From Rhizobiales bacterium 62-47 (GTDB lineage: Bacteria > Pseudomonadota > Alphaproteobacteria > Rhizobiales > Xanthobacteraceae): a DNA stretch of 64,000 bases. The stretch lies in the NCBI GenBank assembly GCA_001899255.1, contig MKVX01000023.1:405660-469659 (forward strand). Reading direction: 5' to 3'. The notes beneath the pieces were generated by a model that had not been told where the DNA came from, made no database searches, and worked only from the letters and a program-made list of their open reading frames with translations. The first letter of the stretch is position 1, and every line of letters starts with the position of its first letter. The position numbers and the translations under genes are program-made. Shown in pieces: positions 1 to 64,000 of the stretch.

Positions 1-16
1 TCCTGCTTAACGGCGC

Positions 17-37
17 GACGTTGCACTAATCAACGTC
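17..37. terminator. Hairpin downstream of the flavin monooxygenase gene
   Basis: The inverted repeat GACGTTG / CAACGTC (7-bp arms, 7-nt loop) lies 4 bases beyond the stop codon of the minus-strand monooxygenase. There is no clear T-tract, so this is a weak terminator or 3'-end stabiliser at best. Confidence 0.35.
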
Positions 38-41
38 GGTC

Positions 42-1553
42 CTAGCCATAAAGAAAGGCCTTGTCATCTAGATCGATAGCGGGAAGCTCGTCCTTCTCGC
101 TCCAGTAATCCTGGCTGTGCCGCCATTCCGGTTTGTCACCGCGCTTGGGCAACAAGTGCATACCGCGCATCAGATAGCCTGGATTGAAATTCTCCGAGTC
201 CATCCACGGCAGCAGCGGCATATCCTCATCCTCTGGCCGGAGCACAGGTACCACGCGCTTCGCACCCTTCGCCTTCATGTGATTGAGCAGACGGCAGACA
301 AAATCAGCCACGAGGTCGGACCGCAAAGTCCAGCTGGCACGAAAATATCCGAATACCCATGCCATGTTGGGAACGCCGGTAAACATCATGCCGCGATAGG
401 TCACCGTTTCCGCGAAATCCAGCGGACGGCCATCGATCTGAAAGGCGATATCACCAAGCACATTCAGATTGAAGCCAGTGGCGGTCACGATGATATCGGC
501 TTCGAGCGTCATGCCGGATTTCAGCAAGATACCCTTTTCGGTGAAACGCTCGATCTCGTCGGTCACCACCGACGCCTTGCCCGAACTGATGCCCTTGAAC
601 AGATCGCCATCCGGAACGAAGGCAATACGCTGCCGCCACGGCCGATAGCGTGGCGTGAAATGCGTATCGATATCGTAGTCCTTGCCGAGGAAGGCACGAA
701 CCGCGCCCAGCAACTCCGCCGTAACCTTCTCCGGCTCGGCGATGCATCGCCGCGTGAACGCCTCCTGATCGAACAGGATCTTGCGCCGAACGATCTCGTG
801 TATCCACGTCTCGTCGATCTTCAGCTCGCGCAACGTGTTGGCGAGATCATTGGCGTTACGGCCAGTGATGAAAAACGTCGGCGAACGTTGCAACAGCGTG
901 ACATGCGCGCAATCGCTGGCGATGGCCGGCACGAGTGTTGCGGCTGTCGCCCCGGAACCAATGACGATGACGTCCTTACCCTTATAATCGAGATCCTCAG
1001 GCCAATTCTGCGGATGGACGATCTTGCCCTTAAAGCGATCGATATCGGGCCAATCCGGCGTGTACCCCTCCGAATGACGGAAATAGCCCTGGCACATCCA
1101 AAGGAAGTTCGCCTCGTAACGTAACGTTTCACCGGTATCGGTCCGGACCGCTTCGATATGCCAGAGGTTGTCCGTGCTTGACCAACGCGCAGACACAATT
1201 TTCTGCTGATAGCGGATATGGCGAGCGAGGTCGTTCTCCTCGATGACCTCACCCATGTAGCGCAGGATTTCGGCGGCGGTCGCGATCGGCGCACCGACCC
1301 ACGGCTTGAATCGATAGCCGAACGTATAGAGATCGCTGTCCGAACGAATGCCGGGGTAGCGGTGCGTGAGCCAGGTGCCGCCAAAACTGTCCTGCGATTC
1401 CAGCACGACATAGCTCATCCCGGGACACTGCTGCTGGAGATGATAAGCTCCGCCAACGCCGGAAATGCCTGCGCCGACAATCAGCACGTCAAATCGTTCG
1501 GCCGTCGTCCTGGAATTTGGCAACGGCCGTTCCTGCGCAACCATGTCCGTCAT
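42..1553 (-). CDS. Flavin-dependent monooxygenase, Baeyer-Villiger type
   Basis: The 503-residue protein is predicted to insert one O2 atom into an organic substrate (ketone to ester, or N/S oxidation) using FAD and NADPH in the cytoplasm. The FAD Rossmann motif GAGISG is at residues 27-32, followed by the conserved GGTW and RYPG stretch at about 58-69. The Baeyer-Villiger fingerprint FxGxxxHxxxWP is intact (F174 to P185), and the NADPH motif GSGATA is at 199-204. The length is normal for single-domain class B monooxygenases. The start is preceded by GAGGA at a good distance. The gene follows the thiolase by about 100 bases on the same strand, so both may serve breakdown of a ketone-bearing compound. 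The substrate cannot be read from sequence. Confidence 0.9.
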   Translation of the reverse strand: MTDMVAQERPLPNSRTTAERFDVLIVGAGISGVGGAYHLQQQCPGMSYVVLESQDSFGGTWLTHRYPGIRSDSDLYTFGYRFKPWVGAPIATAAEILRYMGEVIEENDLARHIRYQQKIVSARWSSTDNLWHIEAVRTDTGETLRYEANFLWMCQGYFRHSEGYTPDWPDIDRFKGKIVHPQNWPEDLDYKGKDVIVIGSGATAATLVPAIASDCAHVTLLQRSPTFFITGRNANDLANTLRELKIDETWIHEIVRRKILFDQEAFTRRCIAEPEKVTAELLGAVRAFLGKDYDIDTHFTPRYRPWRQRIAFVPDGDLFKGISSGKASVVTDEIERFTEKGILLKSGMTLEADIIVTATGFNLNVLGDIAFQIDGRPLDFAETVTYRGMMFTGVPNMAWVFGYFRASWTLRSDLVADFVCRLLNHMKAKGAKRVVPVLRPEDEDMPLLPWMDSENFNPGYLMRGMHLLPKRGDKPEWRHSQDYWSEKDELPAIDLDDKAFLYG

Positions 1554-1656
1554 TCAGGCTTCCTCGGATCGATCATGCGACACCGCAGGCCTGTCGATCA
1601 TGCCAGCGGCTACAGACAAAACAGAACGCGGCGGAAAGCTCTACGCCATATTGTAT

Positions 1657-2889
1657 TCACACCCGCTCGATGATGATCGCCGGCGCCATGCCGCCAGCCG
1701 CACACATCGTCACCAACCCGCGCTTGAGATCGCGCCGCTCCAGTTCATCCAGCAGCGTCCCGATCAAGATCGATCCCGTGGCGCCAATCGGATGACCGAG
1801 CGCGATCGAACCGCCGTTGACATTGACCTTGTCACGGTCGAGCTTGAGATCGCGGATGAATTTCTCAGCAACCACGGCAAACGCCTCGTTGACCTCAAAC
1901 AGGTCGATATCGTCCAGCGTCAGCCCCGCCTTGGCCAGGACCTTGCGGGCCGCAGGCACCGGAGCATTCAGCATCAGGGTCGGAGAATCGCCGATATTGG
2001 CCATGGCCACGACCCGGGCCCGCGGCTTCAAGCCGTGGGCTTTGGCATAACTCGGCGATGCCAGAAGAAGGGCGGCGGAGCCGTCGACGACACCCGACGA
2101 ATTGCCGGCATGATGAATGAACTCGATGTCGAGATCAGGATATTTCGCAAGAATCAAATTCCGGAAAGTCGTCCCGCTTTCATCGAGCGGATAGTCCGCG
2201 AGTGCGGCGAACGCCGGTTTTAGGCCGGAGAGACCTTCAAGCGTCGTTTGCGGACGCGGATACTCCTCGCGATCGAGCGCAAGGCTACCGTCCTCGCGAT
2301 AGACCGGCACAAGACTTTTAGCAAAATGCCCGTTGGCGATTGCCGTCGCTGCGCGTTGCTGACTGGCCAGTGAGAGTTCATCGACATCGCGCCGCGAGAT
2401 ATTCTCCATGGTCGCAATAGCATCGGCACAAACTCCTTGATGCGATTGCGGATGCAGCGCGCGTAGCCGCAGGTTGCCGGCATCCATCATCAGCGGCCCT
2501 TCGCCGCGACGTCCCTCCATCGACATCATCTCGGTACCGCCGGCGATCACCAGATCTTCCGAACCGGACATGATCGACGCGGCGGCCATGTTGACCGAAG
2601 TGATGCCCGAGCCACAAAAGCGATCCAGCGTCACACCGCTGGCTCGAACGTCATACCCCGCGTCGAGCGCCGACATGCGCGCGAGATCACCACTCTGAGG
2701 TCCACGCTGGGAACTTGTACCCCAGATGATGTCATCGACGTCAGCGGTATCGATCCCGGTTCGCTCGGCCAATGCGCGCAACACGGTCGCCCCGAGTTGC
2801 TGCGGATGTATCCCCGCCAACGCACCTTTTCCGGCCTTGCCGATTCCGCGTGGCGTCCTGCAGGCATCGATAATCAGCGCGTCAACCAT
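1657..2889 (-). CDS. Thiolase (acetyl-CoA C-acyltransferase)
   Basis: This 410-residue thiolase either cleaves 3-ketoacyl-CoA with CoA or condenses two acyl-CoAs. All catalytic landmarks are visible: nucleophilic Cys92 in DRFCGSG, the NEAFA motif at 334-338, His366 in GHPIGATG, and the second catalytic Cys396 in CAAGG. Length matches the family (about 390-420). The ATG is preceded by GGGAG at normal spacing. Directly upstream on the same strand is a GlcD-like dehydrogenase, and downstream is a Baeyer-Villiger-type monooxygenase. Degradative (FadA-like) and biosynthetic (PhaA-like) thiolases cannot be separated with certainty; the catabolic neighbourhood favours a degradative role. Confidence 0.93.
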   Translation of the reverse strand: MVDALIIDACRTPRGIGKAGKGALAGIHPQQLGATVLRALAERTGIDTADVDDIIWGTSSQRGPQSGDLARMSALDAGYDVRASGVTLDRFCGSGITSVNMAAASIMSGSEDLVIAGGTEMMSMEGRRGEGPLMMDAGNLRLRALHPQSHQGVCADAIATMENISRRDVDELSLASQQRAATAIANGHFAKSLVPVYREDGSLALDREEYPRPQTTLEGLSGLKPAFAALADYPLDESGTTFRNLILAKYPDLDIEFIHHAGNSSGVVDGSAALLLASPSYAKAHGLKPRARVVAMANIGDSPTLMLNAPVPAARKVLAKAGLTLDDIDLFEVNEAFAVVAEKFIRDLKLDRDKVNVNGGSIALGHPIGATGSILIGTLLDELERRDLKRGLVTMCAAGGMAPAIIIERV

Positions 2890-3034
2890 GTTACATCTCC
2901 CGAAATAGGCATCTCAGAATGCCTTTGGCCTTGCAGCTCCCGGGACACACCGGACAAGGCTCAGACGCAAATGTAAGCTGGTTTCGCGCGCGCGATCAAT
3001 TGCCCTGACCGAACATCTGCATCGGCAACGCCAC

Positions 3035-3046
3035 CGGAATATTCCG
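3035..3046. promoter_or_regulatory. Perfect 12-bp palindrome upstream of the thiolase gene
   Basis: CGGAATATTCCG is a perfect palindrome in the spacer between the GlcD-like gene and the thiolase, about 145 bases before the thiolase start. It could be an operator; no regulator can be assigned to it. Confidence 0.3.
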
Positions 3047-3081
3047 CCGGACGATACGTCGAATTCGCAGTACTCTCCCGG

Positions 3082-4500
3082 CTAGTGGCCCGGAACAATC
3101 TTTCCGGGGTTGAAGATATTCTGCGGATCGAGCGCGCTCTTCAGCGCACGCATGGCATCGATCGCTTCGATGCCGAGTTCAGCCCTGAGATATTTCTGCT
3201 TGCCTTGGCCGATGCCATGCTCGCCGGTGCATGTGCCGCCCATGGCCTGCGCACGCTCGACAAGCCGGCGCTGAAAGTCCTCGGCACGTGCGATCTCGCC
3301 AGCATCGGCGACATCGCACAGCAATGCGCAATGAAAATTGCCATCGCCGACATGGCCGACGATTGGCGACAACATGCCGCTTGCTTCAAGGTCTTGCTCA
3401 GTTTCAACAACGCATTCGGCAAGTCGAGAAATGGGCACACAGACGTCGGTCGCCACAATTCCAGCGCCGTGACGCAAATTCTTCACCGCCCAATAGCCAT
3501 CGTGCCTCGCCTGCCAGAGTCGTGTCCGGTCTTCCGGCCGGGTCGTCCATTCGAACGATCCGCCACCACATTCGCTAGCAATCTCGCCGAACTTGCGGGT
3601 TTGCTCGGCAACCTCGATTTCCGATCCATGAAATTCGAGCAGAAGCAGCGGCGTTTCGGGCAACGACAGTTTGGAATATGCATTGCAGGCACGAACCTGT
3701 GCGGCGTTGAGCAATTCAATTCGCGCGACTGAAATGCCAGCTTGCATCGCGAGTATGGTTGCCTCGCAGGCTCCTCGCACCGTCGCAAACGAACACGACG
3801 CAGCCGCAATCATCTCGGGGATGCCATGCAATTTGATTGTCAACTCTGAAATGATGCCGAGCGTACCTTCGGCACCAACGAACAAACGAGTGAGATCATA
3901 ACCTGCCGACGACTTCTTCGCGCGCGTCGCAGTCGTGATGATTTCACCGTCCCCTCGCACGACTTTCAACGCCAGCACGTTATCTCGCATCGTGCCATAT
4001 CTCACGGCATTGGTACCCGACGCGCGCGTAGACGCCATGCCGGCCAGCGACGCATCGGCTCCGGGATCTATCGGAAAAAACAGACCCTGATCGCGCAGAT
4101 ACTCGTTGAGTTGCTTGCGCGTCACACCCGGCTGCACGACGCAATCAAGATCGTCCGCGTGGACTTCGAGCACACGATTCATGTCTCGCAGATCGATACA
4201 GATTCCGCCATAGGGTGCGTTGACCTGCCCCTCCAGCGAGGTCCCTGCACCGAAGGCAATCACGGGTATCCGATACTCTGAACAAATGCGAACTACAGAC
4301 TGGATGTCCGCCGTTTGCGCGGCCAGCACCACGGCATCGGGCCGCTGCGGCTGGAGCCAGGTCGTGGTGTGCGCATGCTGATCGCGCACGGCCATCGAGG
4401 TCAGCAGCCTCTCGCCAAAGCGTGCACTCAGCTTCTCGATCGCGCGGGCGAGCGCTTGAGGCTCAGGCCGCGTACCGACATCTGCAGATCCTGCATTCAT
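3082..4500 (-). CDS. FAD-linked 2-hydroxyacid dehydrogenase (GlcD/D-lactate dehydrogenase family)
   Basis: The protein oxidises a 2-hydroxy acid (D-lactate, glycolate or D-2-hydroxyglutarate are family substrates) with FAD, passing electrons to a respiratory acceptor. The N-terminal half is a PCMH-type FAD domain with the pyrophosphate-loop region GAGTSLEGQ and the later GADASLAGMASTRASGT segment. The C-terminal half has HVGDGNFHCALL and the signature GEHGIGQGKQKY, then the usual LDPQNIFNPGKI ending. I chose the ATG at 4500 because AAGGAG lies 6 bases before it; a start 30 bases further upstream lacks such a site. The result is 472 residues, normal for the family. It diverges from the ThDP enzyme gene. 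Confidence 0.9.
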   Translation of the reverse strand: MNAGSADVGTRPEPQALARAIEKLSARFGERLLTSMAVRDQHAHTTTWLQPQRPDAVVLAAQTADIQSVVRICSEYRIPVIAFGAGTSLEGQVNAPYGGICIDLRDMNRVLEVHADDLDCVVQPGVTRKQLNEYLRDQGLFFPIDPGADASLAGMASTRASGTNAVRYGTMRDNVLALKVVRGDGEIITTATRAKKSSAGYDLTRLFVGAEGTLGIISELTIKLHGIPEMIAAASCSFATVRGACEATILAMQAGISVARIELLNAAQVRACNAYSKLSLPETPLLLLEFHGSEIEVAEQTRKFGEIASECGGGSFEWTTRPEDRTRLWQARHDGYWAVKNLRHGAGIVATDVCVPISRLAECVVETEQDLEASGMLSPIVGHVGDGNFHCALLCDVADAGEIARAEDFQRRLVERAQAMGGTCTGEHGIGQGKQKYLRAELGIEAIDAMRALKSALDPQNIFNPGKIVPGH

Positions 4501-4780
4501 CGCAAACTCCTTCGCGATCGACGGTGACAAAGGACATACCTCTGGTCAAGCGAACACAGATATCCACGTCGTTATCATCACCGCATACGGATCGCAGGGC
4601 GAAACATGACTTGCGACGAGTATGAAAATTGATGCTCATGGCTGCGCTCATTCACGCGTTCGCCACTTGCATCCGGCAGATCATTTGATAGCAAGGATCG
4701 GTATCAAACTCCGCGAGCCCGCAACATCTGCGGAGATCGAAGGACCGACTGGGCGATTCCGCGAAGGACTGGAGAACAAA
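4501..4780. other. Divergent intergenic region, no gene seen
   Basis: These 280 bases separate two divergent genes and must hold both promoters. A plus-strand reading frame is open from 4622 but shows no protein-family similarity before the ATG at 4781. No strong palindrome was recognised. Confidence 0.6.
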
Positions 4781-6406
4781 ATGGCCTCAACTACAGGCGG
4801 CGAAGCAATCGTCGGCAGTCTCGTCGCTCACGGTGTCGATACGGTCTTTGGTTTGCCGGGGGCCCAGGTTTACGGCCTTTTTGATGCATTCCAGCAAGCG
4901 CAATTGAGGGTCATCGGGGCGCGACATGAACAGGCGTGCGGCTACATGGCATTCGGCTATGCGCGCTCGAGCGGAAAGCCAGGCGTCTTCAGCGTCGTCC
5001 CGGGGCCCGGCGTACTGAATGCCGGCGCTGCGCTACTCACGGCCTTCGGTGGCAACGAGCCGGTGCTGTGCCTGACCGGCCAGGTGCCGACGCCATTTCT
5101 CGGCAAAGGCCGCGGGCATCTTCACGAGATGCCCGACCAGCTAGCGACACTGCGGAGTTTCGTGAAATGGGCCGACCGCATCGAATATCCGGACGCCGCG
5201 CCGACACTTGTGTCACGCGCATTTCAGGAGATGCGCTCCGGCCGGAATGGGCCAGTCGCACTCGAGATGCCATGGGACGTCTTCACGCAGCGCGCCGACG
5301 TTAGCCCCGCGAAGCCATTCGATCGGTTTCCGGCACCGCAGCCCGACAGTGAACGCATCAAGGCGGCCGCATCGTTGATTGCCAGCAGCAAGGCACCGAT
5401 GATTTTTGTCGGGAGCGGCGCTATCGACGCACGCGAGGAAATCCGCGAACTGGCCGAACTCATCGATGCCCCCGTGGTCGCGTTCCGCAGCGGCCGTGGG
5501 ATCGTCAGCAATACTCACGAACTGGGCCTGACGATCGCATCGGCTTACGAACTCTGGCCACAGACCGACCTCGTCATCGGTATCGGAACGCGGCTGGAAT
5601 TGACGGCTTGGCGATGGCCTTATCGGCCCGAAGGACAGAAGATCATTCGTATCGATATCGACCCGTCGGAGATGCGGCGCTACGCGCCGAACGTTCCGAT
5701 CGTGGCCGACGCTCAGGCCGGTACGCGCGATCTGTTGGCCGCCGTGCAACGCCAGGGCTACAAGAAGCAGAAGGGGCGCCGCGAAGCCATACGAGCGGCA
5801 TCGGCATCGACGCTGAAGGAGATTCAGTCGATACAGCCGCAAATGGCTTATCTCAATATTCTGCGCGAAATTCTGCCAGCCGATGGCATCGTCACCGACG
5901 AGTTGTCGCAGTTCGGCTTCGCCTCATGGTACGGATTCCCTGTCTATGAACCGCGAACGTTCATTTCGTCTGGCTATCAAGGCACGCTGGGAGCCGGCTT
6001 CCCGACGGCGCTCGGCGCCAAGGTTGCCAACCCGGATCGCCCGGTGGTGGCCATCACCGGCGACGGCGGCTTCATGTTTGCGGTGCAAGAACTGGCGACG
6101 GCCGTACAGTTCAATATCGGCGTCGTCACGCTGATATTCAACAACAATGCCTATGGCAATGTTCGCCGTGACCAGATTCAGGAATTCGATGGCCGCGTTG
6201 TCGCGTCCGATCTGGTGAATCCGGATTTTGTCAAACTGGCGGATTCGTTCGGCGTTGGAGCCGCACGGGTCACCTCCCCGGCGTCGTTCCGTCCCGCGCT
6301 GGAGAAGGCCCTCGCGGACGGCGGCCCCTACGTCATCGTCGTAGAAGTCCCCAGGGATTCCGAAGCCAGCCCTTGGACGTTCATTCGACGGAAAAAGCCC
6401 GCCTGA
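4781..6406 (+). CDS. Thiamine-diphosphate-dependent enzyme, acetolactate synthase-like
   Basis: This 541-residue member of the ThDP-dependent acetolactate synthase/decarboxylase superfamily has the standard Pyr, central and PP domains. The activating glutamate is E50 in RHEQ. The ThDP-binding motif starts at GDGGF and ends with NNNAYG, the normal GDG-to-NN spacing. The start at 4781 has GGAG 6 bases upstream and begins exactly at the family N-terminus; an in-frame ATG at 4622 would add 53 unrelated residues. No small regulatory subunit (ilvH) is adjacent, so biosynthetic IlvB is unlikely. A 2-oxoacid decarboxylase or carboligase working with the Liv transporter downstream is more plausible. 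The substrate is unknown. Confidence 0.85.
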   Translation: MASTTGGEAIVGSLVAHGVDTVFGLPGAQVYGLFDAFQQAQLRVIGARHEQACGYMAFGYARSSGKPGVFSVVPGPGVLNAGAALLTAFGGNEPVLCLTGQVPTPFLGKGRGHLHEMPDQLATLRSFVKWADRIEYPDAAPTLVSRAFQEMRSGRNGPVALEMPWDVFTQRADVSPAKPFDRFPAPQPDSERIKAAASLIASSKAPMIFVGSGAIDAREEIRELAELIDAPVVAFRSGRGIVSNTHELGLTIASAYELWPQTDLVIGIGTRLELTAWRWPYRPEGQKIIRIDIDPSEMRRYAPNVPIVADAQAGTRDLLAAVQRQGYKKQKGRREAIRAASASTLKEIQSIQPQMAYLNILREILPADGIVTDELSQFGFASWYGFPVYEPRTFISSGYQGTLGAGFPTALGAKVANPDRPVVAITGDGGFMFAVQELATAVQFNIGVVTLIFNNNAYGNVRRDQIQEFDGRVVASDLVNPDFVKLADSFGVGAARVTSPASFRPALEKALADGGPYVIVVEVPRDSEASPWTFIRRKKPA

Positions 6407-6613
6407 AACCACAGACGTCAACAGGCTTCAAACGCCACCGAAAGGATGATGCAATTCGGCAGCTAAGCGCTTGTGATAATGGGATGACCACGCAATAATT
6501 ACGGGCCTCGCGCTTGCATCAGAACTCCCTAAAGAGCCAGGCCAGGATTTGAGCCAGCGACAAAATAATCAGCCACGACCGGCAAACCGGTGGGCGCCTC
6601 AGGAGGAACATTT

Positions 6614-7852
6614 ATGTCGATCGATCATCGCAAATTCAGTCGTCGCAGTGTGCTTGCAGGTACGGCCGCCGGTGCGGTTCTTCTGGGCGCGCCTGCCATC
6701 GTGCGGGCCCAGGCAAAGGCGCTGAAGATTGCCGTGCTGCTGCCGCAGTCAGGCTATCTGGCACAAGCCGGCCAAAGTTGTCATCGCGGCGCGCTGGTCT
6801 CGCCCGCAGTGCTTTCCAACTTTGGCTTCAATGTCGAACTGATTCATATCGACATGGAATCCAACCCGGACGTCGCGCGCACGCAAACCGAACGGGCCAT
6901 TAACGAAGGCGCGCAATGCATCGTCGGCGCGTTCGACTCCGCCGGCACGCTTGCCATTGCGCAAGTCTGCGAGCAACGGCAAGTACCTCTGATCGTCAAT
7001 ATCGGCGCGGCACCGCAATTGACCGAGCAAGGCTACAAATTCCTCGTCCGCAACTTCCCGACCGGCGGCATGCTGGTGAAGAACGGCCTGACGCAAATCC
7101 AGCATTTGATCGACGCGACCAAGATCGCGCCGAAAACCGCCGTCTTCCTGCACGCCAACGACAATTTCGGATTGGCGCAGCGCAAGGGAATGGACGCGAT
7201 TTTCCCGACCGCCGGGCTGCCCTTCAAACTGGTTGAATCGATCGCCTACGATCCCAAGGCACAGGATCTCTCGGTCGAAGTCACCAAGATCCGCGGCCTG
7301 AATCCCGACCTGGTGCTGGTGGTGACGCGCGCCGCCGATGCAATCAAGCTTATCCGCGACATCGTCCGCCAGAAATTTCAGCCGATGGGCATCATTTCGC
7401 CCGGCGCCCCCGGACTCTATGACGAAGAATTCTACAAGGCACTCGGACCGCTGGCCGACTATCACATCGACGCCATTCCGTGGGCCAATCCGAAATCGAA
7501 AGTTACGCAGGCACTCGAAGCCGAATTCAAGAAGCAACAACCCAAATTCCGCTTTGCCAACGAATGCTTCAACGTCGGCTTCACGTTCGATGCACTTCTG
7601 GTCGCCGCTGATGCTTTCAAGCGGGCCGGCACCGCGACAGGACCGGAACTCATGAAGGCCTTGATGGCGACCGACCTCGCCGACCACGCCATGATCGGCC
7701 CGCCGATCAAGTTTGACGCCAAAGGTCAGAACGTCAACATTCCGTCGAGCTGCGTGCAGAATCGCGGGCAAACGCCGACGGTCGTGCTTCCGGCAGACGT
7801 GGCAACCATGACGCCGGTACTACCGATGCCTCCGTGGCAGGGACGCACCTGA
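6614..7852 (+). CDS. Liv-type ABC transporter substrate-binding protein, Tat signal
   Basis: This periplasmic binding protein of the branched-chain-amino-acid/amide family (type I fold) is 412 residues long. Its N-terminus carries a twin-arginine signal (FSRRSVLAG, then a small-residue hydrophobic stretch ending APAIVRAQA), implying folded export. A perfect AGGAGG is 7 bases before the ATG at 6614, which decides the start over an in-frame one at 6590. The gene heads a five-gene transporter locus with livH, livM, livG and livF. A hairpin between it and livH would favour higher expression of the binding protein. The ligand is unknown; alpha-proteobacterial members bind amino acids, amides, aromatic acids or other organic acids. 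Confidence 0.9.
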   Translation: MSIDHRKFSRRSVLAGTAAGAVLLGAPAIVRAQAKALKIAVLLPQSGYLAQAGQSCHRGALVSPAVLSNFGFNVELIHIDMESNPDVARTQTERAINEGAQCIVGAFDSAGTLAIAQVCEQRQVPLIVNIGAAPQLTEQGYKFLVRNFPTGGMLVKNGLTQIQHLIDATKIAPKTAVFLHANDNFGLAQRKGMDAIFPTAGLPFKLVESIAYDPKAQDLSVEVTKIRGLNPDLVLVVTRAADAIKLIRDIVRQKFQPMGIISPGAPGLYDEEFYKALGPLADYHIDAIPWANPKSKVTQALEAEFKKQQPKFRFANECFNVGFTFDALLVAADAFKRAGTATGPELMKALMATDLADHAMIGPPIKFDAKGQNVNIPSSCVQNRGQTPTVVLPADVATMTPVLPMPPWQGRT

Positions 7853-7871
7853 TCCCGGCGACCGCATAACC

Positions 7872-7903
7872 GGGAGGCATCGCGCCCCGGCGTGAAGCCT
7901 CCC
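7872..7903 (+). terminator. Hairpin between binding-protein gene and livH
   Basis: GGGAGGC at 7872-7878 pairs with GCCTCCC at 7897-7903. It lacks a T-run, so partial termination or mRNA 3'-end protection fits better than full termination. Such a hairpin is common after the binding-protein gene in ABC operons. Confidence 0.5.
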
Positions 7904-7963
7904 TGTCCCTCATAACCTTTCCTCGCACTTTGCTCGCAGCAATGCGGCTGGCTGGAGTTCGCA

Positions 7964-8830
7964 ATGACGGCTATTACCTTGAATGTCATTGTTCAAGGCG
8001 TGCTCACCGGTCTTGTCTATGGACTAATGGCGTTGGGGCTTTCAGTCATCTTCGGCGTGATGCGGGTCGTGAATTTCGCGCACGGAGAACTCACCGTCGT
8101 TGCAATGTATGCGGCTTTCCTCCTATTCGAGATGCTGCATCTCGAGCCACTGATTGCCCTGCTGCCGATCGCCGCCGCGTTTTTCGGGATCGGCTACCTG
8201 TTGCAACGCACGCTTATCTCGCCATTCATCGGCCGCGCCGAGCACGAGCAATTCATTCTGCTGGTCGGATTGGCCACCGTGATCGTCAATGGCGTGCTGC
8301 TGATTTTCGGACCGGATGCACGGCCGATCAACTTGCCCTACAGCTTCGATAGTTATGCCATCGGCCCGCTGTTCATCGATAAGGTTCGCGTGCTGGCTGC
8401 GGTCGCTGCACTTGCCGTAGCAGCGGCCCTGTTCCTGTTCTTCCGCTACACCCGCACCGGGACGGCAATCCGCGCCTGCGCCGATAATCTGACCGGTGCT
8501 GCGGTGGTCGGCCTCAACGTCAAGCAGCTTTATGCCGTGACGTTCGGCCTGGGCCTCGCCTGCGTCGGCGCGGCAGGATCGCTAATGGCGACGATTGCCG
8601 ACGCCTCACCGGGATTATCGCAAGCCTATACGCTGCTGGCATTCACGATCGTCATCATCGGCGGATTGGGATCGATGATGGGCGCTCTCGTTGGCGGGAT
8701 CCTGATCGGCGTATCGGAAGCACTGGCCGGCTTTTACATCCAGCCTTCGATGAAAAGCATGTTTTCATTCGCACTGCTGATCATCGTGCTGGTGCTACGT
8801 CCACAAGGGCTGATGGGGCGACGGCTTTGA
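7964..8830 (+). CDS. livH: Branched-chain amino acid-type ABC permease LivH
   Basis: This 288-residue inner-membrane permease forms one half of the translocation pore. The family hallmark is at the N-terminus (GLVYGLMALGLSVIFG, then RVVNFAHGE), followed by about eight hydrophobic helices and the EAA-like GGLGSMMGALVGG loop near residue 230. GGAG precedes the ATG. Its stop overlaps the TTG start of livM, so the two are translationally coupled. Confidence 0.95.
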   Translation: MTAITLNVIVQGVLTGLVYGLMALGLSVIFGVMRVVNFAHGELTVVAMYAAFLLFEMLHLEPLIALLPIAAAFFGIGYLLQRTLISPFIGRAEHEQFILLVGLATVIVNGVLLIFGPDARPINLPYSFDSYAIGPLFIDKVRVLAAVAALAVAAALFLFFRYTRTGTAIRACADNLTGAAVVGLNVKQLYAVTFGLGLACVGAAGSLMATIADASPGLSQAYTLLAFTIVIIGGLGSMMGALVGGILIGVSEALAGFYIQPSMKSMFSFALLIIVLVLRPQGLMGRRL

Positions 8831-9828
8831 CCAACATCTGGTACCACACGAATTGGCGCGGCAAGGCGATTTGCCTGCTGTTGCTGCTGGCCTTTGTCGC
8901 GGCTCCCATTGTCGCGGATCGTTATCTGCTGTCCGTGCTGATTCTGGTGTTCTACTTTGCCTATCTCGGCCACGCCTGGAATCTGCTGATGGGGTTTGCC
9001 GGCCAATTGTCCTTGGGCCATGCACTCTATCTGGGACTGGGCGCCTATACCGCAACGGCGCTGTGGACATTGTTCGGCGTCGGCCCATGGATCGGCGTAT
9101 TCATCGCCATTCCAGTTGCGGCCGCAGCCGGCATGTTAGTCGGCTGGCTCGGCTGGCGCTTCGCCATTGAAGGCGTCTACTTCGCGCTGTTGACCATCGC
9201 ATTCGCCGAGTTCACCCGGATTGGTTTCGATCATTTGGGAATCACCGGCGCATCCGCAGGCTTGTTCCTGTCGGTGAGCAGCGAAGGCGCCGACAAGTGG
9301 TGGAATCTCGGCGGCGGCCCGCTACTCTATTACTACATCTCACTCATTCTTGCCGTTGCGGCCACCGTTCTGGTCGCCGGCCTTCGACAATCCTCGCTCG
9401 GCTATCGCTGGCTCGCCGTGCGCGAAGATCCGGAAGCCGCACAAGCCGTCGGCATCAATATTTTTCGCGCGCGCATGATCGCGATGCTGATTTCGTCCAG
9501 CATGACAGCCGTCGGCGGCGTATTTTACGGATTCTACTACCGCAATCTGTTTCCGTCGCAGGTGTTCGATATCGGCCGTTCCATCGAGCTAATTCTGGCG
9601 CCCATTATAGGCGGCCTCGGCACCATCTTTGGACCGGTGGTTGGCGCCATCATCCTCACACCGCTCGGCGAAGGCTTGACCGGATTGATGCAGTCGCTCG
9701 GTATCAATGCTCCCGGGGCCAAGCTGATTTTCTACGGCATTATGCTGATGATCATCATTTCGCTACGGCCGGACGGCGTCTGGCCATGGCTCGCTCGCCA
9801 GATGGGCTTGAACGGATCGCGCAAATGA
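8827..9828 (+). CDS. livM: Branched-chain amino acid-type ABC permease LivM
   Basis: This 333-residue second pore subunit has about nine to ten hydrophobic helices and the family landmarks WNLLMGFAGQLSLGHA near residues 41-56, YRWLAVREDPEAAQAVGIN in the middle, and GGLGTIFGPVVGA near the C-terminus. It begins with TTG overlapping the livH stop by 4 bases, and ends in an ATGA overlap with livG. Confidence 0.95.
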   Translation: MTNIWYHTNWRGKAICLLLLLAFVAAPIVADRYLLSVLILVFYFAYLGHAWNLLMGFAGQLSLGHALYLGLGAYTATALWTLFGVGPWIGVFIAIPVAAAAGMLVGWLGWRFAIEGVYFALLTIAFAEFTRIGFDHLGITGASAGLFLSVSSEGADKWWNLGGGPLLYYYISLILAVAATVLVAGLRQSSLGYRWLAVREDPEAAQAVGINIFRARMIAMLISSSMTAVGGVFYGFYYRNLFPSQVFDIGRSIELILAPIIGGLGTIFGPVVGAIILTPLGEGLTGLMQSLGINAPGAKLIFYGIMLMIIISLRPDGVWPWLARQMGLNGSRK

Positions 9829-10547
9829 CAGCGTTGCTTTCAGTTCGTGATCTGAGCAAACACTTCCGCGGCCTGGCCGCCGTCAGTCGTGTCAACTTCG
9901 ACGTCAACAGCGGCGAGATATTTGCGATTATCGGTCCGAACGGTGCCGGCAAAACAACCTTATTCAATATGATTGCCGGTGCCATGCCTCCCAACGGCGG
10001 CACGATCACGTTTGCCGGTGAACAAATCGGTGGCCTCCGATCCGACGAGATCGCGCGCCGGGGTATCGGGAGAACCTTTCAGGTCGTCAAGCCATTTCCG
10101 GCGCTCACCGTGGAAGACAACGTCGTTATCGGCGCTTTGATGCGCACCAACTCGCTCAGCGACGCACGCACGACCGCGAGCGAAATCCTCACCAAACTCG
10201 ATCTGATCGCCAAACGCGACCAGATCGCTTCGAGTCTCACTTTGCCCGACCGCAAGCGTCTCGAGGTCGCGCGGGCATTGGCAACCAAGCCAAAACTGTT
10301 GTTGCTCGATGAAGTCATGGCCGGTCTTCGCCCGACGGAAACCGACAGGATCGTCGCGATCCTGCGCGATCTCAACAAAACTGGCTTGACGATCCTGCTC
10401 ATCGAGCACGTCATGCGCGCCGTCACCGCCTTGGCTTCACGCATACTGGTTCTACATCATGGCGCCGCGATTGCCCAGGGCACCCCCGAGCATGTGCTAC
10501 GCGATCCGGCCGTCATCGAATCCTATCTGGGCGCGGAGGCATTGTGA
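9825..10547 (+). CDS. livG: Branched-chain amino acid-type ABC ATPase LivG
   Basis: This 240-residue ATPase energises the transporter. Walker A is GPNGAGKTT and Walker B ends LLLLDEV. The signature region reads LTLPDRKRLEVARAL rather than canonical LSGGQ, a variant I associate with the LivG branch. The true start is the ATG at 9825 overlapping the livM stop; the frame is open far upstream inside livM but that part is not a real protein. The stop overlaps the GTG of livF. Confidence 0.95.
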   Translation: MTALLSVRDLSKHFRGLAAVSRVNFDVNSGEIFAIIGPNGAGKTTLFNMIAGAMPPNGGTITFAGEQIGGLRSDEIARRGIGRTFQVVKPFPALTVEDNVVIGALMRTNSLSDARTTASEILTKLDLIAKRDQIASSLTLPDRKRLEVARALATKPKLLLLDEVMAGLRPTETDRIVAILRDLNKTGLTILLIEHVMRAVTALASRILVLHHGAAIAQGTPEHVLRDPAVIESYLGAEAL

Positions 10548-11251
10548 TGCTCAGCGTCGAGAATCTCAGCGTGTTCCATGGCGATGCGCAAGCGCTGGAT
10601 GACGTGTCTCTGACGGTCAACAAAGGCGCCATCGTCGCGATTGTCGGCGCCAACGGCGCTGGCAAGACTTCGCTGATCCGCACGATTGCCGGCATGCATC
10701 GCCCGGCAACAGGCCGCATCATGTTTGGCGACGCCGATATCGCCGGCCTGCCCAGCCACCGGGTCTGCAATCTCGGCATCGGCCAGGTTGCTGAGGGACG
10801 CCAGATTTTTCCATCGTTGACCGTGTCGGAAAATCTCGACATGGGTGCGATGCTGCCGCGAGCCCGGGCAAAGCGAGAGCACAATCGGCAACGCGTCCTG
10901 ACGATGTTCCCGAAACTCGCGGAGCGCATTGCTCAGGCCGCCGGCACTCTTTCCGGTGGCGAGCAGCAGATGCTCGCCATTGCGCGCTGCCTGATGGGCG
11001 AGCCGAGCCTGATCATGTTCGACGAACCCTCGCTGGGGCTCGCTCCCACCATCGTGCACGACGTCCTCAAGACCATTCGCGATCTCAATATGGAGGGCAT
11101 TACCTGCGTGCTGGTCGAGCAGAACGTCGCTGTCTCGCTCAAGATCGCCAGTCACGCTTACGTTCTCGAAAACGGCCGTGTGACGCTTTCCGGCAGCGGC
11201 GCCGAACTGCTGTCCGATGAGCGCGTGCGGCAGGCCTATCTGGGAATCTAG
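10544..11251 (+). CDS. livF: Branched-chain amino acid-type ABC ATPase LivF
   Basis: This 235-residue second ATPase has Walker A GANGAGKTS, a canonical LSGGEQQ signature, Walker B ending LIMFDEPSLGL, and the switch histidine region CVLVEQN typical of LivF. The start is GTG at 10544 (GTGATG; the ATG at 10547 is equally possible) overlapping the livG stop. It is the last gene of the operon, and a LysR gene converges on it 40 bases later. Confidence 0.95.
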   Translation: MMLSVENLSVFHGDAQALDDVSLTVNKGAIVAIVGANGAGKTSLIRTIAGMHRPATGRIMFGDADIAGLPSHRVCNLGIGQVAEGRQIFPSLTVSENLDMGAMLPRARAKREHNRQRVLTMFPKLAERIAQAAGTLSGGEQQMLAIARCLMGEPSLIMFDEPSLGLAPTIVHDVLKTIRDLNMEGITCVLVEQNVAVSLKIASHAYVLENGRVTLSGSGAELLSDERVRQAYLGI

Positions 11252-11291
11252 ACCGCATTCAACATCGGCGATCGTATACGCTGCGGCGTCT

Positions 11292-12227
11292 TCACACCTT
11301 CGCGCCGCCTCCGGCAAACAGCTCGAAGGTCAGCGCCCTGATCCAGCGATGCGCGGGATCGCGATGAAACCGCTCATGCCAAAACTGAGCAATCTCGATT
11401 TTCGGCAGAGCCACCGGAGTCTTGAACACTGCGAGGTCGAGCGAACCGGCGATATTATGCGCAAGATTGGCTGGCAGCGTTGCTACGCCATCGCTCTGAG
11501 CGGCGACAATGGCAGCCGCGATAAAACTTGGCACTCGCAACAGGATGTTGGCCGGTTTGATCTCAGACGCGAGGACGCGCTGGGCAGCGCCGTGTGCCGC
11601 GTGCCCGGTCTCCGACGCCACCACGAGTATGTGCCGCAGTTCCTGAAAACTGGTCCGCGAAAGCGATTTCGATAGCTGCGGGTGGCGCTTTCGCATCACA
11701 CTGACGTAACCATCTGAAAACAAGCGCTGACGTCGCAAATGCCGCGCGGCCTGCGGGAAAGCTCCTAAAGCGAGATCCGCCTCGCCGGCCTCCAGTTTCA
11801 ACTCGAATTGACGGGAATCGAGCGGCACTGCCCGCACGCTGACTCCCGGGGCAAGCGCAGCCACCCGGGCTACCAAGGATGGCAGGAACCGCACCATTCC
11901 CACATCCGTCAGCAACAGACTGAACAGACGATCCGAGGTCTTGGGATCGAAGGCCAATGCATCCGCACGCAAGCCATCGGCGACGCTAAACAAGGTCCGC
12001 AGCGGCTCAATCATGTTTGCTGCGCGTGGCGTGAGTTGCATGACGTGGCCATTCCGAACCAGTAACGGATCGGAAAACTGCTCTCTCAGCCGCCGCAACG
12101 TCTTGCTAACGGCCGGTTGCGTTGTTTCCAGAAGCTGCGCTGCCTTGGTGATACTGGATTCCTGCAGCAATACCCGCAGGACACGCAACTCTTTCAGATC
12201 GAGCTCATCGTATATCGACTTTTCCAT
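11292..12227 (-). CDS. LysR-family transcriptional regulator
   Basis: This 311-residue regulator has an N-terminal winged helix-turn-helix (KELRVLRVLLQESSITKAA, then TTQPAVSKTLRRLRE) and a C-terminal effector-binding domain. It is divergent from the leaderless binding-protein-like gene. A TATTCC-N6-GGAATA inverted repeat lies just before its start, so it most likely controls itself and that neighbour. Its subfamily shape resembles regulators of aromatic catabolism, but the effector cannot be named. Confidence 0.92.
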   Translation of the reverse strand: MEKSIYDELDLKELRVLRVLLQESSITKAAQLLETTQPAVSKTLRRLREQFSDPLLVRNGHVMQLTPRAANMIEPLRTLFSVADGLRADALAFDPKTSDRLFSLLLTDVGMVRFLPSLVARVAALAPGVSVRAVPLDSRQFELKLEAGEADLALGAFPQAARHLRRQRLFSDGYVSVMRKRHPQLSKSLSRTSFQELRHILVVASETGHAAHGAAQRVLASEIKPANILLRVPSFIAAAIVAAQSDGVATLPANLAHNIAGSLDLAVFKTPVALPKIEIAQFWHERFHRDPAHRWIRALTFELFAGGGAKV

Positions 12228-12233
12228 ATTAGA

Positions 12234-12251
12234 TATTCCTTGCGCGGAATA
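12234..12251. promoter_or_regulatory. Candidate LysR operator (TATTCC-N6-GGAATA)
   Basis: An 18-base inverted repeat, TATTCC-ttgcgc-GGAATA, contains the T-N11-A core that LysR regulators recognise. It begins 7 bases before the LysR start and lies about 70 bases before the divergent gene at 12319. That position fits autorepression and activation of the divergent gene. Confidence 0.6.
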
Positions 12252-12318
12252 GTCATAGTGAGCCCGAAGCAGTACGCTCCGTCAATCGAAAAACAGAATC
12301 TCGACGGAGGAGGATGCT

Positions 12319-13194
12319 ATGGGAAAATTCGTTATCGAAGCGCACTTTCGGCTGCATGAGTGGGTCGCGGAGGAAAAGGGGTACTTCAAAGCCGAAGGCC
12401 TCGATTATGAATTTCGCGAATTGATCCGCTCGACCAGCGGCCAGCATCATAACAAAGTCAATGAAGGTGCGTTCCAGAGCATCGAGAAGGGGCGCGAGGC
12501 TGATGTCAGCTGCGCCTGTCATTGGACGGTGAATGTCGCCGCCTCGAAGGGGCATACCAAACTCTATGCCGACGTCTACTCGGTCGCACCATCCGGAATC
12601 TTCGTCGCAGCCGACTCGCCGATACGAACCCCCGCGGATCTCGCCGGCGTTCCGATCTCGGTCGGTTATCAATCAGGCAGCCATTACTCGACGATCCAGG
12701 CGCTTGAGCAGTACATGCCAGCGAGCGACATCAACCTGACGTTCGAAGACGGCATGCTGTTCCATCGCATGGAGCAATTGATCGAAGGCAAAAGCGCCGC
12801 CGGCGCCCTGTTCAACGGCCCGTACTATCTCGCCGAACAACTCGGCTTCCGCAAGGTGATCGACACCACGTTCATGATCGCGGCAATGATCAAGGGAACC
12901 CCAGATCCGGAAGACATTCGCCGCTACTTCCGCGCGCTGAAGAAAGCACAACGCGACATCGATCTGCGGCCAGAGCTCTATACGCACTATTACAAGAACG
13001 AATTCCCCGAGAAATTCCACGCCATGATGGACACGCGTCGGTGGGGTCCGGGCGAACGGATCGTCTTCGAGCCCTATTCGCGCGAAGTATTCGAAGAATC
13101 CTTCAAGTGGGTCGCCAAGCACGAGATCTTCGCGGACGGCCGGATGGGATCTGGCGATTACGATCTGGCCACCGTCTCTTTCGCAGCGGAGTAA
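12319..13194 (+). CDS. Leaderless type II binding-protein-fold protein (NMT1/decarboxylase-like)
   Basis: The 291-residue protein shows the periplasmic binding protein type II fold of the SsuA/NMT1/dihydroxyphthalate-decarboxylase group. Features are an N-terminal HEWVAEEKGYFKAEGLDYEF segment, a middle RTPADLAGVPISVGY stretch and a late DPEDIRRYF. It begins directly at the fold with no signal peptide, preceded by a very strong GGAGGAGG, so it should stay in the cytoplasm. A cytoplasmic member could be an enzyme (for example a decarboxylase, as in phthalate degradation) rather than a transporter part. There is no permease or ATPase next to it. It is divergent from a LysR gene. The function is unresolved. 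Confidence 0.75.
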   Translation: MGKFVIEAHFRLHEWVAEEKGYFKAEGLDYEFRELIRSTSGQHHNKVNEGAFQSIEKGREADVSCACHWTVNVAASKGHTKLYADVYSVAPSGIFVAADSPIRTPADLAGVPISVGYQSGSHYSTIQALEQYMPASDINLTFEDGMLFHRMEQLIEGKSAAGALFNGPYYLAEQLGFRKVIDTTFMIAAMIKGTPDPEDIRRYFRALKKAQRDIDLRPELYTHYYKNEFPEKFHAMMDTRRWGPGERIVFEPYSREVFEESFKWVAKHEIFADGRMGSGDYDLATVSFAAE

Positions 13195-13205
13195 CACCAA
13201 TCCAA

Positions 13206-13237
13206 TTGCGGCGATCGCATCACACCGATCGCCGCAA
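13206..13237. terminator. Perfect 12-bp hairpin after the binding-protein-like gene
   Basis: TTGCGGCGATCG at 13206-13217 pairs perfectly with CGATCGCCGCAA at 13226-13237 across an 8-nt loop. It is 12 bases after the stop codon at 13194. With the second hairpin at 13274 it forms a tandem terminator between convergent genes. Confidence 0.6.
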
Positions 13238-13273
13238 ACTCCGAGTGAATCTCTGAAAGATCAGCCTATCGAC

Positions 13274-13308
13274 AAAGGCGTGTGCAGCAATATCTGCACA
13301 CGCCTTTT
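13274..13308. terminator. Strong bidirectional rho-independent terminator
   Basis: A perfect 14-bp stem (AAAGGCGTGTGCAG / CTGCACACGCCTTT) closes a 6-nt loop and ends in TTTT on the plus strand; its A-rich other flank gives a short T-run on the minus strand. It sits between the convergent stops at 13194 and 13319 and can serve both. Confidence 0.88.
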
Positions 13309-13318
13309 GCTTGGGCCA

Positions 13319-14509
13319 TTACTTCCTGGTCTTCCCGAGATCCTTGACGGCATCGAAAGTCTGGAACTCGATGTTGTAAAGCTCGCCATCGACGCGTTCG
13401 ACCTTGCGAATATAAATATTCTGAACAATGTCGCGGGTCTCGGGATCGATTGAAATTGGGCCGCGCGGACTTTCCCACGCCATCCCCTTCATGGCGGCGA
13501 CCAGCGCGTCGCCATCCGTATTTCCGTTTGTCTTTTTCAGAGCTTCGTAGATCAAGTGAATGCCATCATAGCCACCGACCGCAACGAAGCCAGGCCGGGA
13601 GTTGAATGCCTTGCGATATGCCGCCACGAATTCCTTGTTGACTTTCGATGGATGCGCTGTCGAATACATATGCGCCGTCACCGTACCAAGCGCGGCATCG
13701 CCCATGGCATTGAGCAAGTCGTCATCCATCACGTCACCCGGCCCGATCACTTTGATGCCGCTCTTGTCGAGGCCGCGCTCCGTGAATTGCTTCATGAAGT
13801 TGCCGCCTTGGCCGCCGGGAACGAAGACGAACATCGCATCGGGCTTGGCATCGCGCATGCGTTGCAGGAACGGCGCGAAGTCGGGATTGTGCAACGGCAC
13901 TTTGACCTCGTCGACCACCTGACCACCGCCAGCAATGAAATGATCCTTGAAGAATTTCAACGCGTCGTTGCCCGGAGCATAGTCGGAAGTCAGCGTTGCG
14001 ACCTTCTTGATCCCTGCTTTCACGGCCCAGTCGCCAATGATCGTCGACGATTGCGCGAGTGTAAAGCTGGTCCGCACGATATAAGGGGAGCGCTCGGTGA
14101 TAATTGACGTGCCTGCCAGCATTACCACTTCGGGCACCTTGGCCTGAGTGGCCAACGGCGCAGTCGCAAGTGCGGTCGGCGTGATCCCAAATCCGGCCAG
14201 AATATTGACCTTGTCGTTGACGATCAATTCTTGGGCAATTCGCTTGGTATTTTCAGGATTAGCAGCATCATCCCGCAGGATGATCTCGACCTTCTTGCCG
14301 GCAACCGTATCGCCATGTTGCTGAACGTATAGCTTGATCGCGTTATCGAGTTGTTTTCCCGTCGATGCCTGGCCGCCCGTCATCGGGATGATCAGCCCGA
14401 CTTTGACGGTGCTGTCGGCCGCATTTGAGGAAATTGTCGTGGAAAGTAGTCCCGCAGCGAACGACATGGCTGCCGCGGCTCGAAGCAGACTCGTGCCTTG
14501 AACGAACAT
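13319..14509 (-). CDS. Orphan Liv-type ABC substrate-binding protein
   Basis: This 396-residue periplasmic binding protein of the leucine/amide family has a Sec-type signal (about 30 residues ending SSNA-AD) and then the typical VKVGLIIPMTGGQASTGKQ start of lobe one. GGGGAG precedes the ATG. It has no permease or ATPase neighbour on its strand. It lies 160 bases downstream of the cupin gene that ends the ligAB-hpaB operon, so it may deliver that pathway's substrate using permeases encoded elsewhere, for example livHMGF at 7964-11251. A terminator follows it. Confidence 0.9.
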   Translation of the reverse strand: MFVQGTSLLRAAAAMSFAAGLLSTTISSNAADSTVKVGLIIPMTGGQASTGKQLDNAIKLYVQQHGDTVAGKKVEIILRDDAANPENTKRIAQELIVNDKVNILAGFGITPTALATAPLATQAKVPEVVMLAGTSIITERSPYIVRTSFTLAQSSTIIGDWAVKAGIKKVATLTSDYAPGNDALKFFKDHFIAGGGQVVDEVKVPLHNPDFAPFLQRMRDAKPDAMFVFVPGGQGGNFMKQFTERGLDKSGIKVIGPGDVMDDDLLNAMGDAALGTVTAHMYSTAHPSKVNKEFVAAYRKAFNSRPGFVAVGGYDGIHLIYEALKKTNGNTDGDALVAAMKGMAWESPRGPISIDPETRDIVQNIYIRKVERVDGELYNIEFQTFDAVKDLGKTRK

Positions 14510-14669
14510 TGACGTCTCCCCTCCCTTGCTATTTCAGTGACCTTTTTGGTCATCTGCTCAGTACAAACTCGCTAGTGCGACGTCATTGCAGCCTCGCAAT
14601 CGAATTCGGCGCACCCGACGGCAGTTGCGCTGCATCGCGCGCAGGCGTCACCCATCGAAATGATTTTGG

Positions 14670-15005
14670 CTATGCAGCGTAGTCTGGACGCTTTGGCGTA
14701 AACACGTCCAGATTGAGCACCGGCTCGTCACCGATGACTTCCCCCCAATGTTCAACGTTGGATGGAATGACCATCAGTCCGCCAGGCCCCAAGTCCTGCG
14801 TCTCATTGCCGACGTGAAACCGGATCTTCCCCGCGATGATGTAGACGATCTGCTCGTAGGTATGGCTATGCGGCTTCGGCTCATGCCCCGGCATCAGCCG
14901 ATGAAGGGCGAGCGTCGCGGCGCTGCCCGAGAACGCCTTGCGGTCGACGCCCTCACGAACCGGCGTCCACGGAATCGCATCCCAATCGATCTTGTGCAGA
15001 TCCAT
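14670..15005 (-). CDS. Small cupin-domain protein
   Basis: This 111-residue single-domain cupin has motif 1 with the metal ligands H46, H48 and E51 (PHSHTYEQ) and motif 2 with H86 (PSNVEHWG). The ATG at 15005 has GGGAG 6 bases upstream; a TTG two codons earlier is less likely. It is the last gene of the ligA-ligB-hpaB operon. Small cupins in catabolic operons often act as metal-dependent isomerases, decarboxylases or sensors, and this one might process the ring-cleavage product. No specific reaction can be assigned. Confidence 0.88.
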   Translation of the reverse strand: MDLHKIDWDAIPWTPVREGVDRKAFSGSAATLALHRLMPGHEPKPHSHTYEQIVYIIAGKIRFHVGNETQDLGPGGLMVIPSNVEHWGEVIGDEPVLNLDVFTPKRPDYAA

Positions 15006-15064
15006 ACCCAACTCCCATTTGATATTTCATCAACGAACAGCGCCGAACGAGCCGTATTCTTCAC

Positions 15065-15940
15065 TCAATCAAAAATGAATTCCTTCAAACTCGGAACGCC
15101 CAGCCCCTCATAGGCCGTTGAATTCAGCTTGAGCGACATCGCCTTGGCGCAAGCCAGCAGAAGCTTAAGCTGCTCGGGCTCAACAGGTTCGTGGACGTAT
15201 TGCGTGGTACCGACGATCGCGATGGAGCCGACGAGTTCGCCATCGAAATTCATCACGGGCGCAGCCACCGCCGAAATCCCCAGCAACGTCTCGTCCATCG
15301 CGACTTCGTAAAACTCGCGCCGGATTTTCTCCAACCGATTGCGCAACGCTCCCGGTTCGACAACCGTCCGCGGCGTGTAGGACAAGAGCTTCCGCGCCAG
15401 CACGCGTTGCTGCACGGCAGCCGGCGCAAAGGCCAGTGTCACTCGTCCTTGCGCCGAGGCATGGGCCGGCAACCGATAGCCCAGCCGCACCGAAATCGTC
15501 ACCATGTTCGGGCTGTCGACGACGGCGTTGACGATGGCATCGCCGTTGGCGGGCATGCTCAGCACCACCGTTTGGTGGGTCAAATCACGCAGCCTGACCA
15601 TGTAGGGTTCAGCCAACCGGCGCAGATCAAATTGATCCGTCGCCGCCTGCCCGAGATGAACCAGCTTCGGTCCCAGACGGTAGCATTCGGTCTGGCTATC
15701 CTGATCGACAAAACCAAGGAATTTCAGCGTGGAGAGATGACGATGGATCTTGGCCTTGGTTTCCCCGAGTTGGTTCGCAAGCGCGGTCAGGCGCACCGGC
15801 TGCGCTGCCGCTGCCAGCGCTTCCAGAATCTCGGTCGCCGAGACGACCGACTGAATCAGCGGGCCGCCCTTCTCGGAGGATTCATCGCCGTCAATCAATT
15901 CGGCGGAGACGTCCTGCAGCGGATGTTTCGGCTTTTCCAT
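15065..15940 (-). CDS. IclR-family transcriptional regulator
   Basis: This 291-residue regulator has an N-terminal winged helix-turn-helix (SATEILEALAAAAQ, then LANQLGETKAKIHRHLSTL) and the C-terminal IclR ligand-sensing domain (GISAVAAPVMNFDGELVGSI). I prefer the ATG at 15940, 11 bases after the flavin reductase stop, over one at 15967 that would overlap it. IclR proteins such as PcaR and PcaU control protocatechuate genes. Here it lies inside the operon it probably regulates, and the ligA-hyuA divergent promoter with TACGAAAC repeats is the likely target. Confidence 0.9.
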   Translation of the reverse strand: MEKPKHPLQDVSAELIDGDESSEKGGPLIQSVVSATEILEALAAAAQPVRLTALANQLGETKAKIHRHLSTLKFLGFVDQDSQTECYRLGPKLVHLGQAATDQFDLRRLAEPYMVRLRDLTHQTVVLSMPANGDAIVNAVVDSPNMVTISVRLGYRLPAHASAQGRVTLAFAPAAVQQRVLARKLLSYTPRTVVEPGALRNRLEKIRREFYEVAMDETLLGISAVAAPVMNFDGELVGSIAIVGTTQYVHEPVEPEQLKLLLACAKAMSLKLNSTAYEGLGVPSLKEFIFD

Positions 15941-15951
15941 CGATTGACCTG

Positions 15952-16551
15952 TCAGCCAGCCGTCCATGGATCGAAGCCATTCAGCGGCGGCAGGATCCTC
16001 GGCTCATTGGTTGCGGTGTAGTCGGGGGACACGGCGTCCGGCGTCATCGTCCGGTACGATCCACGATAAAAAATCAATGGCTCTCCAGTGACCAGCCGTT
16101 CAAAGCGCAGAACCAGCCCGACAATGATGACGTGGTCACCGCCGTCGTGGAAAGCATGCGTAGTGCATTCGAAACTGGCAAGCGCGCCTTCAATCAACGG
16201 GCAGCCACAGTCCCGCCCAAGGATGAAGTCGACACCGCGCCATTTGTCATCGGACGGGGTCGCGAACGTGTTCGAGAGTTCGCCCTGATCCGCAGCCAGA
16301 ATGTTGACCGCGAACACGCCGGACCGTTCGAATGCCGACAGACTCGGCGAGCGGCGAGCAAGACTGAATTGGACCAGCGGCGGGTCGAGCGATACGGAAG
16401 TGAACGAATTCGCCGTCAGGCCGACCAGAGCTCCCTGCTCTCCGAGAGTCGAAATCACCGTCACGCCGGTCGGAAAACTCGAGAGCGCGTTGCGAAAGCC
16501 ACGCCGATCAAATGCCGCCAGATTCTGGTCGACCGACGGGTGACGGTTCAT
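15952..16551 (-). CDS. Flavin reductase, small component of a two-component monooxygenase (HpaC-like)
   Basis: This 199-residue flavin:NAD(P)H reductase supplies free reduced FAD to the HpaB-type oxygenase encoded upstream in the operon. Family marks are FPTGVTVIST near the N-terminus, LTANSFTSVSLDPPLV, and the GDH motif in HDGGDHVIIVG. The start at 16551 forms an ATGA overlap with the preceding gene; a start at 16590 would overlap it by 43 bases. The length is normal. Pairing with the hpaB gene two positions upstream is the best functional clue. Confidence 0.88.
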   Translation of the reverse strand: MNRHPSVDQNLAAFDRRGFRNALSSFPTGVTVISTLGEQGALVGLTANSFTSVSLDPPLVQFSLARRSPSLSAFERSGVFAVNILAADQGELSNTFATPSDDKWRGVDFILGRDCGCPLIEGALASFECTTHAFHDGGDHVIIVGLVLRFERLVTGEPLIFYRGSYRTMTPDAVSPDYTATNEPRILPPLNGFDPWTAG

Positions 16552-17615
16552 GATGACGGCAATGCCTCTGTCGGAACGAATGTCTTCCAATAGTCAGGAC
16601 GGCTGACCTGCTCCTGATAAGTTCCGAGACGATCGGCCGCTTGTCCAATCAGCGCTGTCGCGGTCAACCCCTTGCGATCGAGATATCCGGAAAACTCGTT
16701 TAACATGCTCGACACCACCGCGACGCCACCCGTAAAAACCGCTGAACTCACTTGAACCGCACTCGCGCCCGAAAGCAGGAAACGCGCGATGTCCAAGCCA
16801 GTACGCGCACCGTTGGTGCCGATCAATGGAAAATCTGGTCCGAGCCGGCGCCGGCATTGTACCAGCCACCGGCACGTCAGCGGCAACGCCCACGAACCGC
16901 CGAAGCCGGCATTGGTTCCGAGCATCGGCGAGAGGGTTTCAACATCCGGGACGAAGGCCATAAAGCGGCCCATGATGGTCACGGCATCGGCGCCGGCTTC
17001 CTTCGCCGCTTGCGCCAGACCCGCGACATCCTCGCTCTGGCCGGTCAACTTGACCCAGATCGGCAGGCGAACGGCGGCCCGGACACGCGCAACGATCTCA
17101 CGGACCCGCGTCGTATCGCGCTCGAGGACAATGGCTCCGCGCGCGGCTTCGTTGCCGTGCGGCGCGCCGATGTTCAGTTCGAGGATGCGCAAGCCCGCTT
17201 GCTCGACCGCCTGCGCCATTTCGACACATCGATCGAGGTCAGCCAGAATGAGACTGGCCGCGACATAGGCATCACGCCGCGCCGCTTCACGATCGAGCAC
17301 CCGCAACATGTCGAGCCACTCGTCAAACGGCTGCTGCGCCAATCCTGACCGGCATAGCAGACTCGCATCCGGCGGTGGCGCGTACGCCCACGGCAAACGT
17401 CGCCAGTTGCTGTCCAGCAACGCATAGTCCGTGCTGTCGAGTTGACGCTTGGCGGCCTGGCTTTCATTGGCGGACTTTGGGATGACGACGGCTGCTCCGG
17501 CCGCCAACGCAAGGCGAACGCCTTCGGCATACATCAAGTGCTCACCAGCGCCGCAGATCAGCGGCGACTTCAATCGAGTTGCGCCAATCGAGACGCTGGT
17601 GTCTTGAACTGTCAT
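16548..17615 (-). CDS. Dihydroorotate-dehydrogenase-like flavoprotein
   Basis: This 355-residue TIM-barrel protein resembles class 1 dihydroorotate dehydrogenases and the dihydropyrimidine dehydrogenase C-terminal barrel. It starts SIGATRLKSPLICGAG, has ILELNIGAPHG where the family has its substrate-binding Asn region, IWVKLTG with the FMN lysine, and a late GTNGARTG and GASAVQVSSAVF phosphate-binding end. Genome pyrimidine synthesis needs only one pyrD, and this copy lies in a catabolic operon between hpaB (23 bases away) and its reductase. A role in reducing or dehydrogenating a ring or a cleavage product is therefore more likely than pyrimidine synthesis. Confidence 0.8.
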   Translation of the reverse strand: MTVQDTSVSIGATRLKSPLICGAGEHLMYAEGVRLALAAGAAVVIPKSANESQAAKRQLDSTDYALLDSNWRRLPWAYAPPPDASLLCRSGLAQQPFDEWLDMLRVLDREAARRDAYVAASLILADLDRCVEMAQAVEQAGLRILELNIGAPHGNEAARGAIVLERDTTRVREIVARVRAAVRLPIWVKLTGQSEDVAGLAQAAKEAGADAVTIMGRFMAFVPDVETLSPMLGTNAGFGGSWALPLTCRWLVQCRRRLGPDFPLIGTNGARTGLDIARFLLSGASAVQVSSAVFTGGVAVVSSMLNEFSGYLDRKGLTATALIGQAADRLGTYQEQVSRPDYWKTFVPTEALPSS

Positions 17616-17638
17616 CGTCGCCTTTTGCCAGATATCGC

Positions 17639-19150
17639 TTATTCGGCTGCGGACAACACCGGCCGAAACCCGAGGGGCGCTCCGTCTCCGGTCTGGCGTG
17701 CTTCGAGACCGTCGAGCAAATCCGTGATGCGATCCACGTAAGGCTCCTTATCGTAAATCTCGTAGAGAGTCCCGGAAAGCCGCACAGGATCGCCCGAGTA
17801 ATAACGTTCATAGAGCTGCTGCCGCCCAGAGAACGACGACACAGCAGCATCGAAAGCGAGCCGGAACAGCTTGATCCGATAACGCGAATCTGCGTTTGCA
17901 GCCTGGAAGTAGGTTTCGACGTCCTTGCTCACCGGCCCCGACAGTTCGGAGAACGACGGCACGGCGACCAGACCGCCGGCACCGAGGATCTGGATGATCT
18001 CGCACATCCGAATGAACATCTTCGGGAACATCATGCGAATGGTCCACAGCGGCATCGCGGCAGGCGTCATGAATCCTTGAGCATTGGGAGCGGCATCGAC
18101 TTCGCTGGCACGCAAGCAAGCGCGGACGAATTCGGTGTACTGGATCAACTCCGCCAGCAGGCCTTGCACATGCAGATGGGCATCCACTTTCGTCGAGCGA
18201 ACCATGGCGAAGGCGACCGCCATCATAAATTCGGCCTTCGCCAGATTCTTGGTGCTGAACTGATGCATGATCTGCGGCATCGCACCTGTGCGGTTATACA
18301 GGCCGTTGCACATCTCAGCGTCGCGGTGAATGAAGACGCGTTCCCACGGGATCAACACGTTGTCGAAGATCACCATGGCATCGGTCTCGTCGAGACGCGA
18401 CGACAATGGAAAGTCCATCGACGAGCCCGGATTTTCATGAATAACCGACGGCCGACAGATGAACCGCAGGCCAGGCGCATTGACCGGGACCGCAAATCCG
18501 AAGGCATAGGGCTTGGCTTCGTCATTATTCGACAGATATGTCGACGGCATCACCAGGAGATCGTGGGAATAGGCACAGAGCGTCGCCACCATGCGAGCGC
18601 CGTTGACGACGATTCCCGCGTCGGTCTCCTTGACAACCTTGGCAGCAAGATCCTTGTCCTGTTTCTCGACCGGCTTCGAACGATCGACCTGCGGATTGAT
18701 CAGCGTGTGCGTCATCGCGATATCGTTATCGCGGCAATATTCGTAGTACTTCCAGATGTTCTCCGAATATTTCTTGTCTTTCTGTCCGAAGGCATCGGAG
18801 GCCGAGGCGAAACCGGTCAACGTGATATTCATGAAATCCGGACTACGGCCGAACATTCCGCACGTCGCGTCCATCCAGGTTTTCACCATGCCACGCCGGC
18901 GCACCAGATCATCGACGGTTTTCGGCTGGATGAACGACATTCCGACGCGCTCGCCATTCAAGGGCGACTTGTAAGTCATCGCGTCGATGCGCTTGGCATC
19001 GTGCTGCATGTCGTATAGCTCGGCCATGGTGTAGGCCGCCGCTGCGAAACGACGGTCCTTGGTCACGTCCGTGACCAACTCGCCGTCGATCCACATCTGG
19101 CGACCGTCGCGCAGCGATTCGATGTATTCTTTACCCGTACGAATGCCCAT
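17639..19150 (-). CDS. 4-hydroxyphenylacetate 3-monooxygenase family oxygenase (HpaB-like)
   Basis: This 503-residue FADH2-dependent oxygenase of the HpaB family hydroxylates a phenolic (or related) ring ortho to an OH group. The N-terminus MGIRTGKEYIESLRDGR is family-typical, and the central IPWERVFIHRD segment and C-terminal SFSELSGPVSKDV region line up with HpaB. The Cys/His ligands of the related 4-hydroxybutyryl-CoA dehydratase are not apparent, so a monooxygenase is favoured. It lies 21 bases after ligB and shares the operon with an HpaC-like reductase, which makes a hydroxylation-then-extradiol-cleavage sequence likely. 4-Hydroxyphenylacetate itself need not be the substrate. Confidence 0.9.
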   Translation of the reverse strand: MGIRTGKEYIESLRDGRQMWIDGELVTDVTKDRRFAAAAYTMAELYDMQHDAKRIDAMTYKSPLNGERVGMSFIQPKTVDDLVRRRGMVKTWMDATCGMFGRSPDFMNITLTGFASASDAFGQKDKKYSENIWKYYEYCRDNDIAMTHTLINPQVDRSKPVEKQDKDLAAKVVKETDAGIVVNGARMVATLCAYSHDLLVMPSTYLSNNDEAKPYAFGFAVPVNAPGLRFICRPSVIHENPGSSMDFPLSSRLDETDAMVIFDNVLIPWERVFIHRDAEMCNGLYNRTGAMPQIMHQFSTKNLAKAEFMMAVAFAMVRSTKVDAHLHVQGLLAELIQYTEFVRACLRASEVDAAPNAQGFMTPAAMPLWTIRMMFPKMFIRMCEIIQILGAGGLVAVPSFSELSGPVSKDVETYFQAANADSRYRIKLFRLAFDAAVSSFSGRQQLYERYYSGDPVRLSGTLYEIYDKEPYVDRITDLLDGLEARQTGDGAPLGFRPVLSAAE

Positions 19151-19171
19151 AGCTTCCCTCGATCAATAAAA

Positions 19172-20008
19172 TCAGGCGTCGGCGCCTTCGAAAACGATGA
19201 GGCCGTATCCGGTCAACATCGGCGCATAGTAGTGGCGGTGAATGCGTCGCACTTTTTCACCAAGCGACGAACGCATTGCCAACCACATGATCATTTCCAC
19301 GGATTCCGCTCCGCCACGCTCCATGTAATCGTGATGCTTGAGCTTCACGAGCGCTTGCGGATCATGCTCGAGCAGATCCAGGAATTCGTTGTCCCAATCC
19401 GGATTCATGAACCCGAAGCGATCGCCATGCAGCTGATGCGACATGCCACCCGTCGCAACGACCAGGACACGGAGATCCTTCGGGTAGCTTTCGACCGCGC
19501 GGCGAATCGCCTGCCCCAGATGGAAGAATCGCCTTGGCGTCGGCAGCGGATGCTGGATGACATTGGCGGCGAGCGGAATCAGGGGTGCCGGCCAACGATT
19601 GTCGGTCAACAGCGGCAAGATCGACAGAATGCCGTGATCGACCGGCATCTCCTGACAAATCGTCGGATCGAACTCGTCTTCGACCAGACTCTGCGCCATG
19701 TGCCACGAGAAATCGGCATCACCCGGCAAATCCGGCAGATCGCGCTTGCCCCAGCCTTCATCGGCTTGCGGGTGTTTATCGGAAACACCCAGCGCGAATG
19801 TCGGATACGCATCGAAGAAAAAGCGATTCATGTGATCGTTGTAGACCGCAACGATCACATCGGGCTTGAGCTTCTCGAGCCACGCCTTCGCCGGCTCGTA
19901 CCCCTTGTAGAGCGGCGACCATGCCGGATCCTCCTGCAGGCCGCGATCGAACGAGTGCGCAATCGAAGGCGCGTGCGAACAGCCGATGCCGCCGACGATA
20001 CGAGCCAT
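19172..20008 (-). CDS. ligB: Extradiol ring-cleavage dioxygenase, catalytic (beta) subunit LigB
   Basis: This 278-residue class III extradiol dioxygenase beta chain, as in protocatechuate 4,5-dioxygenase, opens a catechol-type ring next to the two OH groups using Fe(II) and O2. Candidate iron ligands are visible: H12 in GCSHAP, H59 in NDHMN, and a glutamate in GGAESVE (E235 or E238). A catalytic His is present in MSHQLHG. The ATG at 20008 lies 1 base after the ligA stop; the longer open frame reads into ligA and was rejected. Alpha and beta chains are separate genes, as in Sphingobium LigAB. The downstream 4,5-pathway genes are not in the window. Confidence 0.93.
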   Translation of the reverse strand: MARIVGGIGCSHAPSIAHSFDRGLQEDPAWSPLYKGYEPAKAWLEKLKPDVIVAVYNDHMNRFFFDAYPTFALGVSDKHPQADEGWGKRDLPDLPGDADFSWHMAQSLVEDEFDPTICQEMPVDHGILSILPLLTDNRWPAPLIPLAANVIQHPLPTPRRFFHLGQAIRRAVESYPKDLRVLVVATGGMSHQLHGDRFGFMNPDWDNEFLDLLEHDPQALVKLKHHDYMERGGAESVEMIMWLAMRSSLGEKVRRIHRHYYAPMLTGYGLIVFEGADA

Positions 20009-20009
20009 C

Positions 20010-20384
20010 CTAGTGATTCCTTTCGACAGCAGAGCCTTGCTTCGCAGGCCGGGTTTGCATGAACTCTTCAAAGCTCTGGCCGCGCATCTGCGCACCCATC
20101 TGCAGCAGATTCTGCCCCACCGCTCCGCCAACCTTGATCAGCACGTAGATGTTGCCGCCCGCGGCAACGAGTCCCTTCCAGTCGCGCTTGGTGACGAGAT
20201 CCATCTCGGCCTCGGTCAATCCGCATGACTTCATGTAGGCGCGCTCGTCGGCGCGAAACGCATTGCGATTGGCCTCGTCCGTCAGCGACATCGAAAACTT
20301 GTTGATGCGATAGCCCTGGCGCGAGCGCGCTCCGGTGAAAACCGTCGTGCCGGCAATAGGCGTGCCCCGATACGTTGCTGTCAT
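20010..20384 (-). CDS. ligA: Extradiol dioxygenase small (alpha) subunit LigA
   Basis: This 124-residue LigA-type chain caps the active site of LigB. Family sequence is clear: NKFSMSLTDEANRNAF, then GLTEAEMDLVTKRDW and GGNIYVLIKVG. The ATG at 20384 was chosen over one at 20405 because the family starts about here; both are possible. It is the first gene of a seven-gene operon (ligA-ligB-hpaB-DHOD-flavin reductase-iclR-cupin) and is divergent from hyuA across a 173-base promoter region. Confidence 0.92.
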   Translation of the reverse strand: MTATYRGTPIAGTTVFTGARSRQGYRINKFSMSLTDEANRNAFRADERAYMKSCGLTEAEMDLVTKRDWKGLVAAGGNIYVLIKVGGAVGQNLLQMGAQMRGQSFEEFMQTRPAKQGSAVERNH

Positions 20385-20429
20385 GACCCAAGCGCTCCGT
20401 CCCATTGTATCGAATTGTGAGACATTTTC

Positions 20430-20448
20430 TATTTGTACGAAACAAATA
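20430..20448. promoter_or_regulatory. Inverted repeat TATTTGT-N5-ACAAATA in the ligA-hyuA promoter region
   Basis: A perfect 7-bp inverted repeat with a 5-base centre lies 46 bases before ligA and about 110 before hyuA. Its centre contains TACGAAAC (20436-20443), repeated exactly at 20542-20549 next to the hyuA start. A pair of such elements fits an IclR-type operator, and the operon encodes an IclR protein. Confidence 0.55.
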
Positions 20449-20541
20449 TCCGGAGAAACTGATTTGCGTCAACCGGAAATGTTGATTTGACACCAAACAT
20501 TCGAATCTCTATCGTCTGAAAAATGATACATAGTATTGTAA

Positions 20542-20549
20542 TACGAAAC
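20542..20549. promoter_or_regulatory. Second TACGAAAC element, 8 bases before hyuA
   Basis: This is an exact copy of the 8-mer at 20436-20443, placed where a bound repressor would block the hyuA start region. The repeat could be chance, but both copies fall inside one short divergent promoter region. Confidence 0.4.
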
Positions 20550-20557
20550 TACACCAA

Positions 20558-22660
20558 ATGAGAGGCGTCGTGACAACCGCGGAAAATCCAGCACTTTCGA
20601 GCTACGCCTTGGCCGTCGATATCGGCGGGACTTTCACGGACGTGGTGCTTCGCAACGCGACTGGTAAAACCTGGGTCGACAAGACGCTGACCACGCCGGA
20701 AAGCCTGGACGTCGGCTTTTTTCGCGCGGTCGACGCCGTTCTGGCCAAGGCCGGTATCCGGCCGACAGCCGTGACCGACGTCGTGGTGCATGCCACCACG
20801 GTCGTCACCAACGCGGTGATCGAACGCAAAGGTCCGACGACGGCCTTGCTGGTGACCGAGGGGTTCCGGGATATCCTGACCATTCGCGACGAGCATCGCT
20901 ATGAGATGTTCGATCCGCAGATTGAGTTCCCGGCCCCATTGGTGCCGCCCGAATTCACATTCGGCATTCCGGAGCGGGTCGCGGCGACCGGCGAATTGCT
21001 GAAGCCGCTCGACCGGGCCAAGGCCGAATCCGTCATCAAGGAGTTGCGTGACAAGAAAGTCGTTTCGGTCGCGATCTCATTCCTCAACTCGTTCTTGAAT
21101 CCAGAGAACGAGCGCGCCATGCGCGGGTTGCTCAACGAGCTGGCGCCCGAGCTGTATGTCTCAATTTCCTCCGAGGTCGCCCCGCTGATCCGGGAATATC
21201 CGCGTACCTCGACAGTGGTGATGAATGCCTACACCGCGCCGATCACACGGCCTTATCTCGATGCACTGACGCGAGGACTGAAGCAGCGCGGGTTTGCCCA
21301 CGATCCGCTGATCATGCTGAGCAATGGCGGCGTGATCGGCGTCGATGTCGCGGGCAATTTCCCGGTGCGCATGGTCGAATCGGGACCGGCAGCGGGCGCC
21401 CTCGCCGCGACATATTACGCAGAGGTTCTCGGCCTCGATCGCCTGCTGTCGTTCGACATGGGCGGCACCACCGCGAAAGCCTGCGTCATCGAAGATCGCA
21501 AGCCGCTCGTCACCGGGCACTTCGAAGTCGATCGCATCTATCGTTTCAAGACCGGCAGCGGCCTGCCGATTCTTATTCCTTCGGTCGATATGATCGAAAT
21601 CGGCGCCGGTGGCGGCAGTATCGCGTCGATTAGCGACCTTGGCCTGCTGAAAGTCGGCCCACAAAGCGCCGGCTCAACGCCAGGACCGGTTGCCTACGGT
21701 CGCGGCGGCATGAACCCGACGGTTACCGACGCCGATCTGGTGCTGGGTTATCTTAGCGCGGATGGCTTTCTCGGCGGCGAAATGCGGCTCGACCGTGATG
21801 GCGCGGTCAAGCAATTGAGTACGCTCGCCGAACAACTCGGCACTTCGGTCGGCGATGTCGCCGCAGGCATCTATCGTGTCGTCGGCGAATCGATGACCGC
21901 GGCGGCTCGCGCACACGCCGCTGATCGCGGCATCGACTATCGCGGCGTGCCGCTGTTTGCCTTCGGCGGTGCGGGTCCAGTGCATGCATGTTACGTCGCC
22001 GACCTGCTCGAAAGCCCGATGGTGATCTATCCGCCGCTCGCCAGCGTGTTGTCGGCGTTCGGGACGCTGGTGACGCCGCCGCGCCTCGATCTCGGTCAGG
22101 GCGCACTTTCCCGGCTCTCGTCGCTCGACTGGAATGTTGTGGACAAAATCATCGGCCAACTCGTCGATGACGCGCGCAAGGGCCTGGCGAGCGCCGGCTG
22201 CAAGGGAAGCGACATCCATTTCCAGTTCGGCGCCGACATGCGCTACTTTGGCCAACAGAACGAAGTTTCAGTGACGCTGGACACCGACCCGCGCGAGCGC
22301 CATGACATCGCCTGGCTGCGTCATGCCTTCGAAGAGGCCTATGAGCGGCTTTACAGTTTCCGGCTACCGGAGGTCGACGTCGAAGCCGTGATCTGGCGGC
22401 TGGTGGCAACCGGACCTGTGGCGCATCGCGACAGCGCGCCGGAATTCAAGACGCAGACTGCCGATAAGATCAAAACTCGCAAGGCCCGCTTCAACGGACA
22501 CGATGTCGATACACCGGTTTACGCGCGCCGCGAACTGGTGCTCGACCAAAGCATCGACGGTCCCGCGATTATCGAAGAACGCGAAACCACAATCATCATT
22601 CTTCCGGGCTGGCGCGCGACCGTCGATCGCACCGGATGCATCATGGCCGTCAAGAGGTAA
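20558..22660 (+). CDS. hyuA: Hydantoinase/oxoprolinase subunit A (HyuA)
   Basis: This 700-residue ATP-binding subunit belongs to the N-methylhydantoinase A / acetone-acetophenone carboxylase beta family. The actin-like phosphate loop DIGGTFTDVVL is near residues 21-31, with the second ATP-site segment SFDMGGTTAKAC in the middle and GGAGPVHA near residue 468. The length is normal. Together with HyuB it uses ATP to phosphorylate a carbonyl (lactam, hydantoin or ketone) before hydrolysis or carboxylation. The first gene of a hyuA-hyuB-binding protein unit, it diverges from ligA. The substrate cannot be read off; acetophenone-type carboxylation and lactam opening are both compatible. Confidence 0.93.
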   Translation: MRGVVTTAENPALSSYALAVDIGGTFTDVVLRNATGKTWVDKTLTTPESLDVGFFRAVDAVLAKAGIRPTAVTDVVVHATTVVTNAVIERKGPTTALLVTEGFRDILTIRDEHRYEMFDPQIEFPAPLVPPEFTFGIPERVAATGELLKPLDRAKAESVIKELRDKKVVSVAISFLNSFLNPENERAMRGLLNELAPELYVSISSEVAPLIREYPRTSTVVMNAYTAPITRPYLDALTRGLKQRGFAHDPLIMLSNGGVIGVDVAGNFPVRMVESGPAAGALAATYYAEVLGLDRLLSFDMGGTTAKACVIEDRKPLVTGHFEVDRIYRFKTGSGLPILIPSVDMIEIGAGGGSIASISDLGLLKVGPQSAGSTPGPVAYGRGGMNPTVTDADLVLGYLSADGFLGGEMRLDRDGAVKQLSTLAEQLGTSVGDVAAGIYRVVGESMTAAARAHAADRGIDYRGVPLFAFGGAGPVHACYVADLLESPMVIYPPLASVLSAFGTLVTPPRLDLGQGALSRLSSLDWNVVDKIIGQLVDDARKGLASAGCKGSDIHFQFGADMRYFGQQNEVSVTLDTDPRERHDIAWLRHAFEEAYERLYSFRLPEVDVEAVIWRLVATGPVAHRDSAPEFKTQTADKIKTRKARFNGHDVDTPVYARRELVLDQSIDGPAIIEERETTIIILPGWRATVDRTGCIMAVKR

Positions 22661-22666
22661 GTAAAA

Positions 22667-24238
22667 ATGGATGGCATCGAGCTCGAGATTCTCTGGAGCA
22701 ATCTGATCAGCATCGTCAGCGAGCAGGCCAAAGCGCTGCAGCGCATCGCTTTCAGCCCGGTCGTGCGCGAAGCCGGCGATCTCGCCAACGCGCTGTTCGA
22801 CACGCAGGGCCGCATGGTGGCGCAGGCTATCACCGGCACGCCCGGCCACATCAATTCGCTTGCCGCGGCCGGCAAGCATTTCGTCAAGGAATTTCCGCCG
22901 GAAAGCCTGAATCCCGGCGATGTTCTCATCACCAACGATCCGTGGTTATCGGCCGGACACTTCTTCGACATCACGGTGATGCTGCCCGCCTTTCACAAGG
23001 GCAAGTTGATCGGGTTCTTCGGCTCGACGATTCATCATACCGATATCGGCGGATATGGCGTCGGTGCCGGTGCCCGCGACATCCACGAAGAAGGTCTGTG
23101 GATTCCGCTGCTCAAGCTCTACGAGGCGGGCAAACCCAATAAGGTCTTGCACGACATCATCAGGACGAACGTGCGGACTCCGGATGAAGTGTTCGGCGAC
23201 CTCGCCGCGCAAATCTCCAGCGGCAAACTGGCCTGTACCCGACTATCGGCGCTACTCGACCGGCAGGGTCAGGACAATATCGAAACGCTAGCGCAGGAAA
23301 TCATCAGCCGCTCCGAGACGGCAACGCGCAACGCCATTCGCAAGTTGAAGCCGGGCACGTTCCACGGCGAAAGCCGCTTCGACGTCCCCGGAGGCGATGT
23401 CGTTACGCTGAAGACAGCAGTGACGGTCGATACCGAGCAAGGTTCGATCCTGATCGACTTCGAAGGCAGCTCCGGACCGAGCCCGTACGGCATCAACGTC
23501 GTGATGAACTACACCCATGCCTACAGTACGTTTGCCATTCGAAGCTGCCTGAACCCGGAGTTGCCGAACAATTTCGGAAGTCTTGCCCCAATCCTGGTCA
23601 AGGCGCCGGAAGGCTGCATCGTCAATTGCAAGTATCCGTCACCGGTGAACGCTCGCCACGTCGTCGGCATGTATGTGCCGATGCCGATCCTCAAGGCGCT
23701 CTATCACGTCATGCCGGACCGCGTGCTGGCCGAAGGTGCTGGCGCGGTCTGGACCATTCAGGTGCAGGGCAAGAACCTCGACGGCTCTCCGTTCACCAGC
23801 GCGATGTTCAATTACTCCGGCGGCATGGGCGCGCGACGCAACAAGGACGGCCCAAGCGCGACCTGTTATCCGACGGGAGTCGCTGCGGTGCCGGTGGAAA
23901 TCCTCGAAGCATCAATGCCGATCCTGTTCAACCGCAAGGAATTGCATCGCGGTACCGGCGGCAACGGCGCCATGCGCGGCGGCGATGGCCAGATCATCAG
24001 CTTCAACATGCGAACCAAAAGCGAATGGCTGCTCAACGCCGTCACCAGCCGCACCAACCTGGCTCCCGAGGGCCTCGAAGGCGGCGAGCCCGGCTCCGCT
24101 GGCCGATTCCTCATCAACGGCCAGCCGGTGAGCAACGCTCGCAAGATCGTCATGCAGCCGGGTGACGAAGTGACGCTCGATACGCCCGGCGGCGGCGGCT
24201 ACGGCCGCGCCATATCGCTGACGCGGGCAGCGGAATGA
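22667..24238 (+). CDS. hyuB: Hydantoinase/oxoprolinase subunit B (HyuB)
   Basis: This 523-residue partner of HyuA belongs to the N-methylhydantoinase B / acetone carboxylase alpha family. Conserved metal-site-like segments are present: LITNDPWLSAGHFFD and STIHHTDIGGYG in the first third, then NARHVVGMYV and the glycine-rich C-terminal PGGGGYGRA. It starts 6 bases after hyuA, so the two are translated as a pair. No third acetone-carboxylase gamma subunit is adjacent, which favours oxoprolinase- or hydantoinase-type chemistry, or an acetophenone-carboxylase-like reaction lacking its small subunits. Confidence 0.92.
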   Translation: MDGIELEILWSNLISIVSEQAKALQRIAFSPVVREAGDLANALFDTQGRMVAQAITGTPGHINSLAAAGKHFVKEFPPESLNPGDVLITNDPWLSAGHFFDITVMLPAFHKGKLIGFFGSTIHHTDIGGYGVGAGARDIHEEGLWIPLLKLYEAGKPNKVLHDIIRTNVRTPDEVFGDLAAQISSGKLACTRLSALLDRQGQDNIETLAQEIISRSETATRNAIRKLKPGTFHGESRFDVPGGDVVTLKTAVTVDTEQGSILIDFEGSSGPSPYGINVVMNYTHAYSTFAIRSCLNPELPNNFGSLAPILVKAPEGCIVNCKYPSPVNARHVVGMYVPMPILKALYHVMPDRVLAEGAGAVWTIQVQGKNLDGSPFTSAMFNYSGGMGARRNKDGPSATCYPTGVAAVPVEILEASMPILFNRKELHRGTGGNGAMRGGDGQIISFNMRTKSEWLLNAVTSRTNLAPEGLEGGEPGSAGRFLINGQPVSNARKIVMQPGDEVTLDTPGGGGYGRAISLTRAAE

Positions 24239-24315
24239 TTGCAATGTCGCGATAAAACGCTCTAAATGAGCAAAACAACGGCTAACAGGCCGCAACCAAG
24301 GGGAGGCTCAACGTA

Positions 24316-25527
24316 ATGTTCGCTAGAAGTATATCTGTCCTCGCAGCATTGGCGGCCGCGTTGCTGTCAACATCGGCAGCGCAAGCGCAAGTGTCCGATG
24401 ACATGGTGAAAATCGGCGTACTGACCGATATGTCAGGGCCGGCATCGACGCCGACCGGTCAGGGATCGGTCACCGCGGCGCAGATGGCCGTGGAGGATTT
24501 CGGCGGCACCGTGCTCGGCAAGCCGATATCGGTGATCGTCGGCGACCATCAACTCAAGCCGGACATCGGCTCCGGTATTGCGCGCCGCTGGTACGATACG
24601 GAGCAAGTGGACCTGATCCTCGACGTTCCGGTCTCCGCTGTCGGACTGGCAGTACAAAGCGTCGCCAATGACCGTCGCAAGCTGATGATTACCCACGCGA
24701 CTGGATCGGCTGATTTCCATGGCAAGTTCTGTTCACCCTACGCCATTCAGTGGGTGTTCGATACGCGCGCCCTCGCCGTCGGTACCGCGCAGGAAGTCGT
24801 CAAACGCGGCGGCGATAGCTGGTTCTTCATCACGGACGACTATGCTTTCGGACATTCGCTCGAACGCGACGCATCTGCGGTCATCACCAAGAATGGCGGC
24901 AAGGTCGTCGGCTCGGTGCGCCCGCCGTTCGCAACGCCGGACTTATCATCCTTCGTGCTGCAGGCTCAGGCATCCAAGGCCAAGATCATCGGCATCGCCG
25001 GTGGCCCGCCGAACAACACCACCGCGATCAAGACCGGCGGCGAATTCGGCGTCTTCAAGGGCGGCCAACAGATGGCCGGCCTGCTGGTGCTGATTACCGA
25101 CATCCACGCGCTGGGATTGCCGGTTGCTCAGGGCCTGCTGCTGACCACGTCGTTCTATTGGGATATGGACGACAAGACCCGCGAATGGTCGAAGCGCTAC
25201 TTCGCCAAGATGAACCGCATGCCGACGATGTGGCAGGCCGGCGTCTATTCTTCGGTCATCAACTACCTCAACGCCATCAAGAATGCCGGCACCGACGATC
25301 CGCTAAAGGTTGCCGCAAAGATGCGTGAAAAGCCGATCGAGGATTTCTTCTCGCGTAACGGCAAGCTGCGCGAAGACAACCTGATGGTCCACGATCTGGT
25401 TCTGGTGCAGGTCAAGACGCCGCAAGAATCCAAGTATCCGTGGGATTACTACAAGATCCTGACGCGCATCTCCGGCGACGAGGCGTTCGGTCCGCCGGAT
25501 CCGGCCTGCTCGCTGGTCAAGAAGTAG
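24316..25527 (+). CDS. Liv-type ABC substrate-binding protein linked to hyuAB
   Basis: This 403-residue periplasmic binding protein has a Sec signal of about 25 residues ending SAAQAQ, then MVKIGVLTDMSGPASTPTGQG, the lobe-one start of the amide/branched-chain amino acid family. AGGGGAGG precedes the ATG. It lies 77 bases after hyuB on the same strand and is followed by a hairpin, so it closes the hyuAB transcript. No permease is adjacent. Its ligand is probably the substrate of the HyuAB/HpaB/LigAB pathway or a precursor. Confidence 0.9.
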   Translation: MFARSISVLAALAAALLSTSAAQAQVSDDMVKIGVLTDMSGPASTPTGQGSVTAAQMAVEDFGGTVLGKPISVIVGDHQLKPDIGSGIARRWYDTEQVDLILDVPVSAVGLAVQSVANDRRKLMITHATGSADFHGKFCSPYAIQWVFDTRALAVGTAQEVVKRGGDSWFFITDDYAFGHSLERDASAVITKNGGKVVGSVRPPFATPDLSSFVLQAQASKAKIIGIAGGPPNNTTAIKTGGEFGVFKGGQQMAGLLVLITDIHALGLPVAQGLLLTTSFYWDMDDKTREWSKRYFAKMNRMPTMWQAGVYSSVINYLNAIKNAGTDDPLKVAAKMREKPIEDFFSRNGKLREDNLMVHDLVLVQVKTPQESKYPWDYYKILTRISGDEAFGPPDPACSLVKK

Positions 25528-25560
25528 AGCGCTATTACGCTGATCGTCTACGTATTTGCC

Positions 25561-25604
25561 GGCGCCGGAAGTTCTTGCACTATGAGGTGCAAAACTCCGG
25601 CGCC
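25561..25604 (+). terminator. Long GC-rich hairpin after the hyuAB operon
   Basis: GGCGCCGGA..GTT..TTGCAC pairs with GTGCAA..AACT.CCGGCGCC around a TATGAG loop, starting 33 bases after the stop of the binding-protein gene. The downstream sequence is AT-rich (TAATTATTT) without a pure T-run. It most likely ends the hyuA-hyuB transcript before tex. Confidence 0.7.
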
Positions 25605-25779
25605 TAATTATTTGAAGGCGCCGGCTGTATCAGGCAATCCCGGTTATCGACACGTCTTACCCTATGCACATTGAATATTTCGGGCGGGGTTGAAGGACGC
25701 ACGACGACTGGTCCATAAACTGGCTCCTGTTGCGAGCGATTCACCGCCGCAATGTTCCAGACGGACCGAAAGATCTCGC

Positions 25780-28125
25780 GTGGCCAATAAGATACACCAA
25801 AAAATTGCAACTGAACTCGGCGTACGCGAGCAGCAGGTCGACGCGACCGTAGCCTTGCTCGATGGCGGCGCGACCGTGCCGTTCGTGGCGCGCTATCGCA
25901 AGGAAGTCACCGGCGGCCTGGACGACGCACAGTTGCGCACGCTGGAAGAGCGCCTGTCGTATTTGCGCGAACTCGAGGATCGACGCACTGCGATTCTTAA
26001 TTCAGTGCGGGAACAAGGCAAGCTCGATGCCACTCTGGAAGCTGCAATTCTCGCGGCCGACAGCAAGGGCCGCCTTGAGGATATCTATCTGCCCTTCAAA
26101 CCGAAACGCCGCACCAAGGCCGAAGTCGCACGTGAAGCTGGCCTCGAACCACTGGCCGAACTGCTGCTGACGAGTCCGGACAACGATCCACAGGTTGCGG
26201 CAGCCGCGTTTGTCGATGCCGAGAGGCAGGTCGCCGACGCTGCCGCCGCACTGGATGGCGCGCGCGCCATCCTGGTCGAACGCTTCGCCGAGGACGCGGA
26301 CTTGATCGGCGCGCTGCGCGAGCAGATGTGGTCGGGCGGCGTGCTGATCGCGAAGCTGCGCGACGGGAAGAAAGAAGCTGGAGCAAAGTTCAGCGACTAT
26401 TTCGATTTCAGCGAGCCTTTGCACAAACTGCCATCGCACCGCATCCTCGCGATGTTCCGCGGCGAGAAGGAGGAAATTCTCGACCTGCAAATTCAGCCCG
26501 AAGCCGAGGCTGGACCGGCGACAGCTCCCAATTCCTATGAATTGGGAATCATGAAACGGTTTGCCATTGCCGACCACGGCCGCCCTGGCGATCGCTGGCT
26601 CATCGACACCGTGCGGTGGGCCTGGCGCACCAAGATCCAGGTGCATCTCAATATCGATTTGCGCATGCGGTTATGGAGCGCGGCCGAGCAGGAGGCGATC
26701 CGCGTCTTTGCATCCAACCTGCGTGACCTGTTGCTTGCCGCACCCGCCGGCGCCCGTGCAACGATGGGACTCGATCCGGGATACCGTACCGGCGTCAAGG
26801 TTGCAGTGGTGGATGCCACCGGTAAGGTGGTTGCCACCACCGCTATATTCCCACATGAGCCGCAGCGGCGCTGGGATGATGCAAAGCTGGCTCTCGCCAA
26901 GCTTGCACGCGAACATCGCGTCGAACTGATCGCCATCGGCAACGGCACGGCATCGCGCGAGACCGACAAGCTGGCCACCGAACTGGTGCAGTCGTTACCC
27001 GAACTCAAGATGACCAAGATCGTGGTCTCGGAGGCGGGCGCTTCGGTTTACTCCGCCTCGGCCTTCGCTTCGGAAGAATTGCCCGGCCTGGACGTCACCT
27101 TGCGCGGCGCGGTGTCGATTGCCCGCCGCCTGCAAGATCCGCTCGCCGAACTGGTGAAGATCGAACCGAAGTCGATCGGCGTCGGCCAATATCAACACGA
27201 TCTCAGCGAAACCAAACTGTCGCGCTCGCTCGATGCCGTGGTGGAAGATTGCGTCAACGCCGTGGGCGTCGATGCCAATACTGCTTCAGCGCCGTTGCTG
27301 GCGCGTGTGTCTGGTATCGGTGCCGGACTGGCGCAGAGCATCGTCCAACATCGTGATACCAATGGCCCGTTCGCATCGCGAAAGGCGTTGAAGGATGTTC
27401 CCCGGCTTGGACCAAAAGCGTTCGAGCAATGCGCAGGCTTCCTGCGCATCACCAACGGTGACGATCCGCTGGACACGTCCGGGGTTCACCCGGAATCTTA
27501 TCCGGTGGTGCGACGCATTCTTGAAGCGACCAAAAGTGACATCAAAACGCTGATCGGCAACACCGAAGTGCTGCGACAGGTCAAGCCACAGAGCTTCGTC
27601 GACGACACCTTCGGGTTACCAACCGTCACCGACATTCTACGAGAACTCGAGAAGCCAGGCCGCGATCCACGTCCGGCATTCAAGACTGCGACATTCAAGG
27701 ATGGCGTCGAAACGCTGAAAGACCTGAAGCCTGGCATGGTGCTCGAAGGCGTGATCACCAACGTCGCTGCCTTCGGCGCGTTTGTCGATATCGGTGTACA
27801 CCAGGATGGATTGGTGCATATCTCGGCAATGTCACGGACCTTCATCAAGGATCCGCGCGAGGTGGTGAAGCCGGGTGATGTCGTCCGCGTCAAGGTTCTC
27901 GAGGTCGATGTCGCGCGCAAGCGGATCGGCCTGACGTTGCGGCTCGACGACGAGGTCGGCGGCAACCCGACACGCCCATCGTCCGGCGGTTCGCGCAGCG
28001 ACAACCGCGCTTTCTCCTCCGCCCCACGCAAGCCTTCACGTCCGGAAACATCGGCCGGGGGCGCGCTGGCAGATGCCTTGCGTCGCGCGGCGGAAAAAGG
28101 GGGCTCGGGGAAACCGAAGCGCTGA
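25780..28125 (+). CDS. tex: Tex-family RNA-binding transcription accessory protein
   Basis: This 781-residue housekeeping protein has the Tex order: N-terminal helical domain ([17 protein letters not shown]), YqgF-like RNase H fold ([16 protein letters not shown]), helix-hairpin-helix repeats ([12 protein letters not shown]), and a C-terminal S1 RNA-binding domain ([21 protein letters not shown]). A low-complexity, arginine- and serine-rich tail follows. I start it at GTG 25780, where the family alignment begins; the frame is open for 30 codons upstream from a TTG, but that stretch is not conserved in type. It is not functionally related to its catabolic neighbours. Confidence 0.93.
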
Positions 28126-28170
28126 AACTTATCGCTACTCACGCGGCTGGCACGATCACGCTCCACCTTG

Positions 28171-28194
28171 CGACGCTTTCGAACGGGAGCGTCG
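28171..28194. terminator. Hairpin between convergent tex and allA
   Basis: CGACGCT at 28171-28177 pairs with AGCGTCG at 28188-28194 in the 77-base gap between the two stop codons. There is no T-run. A bidirectional terminator is plausible from position. Confidence 0.4.
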
Positions 28195-28202
28195 TTGGCG
28201 GG

Positions 28203-28733
28203 TCATACGACGATCTGCAAATCCAGACTGCCCATCTCTGAAAACTCTTCGCAATCGCGTTCGTCGCCGGCCTCCCACATCAGCATCGTCATAACCGCTG
28301 GCGTATCGAGCGCGACCATTGGGGCATGCCATACGCCTTGGCGGTAATGCACGATCTGCTTGGCATTGCCGACAAATGCAACAGCGCGCGAGAAATCGGG
28401 TCGCCCGCCGCGGTCCGGCGCGACGGCGACCAGAAATCGCGAGCACATCATCGGAATAAAAACCTGCGACGACAGGACGTGTCGCTCGAAGCAGGTGACC
28501 GCAAACGGCAACGGCGACGGATCGATCCGATAGATATCGAGCACCGGCTTTCGCGCTTCCGTATCGTGCGCAAGATCGTTTATGCCCGGCAGACGCAGCG
28601 CCCGCCCCTGATTGACCGTTCGCCCACCGCCATCATGATCGACGGCAACCACCGTGCCGAACGGAGCGAAGCTCGCCGGCGCAAGAAGCTCGGCGCGAAT
28701 GAGATGCGGCGTGATGGGCGGCGAGCCCGGCAT
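28203..28733 (-). CDS. allA: Ureidoglycolate lyase AllA
   Basis: This 176-residue enzyme splits (S)-ureidoglycolate into glyoxylate and urea, the last step of allantoate breakdown. Family segments are visible: LLAPASFAPFGTV near the N-terminus, the FERHVLSSQVFIPM strand, and RQGVWHAPMVAL, which holds the conserved active-site histidine region. The length is normal (about 160-175). Its ATG shares one base with the stop of livF (TAATG), so it is translationally coupled to a transporter operon. That suggests the transporter takes up a ureide, or that this copy acts on a related ureido compound. Confidence 0.9.
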   Translation of the reverse strand: MPGSPPITPHLIRAELLAPASFAPFGTVVAVDHDGGGRTVNQGRALRLPGINDLAHDTEARKPVLDIYRIDPSPLPFAVTCFERHVLSSQVFIPMMCSRFLVAVAPDRGGRPDFSRAVAFVGNAKQIVHYRQGVWHAPMVALDTPAVMTMLMWEAGDERDCEEFSEMGSLDLQIVV

Positions 28734-29476
28734 TAGAAATTGATCCCCAGCCAGGCCTTGACCTGCTCGTGCAGGTTACCGGCGAAATCGGCCGGTGCGC
28801 CCGATGCGGTGATCTCGCCGAGGCTCAAAACATAAATACGATGTGACATCGCAATAACGCGGCGGACATTGTGATCCACCAGCAGAATTGCCATCTGCTC
28901 CGACGCGAACAGATGTATCCACTGGAACACCTCCTCGACGATCTTCGGCGCCAGTCCGATCGATGGCTCGTCAATCAGGCATAGGCGCGGGCGAACCAGC
29001 CATGCCTTGGCGAATTCCACCATCTTCTGTTGTCCACCGGATAGGTCGCCTGCCTGCGCACGCAATTTGGGCTGCAATGCTGGAAACTTCTCAAGCATCT
29101 CCTCGAAACGACGATCGATCTCCGCACGATCCGGCTGCCCAACCGACCGCGACAGCCCTTCCAGCGGCAAGCGGAGATTCTCGGTCACCGTCATGAAGGG
29201 AAACAGGCTGGATTCCTGCGGAATGTACCAGATGCCGCGCGCGCTCAATTGATGCGGCGCGATGCCGGTAATGTCCTCGCCCTGATAGACGACGCGGCCA
29301 TGCTTCGGCTTGAGAAATCCGCAGATGGCTTTCATGACCGTCGATTTGCCGGCGCCGTTGAGGCCGATCAGACCCGTGATCGATCCTGCCTCGACCGTGA
29401 GACTCAACGTGCGGAGCACATCGATATCGCCGCTGTAGCCGGCAGTAATATTGTCGAGCGTGAGAACCTCACTCAT
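28733..29476 (-). CDS. livF: Liv-type ABC ATPase LivF (ureide-linked operon)
   Basis: This 247-residue ATPase has Walker A GLNGAGKST, signature LSGGQQK and Walker B ending LCLIDEPSIGL, with the LivF-type VDHNVRR switch region. I take the ATG at 29476, which overlaps the livG stop (ATGA); the open frame upstream lies inside livG and has no LivF similarity. The stop overlaps the allA start by one base. Confidence 0.95.
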   Translation of the reverse strand: MSEVLTLDNITAGYSGDIDVLRTLSLTVEAGSITGLIGLNGAGKSTVMKAICGFLKPKHGRVVYQGEDITGIAPHQLSARGIWYIPQESSLFPFMTVTENLRLPLEGLSRSVGQPDRAEIDRRFEEMLEKFPALQPKLRAQAGDLSGGQQKMVEFAKAWLVRPRLCLIDEPSIGLAPKIVEEVFQWIHLFASEQMAILLVDHNVRRVIAMSHRIYVLSLGEITASGAPADFAGNLHEQVKAWLGINF

Positions 29477-30192
29477 GCTGCCTGCCCGCCAAGATAGGCT
29501 TCGATCACATCGGCATTGCTGAGCACTGTGCGGGTCGGCGCGTCGATGATAACCTTTCCGGCGTTCATGCACACCGCGCGCGGGCACAACTCGACGATCA
29601 CCGGCATATCGTGGCTGACCAGAATAAAGGTCTGTCCTTGTTCGTGGCGCGAACGAATGAAACCACCCATGATCTCCTTCATGGTCGGATGCACTGCTGC
29701 GAACGGCTCATCGAGCAAGGCGATGCGCGGCGGCACCATGAAGCACACGCCGAACTCCAGCAGCTTCATCTGCCCACCGGAGAGTTGCCCCGCATCCAGC
29801 GCACGCACAGCATCGAGGCGCAGTTCTTCAATCAGCGTATCGGCACGATTCAGAGCTTCAGCGCCATCCAGCCCCAGCGCCCGCCCTGCCACGAGCAGAT
29901 TATCGATGACGTTCATCCGGCGGAACACACGAGTGAGCTGAAACATCCGCATGACGCCACGATGCGCCAGTTGCTCCGGCTTGAGGCCATGACATGGCGC
30001 CCCGTCGAGCAATATCTCGCCGCCATCCGGCTCGGCCAGTCCGCTCAGAATATTGAGCAGAGTTGTCTTGCCCGAGCCGTTCGGCCCAATTAGCCCAACC
30101 AATTCGCCGGCGTCGATATCGAAGCTCGCGCCATCGACGGCTGTAAGCCCGCCATAACGCTTGACGATTCCACGCACCGATAAAAGGCTCAC
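29473..30192 (-). CDS. livG: Liv-type ABC ATPase LivG (ureide-linked operon)
   Basis: This 239-residue ATPase has Walker A GPNGSGKTT, signature LSGGQMK and Walker B ending IALLDEPFAAV. The real start is GTG at 30192, overlapping the livM stop (GTGA) and beginning with the expected LLSVRGIVKRYGG; a longer open frame upstream is livM read out of frame. An odd point is the alanine-rich AAVHP where most LivG proteins have AGMNP or AGLNP after Walker B. Confidence 0.94.
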   Translation of the reverse strand: MSLLSVRGIVKRYGGLTAVDGASFDIDAGELVGLIGPNGSGKTTLLNILSGLAEPDGGEILLDGAPCHGLKPEQLAHRGVMRMFQLTRVFRRMNVIDNLLVAGRALGLDGAEALNRADTLIEELRLDAVRALDAGQLSGGQMKLLEFGVCFMVPPRIALLDEPFAAVHPTMKEIMGGFIRSRHEQGQTFILVSHDMPVIVELCPRAVCMNAGKVIIDAPTRTVLSNADVIEAYLGGQAA

Positions 30193-31181
30193 GATCGCCT
30201 CCAGCGTTGCATGGCACCGCGCGCCAATCCCCACAAGCCTTCGCGGAAGAAGCGGGCGAAGATCACGACGAGTGCCGAGAACACCACAAGCTGGTAGCCG
30301 CCGACATCGCGCAGCCATTCGGACAGTACGTAGACGAGGAATGCCGCAATCAACGGCCCCGCCAGCGTGCCCATGCCGCCGATCACCGCCATGCTGACGA
30401 TCAGACCGGTCTGACCGATCAGCCCCAGTTCCGGCGTCACCAGCTCCGCGAAGTGAGCATAGAGCGCGCCGGCGAAACCGCTGGCCGCCGCCGACAATGC
30501 GAATGCGGCCGTCTTCCAGAACACCACATCGACGCCGCTGCGTGCGGCAGCCACCTCGTCATCGCGGATCGCCTGCAGGAACAAGCCAGCCTTGGATCGC
30601 AGCAGGGCATATAGCGCCACCAATAGAAATGCGAGCACGCCTACGAAGATGTAGTACCAGCCGATGCGGCTACTGAGCAGCCCCGGCACGGCCAGGCCGA
30701 GATCGCCGCGCGTAATGTCGATCGAGTTGGACGCAACAAGGCGCATGATCTCCGCGAAGCTGAGAGTAGTCAGTGCCAAATACGGCCCGGTCAGGCGAAG
30801 TACGATGCGCCCCAGGATCAATCCGGTCAGGCCGGCAATGAGGATCGCTGCAACGATGCCCAGCAAGGGCGGCACGCCGAATGCTGTACATAGCAGCCCG
30901 GTCGCATAGGCGCCGATCATGGCGAACGTCGCAGGTGCCAGCGAGAATTGCCCGGTGTAGCCGGCGAGCAGATTCCATGCGCCGGTCAGGATGGCGAAAT
31001 ACATCGAGACGATCAGCACGCCCAGCCAGTAGTCGTTGCGGACAACGGCCGGGATAAGCGCGATGACGATCAGGAATGCGATGGCCGCACGAAACTCGAC
31101 CGCGCTCTTGCCGGTCGAAGTGCTGGCGACCGACCGCTTGTCGGCGCCGCCGGAATGTAGGGGAGTTTCCGATGCCGACAT
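30189..31181 (-). CDS. livM: Liv-type ABC permease LivM (ureide-linked operon)
   Basis: This 330-residue inner-membrane permease has about nine hydrophobic helices after a polar N-terminus of about 28 residues. LivM landmarks are AWNLLAGYTGQFSLAPATFA, LQAIRDDEVAAARSGV in the coupling region, and VIGGMGTLAGPLIAA. The ATG shares one base with the livH stop. Confidence 0.95.
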   Translation of the reverse strand: MSASETPLHSGGADKRSVASTSTGKSAVEFRAAIAFLIVIALIPAVVRNDYWLGVLIVSMYFAILTGAWNLLAGYTGQFSLAPATFAMIGAYATGLLCTAFGVPPLLGIVAAILIAGLTGLILGRIVLRLTGPYLALTTLSFAEIMRLVASNSIDITRGDLGLAVPGLLSSRIGWYYIFVGVLAFLLVALYALLRSKAGLFLQAIRDDEVAAARSGVDVVFWKTAAFALSAAASGFAGALYAHFAELVTPELGLIGQTGLIVSMAVIGGMGTLAGPLIAAFLVYVLSEWLRDVGGYQLVVFSALVVIFARFFREGLWGLARGAMQRWRRS

Positions 31182-32077
31182 CAGACCTCCCGTCCCTTCT
31201 CGCCGAACAGACCTTGCGGGCGGAACAGCAGGAACAGCATCAGCAGGATCAGCCCGAAGCCGTCACGATATTGATAGGACAGATAGACGGCGCCGAAACT
31301 CTCGATAATGCCGAGCGCGAGGCTGGCGACAATGCTGCCGGGCACCGATCCCATACCGCCAAGCACGACGATGATATAGGATTTGATGGCCGGGAACGCG
31401 CCGACATCGGGCGAAGCATTGATCACCGGCGATAGCAGTGCGCCGGAGAATGCCGCAAGACCGCCCGACAGCATGAAGACGATGCTGCTCGCCCGCGCCG
31501 TATCGATCCCGGCCAGCGAGGCGCCAAGCCGGTTTTGCGACACCGCCCTGATCTGTTTGCCCCAGAAAGACCATTTGATCAGCGCGGCGGTGATCAGGAT
31601 AACGGCGATGGCGATGCCCGCAGCCAACAGTCGATGCCCGCTGATAAGCACCGGGCCAAGCACGATCCGGCTGGCGTCGACCAGGGGCGGGCCACGATAG
31701 GCATAGGGTCCGATCACCTTGTCGACGAGATTGATCAGGAACAGCGATAGGCCGAACGTGACGATGACGGCATATTCATCCCGCATCAGTCCCCATGAGG
31801 TGTAGCCGGCATAAAGCGGCCGCATCAGCGTCCGCTCGGTGATCCAGCCGACCAATGCGCCAAAAAGAAACGCGAGCGGCAGCGCGACCCACACCGGCAC
31901 GCCGAGGCCAAGCGCGATCAGCGTGTAGGCATAAGCGCCGACCATGTAGAACTCGCCATGGGCGAAATTCACAATGCGCAAGATTCCGAAGATCAGCGAC
32001 AGCCCAATGGCCATCAGCGCGTAGAACAGACCGGTAATCAGGCCGTTCACCGCCAGATCGACGCTGATGGCTCCCAT
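31181..32077 (-). CDS. livH: Liv-type ABC permease LivH (ureide-linked operon)
   Basis: This 298-residue permease begins with the family hallmark (NGLITGLFYALMAIGLSLIFG, split by RIVNFAHGEF) and ends with GGMGSVPGSIVASLALG and RPQGLFGEKGREV. It lies 27 bases after the binding-protein gene and overlaps livM by one base, so all six genes from the binding protein to allA form one transcript. Confidence 0.95.
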   Translation of the reverse strand: MGAISVDLAVNGLITGLFYALMAIGLSLIFGILRIVNFAHGEFYMVGAYAYTLIALGLGVPVWVALPLAFLFGALVGWITERTLMRPLYAGYTSWGLMRDEYAVIVTFGLSLFLINLVDKVIGPYAYRGPPLVDASRIVLGPVLISGHRLLAAGIAIAVILITAALIKWSFWGKQIRAVSQNRLGASLAGIDTARASSIVFMLSGGLAAFSGALLSPVINASPDVGAFPAIKSYIIVVLGGMGSVPGSIVASLALGIIESFGAVYLSYQYRDGFGLILLMLFLLFRPQGLFGEKGREV

Positions 32078-32104
32078 CGTAACTAACCTTGTCGCCCGAG
32101 TTGG

Positions 32105-33334
32105 TTACTTCGCGGGCTTCCAAAGCTTTGCGGCATCGAGCGGATGTCCGGGCTCTTCAACGAGCGCCGAGTTCTCGACTTTCTGATTCACATCCGTGAG
32201 CTGGAAAGTCACATACGGCACATCGAGCCATTGATGGTTCTTGTAACCGGCTTCCTTCGAGAAGGTGATCTCGCCGCGCGTGCCTGTCAGCTTGGTGTCC
32301 TCCAACGCCTTGATAAGCGCGTCCGGCTCCGTCGATTTCGCGCGCTTGATGGCATCCGCGATCACCAGCAACGAATCCGCGGCCTGGAACAATAGGCGGT
32401 TCGGCTGATTCTTGGTCTTCGCGGTATAAGCATCGCCGATCTGCTTGCCCATTGGGGGCTGCTTCATCTTCGGATGGTAGAGGCCGAACACCAACAGCCC
32501 CTTGCCGGCTTCCTTCACGTTCTGCCAGAAGTCCGGATAGTCAGCGAGACCGGAGGCGTCATAGAACCAGGTCTTGGCCGATGGCGCGATACCCTGTTCA
32601 TAGACCTGGTTCATCATGATGTAGGCGGCCGGCGGCAACATGACGTCGATCACGGCGTCCGGCGGATTGGCGCGCAGGGGCAAAATGGCCGGCAGGAAAT
32701 CCTTCGACGCCCGGTCCAGCGTCTCATATTTGTATTCGACGTTCGGCGCCTGCTCCTTGAGCTTGGCGCCAATCACCTTGGCAAGGCCGATGCCATAGTC
32801 AGTGTTCTCCGCAAAGGCCACAACCCGCTTCACGCCGAGCGATTTCATCGTTGCGGCGACCGCGTCGCCCACGTGATTGTTGTAGTTGCCCGGATTGAAG
32901 ACCTCGGCGTACCCCTTTTCGCGGATCGCGTCCGACCAGCCGTTCGTGTTGACGTAGGGAATATGATAGCGATGCGCGACTTCCATCCCGGCCAATGCAG
33001 CCGAACTCTGATGTTCGCCGGTGATGGCCACGACCTTATCGCGGGTGATCAGCTTCTCGACCGCAGCGCGCGCCTTTTCCGGGAGTCCCTGCGTATCCTC
33101 GATCACCAATTCCACGGGGCGGCCGTCGATCCCGCCAGCGTCGTTGATGATCTTGGCGGTCACTTCGAGGCCATCCTTGACCTGAGTGCCCTGAACGACC
33201 GAGCCAGGCGGCGATTGCGTGATGGTGACGCCAATCTTGATGGGATCGGCGGCTTGCGCGCCGACTGACAAAGCTATCAATGCTGCAGATGCGAGCCCTG
33301 CCCGCACAGCGCTGCGGCGCGAAATTGTCGCCAT
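32105..33334 (-). CDS. Liv-type ABC substrate-binding protein heading the livHMGF-allA operon
   Basis: This 409-residue periplasmic binding protein has an export signal with paired arginines (ATISRRSAVRAG) and a hydrophobic stretch ending GAQAAD, suggesting Tat or Sec export. Mature sequence begins PIKIGVTITQSPPGSV. GGAGAG lies before the ATG at 33334; the 26 residues readable upstream do not form a signal sequence. As first gene of the livH-livM-livG-livF-allA operon it sets the specificity of the transporter. Linkage to ureidoglycolate lyase makes a ureide or urea-related ligand possible, but the sequence alone does not show this. Confidence 0.9.
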   Translation of the reverse strand: MATISRRSAVRAGLASAALIALSVGAQAADPIKIGVTITQSPPGSVVQGTQVKDGLEVTAKIINDAGGIDGRPVELVIEDTQGLPEKARAAVEKLITRDKVVAITGEHQSSAALAGMEVAHRYHIPYVNTNGWSDAIREKGYAEVFNPGNYNNHVGDAVAATMKSLGVKRVVAFAENTDYGIGLAKVIGAKLKEQAPNVEYKYETLDRASKDFLPAILPLRANPPDAVIDVMLPPAAYIMMNQVYEQGIAPSAKTWFYDASGLADYPDFWQNVKEAGKGLLVFGLYHPKMKQPPMGKQIGDAYTAKTKNQPNRLLFQAADSLLVIADAIKRAKSTEPDALIKALEDTKLTGTRGEITFSKEAGYKNHQWLDVPYVTFQLTDVNQKVENSALVEEPGHPLDAAKLWKPAK

Positions 33335-33625
33335 CGTGGTCTCTCTCCCTATCGGATCGCTTCTTGAATTGAGCGTCCGGGCAGTATGAGCGAAACATAT
33401 ACAGCTTGGCAAGCATCGGCGTCATAATTGTAAGTTGCCCGAGCACACAGCTATGTTGATCGCTGCGATTGGCTCGCGTCACGGATCACAAGAGCAGCAG
33501 CAACGGCAAGCACAGCCTGAATACACGTTCGACAAGCAACGGCGTTACTCACGATAGATGCGATGCCGCGGACGCCGCCACGAGACGGTTACGTCAGGGG
33601 CGTCCTCATCTCCCGACCGAACTGA

Positions 33626-34516
33626 CTACGATGCTCCCGCTTCTGATGCGGCCGTATCCGGCTTCAACCCGAAATCGTAGTTGAGGTGATAGTAGGGGGT
33701 GTCCCGCATCTGGCCGTCCGCCGCCAATCCCGGCTCATGCCGAACGAACTCCCGGATCAAACTATCCTTGACGCCGAACACCACGTCGGAATCCAGATAC
33801 TTGTCGCCAGCAACAAAGACATGGGTCACGAGTTGCTCGAAGCCCGGTGCGGATATCATGAAGTGAACATGCGCCGGCCGCCAGGGATGCCGTCCCTGCG
33901 ATTCCAGCATTTCACCGGTTGGGCCGTCGTGCGGGACCGGATAAGCGGCAGGCTTGATCGACCAGAACCGGAAACGACCATTCTCGTCAGCGTGAAATCT
34001 TGCCCGCATCGCCAGATCGCCGATCTTGTCGAGCTGCTGCACATCGTAATAGCCATCGTCATCGGAGTGCCACACGTCGATGACTGCGTTGGCGATCGGC
34101 CGACCGTCCGGCGACGAGACCGAACCGGTAACGATCATTGCATCGCCCTCCATTCCCCCGGAAATATCTTCACCAAGCGCCTTGTCCGGCCGTGCTTCCA
34201 CGAAGAACGGCCCCAATACGGTCGTCTCGGTGACACCTTCCAAATGGCCGTGATTGATGACGTCGACCAGCATCGACGCGCCGAGCGTATCCGACAGCAG
34301 AATGAACTCCTGCCGTTTATCGCTGCACATATGTCCCGTGCGGGTGAGAAAATCGATCCCCTGCTCCCACTCCTTCTGGGTTGGCCGGATCTCGCGAATG
34401 AAAGCGTGCAGATGCCGTACCAGAGCTTCATTGATCTGCTTGATGCGCGGGTTGCCAGTGTTCTGAATGCGCGCCAGGACGGCATCGGTGATACTCGTTT
34501 CGCTAAAGTTACGCAT
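33626..34516 (-). CDS. Intradiol ring-cleavage dioxygenase (hydroxyquinol/catechol 1,2-dioxygenase type)
   Basis: This 296-residue enzyme uses Fe(III) to cleave a catechol or hydroxyquinol between its two OH groups. The N-terminal helical dimerisation domain is present (about residues 1-100), followed by the beta-sandwich. Iron ligands are a Tyr in GYYD (156/157), Tyr192 in AYPVPHDGP, and His216 and His218 in RPAHVHF. That pattern is closer to hydroxyquinol 1,2-dioxygenases than to benzoate-type CatA. GGAGG lies before the ATG at 34516; a readable extension upstream is not part of the family. The gene follows an alpha/beta hydrolase, possibly the next pathway enzyme. Confidence 0.92.
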   Translation of the reverse strand: MRNFSETSITDAVLARIQNTGNPRIKQINEALVRHLHAFIREIRPTQKEWEQGIDFLTRTGHMCSDKRQEFILLSDTLGASMLVDVINHGHLEGVTETTVLGPFFVEARPDKALGEDISGGMEGDAMIVTGSVSSPDGRPIANAVIDVWHSDDDGYYDVQQLDKIGDLAMRARFHADENGRFRFWSIKPAAYPVPHDGPTGEMLESQGRHPWRPAHVHFMISAPGFEQLVTHVFVAGDKYLDSDVVFGVKDSLIREFVRHEPGLAADGQMRDTPYYHLNYDFGLKPDTAASEAGAS

Positions 34517-34614
34517 GAAACCTCCAGTGTTCACTTTCTCGGCCGCCGCAGGATGCGCGCCTATTGTTGGGCAAGGCAGTGTTGCCAGATGGGCGACAGC
34601 ATGCCCGCAAGATT

Positions 34615-35463
34615 TCAGCTTCCAAACCCGTGCCGCCAATGCCCACAAGCAACCGCGCTGAGAAAGCCATCGACCTGCGCATTGAACGCGGCCGGTTCCT
34701 CGAGATTGATCGCATGGCCGGTGTTGGGACAAATCCATAGCCCGGCGTTCGGCAGAACGGATTTTAACATCAGGTTGGTCTCGATGCATGGCGCATCTTC
34801 GTCCCCCACCATCAGCAGAACTGGAATTGTCATACGCGCAAACTGCTGCTGAAAATCATGCAGCGAGGGCCGCAAAGTCTGATAACGCATCATAGTATGG
34901 GTCATGCCTTGCGGCGAATGCTGCGTCAGATGATCGACGAAATCCTGCCAGCCCCGCGGATCCTTGCGTTTGAGCTGAATCCGGGTGGGACTGTGTCCCA
35001 TTTCCTGGGCCATCGCCGCCATACCGCGCTCAAGAAACCCGCGCGCGAACTCCGGCGTCTCTTTCATCCAGGTTTCGCGAAGCGCCGGCGGCGAGCCAGA
35101 CCCCGCGCCGGCGACCACCATCGCACTCACCTTGTCGGGATAACGCAACCCGAATTGCAGCGCCGCGTATCCGCCCATGCTCAATCCGACGATATGAGCG
35201 CGTTCGACGCCAACGCCACGCATGACCGCCACGATATCATCGACGGCAAACTCCCAGCCATACAACTGCGGATCATCCGGCACGTCGCTCGGCGGATAGC
35301 CACGCGCATTATAGGTGATGCAGCGATAGGCCCGCGAGAAGTAACGAACCTGCGCTTCCCATTCGCGATGGTCCGCACCCAACTCATGCACGAAGACGAT
35401 CGGATAACCTTCGCCGGTTTGTTCGACGTAGAGCCTGGCCCCGTTGGATTCGATAAGTGGCAT
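34615..35463 (-). CDS. Alpha/beta hydrolase (3-oxoadipate enol-lactonase-like)
   Basis: This 282-residue hydrolase has nucleophile Ser95 in GLSMGG, the acid in VGDEDAPC, and the catalytic His in NTGHAINLEEP. The oxyanion region is FVHELGADHREW. The fold and length fit 3-oxoadipate enol-lactonase (PcaD) and related carboxylic-ester hydrolases. It lies 98 bases before the intradiol dioxygenase on the same strand, so it may act on a lactone or ester from that route, although maleylacetate from hydroxyquinol would not need a lactonase. A general esterase is the alternative. Confidence 0.85.
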   Translation of the reverse strand: MPLIESNGARLYVEQTGEGYPIVFVHELGADHREWEAQVRYFSRAYRCITYNARGYPPSDVPDDPQLYGWEFAVDDIVAVMRGVGVERAHIVGLSMGGYAALQFGLRYPDKVSAMVVAGAGSGSPPALRETWMKETPEFARGFLERGMAAMAQEMGHSPTRIQLKRKDPRGWQDFVDHLTQHSPQGMTHTMMRYQTLRPSLHDFQQQFARMTIPVLLMVGDEDAPCIETNLMLKSVLPNAGLWICPNTGHAINLEEPAAFNAQVDGFLSAVACGHWRHGFGS

Positions 35464-35561
35464 TGTTCGCCCTTCTTGGTCCGCGATTCCTGCCTACGTT
35501 CATTGCTCGCGCACGGTAACTTCGGCAGCAGGTTCTTCAAGTGTCCTGTCGTGCGACAGCA

Positions 35562-36938
35562 TCAGACGATCTGCACATTCGCAACCGGCGACCTCAGGGC
35601 ATTGGCCAATACGTGGAGGGCCTGTGCGAGTTCGGCGCGATTGCGCGCGGCCCCCAATGAAACCCGGACGGAATGCGGCGCCGACGCATTCACTGCAAAT
35701 GCGTCGCCTCCGACAACCGCCAATCCGTCGCGTAAGACATGCGAGACGAAATCGTTGCAATTCCACTGACGTGGCAAAGTCAGCCAGAGATGGTGTCCGC
35801 CGGGCGATGCCGCGAACGACAACCCCTTCAGGATCTTCGACGCGAGTTGTTGCCGACCGCTGGATTCGTTACGAATGGCGGTGACGATCTGGTCTGCGGT
35901 CCCCGACCTAAGCCAATGCGTGACCAACGCGACCATCAGCGGCGGTGGCATCTGCATCGTCGCTTGCAGGATGCTGCGCATAAGTTGCTCCGATGCTGCA
36001 TCCGGTACCAGCAAGTACGCCACGCGCAAGGCTGGCGCGATGCATTTCGACAGGCTGACGGCAAGATAGCTGCGCTCGGGAATCAGGTTCGAAATCGGCG
36101 AGGCCGAGGGATCAAGCCAACCGTAAGCATCGTCCTCGATCAGGAACCCGCCGCTCGCGCGAATGATGGCGGCAATTGCCTTGCGCCGCGCCGGCGACAA
36201 CGTCGCTGTGGTTGGGTTATGGAGTGTCGGAACAAGATACACCGCTTTGGGCTGATGCAGGCGGCACGCATCCTCCAGCGCATCGGGCTTGATGCCCTCG
36301 GCATCCATCTCAACGCCGACGAGGCGCACACCGAGCTTCGCCGCAGCAGCTTTCATACCGGGAAACGTCAATTGCTCGGTGAGCACGACATCGCCCGGGG
36401 AAGTCAGCGACAACAGCAGATTGAAAAGGATCGCCTGGCTGCCCGGATAAACGACCAGGCGATCGGCGGACGCCCGCGGAACGCGGCGTCGCAACCAGTC
36501 AGCCGCCGCCGCCCGCTCCTCATCGCTGCCACCGGGATGTTGATAGCTCAGATACGCCGTCAATCCCGTTTGATTCCGAATGGCGGCCAGTCCTTGCGTG
36601 ATGCGGACGTCCAGATTGGCTTCGACCGGATGCGGCGGCACGTTCATCGAGAGATCGATCTTGACCTGATAGGGTATGTCCGACGCCGCGCGCGCACTCG
36701 TTTCCGAAACGAATGTGCCCTGCCCCACGTGAGCATCCAGCAATCCCCTGCGCCGCGCCTCGCCATAGGCGCGCGTGACGGTGGTCAGATCGACATCTAG
36801 CGATTTCGCGAGCGCGCGATGGGTGGGCAATTGCTGTCCCCGCACCAATCGTCCGCTAGCGATATCCGACGACAGCGCCTCCACGATCCGCAGGTAAATC
36901 GGACCTGTCCCATCGGATATTGTCGGGTTCCAATCCAT
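35562..36938 (-). CDS. MocR-type regulator (GntR HTH fused to aminotransferase-like domain)
   Basis: The 458-residue protein joins an N-terminal GntR winged helix (GPIYLRIVEALSSDIASGRL, then RALAKSLDVDLTTVTRAY) to a class I aminotransferase-like domain that binds PLP. The Schiff-base Lys is in SLSKCIAPALR and the PLP-site DDAYGWLDP is present. The ATG at 36938 fits the MocR N-terminus; an upstream start would add 38 non-family residues across the operator region. It is divergent from a DUF983 gene across a 74-base spacer rich in ATTGT/ACAAT elements, which it probably binds. It could also control the hydrolase and dioxygenase downstream. Confidence 0.92.
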   Translation of the reverse strand: MDWNPTISDGTGPIYLRIVEALSSDIASGRLVRGQQLPTHRALAKSLDVDLTTVTRAYGEARRRGLLDAHVGQGTFVSETSARAASDIPYQVKIDLSMNVPPHPVEANLDVRITQGLAAIRNQTGLTAYLSYQHPGGSDEERAAAADWLRRRVPRASADRLVVYPGSQAILFNLLLSLTSPGDVVLTEQLTFPGMKAAAAKLGVRLVGVEMDAEGIKPDALEDACRLHQPKAVYLVPTLHNPTTATLSPARRKAIAAIIRASGGFLIEDDAYGWLDPSASPISNLIPERSYLAVSLSKCIAPALRVAYLLVPDAASEQLMRSILQATMQMPPPLMVALVTHWLRSGTADQIVTAIRNESSGRQQLASKILKGLSFAASPGGHHLWLTLPRQWNCNDFVSHVLRDGLAVVGGDAFAVNASAPHSVRVSLGAARNRAELAQALHVLANALRSPVANVQIV

Positions 36939-36949
36939 GCAATACCACC

Positions 36950-36986
36950 ATATTGTTTTGATTGTCTGCGACAATACGGATATTGT
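36950..36986. promoter_or_regulatory. MocR operator candidate between divergent genes
   Basis: The perfect inverted repeat ATTGTC-tgc-GACAAT at 36961-36975 is flanked by the direct repeat ATATTGT at 36950-36956 and 36980-36986, all within the 74-base spacer. MocR regulators recognise repeated short boxes near their own promoter, so this is the likely autoregulatory site. Confidence 0.65.
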
Positions 36987-37012
36987 ATGGCTCACGCAAG
37001 AGGAGCACGACA

Positions 37013-37453
37013 ATGACCTCAGGATCGCAACAGACTCCCCTCCTACAGGCAATGGGCCGCGGATTTTGCGGCAAATGCCCGAACTGTGGCGAAGGAAAGC
37101 TGTTCAGCCGCTTTCTCAAGGTTGCGAACAACTGCGAAGCGTGTGGTGAGGAATTCCATCATCACCGGGCGGACGACTTTCCCGCCTACCTCGTCATCGT
37201 TGCCGTCGGTCACATCGTGGTGCCGCTCATCCTGGCCGTCGAGACCGCGTATGCGCCGCCTTATTGGCTACACGCCCTCATCTGGCTGCCACTCACCTTC
37301 TTCAGTGCGCTTGCCTTGCTGCAGCCGACCAAAGGGGCAATCGTCGGGATGCAGTGGCAGGTCGGCATGCATGGCTTCGAAGCCGTGCGGAGGCAGCGTG
37401 CCGCTCGCAGCCTGGCGCAATCGGCAAGCGTCTCGCCATCCGGCGCTATCTGA
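37013..37453 (+). CDS. DUF983 zinc-ribbon membrane protein
   Basis: This 146-residue DUF983-type protein has an N-terminal zinc ribbon (C22-x2-C25 and C41-x2-C44), then HHHRADDFPAYL, which is family-typical, and two transmembrane helices near residues 58-78 and 85-105. The start at 37013 has AGGAG 7 bases upstream. The biochemical role of DUF983 proteins is not established. Divergence from a MocR regulator with shared operator-like repeats suggests co-control. A terminator follows closely. Confidence 0.88.
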   Translation: MTSGSQQTPLLQAMGRGFCGKCPNCGEGKLFSRFLKVANNCEACGEEFHHHRADDFPAYLVIVAVGHIVVPLILAVETAYAPPYWLHALIWLPLTFFSALALLQPTKGAIVGMQWQVGMHGFEAVRRQRAARSLAQSASVSPSGAI

Positions 37454-37830
37454 TCACTCGGTATAGTTCGACAAAAGTACAGGCCCACATCGATGTTCGA
37501 TGTGGGCTTTGTCGTCATGTCGGAGATGCATTGCCGACGTCTGGCACTTGCCTTCTGATCGATTTTTTGCGGTCGATCACCGCGCGATCATGAGTGCGAC
37601 GATCGCTGCAAAGACGCGACCAAATACCAGAGCACCTGATTGCCCAGAATCGATTGAATAGAGATTCCCATTCCACGGATCGAGGTTCGCCGTGGAAGTT
37701 TATCGTCTTTTTTGTGCGTGCCCTCTCTTGCCGCTGAAAAGGGCCTAAGAAAGCGCCATGTCGAAGTGAGCCGATGCAGCGACGTCGGCTCGATCCGCGC
37801 AAGAATCCTCGCTCATACTGGAAATTTACC
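37454..37830. other. 377-base intergenic region
   Basis: Its left end holds the terminator of the DUF983 gene. The rest should contain the promoter for the five-gene operon that starts at 37831. A minus-strand frame open through part of it has no recognisable protein features. I see no RNA gene or mobile element. Confidence 0.6.
37483..37510 (+). terminator. Rho-independent terminator after the DUF983 gene
   Basis: GCCCACATCGA pairs perfectly with TCGATGTGGGC around a TGT loop, followed by TTTGTCGT. It lies 29 bases after the stop codon. Confidence 0.8.
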
Positions 37831-38400
37831 ATGTCCCGTCTCCCCCTACGCACCATTGAAGACGCTCCCGAAGCCGCCAAGGCTGGCCTGGAGAGCGCGC
37901 AAAAGAACAACGGCTTCCTGCCGAACCTGGTCCGCCTGTTGGCCAATGCTCCGGTCGCTCTGGAAACCTATCAAACCGTTTCGGGCATCAACGCCCGCAG
38001 CGGCCTGACCCTCGCCGAACGCGAGGCAGTGCAGATCACCGCTGCCGCGACTCACGGATGCGGTTTCTGCGTCGCGGGTCACACCGCCGTTGCCTACAAG
38101 AAGGCGGGACTGAAGGAGCCGGCGGTCGAAGCGTTGCGTCACGGCAATCATGGTGACGATGCCCGGCTGAACGCGGTGGCAGACTTCACCCGTGCGGTCA
38201 TTCGCAGCCGTGGCAACGTTGACGATGCCGAACTGAAGTCGTTCCGCGCAGCGGGCTTCAGCGAAGCGAACGCCCTGGAAGTCGTCCTCGGTGTCAGCCT
38301 CGCGACCCTATGCAACTTCGCCAACAACCTCGGCCAGCCGGCGCTCAACGCCGAACTGCAGCCCTATGCCTGGGTTCGCCCGGCCGCCGCCGCCGAATAA
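37831..38400 (+). CDS. Carboxymuconolactone decarboxylase/AhpD-family protein
   Basis: The 189-residue CMD/AhpD-fold protein carries the redox motif C77-G-F-C80 with nearby H84 and glutamates E63/E65, the AhpD proton-relay arrangement. A peroxidase or disulfide-reductase role is thus likelier than lactone decarboxylation, because true PcaC proteins lack the CxxC. It is first in a five-gene operon, 22 bases before an acyl-CoA-dehydrogenase-like gene and the NrtA/CmpA-type ABC transporter. Its partner may be the flavoenzyme. Confidence 0.88.
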   Translation: MSRLPLRTIEDAPEAAKAGLESAQKNNGFLPNLVRLLANAPVALETYQTVSGINARSGLTLAEREAVQITAAATHGCGFCVAGHTAVAYKKAGLKEPAVEALRHGNHGDDARLNAVADFTRAVIRSRGNVDDAELKSFRAAGFSEANALEVVLGVSLATLCNFANNLGQPALNAELQPYAWVRPAAAAE

Positions 38401-38422
38401 TCCCACACGCAGAGTTAGTCCC

Positions 38423-39508
38423 ATGACCGAGTTACCTGCCGATCTTGCCGCATGGCTGGATAGCGCCGCCCACGATCTCGATACGGGAGCCAACGTACAT
38501 GCGTTGCTCCCCACGCTTGCCGATGCAGGCTTGTTCAAAATCGGCGTACCTGCGTCTCTCGGCGGCACCGGCGGGGACGCCACCGATGCGGTCGCGGCAA
38601 TTGCTGCGGTTTCGGATCGGTCGCTTGCGGCCGGCTTCGTGTTCTGGGGCCATCGGACATTCATCGAATATTTGCTGCAGAGCCCGAATACCGCGTTGCG
38701 GGATCGCTTGCTGCCTGACCTGTTGACCGGCCGCAGGGCCGGCGCAACTGGCCTGTCGAATGCGATGAAATTCCTCTCCGGCATCGAAGGCTTGCAGATC
38801 AAGGCAAGCCAGGCTGGCGACAATCTTCGCATCGACGGCAAATTGCCGTGGATCACCAATCTTCATGTGGATGGTTTCGACGCCGCCGCCGCCGTACAGG
38901 GCGCTGGCGATGCGCCTGCCTTTATCGCGAGCCTGTCATCGGATGACGCAGGCCTGACACGCTCTCCCGATCTCGACCTGATGGCGATGCGCGGGACCAG
39001 CACCGCAGCCATCACGATCGACAACGTCACGATCGATGCCAGCCGCATTATCCATCCGAACGCCGGCGAATGGTTGCCGAAAGTGCGCCCCGCCTTCCTC
39101 GGCATGCAATGCGCGATGTCGATTGGCGTTGCGCGTCGCGCCCTTGCCGAAACAAATGCTTTGCTTGGCACCGGCCGCGGTGTTCTCGCGACGCCGCTGG
39201 ACGAACTGGTCGACGATCTGGAGGAAGCCGAAGCCGAACTTCTCAAGGGATTGCGTGACAATCGCTTCGAGACCGGAGCGGAAGCCCTGTTCAGTTTGCG
39301 CATTCGCCTCGCCGATATCGCCGCTGCGGCCGTGCAGCTCGAGCTCTCGGCCTCCGGCGGCCGTGCGTATCTCTCCGTACCCGGCAAGGGCATTCAGCGC
39401 CGGCTACGCGAGGTGGCGTTCATCCCGCTGGTTACACCGAGCCTCGTTCAATTGAAGACGGCGCTGGTCTCGCAAAGCCAGCGTGCCACGATCAAGGAGC
39501 CGGCATGA
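38423..39508 (+). CDS. Acyl-CoA dehydrogenase-fold flavoenzyme
   Basis: The 361-residue protein shows the acyl-CoA dehydrogenase order of helical N-terminal, beta middle and helical C-terminal domains: GLFKIGVPASLGGTGGDA near the N-terminus, ATGLSNAMKF before the middle domain, and LMAMRGTSTAAITIDNV. The C-terminal part lacks the usual FGG/NxEG catalytic-base and CoA-site sequences I would expect in a fatty-acyl-CoA dehydrogenase. It may instead be a flavin monooxygenase of the DszC/SfnB type. It lies in an operon with an AhpD-like protein and an ABC importer, and its stop overlaps the ATPase start (ATGA). Confidence 0.82.
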   Translation: MTELPADLAAWLDSAAHDLDTGANVHALLPTLADAGLFKIGVPASLGGTGGDATDAVAAIAAVSDRSLAAGFVFWGHRTFIEYLLQSPNTALRDRLLPDLLTGRRAGATGLSNAMKFLSGIEGLQIKASQAGDNLRIDGKLPWITNLHVDGFDAAAAVQGAGDAPAFIASLSSDDAGLTRSPDLDLMAMRGTSTAAITIDNVTIDASRIIHPNAGEWLPKVRPAFLGMQCAMSIGVARRALAETNALLGTGRGVLATPLDELVDDLEEAEAELLKGLRDNRFETGAEALFSLRIRLADIAAAAVQLELSASGGRAYLSVPGKGIQRRLREVAFIPLVTPSLVQLKTALVSQSQRATIKEPA

Positions 39509-40269
39509 CAGCGCGTCTGCTCGAGGCAAGCCAGGTCAGCCTGAGATATCCCGGCGCGACTCAACCCATTCTGGCGGAATTCGACTTCGCACTGGATCCG
39601 GGCGAGGTGGTCACGATTCTCGGACCGAGCGGCGTCGGCAAGTCCAGCCTGCTTCGTGTGCTGGCGGGATTGCAGCCACCGACCGAAGGTGCCGTGCAAA
39701 TGCACGGCGACGCCCTTCACGGCGTCCATCCTCGGGTTGCGATCGCCTTCCAGGATCCCAGCCTGCTGCCCTGGTTGTCGCTCGAGAAGAACGTGGCGTT
39801 CGGCCTCAATTTCAATCACCAGCCGAACCTGTCGCGCGCGGAAAGCCGCGCACGCGTCGACGCTGCGATTGGCGAAGTCGGACTGACGCACGCGCGTCGG
39901 CATTTTCCCGATCAGCTTTCGGGCGGCATGGCGCAGCGCGCCGCACTCGCTCGCTGCCTCGCGCGCAAGCCTGAAATCCTGATGCTCGACGAGCCATTCG
40001 GTGCGCTTGACGAGGTAACGCGTACTGAGATGCAACATCTCCTGCTCAAGGTGGTGCGCGACTTCCAGACCGCCGCGGTGATGATCACCCACGACATCGA
40101 CGAGGCGTTGCTGGTGTCGGATCGCATCCTGCTACTGGGCGGCACGCCAGCACATCAGATCGGCGACTGGTCGATCGACTTGCCCAAGCCACGCGAAGAC
40201 TACGTTGCCGAGCTTGGCGCCATCCGCATCGAAATTCTCTCGACGCTGCAGAATGCGCGTCGCCACTAA
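39505..40269 (+). CDS. Nitrate/sulfonate/taurine-type ABC ATPase
   Basis: This 254-residue ATPase belongs to the SsuB/TauB/NrtD group. Walker A is GPSGVGKSS, the signature is LSGGMAQR, and Walker B ends ILMLDEPFGAL, with the switch His in ITHDIDEAL. It is translationally coupled to the preceding flavoenzyme and precedes its binding protein by 7 bases. Together with the next two genes it forms a complete importer. Confidence 0.93.
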   Translation: MTARLLEASQVSLRYPGATQPILAEFDFALDPGEVVTILGPSGVGKSSLLRVLAGLQPPTEGAVQMHGDALHGVHPRVAIAFQDPSLLPWLSLEKNVAFGLNFNHQPNLSRAESRARVDAAIGEVGLTHARRHFPDQLSGGMAQRAALARCLARKPEILMLDEPFGALDEVTRTEMQHLLLKVVRDFQTAAVMITHDIDEALLVSDRILLLGGTPAHQIGDWSIDLPKPREDYVAELGAIRIEILSTLQNARRH

Positions 40270-40276
40270 AGGAACG

Positions 40277-41467
40277 ATGATGTCCACCAACGATATTTCC
40301 CGCCGCGAAATGGTTAAACTCTCCGCGCTGTTCACGGCAGCGGGTGCATTGCCATTGCTGCGCGCTTACGAGGCGCGGGCCCAGGAAAACGATGCGCCGG
40401 TGCGGATCGGCTACCTTCCGATCACCGACGCGACGCCGCTGCTGGTCGCCCACGGCAAAGGTTTTTTCGATGCCGAGGGTCTGAAGGCGGACAAGCCGGT
40501 ACTGTTGCGCAGCTGGTCTCAGGTGCTGGAAGCATTCATTTCTGGCCAGGTTAACGTCGTGCATCTTCTGTCGCCGATGACCGTCTGGGCGCGCTTCGGC
40601 AGCAAGGCGCCGGCAAAAGTCGTGGCCTGGAATCATACGGGCGGATCCGGCCTCAGCGTCGGACCGCAGATCAACGACGTCAAGGATCTCGGCGGCAAGA
40701 CGGTCGCAATTCCGTTCTGGTATTCGATCCACAACGTGGTGCTGCAAGCCCTGTTGCGTGAGAACGGCCTGGTGCCGGTTTCCAAGCGGACTGGCACCCC
40801 CGCCGCCAACGAAGTCAATCTGGTGGTGATGGCGCCTGCCGACATGGTCCCGGCGCTCGCCTCGAACCAGATCGCCGGTTACATCGTTGCCGAGCCCTTC
40901 AACGCAACGGCCGAAACGCTTGGTATCGGCAAGATACTGCGTTTCACCGGCGACGTTTGGAAGGATCACGCCTGCTGCGTTGTCTTCATGCATGAACGCG
41001 ACCTGCAGCAACGGCCGGAATGGTCGCAGAAAGTCGTCAACGCCATGGTCAAGGCGCAGCTCTGGACGCGCGCGAACCGTGCCGAGACCGCGGCATTGTT
41101 GTCTAAAGATGGCGTCAATCGTTACACGCCACACACCACCGCCGTGCTGGAGAAAGTCCTTGCGCCACCGGCAAGCGACGATGCGGCCTACCTCAAGACC
41201 GGTGCGATCCGCAATGCGGCTTGGCGCGAACGCCGGATCGATTTCCAGCCGTACCCGTATCCGAGCTACACCGAAGAACTGGTTCGCCGCCTCAAGGATA
41301 CGCTGATCGAAGGCGATCGCTCGTTTCTCACCACGCTCGACCCGACCGTCGCAGCACGCGAACTGGTGGATGAGAGCTTCGTCAAAAAGGCCGTTACGGC
41401 GGCAGGCGGCATGACAGCATTCGGCCTGCCGGAATCCTTCACTCGAACCGAGGTGATTTCTGCGTGA
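40277..41467 (+). CDS. NrtA/CmpA-type ABC substrate-binding protein, Tat signal
   Basis: This 396-residue type II binding protein has a twin-arginine signal (DISRREMVKLSALF, ending YEARAQE). Internal segments resemble the nitrate/bicarbonate binding proteins NrtA and CmpA: GYLPITDATPLLVAHGKGFF, then IPFWYSIHNVVL, YIVAEPFNATAE and WKDHACCVVF. AAAGGA precedes tandem ATGs at 40277 and 40280; the second is equally likely. The gene lies between its ATPase and permease, and the permease ends tail to tail against the Calvin-cycle operon. Nitrate, bicarbonate or an organic anion are the possible ligands; I cannot decide between them. Confidence 0.85.
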   Translation: MMSTNDISRREMVKLSALFTAAGALPLLRAYEARAQENDAPVRIGYLPITDATPLLVAHGKGFFDAEGLKADKPVLLRSWSQVLEAFISGQVNVVHLLSPMTVWARFGSKAPAKVVAWNHTGGSGLSVGPQINDVKDLGGKTVAIPFWYSIHNVVLQALLRENGLVPVSKRTGTPAANEVNLVVMAPADMVPALASNQIAGYIVAEPFNATAETLGIGKILRFTGDVWKDHACCVVFMHERDLQQRPEWSQKVVNAMVKAQLWTRANRAETAALLSKDGVNRYTPHTTAVLEKVLAPPASDDAAYLKTGAIRNAAWRERRIDFQPYPYPSYTEELVRRLKDTLIEGDRSFLTTLDPTVAARELVDESFVKKAVTAAGGMTAFGLPESFTRTEVISA

Positions 41468-42333
41468 GCACCAGTTGGCCCGCCGATGGCATCGCCGTAT
41501 CAGCCGCGAAGCCCCGCAAGGCTCGACCGCAGGTACCCGCAGCGCGCGCGCCTGCCGGTGCGGATACACGTGCCCGCAGCCTTGGTCTGACCAATGGTTT
41601 GCTCGGCATCGGCGGCCTTGTCGTTCTATTGCTGTTGTGGTGGATCGGGACCGACCTAATCGCACCGGCGCAAAGCTTCGTGCGCAGGTTCTCGCCGACC
41701 AGCGCCGTGGCGAGCCTCGCCGAACTTTCGACGCATTCGGACCTCTGGATTCATATTCTGGTCAGTCTGCGCCGTGTTCTCGTCGGACTTGGGTTTGCAT
41801 TGTTGATCGGCATTCCGCTGGGTCTGGCGGTCGGAAGTTTTCGCCTGCTGAACGCCGCGACGTCGCCGGCCTTCCAGTTTCTGCGGATGATCTCACCGCT
41901 GTCGTGGATGCCGATTGCGGTCATGATGTTCGGCGTCGGCGATGAGCCGATCTATTTCCTGCTGACCTTTGCGGCGGTGTGGCCCATCCTGCTCAGCACC
42001 GCAGAGGGCGTGCGGCGTTTGCAACCGAGTTGGCTCCGCCTGGCGAGCAGCCTGTCCGCAACGCGTTGGGAAACGCTGTGGTACATCATCGTTCCCGGTG
42101 TCCTTGGTCATGTCCTCGTTGGCCTGCGGTTGGCGATTGGCATCGTCTGGATCGTGCTGGTGCCATGCGAAATGCTGGGCGTGTCGGCGGGCCTCGGCTA
42201 TTTCATTCTGGATACCCGCGATCGTCTCGCCTATTCGGAATTGATGGCGATGGTGCTGATCATCGGCGTGCTGGGTTTCCTGCTGGACTCCGCCGCGCGC
42301 GGTCTCTATCGCCTCGCATCGCGCGAACATTGA
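41464..42333 (+). CDS. Nitrate/sulfonate/taurine-type ABC permease
   Basis: This 289-residue permease begins with GTG overlapping the binding-protein stop (GTGA). A polar N-terminus of about 40 residues precedes six hydrophobic helices, and the cytoplasmic EAA-type loop reads LRLASSLSATRWETLWYIIVP, then GLRLAIGIVW. It closes the importer operon. Its last 74 bases overlap the 3' end of the converging cbbY gene. Confidence 0.92.
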   Translation: MSTSWPADGIAVSAAKPRKARPQVPAARAPAGADTRARSLGLTNGLLGIGGLVVLLLLWWIGTDLIAPAQSFVRRFSPTSAVASLAELSTHSDLWIHILVSLRRVLVGLGFALLIGIPLGLAVGSFRLLNAATSPAFQFLRMISPLSWMPIAVMMFGVGDEPIYFLLTFAAVWPILLSTAEGVRRLQPSWLRLASSLSATRWETLWYIIVPGVLGHVLVGLRLAIGIVWIVLVPCEMLGVSAGLGYFILDTRDRLAYSELMAMVLIIGVLGFLLDSAARGLYRLASREH

Positions 42334-43060
42334 ATGCATTCGAAGACGGCGAGCCCGTGTCGCCGCCTTGTTCGCACGCAGGCAGGCCATCCTTCAATTC
42401 GGTGAGGTCTCCGACAATCCGCAAGGCGCCGCTGAAATCATCATCCTGGAAATAGTGACTGCGGGTAATCAGTACGGGAATTCCTGCTCCTTTGGCAGCG
42501 AGCAGCCCGTTGCGAGAATCTTCGATAGCCAGACAACGATCCGGAGGCAATTCGAGATAATCGAGAGCTTTCAGATAAGCCTCTGCCGCCGGCTTCTTAT
42601 GTCTGACGTCACCGCCACATATCACGACGGGAAAGTATCGTTGCCAGGCCGATCCAAACGTGACTTCGAGCAACGCATCGACGTTGTGCCGGGACGCCGT
42701 CGTCACAATGGCCAGTCTCTGGCCGCGATCGGAGGCCGCTAGGACCAGATCCGCAACACCGGGCCGCAACTGACAGGCGCCTGTTTCAACCAAAGCGCCA
42801 TAGCGGGCCGTCTTGAAGCGATGGATCTCTGCGATCCTCTCGTTCGAAATCGATCCGTCGTCGCCGGATATCTCACGTATAAAGAATTTGATACGTTCCT
42901 TGCCGCCGGTGACGCGCAACAATCGCCGATACAGAGCGACGTCCCAGATCCACGGCAACTCGAAGAAAGCAAACGCCTCGTTGAAGGCCCGCCGATGTAG
43001 TTCCTCGGTCTCGGCCAGCGTTCCATCGACATCGAATAACAGTGCGGCAAATGCCCTCAA
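42260..43060 (-). CDS. cbbY: HAD-family phosphatase CbbY (xylulose-1,5-bisphosphatase type)
   Basis: This HAD hydrolase removes inhibitory sugar bisphosphates such as xylulose-1,5-bisphosphate, a RuBisCO misfire product, in red-type systems. The nucleophile motif is LLFDVDGTLAETEELHR, followed by the Thr/Ser motif region IVTTASRHN, the lysine in HKKPAAEAY and the acidic motif IEDSRNG. I prefer the TTG at 43060, since AGGAGG lies just upstream and the protein then starts at the family N-terminus (266 residues). The ATG at 43138, which shares a base with the rpe stop, is the alternative (292 residues). The tail of about 40 residues past the HAD fold is arginine-rich and overlaps the permease gene. 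Confidence 0.88.
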   Translation of the reverse strand: MRAFAALLFDVDGTLAETEELHRRAFNEAFAFFELPWIWDVALYRRLLRVTGGKERIKFFIREISGDDGSISNERIAEIHRFKTARYGALVETGACQLRPGVADLVLAASDRGQRLAIVTTASRHNVDALLEVTFGSAWQRYFPVVICGGDVRHKKPAAEAYLKALDYLELPPDRCLAIEDSRNGLLAAKGAGIPVLITRSHYFQDDDFSGALRIVGDLTELKDGLPACEQGGDTGSPSSNAFNVRAMRGDRDRARRSPAGNPARR

Positions 43061-43070
43061 GGCGACGTAA

Positions 43071-43076
43071 CCTCCT
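43071..43076 (-). promoter_or_regulatory. Perfect Shine-Dalgarno (AGGAGG) pointing to a TTG start for cbbY
   Basis: AGGAGG on the minus strand ends 10 bases before TTG 43060. It lies inside the reading frame if the ATG at 43138 is used, so it decides in favour of the internal TTG start. Confidence 0.55.
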
Positions 43077-43137
43077 GCAAAGCCGCTTGTCTTGACGTTG
43101 AACCGCTCGCCCACACATTTGCCGTGAGAAACAACCA

Positions 43138-43818
43138 TCAGACGTGCATGCCGGATATCGCCGATTCCCTGATTGCCGCGATATTGCTACGGTAACCCGC
43201 GAGACTTCCTCCGCGAAAGACGGCCGACCCCGCAACAATCGTATCCACTCCGACTTCGGCCACCATGGCGGCGGTCTCGACATTGATTCCGCCATCGACC
43301 TCAAGGCGAATAGGCCGATCGCCAATCATGGCGCGGATACGCGCGATCTTGGGAAGCTGTGAACTGATAAAGGACTGACCACCGAAACCTGGATTGACCG
43401 TCATCGCCAAAATCAGATCGACTCGATCAAGCACGCTTTCCAGAACGACTTCCGAAGTTGCCGGACATAACGCCACACCGGCCTGCTTGCCGAGGGCACG
43501 AATGGCCTGCAGCGAGCGGTCGAGATGCGGACCAGCTTCAGCATGTACCGTAATGATGTCCGCGCCGGCCTCGGCGAATGCCGCGATATAGGGATCGACC
43601 GGCGCGATCATTAGATGGACATCGAAAGTCTTTCGTGTTCGCGGACGAATTGCCTTGATGATATCCGCCCCAAAACTGATGTTGGGGACGAAGTGCCCAT
43701 CCATGACATCGCAGTGAATCCAGTCGGCACCGGCCTCATCGATCGCGGTAACTTCGTCGCCGAGACGGGCAAAATCGGCAGCCAGAATGGACGGCGCGAT
43801 AATGACTGGCGCTGTCAT
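43138..43818 (-). CDS. cbbE: Ribulose-phosphate 3-epimerase (CbbE)
   Basis: This 226-residue TIM barrel interconverts ribulose-5-phosphate and xylulose-5-phosphate in ribulose bisphosphate regeneration. Metal and acid-base residues are in APSILAADF (Ser10), [15 protein letters not shown] (His35, Asp37), [17 protein letters not shown] and EVDGGIN. The ATG at 43818 overlaps the cbbX stop; a GTG one codon earlier is possible. It is followed by cbbY. Confidence 0.95.
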
Positions 43819-44780
43819 CACACACGCGCGCCGGTTGCGTGTGAATCAGGCCGCGTTGTCGCCGCCGCTGCAAATACCCGGCTTGCCAACACGTCCGCCG
43901 CCTCGATGCGCTCTAGGTCCGCAACCGTCAGCGATCGATCCAGATTGGCGACGAGCCGATTGGCCTGGCGTAAACGCATCCGATCAATGGCATTGCGTAT
44001 CGAACGGGCATTGGAGAACAGCGGTTGCGTCTTACGCAACGCGATGTAGCGAACAAACGCCTCGCGCGCGTCCGCGCTAAACCGATAATTCTGCTGTTGC
44101 AGGATCAGCTCGGCGATGGCGATGAGTTCTTGTTCAGAATAGTCCGGGAAATCGATATGATGGGCGATGCGCGATCGGAAACCAGGATTGCTGGCGAAGA
44201 ACTTGTCCATCCGGTCGCCGTAACCGGCAAGGATCACCACGAGATCCTCTCGTTGAGTCTCCATCACCTGCAGCAGAATCTCAATGGCTTCCTGTCCGTA
44301 GTCGCGCTCGTTATCGGGCCGATGCAGATAGTATGCTTCATCGATGAAGAGCACGCCCCCCATCGCCTTTTTGAGGATCTCCTTGGTCTTTGGCGCGGTG
44401 TGACCGATATATTGCCCGACCAGTTCGTCTCGCGTCACGGAAACAACATGCCCGCGGCGGACGAAACCCAGCTTGTGCAACATCTCGGCGACGCGCAGCG
44501 CCACTGTCGTCTTGCCCGTCCCCGGATTTCCCGTGAACGACATATGCAGCGTCGGAGGCACAGCCACCAATCCCATGCGGCTGCGGATACGCTCGATCAG
44601 CAACAAGGACGAGATTTCCTTGATCCGCGTCTTCACCGGCGTCAATCCGACCAGATCGCGATCGAGGTGATCGAGGACTCCCGCAATTCCGGCGGCTTCC
44701 GATTCCTGCCTGAGATCCACCGCGCCTTGCGGCAATGGATCGGCTTCGGCTTCATGCGTCACCGGTGAATGTTGCAGCAT
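43818..44780 (-). CDS. cbbX: AAA+ RuBisCO activase CbbX (red type)
   Basis: This 320-residue AAA+ motor frees red-type RuBisCO from tight-binding sugar phosphates by pulling on the large-subunit C-terminus. Walker A is GNPGTGKTT (residues 84-92) and Walker B is [12 protein letters not shown]. The pore-loop region contains [11 protein letters not shown], and an arginine-rich sensor segment [14 protein letters not shown] is near the C-terminus. It lies downstream of cbbS after a 105-base spacer that carries a perfect hairpin. Confidence 0.96.
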
Positions 44781-44799
44781 CGAATCCTCATCGAAAGAG

Positions 44800-44824
44800 G
44801 CTTCGTCGTCAATGACGACGAAGC
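44800..44824. terminator. Perfect hairpin between cbbS and cbbX
   Basis: GCTTCGTCGTC and GACGACGAAGC form an 11-bp stem with an AAT loop (44811-44813). There is no T-run on the minus strand. It probably protects the 3' end of the cbbLS message or attenuates transcription into cbbX, giving much more RuBisCO than activase. Confidence 0.6.
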
Positions 44825-44885
44825 AGTTGATCCGAGGCTGAAACGACTGGGAATATATCGTTTCAAGCCGGCCCGGATTTCAGCG

Positions 44886-45305
44886 TCAGATATAGCGGTA
44901 GCCTTCCGGCCGATCCGTTGCATAGGCCTGCGTCGTGTAACGGATGTTGCGTCCGCTGGCCTCCTGTCGATTGAGACGGAAGCCTGCCTCTTCCTTCGGC
45001 CGATTGACGATGAACGAGATCTTCACCGATTCCCAACCGTGACTGGAATCAAACCCGGTGATGCGAATGTAACGGTCGCCGTAGACACGGCGGCATTCCG
45101 TCAGTTCCATCATGATGCCGGCGGCATCGCGCAGGTCGAACATCGGCAGGCCCCACATCTCCCAGTATGTATTGCGGGGATGAGGATCGTCAGTGAACTC
45201 GATGTTCACGGCCCAACCCTGCTGCAGGCAATATTGGATCTGCTTGGTGATCTGCTCGTCGGTCAAATCAGGCAGAAACGAGAAACATCCTTGAGTAAGC
45301 CGCAT
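44886..45305 (-). CDS. cbbS: RuBisCO small subunit, form IC
   Basis: This 139-residue small subunit has the family core ([43 protein letters not shown]) and the long C-terminal extension of red-type enzymes (from about residue 105, ending GYRYI), which forms a beta-hairpin lining the central pore in known structures. It lies 9 bases after cbbL. Confidence 0.97.
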
Positions 45306-45314
45306 GACAACCTC

Positions 45315-47917
<2,603 letters not shown>

Positions 47918-47997
47918 CGGTATCTCCTATTGGTGATCGGTGGTGGGGATTGCGGCGCTCGCGCTCGCAAGATGAGCGATCGCGTGTGGCGAAATAC

Positions 47998-49005
47998 TCA
48001 TAGCAATTTGCCCATGGTAACGGCCGTATCCGCCATGCGGTGCGAGAAGCCCCATTCGTTGTCGTACCAGACCATCACGCGCACGAACGTGCCGTCGAGA
48101 ACCTTGGTCTGATCCATATGGAAGATGGCCGACCGATGATCGTGATTGAAATCGGTCGAGATGTTGGCCTCGTTGGTGAAGCCAAGAATGCCCTTGAGTT
48201 CGCCAGCGGCGGCTGTGCTGATGAGTTCGTTGATTTCGCCGACCGAGGTCGGACGCTTGGCATTGAACTTGAAATCCACCGCAGAAACATTCGGGGTCGG
48301 AACGCGGATGGCCACACCATCCAGCCGCCCGTTAAGCTCCGGCAGCACCAGCCCGACAGCCTTCGCGGCGCCGGTGGATGTCGGGATCATCGATAGTGCC
48401 GCGGCGCGCGAACGATACGGATCCTTATGCATCGTATCGAGCGTCGGCTGGTCGCCGGTATACGAATGGATCGTCGTCATGAAGCCTTTGTCGATCCCGA
48501 TCGCGTCGTGCAGGGTGCGGGCCACTGGCGCCAGGCAATTTGTCGTGCATGACGCGTTGGAGACGACGATATGGTCACCGGTCAATTGCTGATGATTGAC
48601 GCCATATACGACCGTCATATCGACGCCGCTGGCCGGCGCGGATACCAGCACTCGCTTGGCACCTGCGGCGAGGTGCGCCGATGCTTTTTCCTTCGACGTG
48701 AAAATGCCGGTGCATTCGAGCGCGACATCGATATCCAGCTCTTTATGGGGAAGCTGCGCCGGGTCCTTGATCGCGGTCACCTTGATCGGCCCGCGCCCAA
48801 CGTCGATGGTATCTCCATTGACGACGACTTTGCCCGGAAAGCGGCCATGGACGGAATCGTAGCGCAACAGATGCGCATTGGTTTCGACAGATCCCAAGTC
48901 GTTGATTGCGATCACCTCGATATCGGTACGTTGCGATTCGACAATGGCACGCAGCACATTGCGACCGATCCGACCGAATCCGTTGATCGCGACTCTTACC
49001 GTCAT
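47998..49005 (-). CDS. cbbG: Glyceraldehyde-3-phosphate dehydrogenase (CbbG)
   Basis: This 335-residue enzyme works in the reductive direction in the Calvin cycle. The Rossmann motif [10 protein letters not shown] is at residues 7-16, catalytic Cys153 is in SNASCTTN, and the His is in the HSYTGDQ segment. The acidic N35-D36 after the second strand suggests NAD(H) preference, though dual use occurs. The ATG at 49005 overlaps the cbbT stop (ATGA); upstream in-frame sequence belongs to cbbT read in another frame. Confidence 0.96.
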
Positions 49006-51038
49006 TCCACCCCCTCCCCGACGCGCGAACATGCAACGCTGCGTCGTGCAGCGTCCGCAACCGCCGTTGCTGTAATGTTGAATTTCTCGTAGAGCACACT
49101 GGCTGGCGCCGATGCACCAAAGCCCGTCATGCCGATGAATTCGCCGCGATCGCCAATCCAGCGCCGCCATCCGCCTTCGACAGCCGCTTCGATGCCGATG
49201 CGCGGAGCCTGACCGAGAATCTGCGCCCGATAGTCCGCCGACTGTTGCGTGAACAGTTCAAAACACGGCGCGGAGACCACGGCAGCGCGGATGCCCTCAT
49301 TGGCCAGGAGCTGCGCGGCATCGAGTGCAATAGCAACTTCCGAACCCGTCGCGATCAGCGTGACATCCCGGCCCTTCTCTGGGTTGACAACGAGATAGGC
49401 CCCACGCGCTACCAAATTGTCGCCATTGGCATCGCTACGAAACGTCGGCAACGCCTGGCGCGACAGGCAAAGCACCGACGGCTGCGTTGTCGCCTGCAGC
49501 GCGCAGGTCCATGCCTCGGCAGTTTCCACCGCATCGGCCGGGCGGAACACCAGAACGTTTGGAATAGCGCGCAGCGCTGCCAGATGTTCCACAGGCTGGT
49601 GAGTGGGTCCGTCTTCTCCCAGTCCGATGGAATCGTGGGTCATGACGTGCACGACACGGATTCGCATCAACGCTGCCAGCCGGATCGCCGGCCTGCTGTA
49701 ATCTGCAAAGCTGAGAAAGGTTCCACCATAAGGGATGAACCCGCCGTGGAGCGCGAGGCCGTTCATTGCGGCAGCCATGCCGTGCTCGCGAATGCCATAA
49801 TGAATGTAGCTCCCGGCGAAAGAGCCGGGCGTTACCGATCGATGGCTCTTGGCGCGCGTCAGATTTGAATGGGTGAGATCGGCCGAGCCGCCCAGCAGAT
49901 TCGGCAGCGCCGGGACAATTGCGTCGATCACCTGCTGCGACGCCTGCCGGCTGGCAACGGCAGGCCGTTCGGTCGCAAAACGTCGACGAACATCGTGCAG
50001 CGCCTTGGTTCCAACGTCGCCAATTTCGCTCTCAAGCGAACGATCGTAGTCTCTGCGCGCAGCAGCATCGCGTTGACGATATCGATCGACCCAAGCCAAG
50101 CGGGCGGCCTGCCCGCGCGTGCCGATGGTCCGCCACGCCGTCAATATATCCTGCGGAATTTCGAATGGCGGATGCGGCCAGTGCAGGCCGGCGCGTGCAG
50201 CGGCAACCTGCTCAGGCCCCAACGGCGACCCATGCGCCTTCTCGGTGCCCTGCCGCTCCGGTGCGCCATAGCCGATCACGGTGCGGCAAGCGATCAGCGA
50301 TGGACGATCCGTATGCCGCTCCTCCTCCAGTGCAACTGCGATGCTTTCCGGATCGTGGCCATCGATGCGGCGAACTGACCAACCGGACGCAGCAAAGCGC
50401 GCGAGTTGATCGTCCGAGCAGGACATCGACGTCGAGCCATCGATGGATATCCGATTGTCATCGAACAGAACAATCAGCCGACCCAGCTCGAGATGGCCTG
50501 CGAGCGAGATAGCCTCGTGACTGATGCCCTCCATCAGACATCCGTCGCCAGCAATCACGTAGGTGAAATGATCGACCAGATCATCTCCATGACGCGCGTT
50601 AGCGAGGCGCTCCGCAAGCGCCATGCCGACCGCAGTCGCGATGCCCTGGCCGAGCGGACCGGTCGTCGTTTCGACACCCGACGTATGACCGTATTCCGGA
50701 TGACCCGGCGTTTTAGAACCCCATTGTCGGAACGCCTTGAGCTCCTTAATCGTAACGTCGCGGTAGCCCGTCAGATACAGCAGTGCGTAAAGCAGCATCG
50801 AGCCGTGCCCGGCAGACAGAACAAACCTGTCCCGGTCGGGCCACGACGGATCGGCCGCGTCGAATTTGAGGAATTGGGAGAACAAGACGGTCGCCACATC
50901 GGCCATGCCCATCGGCATGCCGGGATGACCTGATTTGGCTTGTTCGATCGCATCGATCGCCAGGAACCGAATGGCGTTGGCCAACGCATCGTGGCTGACT
51001 GCGGGCTGCGACGTCTTGGCGGATAGCGAAATATTCAA
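49002..51038 (-). CDS. cbbT: Transketolase (CbbT)
   Basis: This 678-residue ThDP enzyme moves two-carbon units between sugar phosphates. Family marks are [14 protein letters not shown] near the N-terminus, the ThDP motif [19 protein letters not shown] ending in LIVLFDDN, and the Pyr-domain segments [16 protein letters not shown] and [17 protein letters not shown] place the start at TTG 51038, which has GGGAGG 5 bases upstream and gives the usual N-terminus. An in-frame ATG at 51086 would overlap cbbP by 11 bases and add 16 atypical residues. Confidence 0.95.
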
Positions 51039-51043
51039 GCGAT

Positions 51044-51049
51044 CCTCCC
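51044..51049 (-). promoter_or_regulatory. Strong Shine-Dalgarno (GGGAGG) for a TTG start of cbbT
   Basis: GGGAGG lies 5 bases before TTG 51038 on the minus strand. It is much better placed than any site before the ATG at 51086, so it decides the cbbT start. Confidence 0.6.
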
Positions 51050-51075
51050 GTCGGAAGCTGGACCGGCGCGCAACG

Positions 51076-51951
51076 TCATTTCGCACCTCGCTTGCGCTCG
51101 ATCAGTTGCATGATCAGTGGTGTCAGGATCAGTTGCATGGCCAAGTCGAGCTTCGAGCCTGGCGTCACAATCGAGTTCGCGCGCGACATAAAACTGTTGG
51201 GAATCATCGACAGCAGATAGGGGAAATCGATGCCGCGCGGGTTCTTGAAGCGGATCACCAGCATCGATTCGTCCGGCGTCGGAATCCAACGCGCGATAAA
51301 CGGATTTGACGTATCGACTGTCGGGACACGCTGGAAATTGATGTCTGTTTCGGCGAACTGCGGACAGATATAGTTGATGTAATCCGGCATTCGCCGCAGG
51401 ATCGTGTCGGTGACGGCTTCGGTGGAATAACCGCGCGCGCTGCGATCGCGATGCAGCTTCTGAATCCATTCCAGGTTGATGACCGGAACGACGCCTATCT
51501 TGAGATCCGCATAGCGCGCCACGTTGACCTTGTCGGTGACGACCGCACCGTGCAACCCCTCGTAAAAAAGCAAGTCCGAGTTTTCGGCCAGCGGCGCCCA
51601 AGGCGTGAACGTGCCTGGCGCGCTGTGATGCAGCGCAGCCTCATCGGCATCATGGACATAATGCCGTGTGATCGCATTGCCGCGCTCGCTGTAATCGCGG
51701 AACGCCGTCTCCAACTCTTCGAACAGATTGGTTTCCGGACTGAAGTGGCTGAAATGCTTGTTGCCGCGTTCCGCCTCGTCGGCCATCTTCGCCCGCATGT
51801 CGGCGCGGTTGTAACGATGGAACGCGTCGCCTTCGATATAGACGGCGTTGACCTGCTCACGATGGAATATCTGTTCGAATGTCCGCTTGACCGACGTCGT
51901 GCCTGCGCCGGATGAGCCAGTGATCGAAATGATGGGATGCTTCCGCGACAT
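51076..51951 (-). CDS. cbbP: Phosphoribulokinase (CbbP)
   Basis: This 291-residue bacterial-type (octameric class) kinase makes ribulose-1,5-bisphosphate from ribulose-5-phosphate and ATP. The nucleotide loop [10 protein letters not shown] is at residues 11-20, followed by [10 protein letters not shown] with the catalytic-base Asp, and [10 protein letters not shown]. The ATG at 51951 has AGGTGGGA upstream; a GTG at 51963 is the alternative. It follows cbbF by 12 bases. Confidence 0.97.
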
Positions 51952-51963
51952 GCCTGATCCCAC

Positions 51964-52995
51964 CTAGACGCGGAAGAAGCCGCGATGGGCGAATAATGGC
52001 GACGTCAGCTGACTTGGCGTCTGCGGATTGTTGTGCAGCTCTTCCACACGCTGCACCACATCGATCGATCCCATGATCAAGGGCACACGTTGATGCAGGC
52101 TGGTCGCGGCAATATCGAGAATGCGGCCGTATCCGGTCGTCGCCGCGCCGCCAGCTTGCTCGACAATGAAAGCCATCGGGTGCGCTTCGTAAACGAGACG
52201 CAGGCGCCCTTCGCTGTATCCGTCGCGCGCATCCGCCGGATAGAGAAAGATGCCGCCGCGCGTCAGGATGCGATAAGCTTCCGCGACCAGCGAGCCGATC
52301 CAGCGCATGTTGAAGTTGGCAGCACCTTCGGAGCCCGCGATGCAGCCATCGATGAAAGCACGAACCGGCGGCTCCCAGTAACGTCGGTTCGACGCGTTGA
52401 TCGCATACTCGGGAGCACTCACCGCGATGCGAACGCCCCGGCAAGTCAGCTTGAAGCAGCCTTCACCGCGATCGAGGGTAAAAATGTCAACGCCGTCACC
52501 GAGCGTCAGTACCAGCGACGTCTGCGGACCGTAGACGACGAAGCCTGCCGCGAGTTGCGCCGTGCCCTTTTGCTGAAATGCCGCCGACAGATCCGTTGGC
52601 GTCGGCACGATCGAAAAGATCGTCCCGACGGTCATGTTGATTTCGATATTCGATGAGCCGTCGAGCGGATCGACCGCAACGCAGATCCGGGCAGAGGCAT
52701 CGCGGATTTCGGGTAAACGCTCTTCCTCGGACGCAATCGCCGCTACGGGAACGCAGCGCAGAGCCCGCCGGATCACCCGATCCGCATGAACATCCAGGTC
52801 CTTCTGAATGTCTCCATCGGCGTTCTTGCATGATGTCGATGAGCCACTGATGGCGGATACGCCGTCACTCATCGATGCAGCAATATCGATCGAAGCAGCG
52901 GCTATGGCGTCGATGGCGGCCGCGACAGGTAACGCCCAGGGTCCGGTTTGCGAGTAGCGCTCGATGTAGTCGCCTAAGGTTTGCCTCGAACCCAT
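51964..52995 (-). CDS. cbbF: Fructose-1,6-bisphosphatase class I (CbbF)
   Basis: This 343-residue Mg-dependent phosphatase acts on fructose- and probably sedoheptulose-bisphosphate in the Calvin cycle. Metal ligands are E90/E91 in ASEEE and the DPLDGSSN motif at residues 109-116. The phosphate-binding YAIN and later RYIG-like [16 protein letters not shown] regions are present. It is the first gene of the cbb operon and is divergent from cbbR. Confidence 0.96.
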
Positions 52996-53083
52996 GCCGC
53001 GTCCCGCCCCCCTCGCCCGCCGCCTGCAGACCGCCGGTTCAAACCCGGCGATGGGAACGGTGCGTTCGAAGCGGATATTGACG

Positions 53084-53101
53084 CCCTGATCAAAATAAGG
53101 G
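53084..53101. promoter_or_regulatory. Candidate CbbR-binding inverted repeat in the cbbR-cbbF spacer
   Basis: CCCT-N10-AGGG lies in the AT-rich half of the 145-base divergent spacer, about 40 bases before cbbR and 90 before cbbF. LysR-type CbbR must bind in this spacer; this particular repeat is my best guess, and its short arms leave real doubt. Confidence 0.35.
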
Positions 53102-53140
53102 AATTTTTAAAAAATAATATCTTTCCAAGGTTTTTCTTAT

Positions 53141-54082
53141 ATGTCTTCCCACCATCTGCATAATCTAACCATCCGCCAGCTGCGCGCCCTGGCAGCGGTT
53201 GCGTCCGAGGGGAGCGTGACCGGCGCCTCGAACCGGCTCGGTCTCACCCAGCCAGCGGTGACCTTGCAATTGCGCAACCTGCAGGAGCTCGCTGGGCTAC
53301 CGCTGGTGCAGCGGACGGGGGATGGGATGGCGCTGACAGGCGCTGGTCAGGAAGTGTTGATGCTTGCGGAGCGCATCGAAGCGGCAATCAGCACATGTCA
53401 GACATCGCTGGACATGATTCTCGGCAAAACCGGCGGATCGATCACCATCGGCGCCGTCAGCACCGCTAAATACTTCGTGCCTTACGCGATCGCCGCATTC
53501 TCGAAGCTACATCCGAACATCGACATCAAGCTGACAATCGGAAACCGCGAAGAAATCAGAGAAGCAATGCGCGGCTACGATCTCGACATCGCCGTCATGG
53601 GCCGCCCGCCGGCAGGAATCGATTTTGAAGTCCATTTGATCGGCGACAACCCGCACGTCATCGTTGCTCCGAAAGGTCACTGGCTCGAGAAAGACTTTGG
53701 CCTCGCTGCGGTCGATCTAACGCACGAGACGTTTCTGACACGCGAGCCGGGATCCGGCACCCGCATCCTGATGGAGTCGCTGTTCGAGATGACCGAACTG
53801 CGGCCGAACATCGGAATGGAGATGGGTAGTAACGAAACCATCAAGCAGGCAGTGCTCGCCGGTCTCGGAATAGCTTTTCTCTCCGCTCATACGGTGGCAT
53901 CCGAACTTGCCGATGGACGGCTGGTGATCCTCGATGTGGCTGGGCTGCCAGTCGTCCGGCAATGGCTGGTCGTGCGACGACGCGACAAGGTGTTGCTCCC
54001 ACCGGCGCAAGCCATGCTCGACTTTCTGCGAACAGAAGGCCCCAGCTTTCTTCCATCGCTTGCGGCGTCGCCAAAACTCTAG
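53141..54082 (+). CDS. cbbR: LysR-type regulator of the CBB operon (CbbR)
   Basis: This 313-residue LysR protein has helix-turn-helix ASEGSVTGASNRLGLTQPAV (about residues 22-41) and an effector domain whose GREIRDAM-like NREEIREAMRGYDLDIAVMG segment matches CbbR, which senses RuBP, NADPH or other Calvin metabolites. It is divergent from cbbF across a spacer with very AT-rich sequence next to its own start. That gene order is the standard one for CbbR control of a cbb operon. Confidence 0.95.
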   Translation: MSSHHLHNLTIRQLRALAAVASEGSVTGASNRLGLTQPAVTLQLRNLQELAGLPLVQRTGDGMALTGAGQEVLMLAERIEAAISTCQTSLDMILGKTGGSITIGAVSTAKYFVPYAIAAFSKLHPNIDIKLTIGNREEIREAMRGYDLDIAVMGRPPAGIDFEVHLIGDNPHVIVAPKGHWLEKDFGLAAVDLTHETFLTREPGSGTRILMESLFEMTELRPNIGMEMGSNETIKQAVLAGLGIAFLSAHTVASELADGRLVILDVAGLPVVRQWLVVRRRDKVLLPPAQAMLDFLRTEGPSFLPSLAASPKL

Positions 54083-54259
54083 ATCTCACGCGTCTCGAAC
54101 AAACCGCTCGTTCAATCGGGCCGTCAAACCCCGATCCGCAGGCCACCTGCGTGTGCGGAAAGCAACTTTCTGCAAACCAACCGGACGTTCGTTTCGACAC
54201 CGATACTGCCTGTATGATAGGACAGCAGCGAGACCGTTCACAAACATGCTGGAGACGCA

Positions 54260-55912
54260 GTGACCGACATCAATGCCGCAGCGGGCAAACCGATCGATCA
54301 GGCCATGTTGGCCAATGTCCCGAAATTGGTGACAGCCTATTTCGTCAATCGACCGAATCCTGCCGTTTCAACCCAGCGCGTCGCCTTCGGCACCTCCGGC
54401 CACCGCGGGTCGGCTCTCAATAATTCGTTTAACGAAAATCATATCCTGTCGGTCAGTCAGGCGCTGTGTGACTACCGTCATCAGAACGGTATCTCCGGAC
54501 CACTCTTTCTCGGCATCGATACTCACGCACTGGCGGAGCCGGCATTCGCAAGCGCTCTCGAGGTTTTTGCAGCCAACGGCGTGGAGGTGATGATCGATGA
54601 GCATGGTGGCTACACGCCGACTCCCGCGATCTCTCACGCCATTTTGTCTTACAACAAAGGCCGCACAAGTGGCCTGGCGGATGGCGTCGTCGTAACGCCA
54701 TCGCACAATCCACCGGAGGACGGCGGCTTCAAGTATAATCCGCCAAACGGTGGCCCTGCCGATACCAATATCACCGCTGCCATCGAGAAGGTTGCGAACG
54801 CTTATCTTGAGCAGCAACTCAACGGGATCAAGCGCATCCCGTATGAGCGTGCTCGCAAGGCCGCATCGACCCATCTTCACGACTATATCGGTCCCTATGT
54901 CGCCGATCTGAACAACGTTCTCGATATGGAGGCCATCCGAGCGTCCGGGGTGAAGATTGGCATCGATCCATTGGGCGGGGCGGCAGTCCATTACTGGCAG
55001 CCGATCATCGAGCGCTACGGACTTTCCGCGACAATCATCAGCGATGCTGTCGATCCGACGTTCCGCTTCATGACAGCGGATTGGGACGGCAAGATCCGTA
55101 TGGATTGCTCGTCGCCCTACGCTATGGCGCGGCTGATCGGAATGCGCGATGCATTCGACGTTGCGTTCGCCAATGATACCGATGCAGATCGGCATGGTAT
55201 TGTCACCCGCACCGGCGGACTGATGAATCCCAATCACTTTTTATCGGCCGCAATTGCGTATCTGTTCGCGAACCGGCCGCAGTGGCGCCAGACATGCGCG
55301 ATCGGCAAGACCATCGTCAGCAGTTCGATGATCGATCGTGTCGCGAAGAAGCTGAACCGGCAGTTGATCGAAACACCGGTCGGCTTCAAATGGTTCGTTG
55401 ATGGCCTATGTAGCGGTGACTTTGGCTTTGCCGGCGAAGAAAGCGCCGGCGCATCATTCCTGAAACGCGATGGATCGACCTGGACCACGGACAAGGATGG
55501 CATCATCCTCGGACTGCTGGCGGCGGAGATCACCGCCAGGACCCGACGCGATCCCCACCAGCTTTATGCCGGCCTCACCGAAGAACTTGGCACGCCGTAC
55601 TACGAACGAATTGATGCGCCCGCGACGCCGGCACAAAAATCGATTCTCAAGGGGCTCACGCCGGAACAACTGAACATGAAGGAGCTTGCAGGCGAACCGG
55701 TCCGTGCGACTGTTGCGCGCGCCCCAGGCAACAACGAGCCGTTCGGCGGCATCAAGGTTGAAACGGATTCCGGATGGTTCGCGGCACGACCCTCGGGGAC
55801 CGAAGACGTTTATAAAATCTATTCGGAGAGTTTCCGCAACCAGGACCACCTGCGCCAAATTCAGGCCGAGGCACAACACGCGCTCGCAACAGTCTTCGAA
55901 GCCAGCCGGTAG
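54260..55912 (+). CDS. pgm: Phosphoglucomutase (alpha-D-glucose-phosphate specific)
   Basis: This 550-residue enzyme interconverts glucose-1- and glucose-6-phosphate, linking Calvin-cycle hexose phosphates to glycogen or trehalose. The phosphoserine is Ser148 in VVTPSHNPPEDGG, the Mg loop is NDTDADRHG, the sugar-binding motif is GEESAGASF, and the C-terminal phosphate loop is ARPSGTEDVYK. The start is GTG with GGAGAC upstream. It follows cbbR by 177 bases and may be transcribed independently. Confidence 0.95.
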   Translation: MTDINAAAGKPIDQAMLANVPKLVTAYFVNRPNPAVSTQRVAFGTSGHRGSALNNSFNENHILSVSQALCDYRHQNGISGPLFLGIDTHALAEPAFASALEVFAANGVEVMIDEHGGYTPTPAISHAILSYNKGRTSGLADGVVVTPSHNPPEDGGFKYNPPNGGPADTNITAAIEKVANAYLEQQLNGIKRIPYERARKAASTHLHDYIGPYVADLNNVLDMEAIRASGVKIGIDPLGGAAVHYWQPIIERYGLSATIISDAVDPTFRFMTADWDGKIRMDCSSPYAMARLIGMRDAFDVAFANDTDADRHGIVTRTGGLMNPNHFLSAAIAYLFANRPQWRQTCAIGKTIVSSSMIDRVAKKLNRQLIETPVGFKWFVDGLCSGDFGFAGEESAGASFLKRDGSTWTTDKDGIILGLLAAEITARTRRDPHQLYAGLTEELGTPYYERIDAPATPAQKSILKGLTPEQLNMKELAGEPVRATVARAPGNNEPFGGIKVETDSGWFAARPSGTEDVYKIYSESFRNQDHLRQIQAEAQHALATVFEASR

Positions 55913-55941
55913 AGTCGTTCAAGCGCTGCGCGTTGCTGGAA

Positions 55942-57564
55942 TTAACTGCGCAGCCCCGGCGCTTCCATGCCGGTGCGCGCAACGTATTCCGTATAGCCGC
56001 CGCCGTATTGATGGATGCCATCCGGCGTCAACTCCAAGACACGGTTCGACAGCGCGGCAAGGAAGTGCCGGTCGTGCGAAACGAACAGCATGGTGCCCTC
56101 GAATTCAGACAGCGCGGCGATCAGCATTTCCTTGGTCGCCATGTCGAGATGGTTGGTCGGCTCGTCCAGTACGAGGAAGTTCGGCGGGTCGAACAGCATC
56201 TTGGCCATCACCAGTCGCGCCTTCTCACCGCCGGAGAGTACGCGGCAGCGCTTCTCGACGTCGTCGCCGGAGAAGCCGAAGCAGCCGGCCAGTGCTCGCA
56301 AGCTGCCCTGCCCGGCCTGTGGGAACGAGTATTCCAGCTCCTCGAAGACCGTTCGTTCACCGTCCAACAGATCCATCGCGTGCTGCGCGAAGTAGCCCAA
56401 CTTGACGCTGCCGCCGAGCGCCACGGTGCCGTTATCCGGTTCGGTCGAACCGGCCACCAGTTTGAGCAGCGTCGATTTTCCGGCGCCGTTGATGCCCATC
56501 ACGCACCAACGCTCCTTGCGGCGCACGGCGAAATCAAGCCCGGCATAGATGCTGCGCTTGCCATAGCCTTTGTGCACGTTCTTCAGGCTAACAACGTCCT
56601 CTCCCGAACGCGGCGCCGGCTGGAATTCGAACGCGACCGTCTGACGACGACGCGGCGGCTCGACGCGTTCGATCTTGTCGAGCTTCTTGACCCGGCTCTG
56701 CACCTGCGCGGCGTGCGATGCGCGCGCCTTGAAGCGCTCGATGAACTTGATTTCCTTGGCGAGCATCGCCTGCTGGCGCTCGAACTGCGCCTGCTGCTGC
56801 TTTTCCGCGAGGGCGCGCTGCTGCTCGTAGAATTCGTAATCGCCGGAATAAGTCGTCAGCGTACCGCCGTCGATCTCCACCACCTTGTTGATGATGCGGT
56901 TCATGAACTCGCGGTCGTGCGAGGTCATCAAGAGCGCGCCTTCGTAGCCCTTGAGGAACTGCTCGAGCCAGATCAGGCTTTCGAGGTCGAGATGGTTCGA
57001 CGGCTCGTCCAGCAGCATCACCTCCGGCCGCATCAGCAGGATGCGGCCAAGCGCCACGCGCATCTTCCAGCCGCCGGAGAGCTTATCGACATCGCCCTCC
57101 ATCATCTCATCGCTGAAGCCGAGACCAGCCAGCACCTCGCGCGCACGCGCGTCAAGCGCGTAACCGTCGAGATCCTGAAAGCGCGCCTGCACCTCGCCGT
57201 AACGCGCGATGATGTCGTCCATGGCGTCGGCCTGCTCGGGATCGGCCATGGCCGCCTCGAGCTGCTTCAGCTCGGCCGCAACCTCGCTGACCGGCCCCGC
57301 GCCGTCCATCACCTCGGACACCGCGCTGCGGCCGGACATCTCGCCGACATCCTGGTTGAAATAGCCGATGGTCACGCCGCGATCGACCGACACCTGCCCC
57401 TCGTCGGGCAGCTCCTGACCGGAGATCATGCGAAACAACGTGGTCTTTCCAGCTCCATTTGGCCCCACGAGGCCAATCTTTTCGCCCTTCTGCAGCGCTG
57501 CGGACGCTTCAATGAACAGGATCTGGTGGCCGTTCTGCTTACTGATGTTATCGAGACGAATCAT
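55942..57564 (-). CDS. ABC-F family ATPase
   Basis: This 540-residue soluble protein has two ABC domains: Walker A GPNGAGKTT with signature LSGGWKM, then GINGAGKST with signature LSGGEKAR. They are joined by a charged, glutamine-rich coiled linker (about residues 240-300). No membrane domain is present. ABC-F proteins act on the ribosome in translation; the YbiT or Uup-like branches fit best. The ATG at 57564 is used; an upstream extension of 33 residues is not family-like. It converges on pgm. Confidence 0.93.
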   Translation of the reverse strand: MIRLDNISKQNGHQILFIEASAALQKGEKIGLVGPNGAGKTTLFRMISGQELPDEGQVSVDRGVTIGYFNQDVGEMSGRSAVSEVMDGAGPVSEVAAELKQLEAAMADPEQADAMDDIIARYGEVQARFQDLDGYALDARAREVLAGLGFSDEMMEGDVDKLSGGWKMRVALGRILLMRPEVMLLDEPSNHLDLESLIWLEQFLKGYEGALLMTSHDREFMNRIINKVVEIDGGTLTTYSGDYEFYEQQRALAEKQQQAQFERQQAMLAKEIKFIERFKARASHAAQVQSRVKKLDKIERVEPPRRRQTVAFEFQPAPRSGEDVVSLKNVHKGYGKRSIYAGLDFAVRRKERWCVMGINGAGKSTLLKLVAGSTEPDNGTVALGGSVKLGYFAQHAMDLLDGERTVFEELEYSFPQAGQGSLRALAGCFGFSGDDVEKRCRVLSGGEKARLVMAKMLFDPPNFLVLDEPTNHLDMATKEMLIAALSEFEGTMLFVSHDRHFLAALSNRVLELTPDGIHQYGGGYTEYVARTGMEAPGLRS

Positions 57565-57787
57565 GAACTCACGAGAATTGGGGAATGTTGCGGCCGTGCT
57601 TAGAGCATGTCGCGCCCGCGCGGAAGGGGGCGAGCACAACCGGCGCGGAAAACCACGCGCCAAGGCCGCTTTCGCGCAAATTCGGCCTCAATTTCGGGGA
57701 TTCACAAGCTCAATCGATCAAAACTGGGGAACACAGTTTCCGTGAAATAAGGACCGACACGCAAAAATCCAGATGCGGACGTGGGCC

Positions 57788-58678
57788 TCATTCTCTGAAT
57801 GCACCTGACGAACGCGAGGATCTGAGCACGTCCGTCGAAACGATATGCTTATCGAGCCGTAATTCCTCGTGCGACATACCAAGCGCCAAACCGACGAGCT
57901 GCGGCAGATGGAGAACGGGCATGTCCAGCTTCTTGCCCGCATCCTTCTCGATTTCCTTCTGAAAACCATCAAGCACTGTGTGACAAAGCGGGCACGGCGT
58001 TACCATTGCGCTGGCGCCGCTCGATTTAGCCGACGCGATATGCTGGCCGGTCAACTTGATCGAAATACGTTCGTCGTGGGCAGCGGTGTGAAACCCACAA
58101 CATTCGGTTCGGCCGGTGTAATCCACTGGCTTGCAGCCCAGAAGTTCCGAAAGCTGCTCCAACGACTGATTGTTGCGAGAGTCGATGAAGCCATATTTGC
58201 CGGGTGGCCGGGTGATATGGCAGCCGTAAAACGCCGCGACGGAGAGCCCGTTCAATGGATTTACCACCAGCTTACGCAACCTTTCGGCGCCAATATCCTC
58301 AAACAGCATCCAGAGGAAATGCGTGACGCGGGTCGTGCCCCTGTATTCCAGGCCTTCATCGGCGAGACGCGCATTCACCTGAGCGGCGAGATACTCGTCC
58401 TCCTCGAAGGTGGCATTGGCATCGATCAGGTTCAGCGTGCAGGTGTTGCACACTGTCATCAACGGCAGGCCTTCACGCTCCGCCAGTGCCAGGATGCGGA
58501 CATTGAGCGTTAGAAAGCCGACAGGATCGATCGCCCGAATTTCGCGCGCGCCGGTGCACGTTGCCGATTCCAGCTCGGTCAATTGCAGATCGAGCGCCAC
58601 CGCGACTTTGCGCAAGGCGACATTCAATTCAGCACAAGTGCTTTTGGCCGAACAGCCGGGATAGTACGCAAACTTCAT
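57788..58678 (-). CDS. HdrB/SdhE-like CCG-domain subunit
   Basis: This 296-residue protein has two CCG-type cysteine domains as in heterodisulfide reductase HdrB, GlpC/LutA and the archaeal 'SdhE' subunit. The second domain is complete: C153, C193-C194, C229-x2-C232. The first has C9, C41 and C77-x2-C80, but Thr42 replaces the second Cys of the CC pair. The complete site may hold a non-cubane [4Fe-4S] cluster as in HdrB. No membrane helix is seen. It starts 10 bases after the iron-sulfur gene and completes a three-gene operon with the flavoprotein. It probably passes electrons to quinone or thiols. Confidence 0.88.
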
Positions 58679-58688
58679 GATGCGACCT

Positions 58689-59684
58689 TCATTGATCGAG
58701 GATACGAGACGCAGCGCGCGCCGCGCCTTTGTATTTTCCGAATAGAGTTCTGAATGGATTGATTTTGCCGCGGACCAGCAGCCGCAAGGCGCGGCCAATC
58801 TGCAACAGCACCTTGGCGCCCTGAACCCGCAACACCAACTCGCTCGGGTCGATACGTCCGCGCGCGGCGATGATGGCGCGAAATGTCGTCGCATGTCGCG
58901 CAGCATGCGGCACAAGTTCGGCGGTCTTGGCTTTCAAGGGCTCAATGACCCGCGTCACGATTGGAATCTTCGCGGGACATGCTTCCTCGCATTTGTAACA
59001 TGACACGCAATTGAAGATGCCCGCCACTTCTAGCGCCCTCGCGACCTTGGCTGGATCGTTGCGGACATCGAGCGCAGTTTGCGCCAGCTGGACCAACGGC
59101 GCCGGACCGGCGAAATTCGTGAGATCGCCCAGCCCAACAACCGGGCACGCCGAAAAGCACGACATGCAGCTGATGCAATCCAGCGCCTTCGAGGCGTTCT
59201 TCATATCTTTGTGCGACAATGACTCTGGAAATCCGGGATAGTCGCACGGCCGTTCCAGCCACGGCTCGAATTTAGCGACACGCGCCTCATACGGCGTCCG
59301 ATCGACCACCAGATCGCGTATAACCGGTAGATTCCGTAATGGTTCGATGGTCATGTCGGGCTCGACGCTTTCCCAACACGCCAACACTTCCCGTCCGTTC
59401 ATGCGGACAGCGCACGTCCCGCACATCTTCGATCCGCAGAACCATCGATAGGCCAGATCGGCAGCGAAATGCTCCGCAACGTAGTTGAGCGCATCGAGAA
59501 CGCGCATCGACTGATCATAGGGGACGACAAAACTTTCAAGACCGGATTTGTTCGCGTCATCCGGATCGTGTCTCCGCACGCGGATACGCACCGGATCGCC
59601 CTGCTGCAGCCGCGTGTTTCGCGCCAGCAATCCATCTGAATTTTCGGCTTTGCCGATACTTCGCGCGTCGATCTGCACGTTCAT
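58689..59684 (-). CDS. Succinate dehydrogenase/fumarate reductase-like iron-sulfur subunit
   Basis: This 331-residue SdhB-like protein has an N-terminal 2Fe-2S domain (C83-x4-C88-x2-C91, then C103) and a C-terminal domain with two full ferredoxin motifs, C170-x2-C173-x2-C176-x3-C180 and C226-x2-C229-x2-C232-x3-C236. Ordinary SdhB lacks one cysteine in the last motif and has a 3Fe-4S cluster; this one keeps all four, as in TfrB and HdrC. It is about 80 residues longer than usual SdhB, with a basic C-terminal tail. It sits between its flavoprotein and HdrB-like partners. Confidence 0.9.
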
Positions 59685-59721
59685 TGCGCGGTCTCAGCTA
59701 TCAGGAACATTCGGTGCACCT

Positions 59722-61437
59722 TCACCACGGCACCGACATGTTGTTACGGCGCGCGAAACCCGGCTGGAAGAACGGCAGTTCATAGGGGGACTGCTCAAAG
59801 CGAAATCCGTTATCGGTCTTGACCATGATGTTCGCCGCCAGCCAGTTTTCGTTGTCGGTGTCGGGAAAATCCGTTCGCATAAAGGGGCCGCGACTCTCGC
59901 GTCGCTCGATCGAAGAATGAACGATCAGCTCCGCGGCATCGATCATGTTATGAACGTCGATGACGTCCAGCCATTCGTAATTCGCAACCCGCGTCCGGTT
60001 CCTGATCTTCATGTTCGGAAGAACCGACGTGCGCAACCGTTCGAAATCGTCAAGCGCACTGGTCAGGCTGGCGTGGCTTTTTTCGATTCCTGCCTTCTCC
60101 CACATGATGCGGCGGATTTGTTCCTTGACGACAACCGGCGTGAAGCCGTCGCCGGGCGTTGCCAACATGGCTTCGATGCGCCGCCGCTCGAGTTCGACCT
60201 CAGCTTCGGACAATGTGCCGCGTTCGAGTTGCCCGATATCCGCGGCGATGCCATCCGCAACCGTCTTGCCGTCGAACGTCACCAGCGCAATCAGGCCATT
60301 GCTGTGGCCGCTCACGCCACCCGCAACATAGAGCCCGGGGACCGATGAGCGCATGTTGGAATTATCGACCAGAATGCCGCCCTGCCGATAGTGCGCAGTC
60401 ACCGCCGTTTCGAGCGGTCCGTCGCGGGGGTCGCGACCGAGCTGATAGAACGGCTTGCCATAGGTGGTATAGGCATCGATCTCCTTGGGATCGAGATGAT
60501 CGAAACCGGCGTAATAGCCCCCGTCGTAGCGCGCCTTGCCGGCGTGCACCTGCTTGACCAGTGCCTTGAGCTGAACAGTGTACGGCCCGAACGCCATCGG
60601 ATCGTCAACCTGCTGATTGAAGAATTCCTCGCCCGCCGAATTGACCATGCGCGCCGAATGCTCGGAACCGAGCACGGGATTTGGATAAATCTGGATACGC
60701 TGCCAGGTCGGCGGATGCGCGACATCGTTGGTGTGCCACCACTGCATCTCGAGATTGACCAGGCTGGCCCCCACCCGCCACGCCATCGCGATGCCATCGC
60801 CCGACATTTCGCGCGTTCCGGTCGACCGCGCATGCAAGCGATCCGAATAGCCGGTCGCAAGAACGACTGCCCGCCCGAGCACCACGGAATATTCCCCGGT
60901 CATGCAGTTAACCGTGAACACTCCGCATACGCTTCCATCGGGGCGACGGAGCAAGGACGTCACCACCGTCTCCTCGAGCCTGCGGATGCCGGCCTTCATC
61001 ACCTGCTTGCGACGCAAATCCATGAACGGCACGCCGGAATTGCCCTGCGTGTTGGCTGCGACGCTTCTGATCTTGCCGGGATTAGTCACCACGTTGCCGT
61101 CGTCATCGCGACGGAAATAGAGGCCGGCTTCCTCGAGCTCGGGATAATAGACGTTCTCTATCCATTGCCCACATCGCTTGGCCCAATTCTGGTCGATCAG
61201 AAACTGGTTGTGGTACTTGATCAGAAATTCCGCTGTATTGCTGCCCTGCTCCGGCGTATTGCCGAGCAAGCCGCCGCCGATCACGAGATTGCCAGCGAAC
61301 AGCGAGGCGCCGCTTTTGCCGACCAGCCCCTTGCAGACGATAACGGCTTCGATTTTCTTTTTCGCCAGTTGAAGGGCGGCATAGCAGCCGGCTGCACCGC
61401 CTCCGACCACGACGACATCGGTTGTGATGACCTGCAT
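59722..61437 (-). CDS. Fumarate reductase/succinate dehydrogenase-like flavoprotein subunit
   Basis: This 571-residue flavoprotein has an N-terminal FAD motif GGGAAG at 12-17, GKSGASLFAGN where the family binds FAD covalently or tightly, the middle TGTREMSGDGIAMAWRVGA segment, and C-terminal GLYVAGGVSGHSNGL. It shares its fold with SdhA/FrdA, TfrA and AprA. The substrate-pocket residues differ enough from SdhA that succinate or fumarate cannot be assumed. It heads a three-gene operon and diverges from a LysR gene. Likely role: oxidation or reduction of a dicarboxylate or related acid, with electrons passing through the two cluster subunits. Confidence 0.88.
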   Translation of the reverse strand: MQVITTDVVVVGGGAAGCYAALQLAKKKIEAVIVCKGLVGKSGASLFAGNLVIGGGLLGNTPEQGSNTAEFLIKYHNQFLIDQNWAKRCGQWIENVYYPELEEAGLYFRRDDDGNVVTNPGKIRSVAANTQGNSGVPFMDLRRKQVMKAGIRRLEETVVTSLLRRPDGSVCGVFTVNCMTGEYSVVLGRAVVLATGYSDRLHARSTGTREMSGDGIAMAWRVGASLVNLEMQWWHTNDVAHPPTWQRIQIYPNPVLGSEHSARMVNSAGEEFFNQQVDDPMAFGPYTVQLKALVKQVHAGKARYDGGYYAGFDHLDPKEIDAYTTYGKPFYQLGRDPRDGPLETAVTAHYRQGGILVDNSNMRSSVPGLYVAGGVSGHSNGLIALVTFDGKTVADGIAADIGQLERGTLSEAEVELERRRIEAMLATPGDGFTPVVVKEQIRRIMWEKAGIEKSHASLTSALDDFERLRTSVLPNMKIRNRTRVANYEWLDVIDVHNMIDAAELIVHSSIERRESRGPFMRTDFPDTDNENWLAANIMVKTDNGFRFEQSPYELPFFQPGFARRNNMSVPW

Positions 61438-61724
61438 GGATCACGTCTCTTGCCGCGGCTGCGCGGTGTATCCCTATTGCCCCGGCCTCACACTGCCGAC
61501 TGAAGCGGCGGATCAGAATGTGAAACCCCGCAAAAAGTAGTGCGCCGGGACCGTCACCGCATTACGCGTTTTTGCACCCGCCAGTGCTTCCCTGCAGCCA
61601 GCCGTGCTCGCCTTTGCCTTTGAAAGCAGCCATCAAACCGCGGCATTTGACGCAGCTGACGGGCTCGCGGCAATATTGGCGTCAAGTTGGGCATGTTGCG
61701 CCGCAGGCGGCGCTGGAGTGAACG

Positions 61725-62678
61725 ATGTCGAAGTTGGATAGGTTGGCATGGGACGACCTACGGGTCGTCCTCGAAGTTGCCCGGCAGGGCAGCATTTATG
61801 CCGCCGCTAAAATTCTCAAAGTCGATCATTCCACGATCACCCGGCGCGTCGCCCAGGTCGAACTGATCCTCGAACAGCGGTTATTTGACCGATCCAATCG
61901 CGGCATTCGCGCCCGCCCGGAAATCGAGCACCTTCTCGAACATATCCGCCAGATGGAAGTCCACGCCGCAGCCCTGAACGAGGAGTTGGGGCGAACCATC
62001 GGAACGCAAACGCGAACCATCCGCGTCGCCACGATGGAGGGGCTGGCAAGCGGTTATCTCGCCCGGCGTATCCAGGACATCACGCGGGATGACGCCAGCA
62101 TCCGTATCGAACTGTTTAGCAACCCACATATCGTCGATCTCCTGAAAAAGGAGACCGACATTTTCCTGAGTTTCTTCGATCCATTGATTCCCGGCCTGAT
62201 CAGCCAGCAGATCGGAGAAACCGCGATCTATCTCTATGGATCGAAGCGCTATTGCGCGAATCATGGCTTGCCGACTTCGCGCGCGGAGCTCGAGTCCCAT
62301 CGTTACGTCGGCTACATCCCTGAGATGATTTCGATCGAGTCCGTCAGGTGGCTGGAGCAACTCGTTCCCAATGCCAACCTGGTGTTCTGCAGCAACAGCG
62401 TCATCGCCCAGCGCAACGCCGCGCTCGCCGGCGCCGGATTGGTGGTCCTGCCAACTTTCGTCGGCGAGGAAACCGGCCTGTTTCGCGTCCTGCCGGATCA
62501 AATCCGCAGTCTGCGCCCGGTCTGGATGTCGGTAACGCGCGATCAGCATCTTCTGAAAACCATCAGCCGGTCAGCCAAGGCCATCGCCCGCGTCTTTGCA
62601 GCTGACGACAAATTCCTCCTTGGCGAAAGGTTGACTTTGGAAGATGGCCCCCCTGCCATTCCAGCCGTCACGCCGTAA
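61725..62678 (+). CDS. LysR-family transcriptional regulator
   Basis: This 317-residue regulator has the helix-turn-helix EVARQGSIYAAAKILKVDHSTITRRV at about residues 18-43; HSTITRR replaces the more common QPAVS recognition helix and is typical of a distinct LysR branch. GGAG precedes the ATG. It diverges from the flavoprotein operon across a 287-base spacer, in which I saw no convincing operator, and converges on a binding-protein gene. It probably controls the oxidoreductase operon. Confidence 0.92.
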   Translation: MSKLDRLAWDDLRVVLEVARQGSIYAAAKILKVDHSTITRRVAQVELILEQRLFDRSNRGIRARPEIEHLLEHIRQMEVHAAALNEELGRTIGTQTRTIRVATMEGLASGYLARRIQDITRDDASIRIELFSNPHIVDLLKKETDIFLSFFDPLIPGLISQQIGETAIYLYGSKRYCANHGLPTSRAELESHRYVGYIPEMISIESVRWLEQLVPNANLVFCSNSVIAQRNAALAGAGLVVLPTFVGEETGLFRVLPDQIRSLRPVWMSVTRDQHLLKTISRSAKAIARVFAADDKFLLGERLTLEDGPPAIPAVTP

Positions 62679-62685
62679 GCGCACG

Positions 62686-62721
62686 GGCGGGCAATCAGCA
62701 TTCGCCGATCGATTGCCCGCC
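62686..62721. terminator. Bidirectional terminator hairpin
   Basis: GGCGGGCAATC at 62686-62696 pairs perfectly with GATTGCCCGCC at 62711-62721. It fills the 57-base gap between the convergent LysR and binding-protein genes. There is no strong T-run. Confidence 0.65.
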
Positions 62722-62735
62722 ACGAGCAGCACTCG

Positions 62736-64000
62736 TCACACCGGCATCGTCGATAGATTGTGACGGACCGGCATGTTCTTCAGAAGGTCTTCCTTCGGAA
62801 TGCGCTTCTGCAACGCCAGTTTTCCGTTCGTCACCCGGCTGATGTAACAATCCATGATTCCGACATGGTCTTCCTTGCGGATCATCTTGTCGCCCTGCGG
62901 ATGGCCGAGCGAATTCTTCATCTCCATGCCTTCGAGCGCCTGAATGACGCCTTCCACATCCTTGCGAGTTTTGTAGCCGGCCTTTTCGATTGCCTGCTTG
63001 AGCGCAAACAAATCCTCCCAGGCCTGCCAGCAATGGCTCTTGTCCATCACCGCCTGCCCGCCGATCTGACGCGCATCGACGTCGTCGATATTGAGCCGCT
63101 TGTTGAACTCCTTGTGGTACTCGTCATTCTTGGACGACAGCATGCGCGGGAAATTCTCGAAGAAGTAAACACCTTCAGCAGCACCCTGAATGTCATCGGG
63201 CGCGATCGATTCAATGCTCGCCGATGACGAAAACATCTTCATCTTCTTGTCGAGACCCATGCTCTTCGCTTGGGTATAGAAACCAAGCGACAGCGAGCCG
63301 ATGAAGGCCGGCAACAAAACCTCGGTATCGGCGGAAATCTGCGCCAGATAGGGCACGAAATCCTTGGTATCCAACGGGACGGCGATGCTGTTGATGATCT
63401 TGCCGCCGGCCTTCTCGATGAAGGCTCGCGATTCCTGGTTGGTGCTCTGGCCCCAGGCATAATCGGCATAAATGATCGACCAGACCTTGCCGAAGTTCTC
63501 GACACACCACGGCATGCTTGCGGCGGCGATCGAATAGGTATCGGTGCCAGTACGGAACGAATAGCGCGTGCCTTTCGACCCCGTTGCTTCGGTCGCTTCA
63601 CCGGTCGAGAAGTAGATCGTTTTCAGCTCCGATGCGATCGGGATCGCCGCAAGCATCACTCCGGAGTGCACCGAACCGATGACGAACTCGGCGTTGGCAC
63701 GTTGGATCAGGTTTCTGAGCTTGCGCGCGCCGCTTGCGGGATTGGACTCGGTATCTTCCGTTGCAAGCTCGACCTTGCGTCCGGCGATACCGCCACCCTG
63801 ATTGATGATATCGACAGCCGCGCGCGCCGCCTTGTCATGCCACACGCCCCACGAGGAAATCACGCCCGTCATGTCGCAATGGTGCCCGATGACAAGCGGT
63901 TTGGATGTTTGCGCAAAGGCGTCCTTCATGATCCTCAGATTGGCGGTACCTGCCGCCGCACCGCCGGCAAGCGCACATTCGAGAAAGCTGCGGCGCGAAA
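62736..64000 (-). CDS. Liv-type ABC substrate-binding protein, N-terminus cut by window edge
   Basis: At least 421 residues of a periplasmic binding protein are encoded, continuing past the right end. The reading frame stays open from 63929 to 64000 and there encodes SRRSFLECALAGGAAAG, a twin-arginine signal; the Met at 63929 is therefore internal and the true start is beyond the window. Lobe one begins LVIGHHCDMTGVISSWG, with GGGIAGRKVELATEDTESNP typical of the urea/amide/short-chain amide branch (UrtA, AmiC/FmdD-like). Linkage to the LysR and three-subunit oxidoreductase genes suggests it may bring in that enzyme's substrate. Confidence 0.9.
   Translation of the reverse strand, partial: SRRSFLECALAGGAAAGTANLRIMKDAFAQTSKPLVIGHHCDMTGVISSWGVWHDKAARAAVDIINQGGGIAGRKVELATEDTESNPASGARKLRNLIQRANAEFVIGSVHSGVMLAAIPIASELKTIYFSTGEATEATGSKGTRYSFRTGTDTYSIAAASMPWCVENFGKVWSIIYADYAWGQSTNQESRAFIEKAGGKIINSIAVPLDTKDFVPYLAQISADTEVLLPAFIGSLSLGFYTQAKSMGLDKKMKMFSSSASIESIAPDDIQGAAEGVYFFENFPRMLSSKNDEYHKEFNKRLNIDDVDARQIGGQAVMDKSHCWQAWEDLFALKQAIEKAGYKTRKDVEGVIQALEGMEMKNSLGHPQGDKMIRKEDHVGIMDCYISRVTNGKLALQKRIPKEDLLKNMPVRHNLSTMPV

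Follow-up and report, generated by a model that had tools for sequence, protein, structure and literature searches.

Described relatives of the locus

The protocatechuate 4,5-cleavage pathway of Sphingobium is composed of the enzymes LigABCIJK. The locus of Rhizobiales bacterium 62-47 described here has in common with it a two-subunit LigAB-type extradiol dioxygenase; however, its LigA scores below the equivalog cut-off, LigK was not found in the genome, and HpaB, a DHOD-like protein, HyuAB and a cupin are present instead. With the 4-hydroxyphenylacetate (hpa) systems of the Thermus-type HpaB it shares an above-cut-off HpaB and a flavin reductase, whereas it has LigAB instead of HpaD, Phe in the place of Tyr104, and no further hpa genes. 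HyuA and HyuB subunits are common to caprolactamase CapAB, N-methylhydantoinase and 5-oxoprolinase, which include the nearest solved HyuB relatives, although the proteins of the locus score far under the curated CapAB cut-offs and are linked to ring cleavage and a cupin. The acetophenone and acetone carboxylases belong to the same superfamily, and CoA ligase and thiolase genes occur in the operons of HyuAB relatives, but the similarity of these carboxylases to HyuAB is lower. The dihydropyrimidine and dihydroorotate dehydrogenases (DHO_dh family) are the nearest fold and sequence matches of the DHOD-like protein, which differs from them as a single 355-residue chain with Ala for the catalytic Cys and sub-cut-off scores. 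KdgF, a pectin degradation cupin involved in uronate linearisation, is a significant but weak match of the small cupin, near which no uronate genes were recognised.

The union of a hydroxylase and a ring-opening enzyme of known types with unusual further enzymes in a rare cluster suggests an undescribed breakdown of an aromatic acid. Unusual enzymes are also held by the homarine operon. The first-pass annotation knew of no described pathway with exactly this gene set, and none, nor any such cluster, was found in a literature search (gene set, DUF6282, homarine, genus) with poor coverage of subscription papers.

Organization of the locus

Profile searches of the window, the whole stretch of 64,000 nucleotides analysed, recovered all ten genes with the expected families (Table 1), which confirms the earlier picture of a seven-gene operon facing hyuA, hyuB and a binding protein gene across a short region. 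The minus-strand operon is tightly packed in the order ligA-ligB-hpaB-DHOD-flavin reductase-iclR-cupin, with gaps of 1, 21 and 23 bp from ligA on, followed by two overlaps and 53 bp; the plus-strand genes diverge from ligA across 152 bp. Homologues of ligB begin at about the start given, downstream of the longest-ORF start, and ligA and ligB therefore do not overlap. The ATG start of the flavin reductase is the choice of our own gene caller, which was trained on 12 window genes and performs poorly on L024; functions marked below as "by eye" were read from its output.

Table 1. Features of the locus (positions within the window)
Feature	Position	Strand	Evidence
cupin, small, single-domain	14670..15011	-	Cupin_2 1e-16
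IclR-type regulator	15065..15967	-	Pfam IclR_C 5.9e-34
flavin reductase, presumed HpaB partner	15952..16551 (or TTG start at 16590)	-	Pfam Flavin_Reduct 4.5e-41
DHOD-like FMN-type oxidoreductase without catalytic Cys	16548..17615	-	Pfam DHO_dh 4.3e-18
hpaB, two-component flavin-dependent phenol hydroxylase oxygenase	17639..19150	-	TIGR02309 511.1 bits, cut-off 480.2
ligB, class III extradiol dioxygenase catalytic subunit	19172..20008	-	PRK13365 422.1 bits, cut-off 299
ligA, class III extradiol dioxygenase small subunit	20010..20405	-	Pfam LigA 1.2e-31
divergent region with GTTTCGTA at 20436-20443 and 20542-20549	20406..20557	.	
hyuA, ATPase-type subunit, hydantoinase/oxoprolinase family	20558..22660	+	Pfam Hydantoinase_A 1.8e-80
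hyuB, second subunit	22667..24238	+	Pfam Hydantoinase_B 1.2e-142
branched-chain-amino-acid-type periplasmic binding protein	24316..25527	+	Peripla_BP_6 4.4e-102

Hydroxylation and ring cleavage

LigA reaches 87.1 bits against the LigA equivalog model TIGR02792, under its cut-off of 108.6, which does not place the enzyme among the protocatechuate 4,5-dioxygenases. LigB is a member of the class III extradiol subfamily, and its nearest solved structure is gallate dioxygenase 3wku (125 of 274 aligned residues identical, 46%; 295.9 bits). It keeps H12, H59, H125, H191 and E238, which we take to be the iron ligands and the acid-base histidines, and also Thr267. Nor is it assigned to gallate dioxygenase: the score with PRK13367 is 366.7 against a cut-off of 412, there are two chains instead of a fused one, and Glu377, presumably a functionally relevant residue of gallate dioxygenase, is Ile in LigAB here.

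Three HpaB-family proteins are encoded in the genome, among which that of the window is the sole one above the HpaB-1 cut-off (TIGR02309). It retains R100, H142, S197 and T198 (Thermus numbering), four of the five positions that we assume to be substrate residues of 4-hydroxyphenylacetate 3-hydroxylase, the fifth, Y104, being replaced by F. The proposal of the first-pass annotation that hydroxylation precedes ring cleavage gains from these data, as family scores and gene order support the view that HpaB and LigAB would catalyze consecutive steps.

Genes for LigI, LigJ and LigK were sought in the genome. No LigK equivalent was found: of two RraA-like proteins, one scores 67.1 bits against 304.5 for TIGR02798 and the other has no match at 1e-12. 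Four PF04909 amidohydrolases are present, one of them a weak match; no assignment of any of the four to LigI or LigJ was obtained, although these enzymes may be among them. The other three gave nothing at 1e-12 against NCBIfam, which may lack LigI/LigJ models.

The DHOD-like enzyme

Membership of the DHO_dh family had been claimed for this protein and stands, although Ala151 aligns with the catalytic Cys671 of dihydropyrimidine dehydrogenase, its closest relative by sequence and by fold search. The structure model is weak (mean pLDDT 63.5, 5 sequences), and the fold search made with it adds nothing beyond the sequence result. Every listed NCBIfam DHOD and PreA model scores below its cut-off (110.5 vs 270 and 99.4 vs 335 bits). 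Because of these scores and the Ala at the catalytic position, the enzyme is, as judged from its sequence, no known dihydroorotate dehydrogenase; with the catalytic Cys lost, a reduction by it is an assumption. A Thr occupies the same position in a DHOD branch linked to DUF6282. For the operons of that branch, roles in vitamin B6, kojic acid, polyamine or pyrimidine metabolism were weighed as purely speculative readings.

HyuAB, the cupin and a possible lower module

Both HyuA and HyuB miss the equivalog cut-offs of caprolactamase CapAB (476 and 180.5 vs 1000) and those of acetophenone carboxylase (ApcC 293.5 vs 1500, ApcA 207.5 vs 1250, ApcD 80 vs 1500), the values for HyuA being 476 bits with CapA and 293.5 with ApcC. 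Among solved relatives of HyuB, N-methylhydantoinase (3.6e-52) precedes hydantoinase 6yra (1.7e-38) and acetophenone carboxylase (8.5e-21). Near relatives of HyuAB (HyuB 70–74%) are located in gene runs that contain neither HpaB nor LigA, and HyuAB is thus not bound to aromatic chemistry.

The best structure match of the cupin is 4e2g (3e-10), itself a cupin named by fold alone, and the matches with KdgF structures are weak (5fq0 at 1.9e-7, 5fpz and 5fpx at about 5e-5). A search with the cupin only gave 16 contexts: HyuA belonged to the same gene run in 14 of them and DHOD-DUF6282 in 2, whereas LigA or HpaB accompanied the cupin in none; a second, weaker match in G638 is left out of these contexts. 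In HyuAB runs the cupin is followed by an AMP-binding ligase (identified with Pfam in L084 and by eye in others), and a thiolase is present as well (identified with Pfam in L084 and L096). The 14 HyuAB contexts contain no aminotransferase of the kind seen in the DUF6282 operons; inspection for other types was by eye, and L095 has a DegT-type gene upstream.

Since the cupin contexts lack LigA and HpaB, the locus appears to be a ring-cleavage head coupled to a lower module that elsewhere is seen without these proteins. More broadly, and with confidence on the low side, it may be proposed that a portable lower module, in which the small KdgF-like cupin is combined either with HyuAB or with DUF6282, an HpaI-type aldolase and a DHOD-like enzyme devoid of the Cys, takes part in several pathways not yet described among Hyphomicrobiales and their relatives, and that its union here with HpaB-LigAB would give an ATP-consuming extradiol exit bypassing LigC/I/J.

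The recurrence of cupin, DHOD and HyuAB as modules elsewhere is not visible from the window sequence alone, on which the first-pass annotation rested.

Divergent region and regulation

Two of the three copies of GTTTCGTA in the window fall within the divergent region, at a spacing of 106 bp, and the congener L027 has the pair at 105 bp. A weaker pair, also at 106 bp, is found in L019 and L020, while in L021 the pair is not upheld. On the basis of this motif pair, shared control of the ligA operon and the hyuAB side is probable. The IclR-type protein remains under the cut-off of the PcaR/PcaU/PobR subfamily (144.8 vs 284.75 bits).

A proposed pathway and its alternatives

The reading that we favor, held at somewhat less than even confidence, is that this IclR-controlled locus breaks down a hydroxylated aromatic carboxylic acid through HpaB and LigAB, and then through the DHOD-like enzyme, HyuAB and the cupin instead of LigC/I/J. 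At the level of families, HpaB and the flavin reductase would put a hydroxyl group beside the existing one, and LigAB, also in view of the gene order, would open the ring beside the hydroxyl pair. The steps after ring cleavage, and the order of the last ones, are inferred: the fission product probably closes to a 2-pyrone- or lactam-like ring, the DHOD-like flavoenzyme may alter its level of unsaturation, HyuAB would open the ring at the expense of ATP, and the cupin might linearise or tautomerise the product ahead of a final cleavage, for which some relatives would employ an HpaI-type aldolase and the present genome other enzymes. That all this forms a single pathway, as originally suggested, finds backing in the single locus and its probable shared control, but not in HyuAB itself, given its relatives without HpaB or LigA. 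Should the proposal hold, it would describe a ring-cleavage route that in its lower part spends ATP and draws on enzymes so far associated with lactam, ketone or uronate chemistry; it would offer a biological setting for DUF6282 and for the DHOD branch without catalytic cysteine, and it would caution that within a single pathway several enzymes may be misnamed by automatic annotation, as PCA dioxygenase, dihydroorotate dehydrogenase or hydantoinase.

HyuAB, homologous to both hydrolase and carboxylase types, could alternatively be a carboxylase. Acetophenone breakdown proceeds from carboxylation to CoA ligation and then thiolysis, and an ATP-dependent ketone carboxylase of the acetone/acetophenone type, with no ring hydrolysis, would be consistent with the ligase and thiolase that could complete the route in the relatives' operons, as well as with the absence of a DUF6282-operon-type aminotransferase, an enzyme whose participation in a lactam route one might expect. 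We consider it unlikely, the HyuAB sequence being closer to N-methylhydantoinase and caprolactamase. An ordinary gallate or protocatechuate meta-cleavage, with a gallate-type LigAB, hydratase and aldolase unrecognised elsewhere, and HyuAB, DHOD and cupin serving another substrate under the same regulator, would agree with the closest solved structure of LigB and its Thr267, and with a LigI or LigJ that may be among the amidohydrolases; it is rendered quite unlikely by the PRK13367 score, the Ile at the place of Glu377, the low score of the LigK-like protein, and the position of dhod and cupin within the ligAB gene run.

The substrate might also be a nitrogen heterocycle, such as a hydroxypyridine acid, HyuAB opening the lactam left after ring cleavage. 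ATP-driven lactam opening by a HyuAB relative is described in PMC6061476. The DHOD-like protein is, besides, nearest to dihydropyrimidine dehydrogenase; against this, none of the genes of the locus was recognised as nitrogen-handling. HpaB and LigAB moreover keep residues that we take to bind phenolic acids, and the N-heteroaromatic substrate of the first-pass annotation, unsupported beyond the family membership of HyuAB and DHOD, appears distinctly improbable. Least likely of all, HpaB would be a plain 4-hydroxyphenylacetate 3-hydroxylase, with LigAB as a side activity, supplying a homoprotocatechuate cluster on contig C18, in which HpaD, HpaH and HpaR are above cut-offs and HpaG-, HpaF- and HpaI-like proteins below. 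No HpaB adjoins this cluster in the stretch read, and that of the window alone passes the HpaB-1 cut-off; however, HpaD is above its cut-off in G011 and G017, both without a close HpaB, and not in the 92% complete assembly of the locus-bearing G262, and the ligA-ligB-hpaB order is conserved.

Occurrence in other genomes

A search for the same gene set, as the first-pass annotation had advised, found HpaB-LigAB-DHOD in six genomes including the window's own, and hyuAB opposite ligA in five of them (window counted), in agreement with a single locus. These six represent few lineages: the window and G003 belong to one genus, and L019 and L020 look alike. The arrangement is more than chance, since it recurs in L019, L020 and L021, and in L027/L030, where it is split over two contigs. 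The cupin changes position: in L021 it has hpaB on one side and dhod on the other, and in L019 and L020 it follows an ABC transporter; the binding protein is matched at 79, 79 and 92% in L019, L020 and L027, with no match in L021. Of 13 loci whose HpaB is at least 66% identical, 7 have the order ligA-ligB-hpaB, in addition to the window and G262. G945 (HpaB 87%), whose relation to L020 was not compared, is left out of the counts.

In the sixth genome, G262, hyuAB is on a separate contig and ligAB-hpaB-dhod stands together with genes for a DUF6282 protein and an aldolase of the HpaI type. A replacement of HyuAB by these two was considered and dropped, HyuB (77%) being present on the other contig. 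In the window's genome, the protein nearest to this aldolase (29%) lies inside the HPA-type cluster, and DUF6282 had no match in a search without positive control. Nine plasmid records have a match to the DHOD-like protein over at least 80%, six of which were examined.

Gene Organization and Divergent Promoter Region

The ten genes described in the first-pass annotation are all present where it placed them, and the arrangement it observed stands: ligA, ligB, hpaB, a DHOD-like gene (dhod) and genes for a flavin reductase, an IclR regulator and a cupin occupy the minus strand, and hyuA, hyuB and a binding protein gene the plus strand. Genes of the minus operon are tightly packed: the first three intergenic gaps measure 1, 21, and 23 bp, the next two junctions overlap, and 53 bp precede the cupin gene; hyuA begins on the opposite strand, 152 bp away. 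The start of ligB is placed near 20008 rather than at that of the longest ORF, and for the flavin reductase the gene caller proposes ATG 16551, a possible start that overlaps the stop of dhod. The locus is formed by ordinary parts in an unusual combination and likely encodes one pathway whose lower steps are unusual.

Three copies of GTTTCGTA are found in the 64 kb window, two of them inside the hyuA–ligA gap with a spacing of 106 bp; 0.76 copies per window are expected and 5 of 100 shuffles reach three, for a pattern picked after being seen. The congener locus L027 contains an exact and a one-mismatch copy spaced by 105 bp. L019 and L020 each have a two-mismatch copy 106 bp from a one-mismatch copy, a weaker pair because each region has seven such loose matches. 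The spacing is not kept in L021 (gap of 82 bp). In every one of the five regions the loose matches exceed what simple shuffles give, 0 to 0.8% of which reach the observed number. This spacing, close to ten helical turns, would fit two putative IclR operators.

Distribution of the Gene Set

With HpaB as the query against genome contigs, 26 loci were obtained, on which the window proteins were then placed. The arrangement recurs in L019 (from a Pseudolabrys MAG), L020 (from Rhizobiales 64-17) and L021 (from an alphaproteobacterial MAG); a fourth genome, apparently G003, has it divided between two contigs, L027 and L030. In L021 the cupin gene lies between hpaB and dhod, while L019 and L020 have a branched-chain-type ABC transporter inserted between iclR and the cupin gene. 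Genome G262 contains ligA-ligB-hpaB-dhod (L065), where the genes opposite ligA encode an aldolase of the HpaI type, a protein with DUF6282 and a flavin reductase; its hyuAB genes are found on a separate contig (L109), accompanied by iclR and by a cupin gene (49% identity), with HyuB 77% identical over 369 residues, as far as the contig end. For DUF6282, a search run without a positive control gave no match in the window's genome.

The HpaB-LigAB-DHOD set is thereby present in six genomes including the window's, with hyuAB facing ligA in five. These are not six independent lineages, since the window's genome and G003 belong to one genus and L019 and L020 appear similar (99% identity between their transporter binding proteins). 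HpaB is found at E 1e-150 or better in 3/198 genomes of the family (the window's, G003, and G945), and the DHOD-like protein at 1e-60 in 2/385 genomes of the class, the window's included. The set is rare and patchy.

HpaB and LigAB

In 13 of the 26 loci HpaB is at least 66% identical to that of the window, and ligA-ligB lies directly upstream of hpaB in seven. Little upstream sequence is available in L025, L030, and L031; L022, L024, and L032 are devoid of the pair, L024 having a distant LigB relative (24%). Window HpaB scores 511.1 bits, above the HpaB-1 cut-off of 480.2. Of the Thermus residues it conserves R100, H142, S197, and T198, and Tyr104 is replaced by Phe, as in most aligned relatives, near and far (Tyr in L021; the frame-broken L028 and L031 were left out); these five positions are substrate residues. 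LigB is 46% identical to gallate dioxygenase and keeps the iron ligands, the catalytic histidines and Thr267, and LigA has Ile at the place of Glu377. LigA is below the cut-off of the protocatechuate dioxygenase model (87.1 vs 108.6). On this evidence neither gallate nor protocatechuate is assigned to the window LigAB as its substrate.

Another lower set goes with the same LigAB-HpaB pair in L026 and L028: alongside ligA-ligB-hpaB there are genes for a GntR regulator, a thiamine-diphosphate enzyme and a sulfatase (by Pfam in L026), together with one for an aldehyde dehydrogenase (by Pfam in L028).

Lower Enzymes and Their Modules Elsewhere

Aligned to dihydropyrimidine dehydrogenase, of which C671A and C671S are described mutants (fold-search matches), the DHOD-like protein has Ala151 at the Cys671 place in all five HpaB-LigAB copies aligned; four DUF6282-linked copies have Thr. 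Because of this Ala or Thr at the catalytic position, it is neither a known DHOD nor PreA. Acetophenone and acetone carboxylases are more distant from HyuAB than are N-methylhydantoinase and caprolactamase, and all its scores fall under the curated cut-offs. ATP-dependent lactam opening is reported for the related caprolactamase, with hydrolases and carboxylases placed in a single superfamily (PMC6061476). The cupin matches KdgF structures weakly. The flavin step would come first, after which HyuAB may open the ring and the cupin may linearise the product, the order of the lower steps being a guess.

A cupin-only search of 397 genomes of the order gave 17 genomes, the window's among them; for the remaining 16, one context per genome was analysed. 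In 14 contexts the cupin forms one gene run with IclR and HyuA (HyuB in 13; the L095 contig stops at hyuA), and in two it accompanies DHOD-DUF6282. None of the 16 has LigA or HpaB in the stretch analysed; L093 has a different LigB-family enzyme in a neighbouring cluster. Six of the 14 also encode an HpaI-type aldolase (40–46%). Behind the cupin lies a CoA ligase, identified by Pfam in L084 and judged by eye in most others; a thiolase is present in L084 and L096, the two loci tested for it. A Bosea plasmid repeats IclR-hyuA-hyuB-ABC-cupin (HyuB 72%, cupin 77%, binding protein 71% like that of L019). Away from HpaB-LigAB neighbourhoods, HyuB is 70–77% and HyuA 55–60% identical; HyuB chemistry is therefore probably common to both kinds of loci. 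No description of this recurrent lower module was found in the literature searched here.

Nine plasmid records contain a DHOD-like relative over at least 80%. In all six taken (L045–L048, L062, L064), DHOD is followed by DUF6282 and an HpcH/HpaI-family aldolase, and iclR and a TRAP or ABC transporter lie nearby. Four continue with a cupin (60–69% to the window's; L064 by annotation only) and an aldehyde dehydrogenase, and L047, L048, and L062 have a class III aminotransferase. Two chromosomal loci reached via the cupin resemble these plasmids: L091 (DHOD 52%, cupin 65%) and L092 (DHOD 43%, cupin 57%), the latter showing no aldolase. At 51%, the DHOD-like protein also turns up in different surroundings in two members of the family. 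L017 has it with DUF6282 (42%); in L016 DUF6282 is lacking and a transporter binding protein shares 65% with the one in L019.

Other Catabolic Genes

Neither of the two RraA-like proteins of the genome is recognised as LigK by its model. Of the four amidohydrolases of the genome, three received no NCBIfam name and, over the stretches covered, have no meta-cleavage genes around them; LigI or LigJ may still be among the four. No HpaB adjoins the homoprotocatechuate cluster in the stretch read, and HpaD does not track the locus, since it is over the cut-off in the window's genome (G000), G003, G011, and G017 and not in G262.

Features of the window, its genome (contigs C5, C18) and related loci
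Feature	Location	Content
Homoprotocatechuate cluster (L110)	G000 C18:421114-427136	HpaD, HpaH, HpaR over cut-offs; HpaG-, HpaF-, HpaI-like below theirs
Second HpaD	G000 C5:97209-98099	Over cut-off
Possible second catabolic locus	window 28206-35463	ABC transporter genes, alpha/beta hydrolase (by eye); ureidoglycolate-lyase-like protein, intradiol dioxygenase (both under NCBIfam cut-offs)
Cluster with a second HpaB-family protein (29%), L115	G000 C18:562102-566780	Flavin reductase-, iron alcohol dehydrogenase-, intradiol dioxygenase-like proteins, mostly by eye; resembles hydroxyquinol pathway
Second, distant LigB (G000 C5)	L018 8225-9520	Adjoins small protein of LigA-like appearance (by eye; no NCBIfam hit); transporter and indolepyruvate-oxidoreductase-like genes close by (by eye)
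HyuAB-cupin run	L093 155-16532	Adjoins 3-carboxyethylcatechol 2,3-dioxygenase (339.8 bits, cut-off 291); further mhp-like genes (by eye)
DHOD-DUF6282-cupin run	L092 4386-11285	Adjoins histone-deacetylase-fold protein, aminotransferase, aldehyde dehydrogenase
Tyrosine recombinase	L061 1835-2461	Adjoins HyuAB-cupin operon of the Bosea plasmid; hints at mobility
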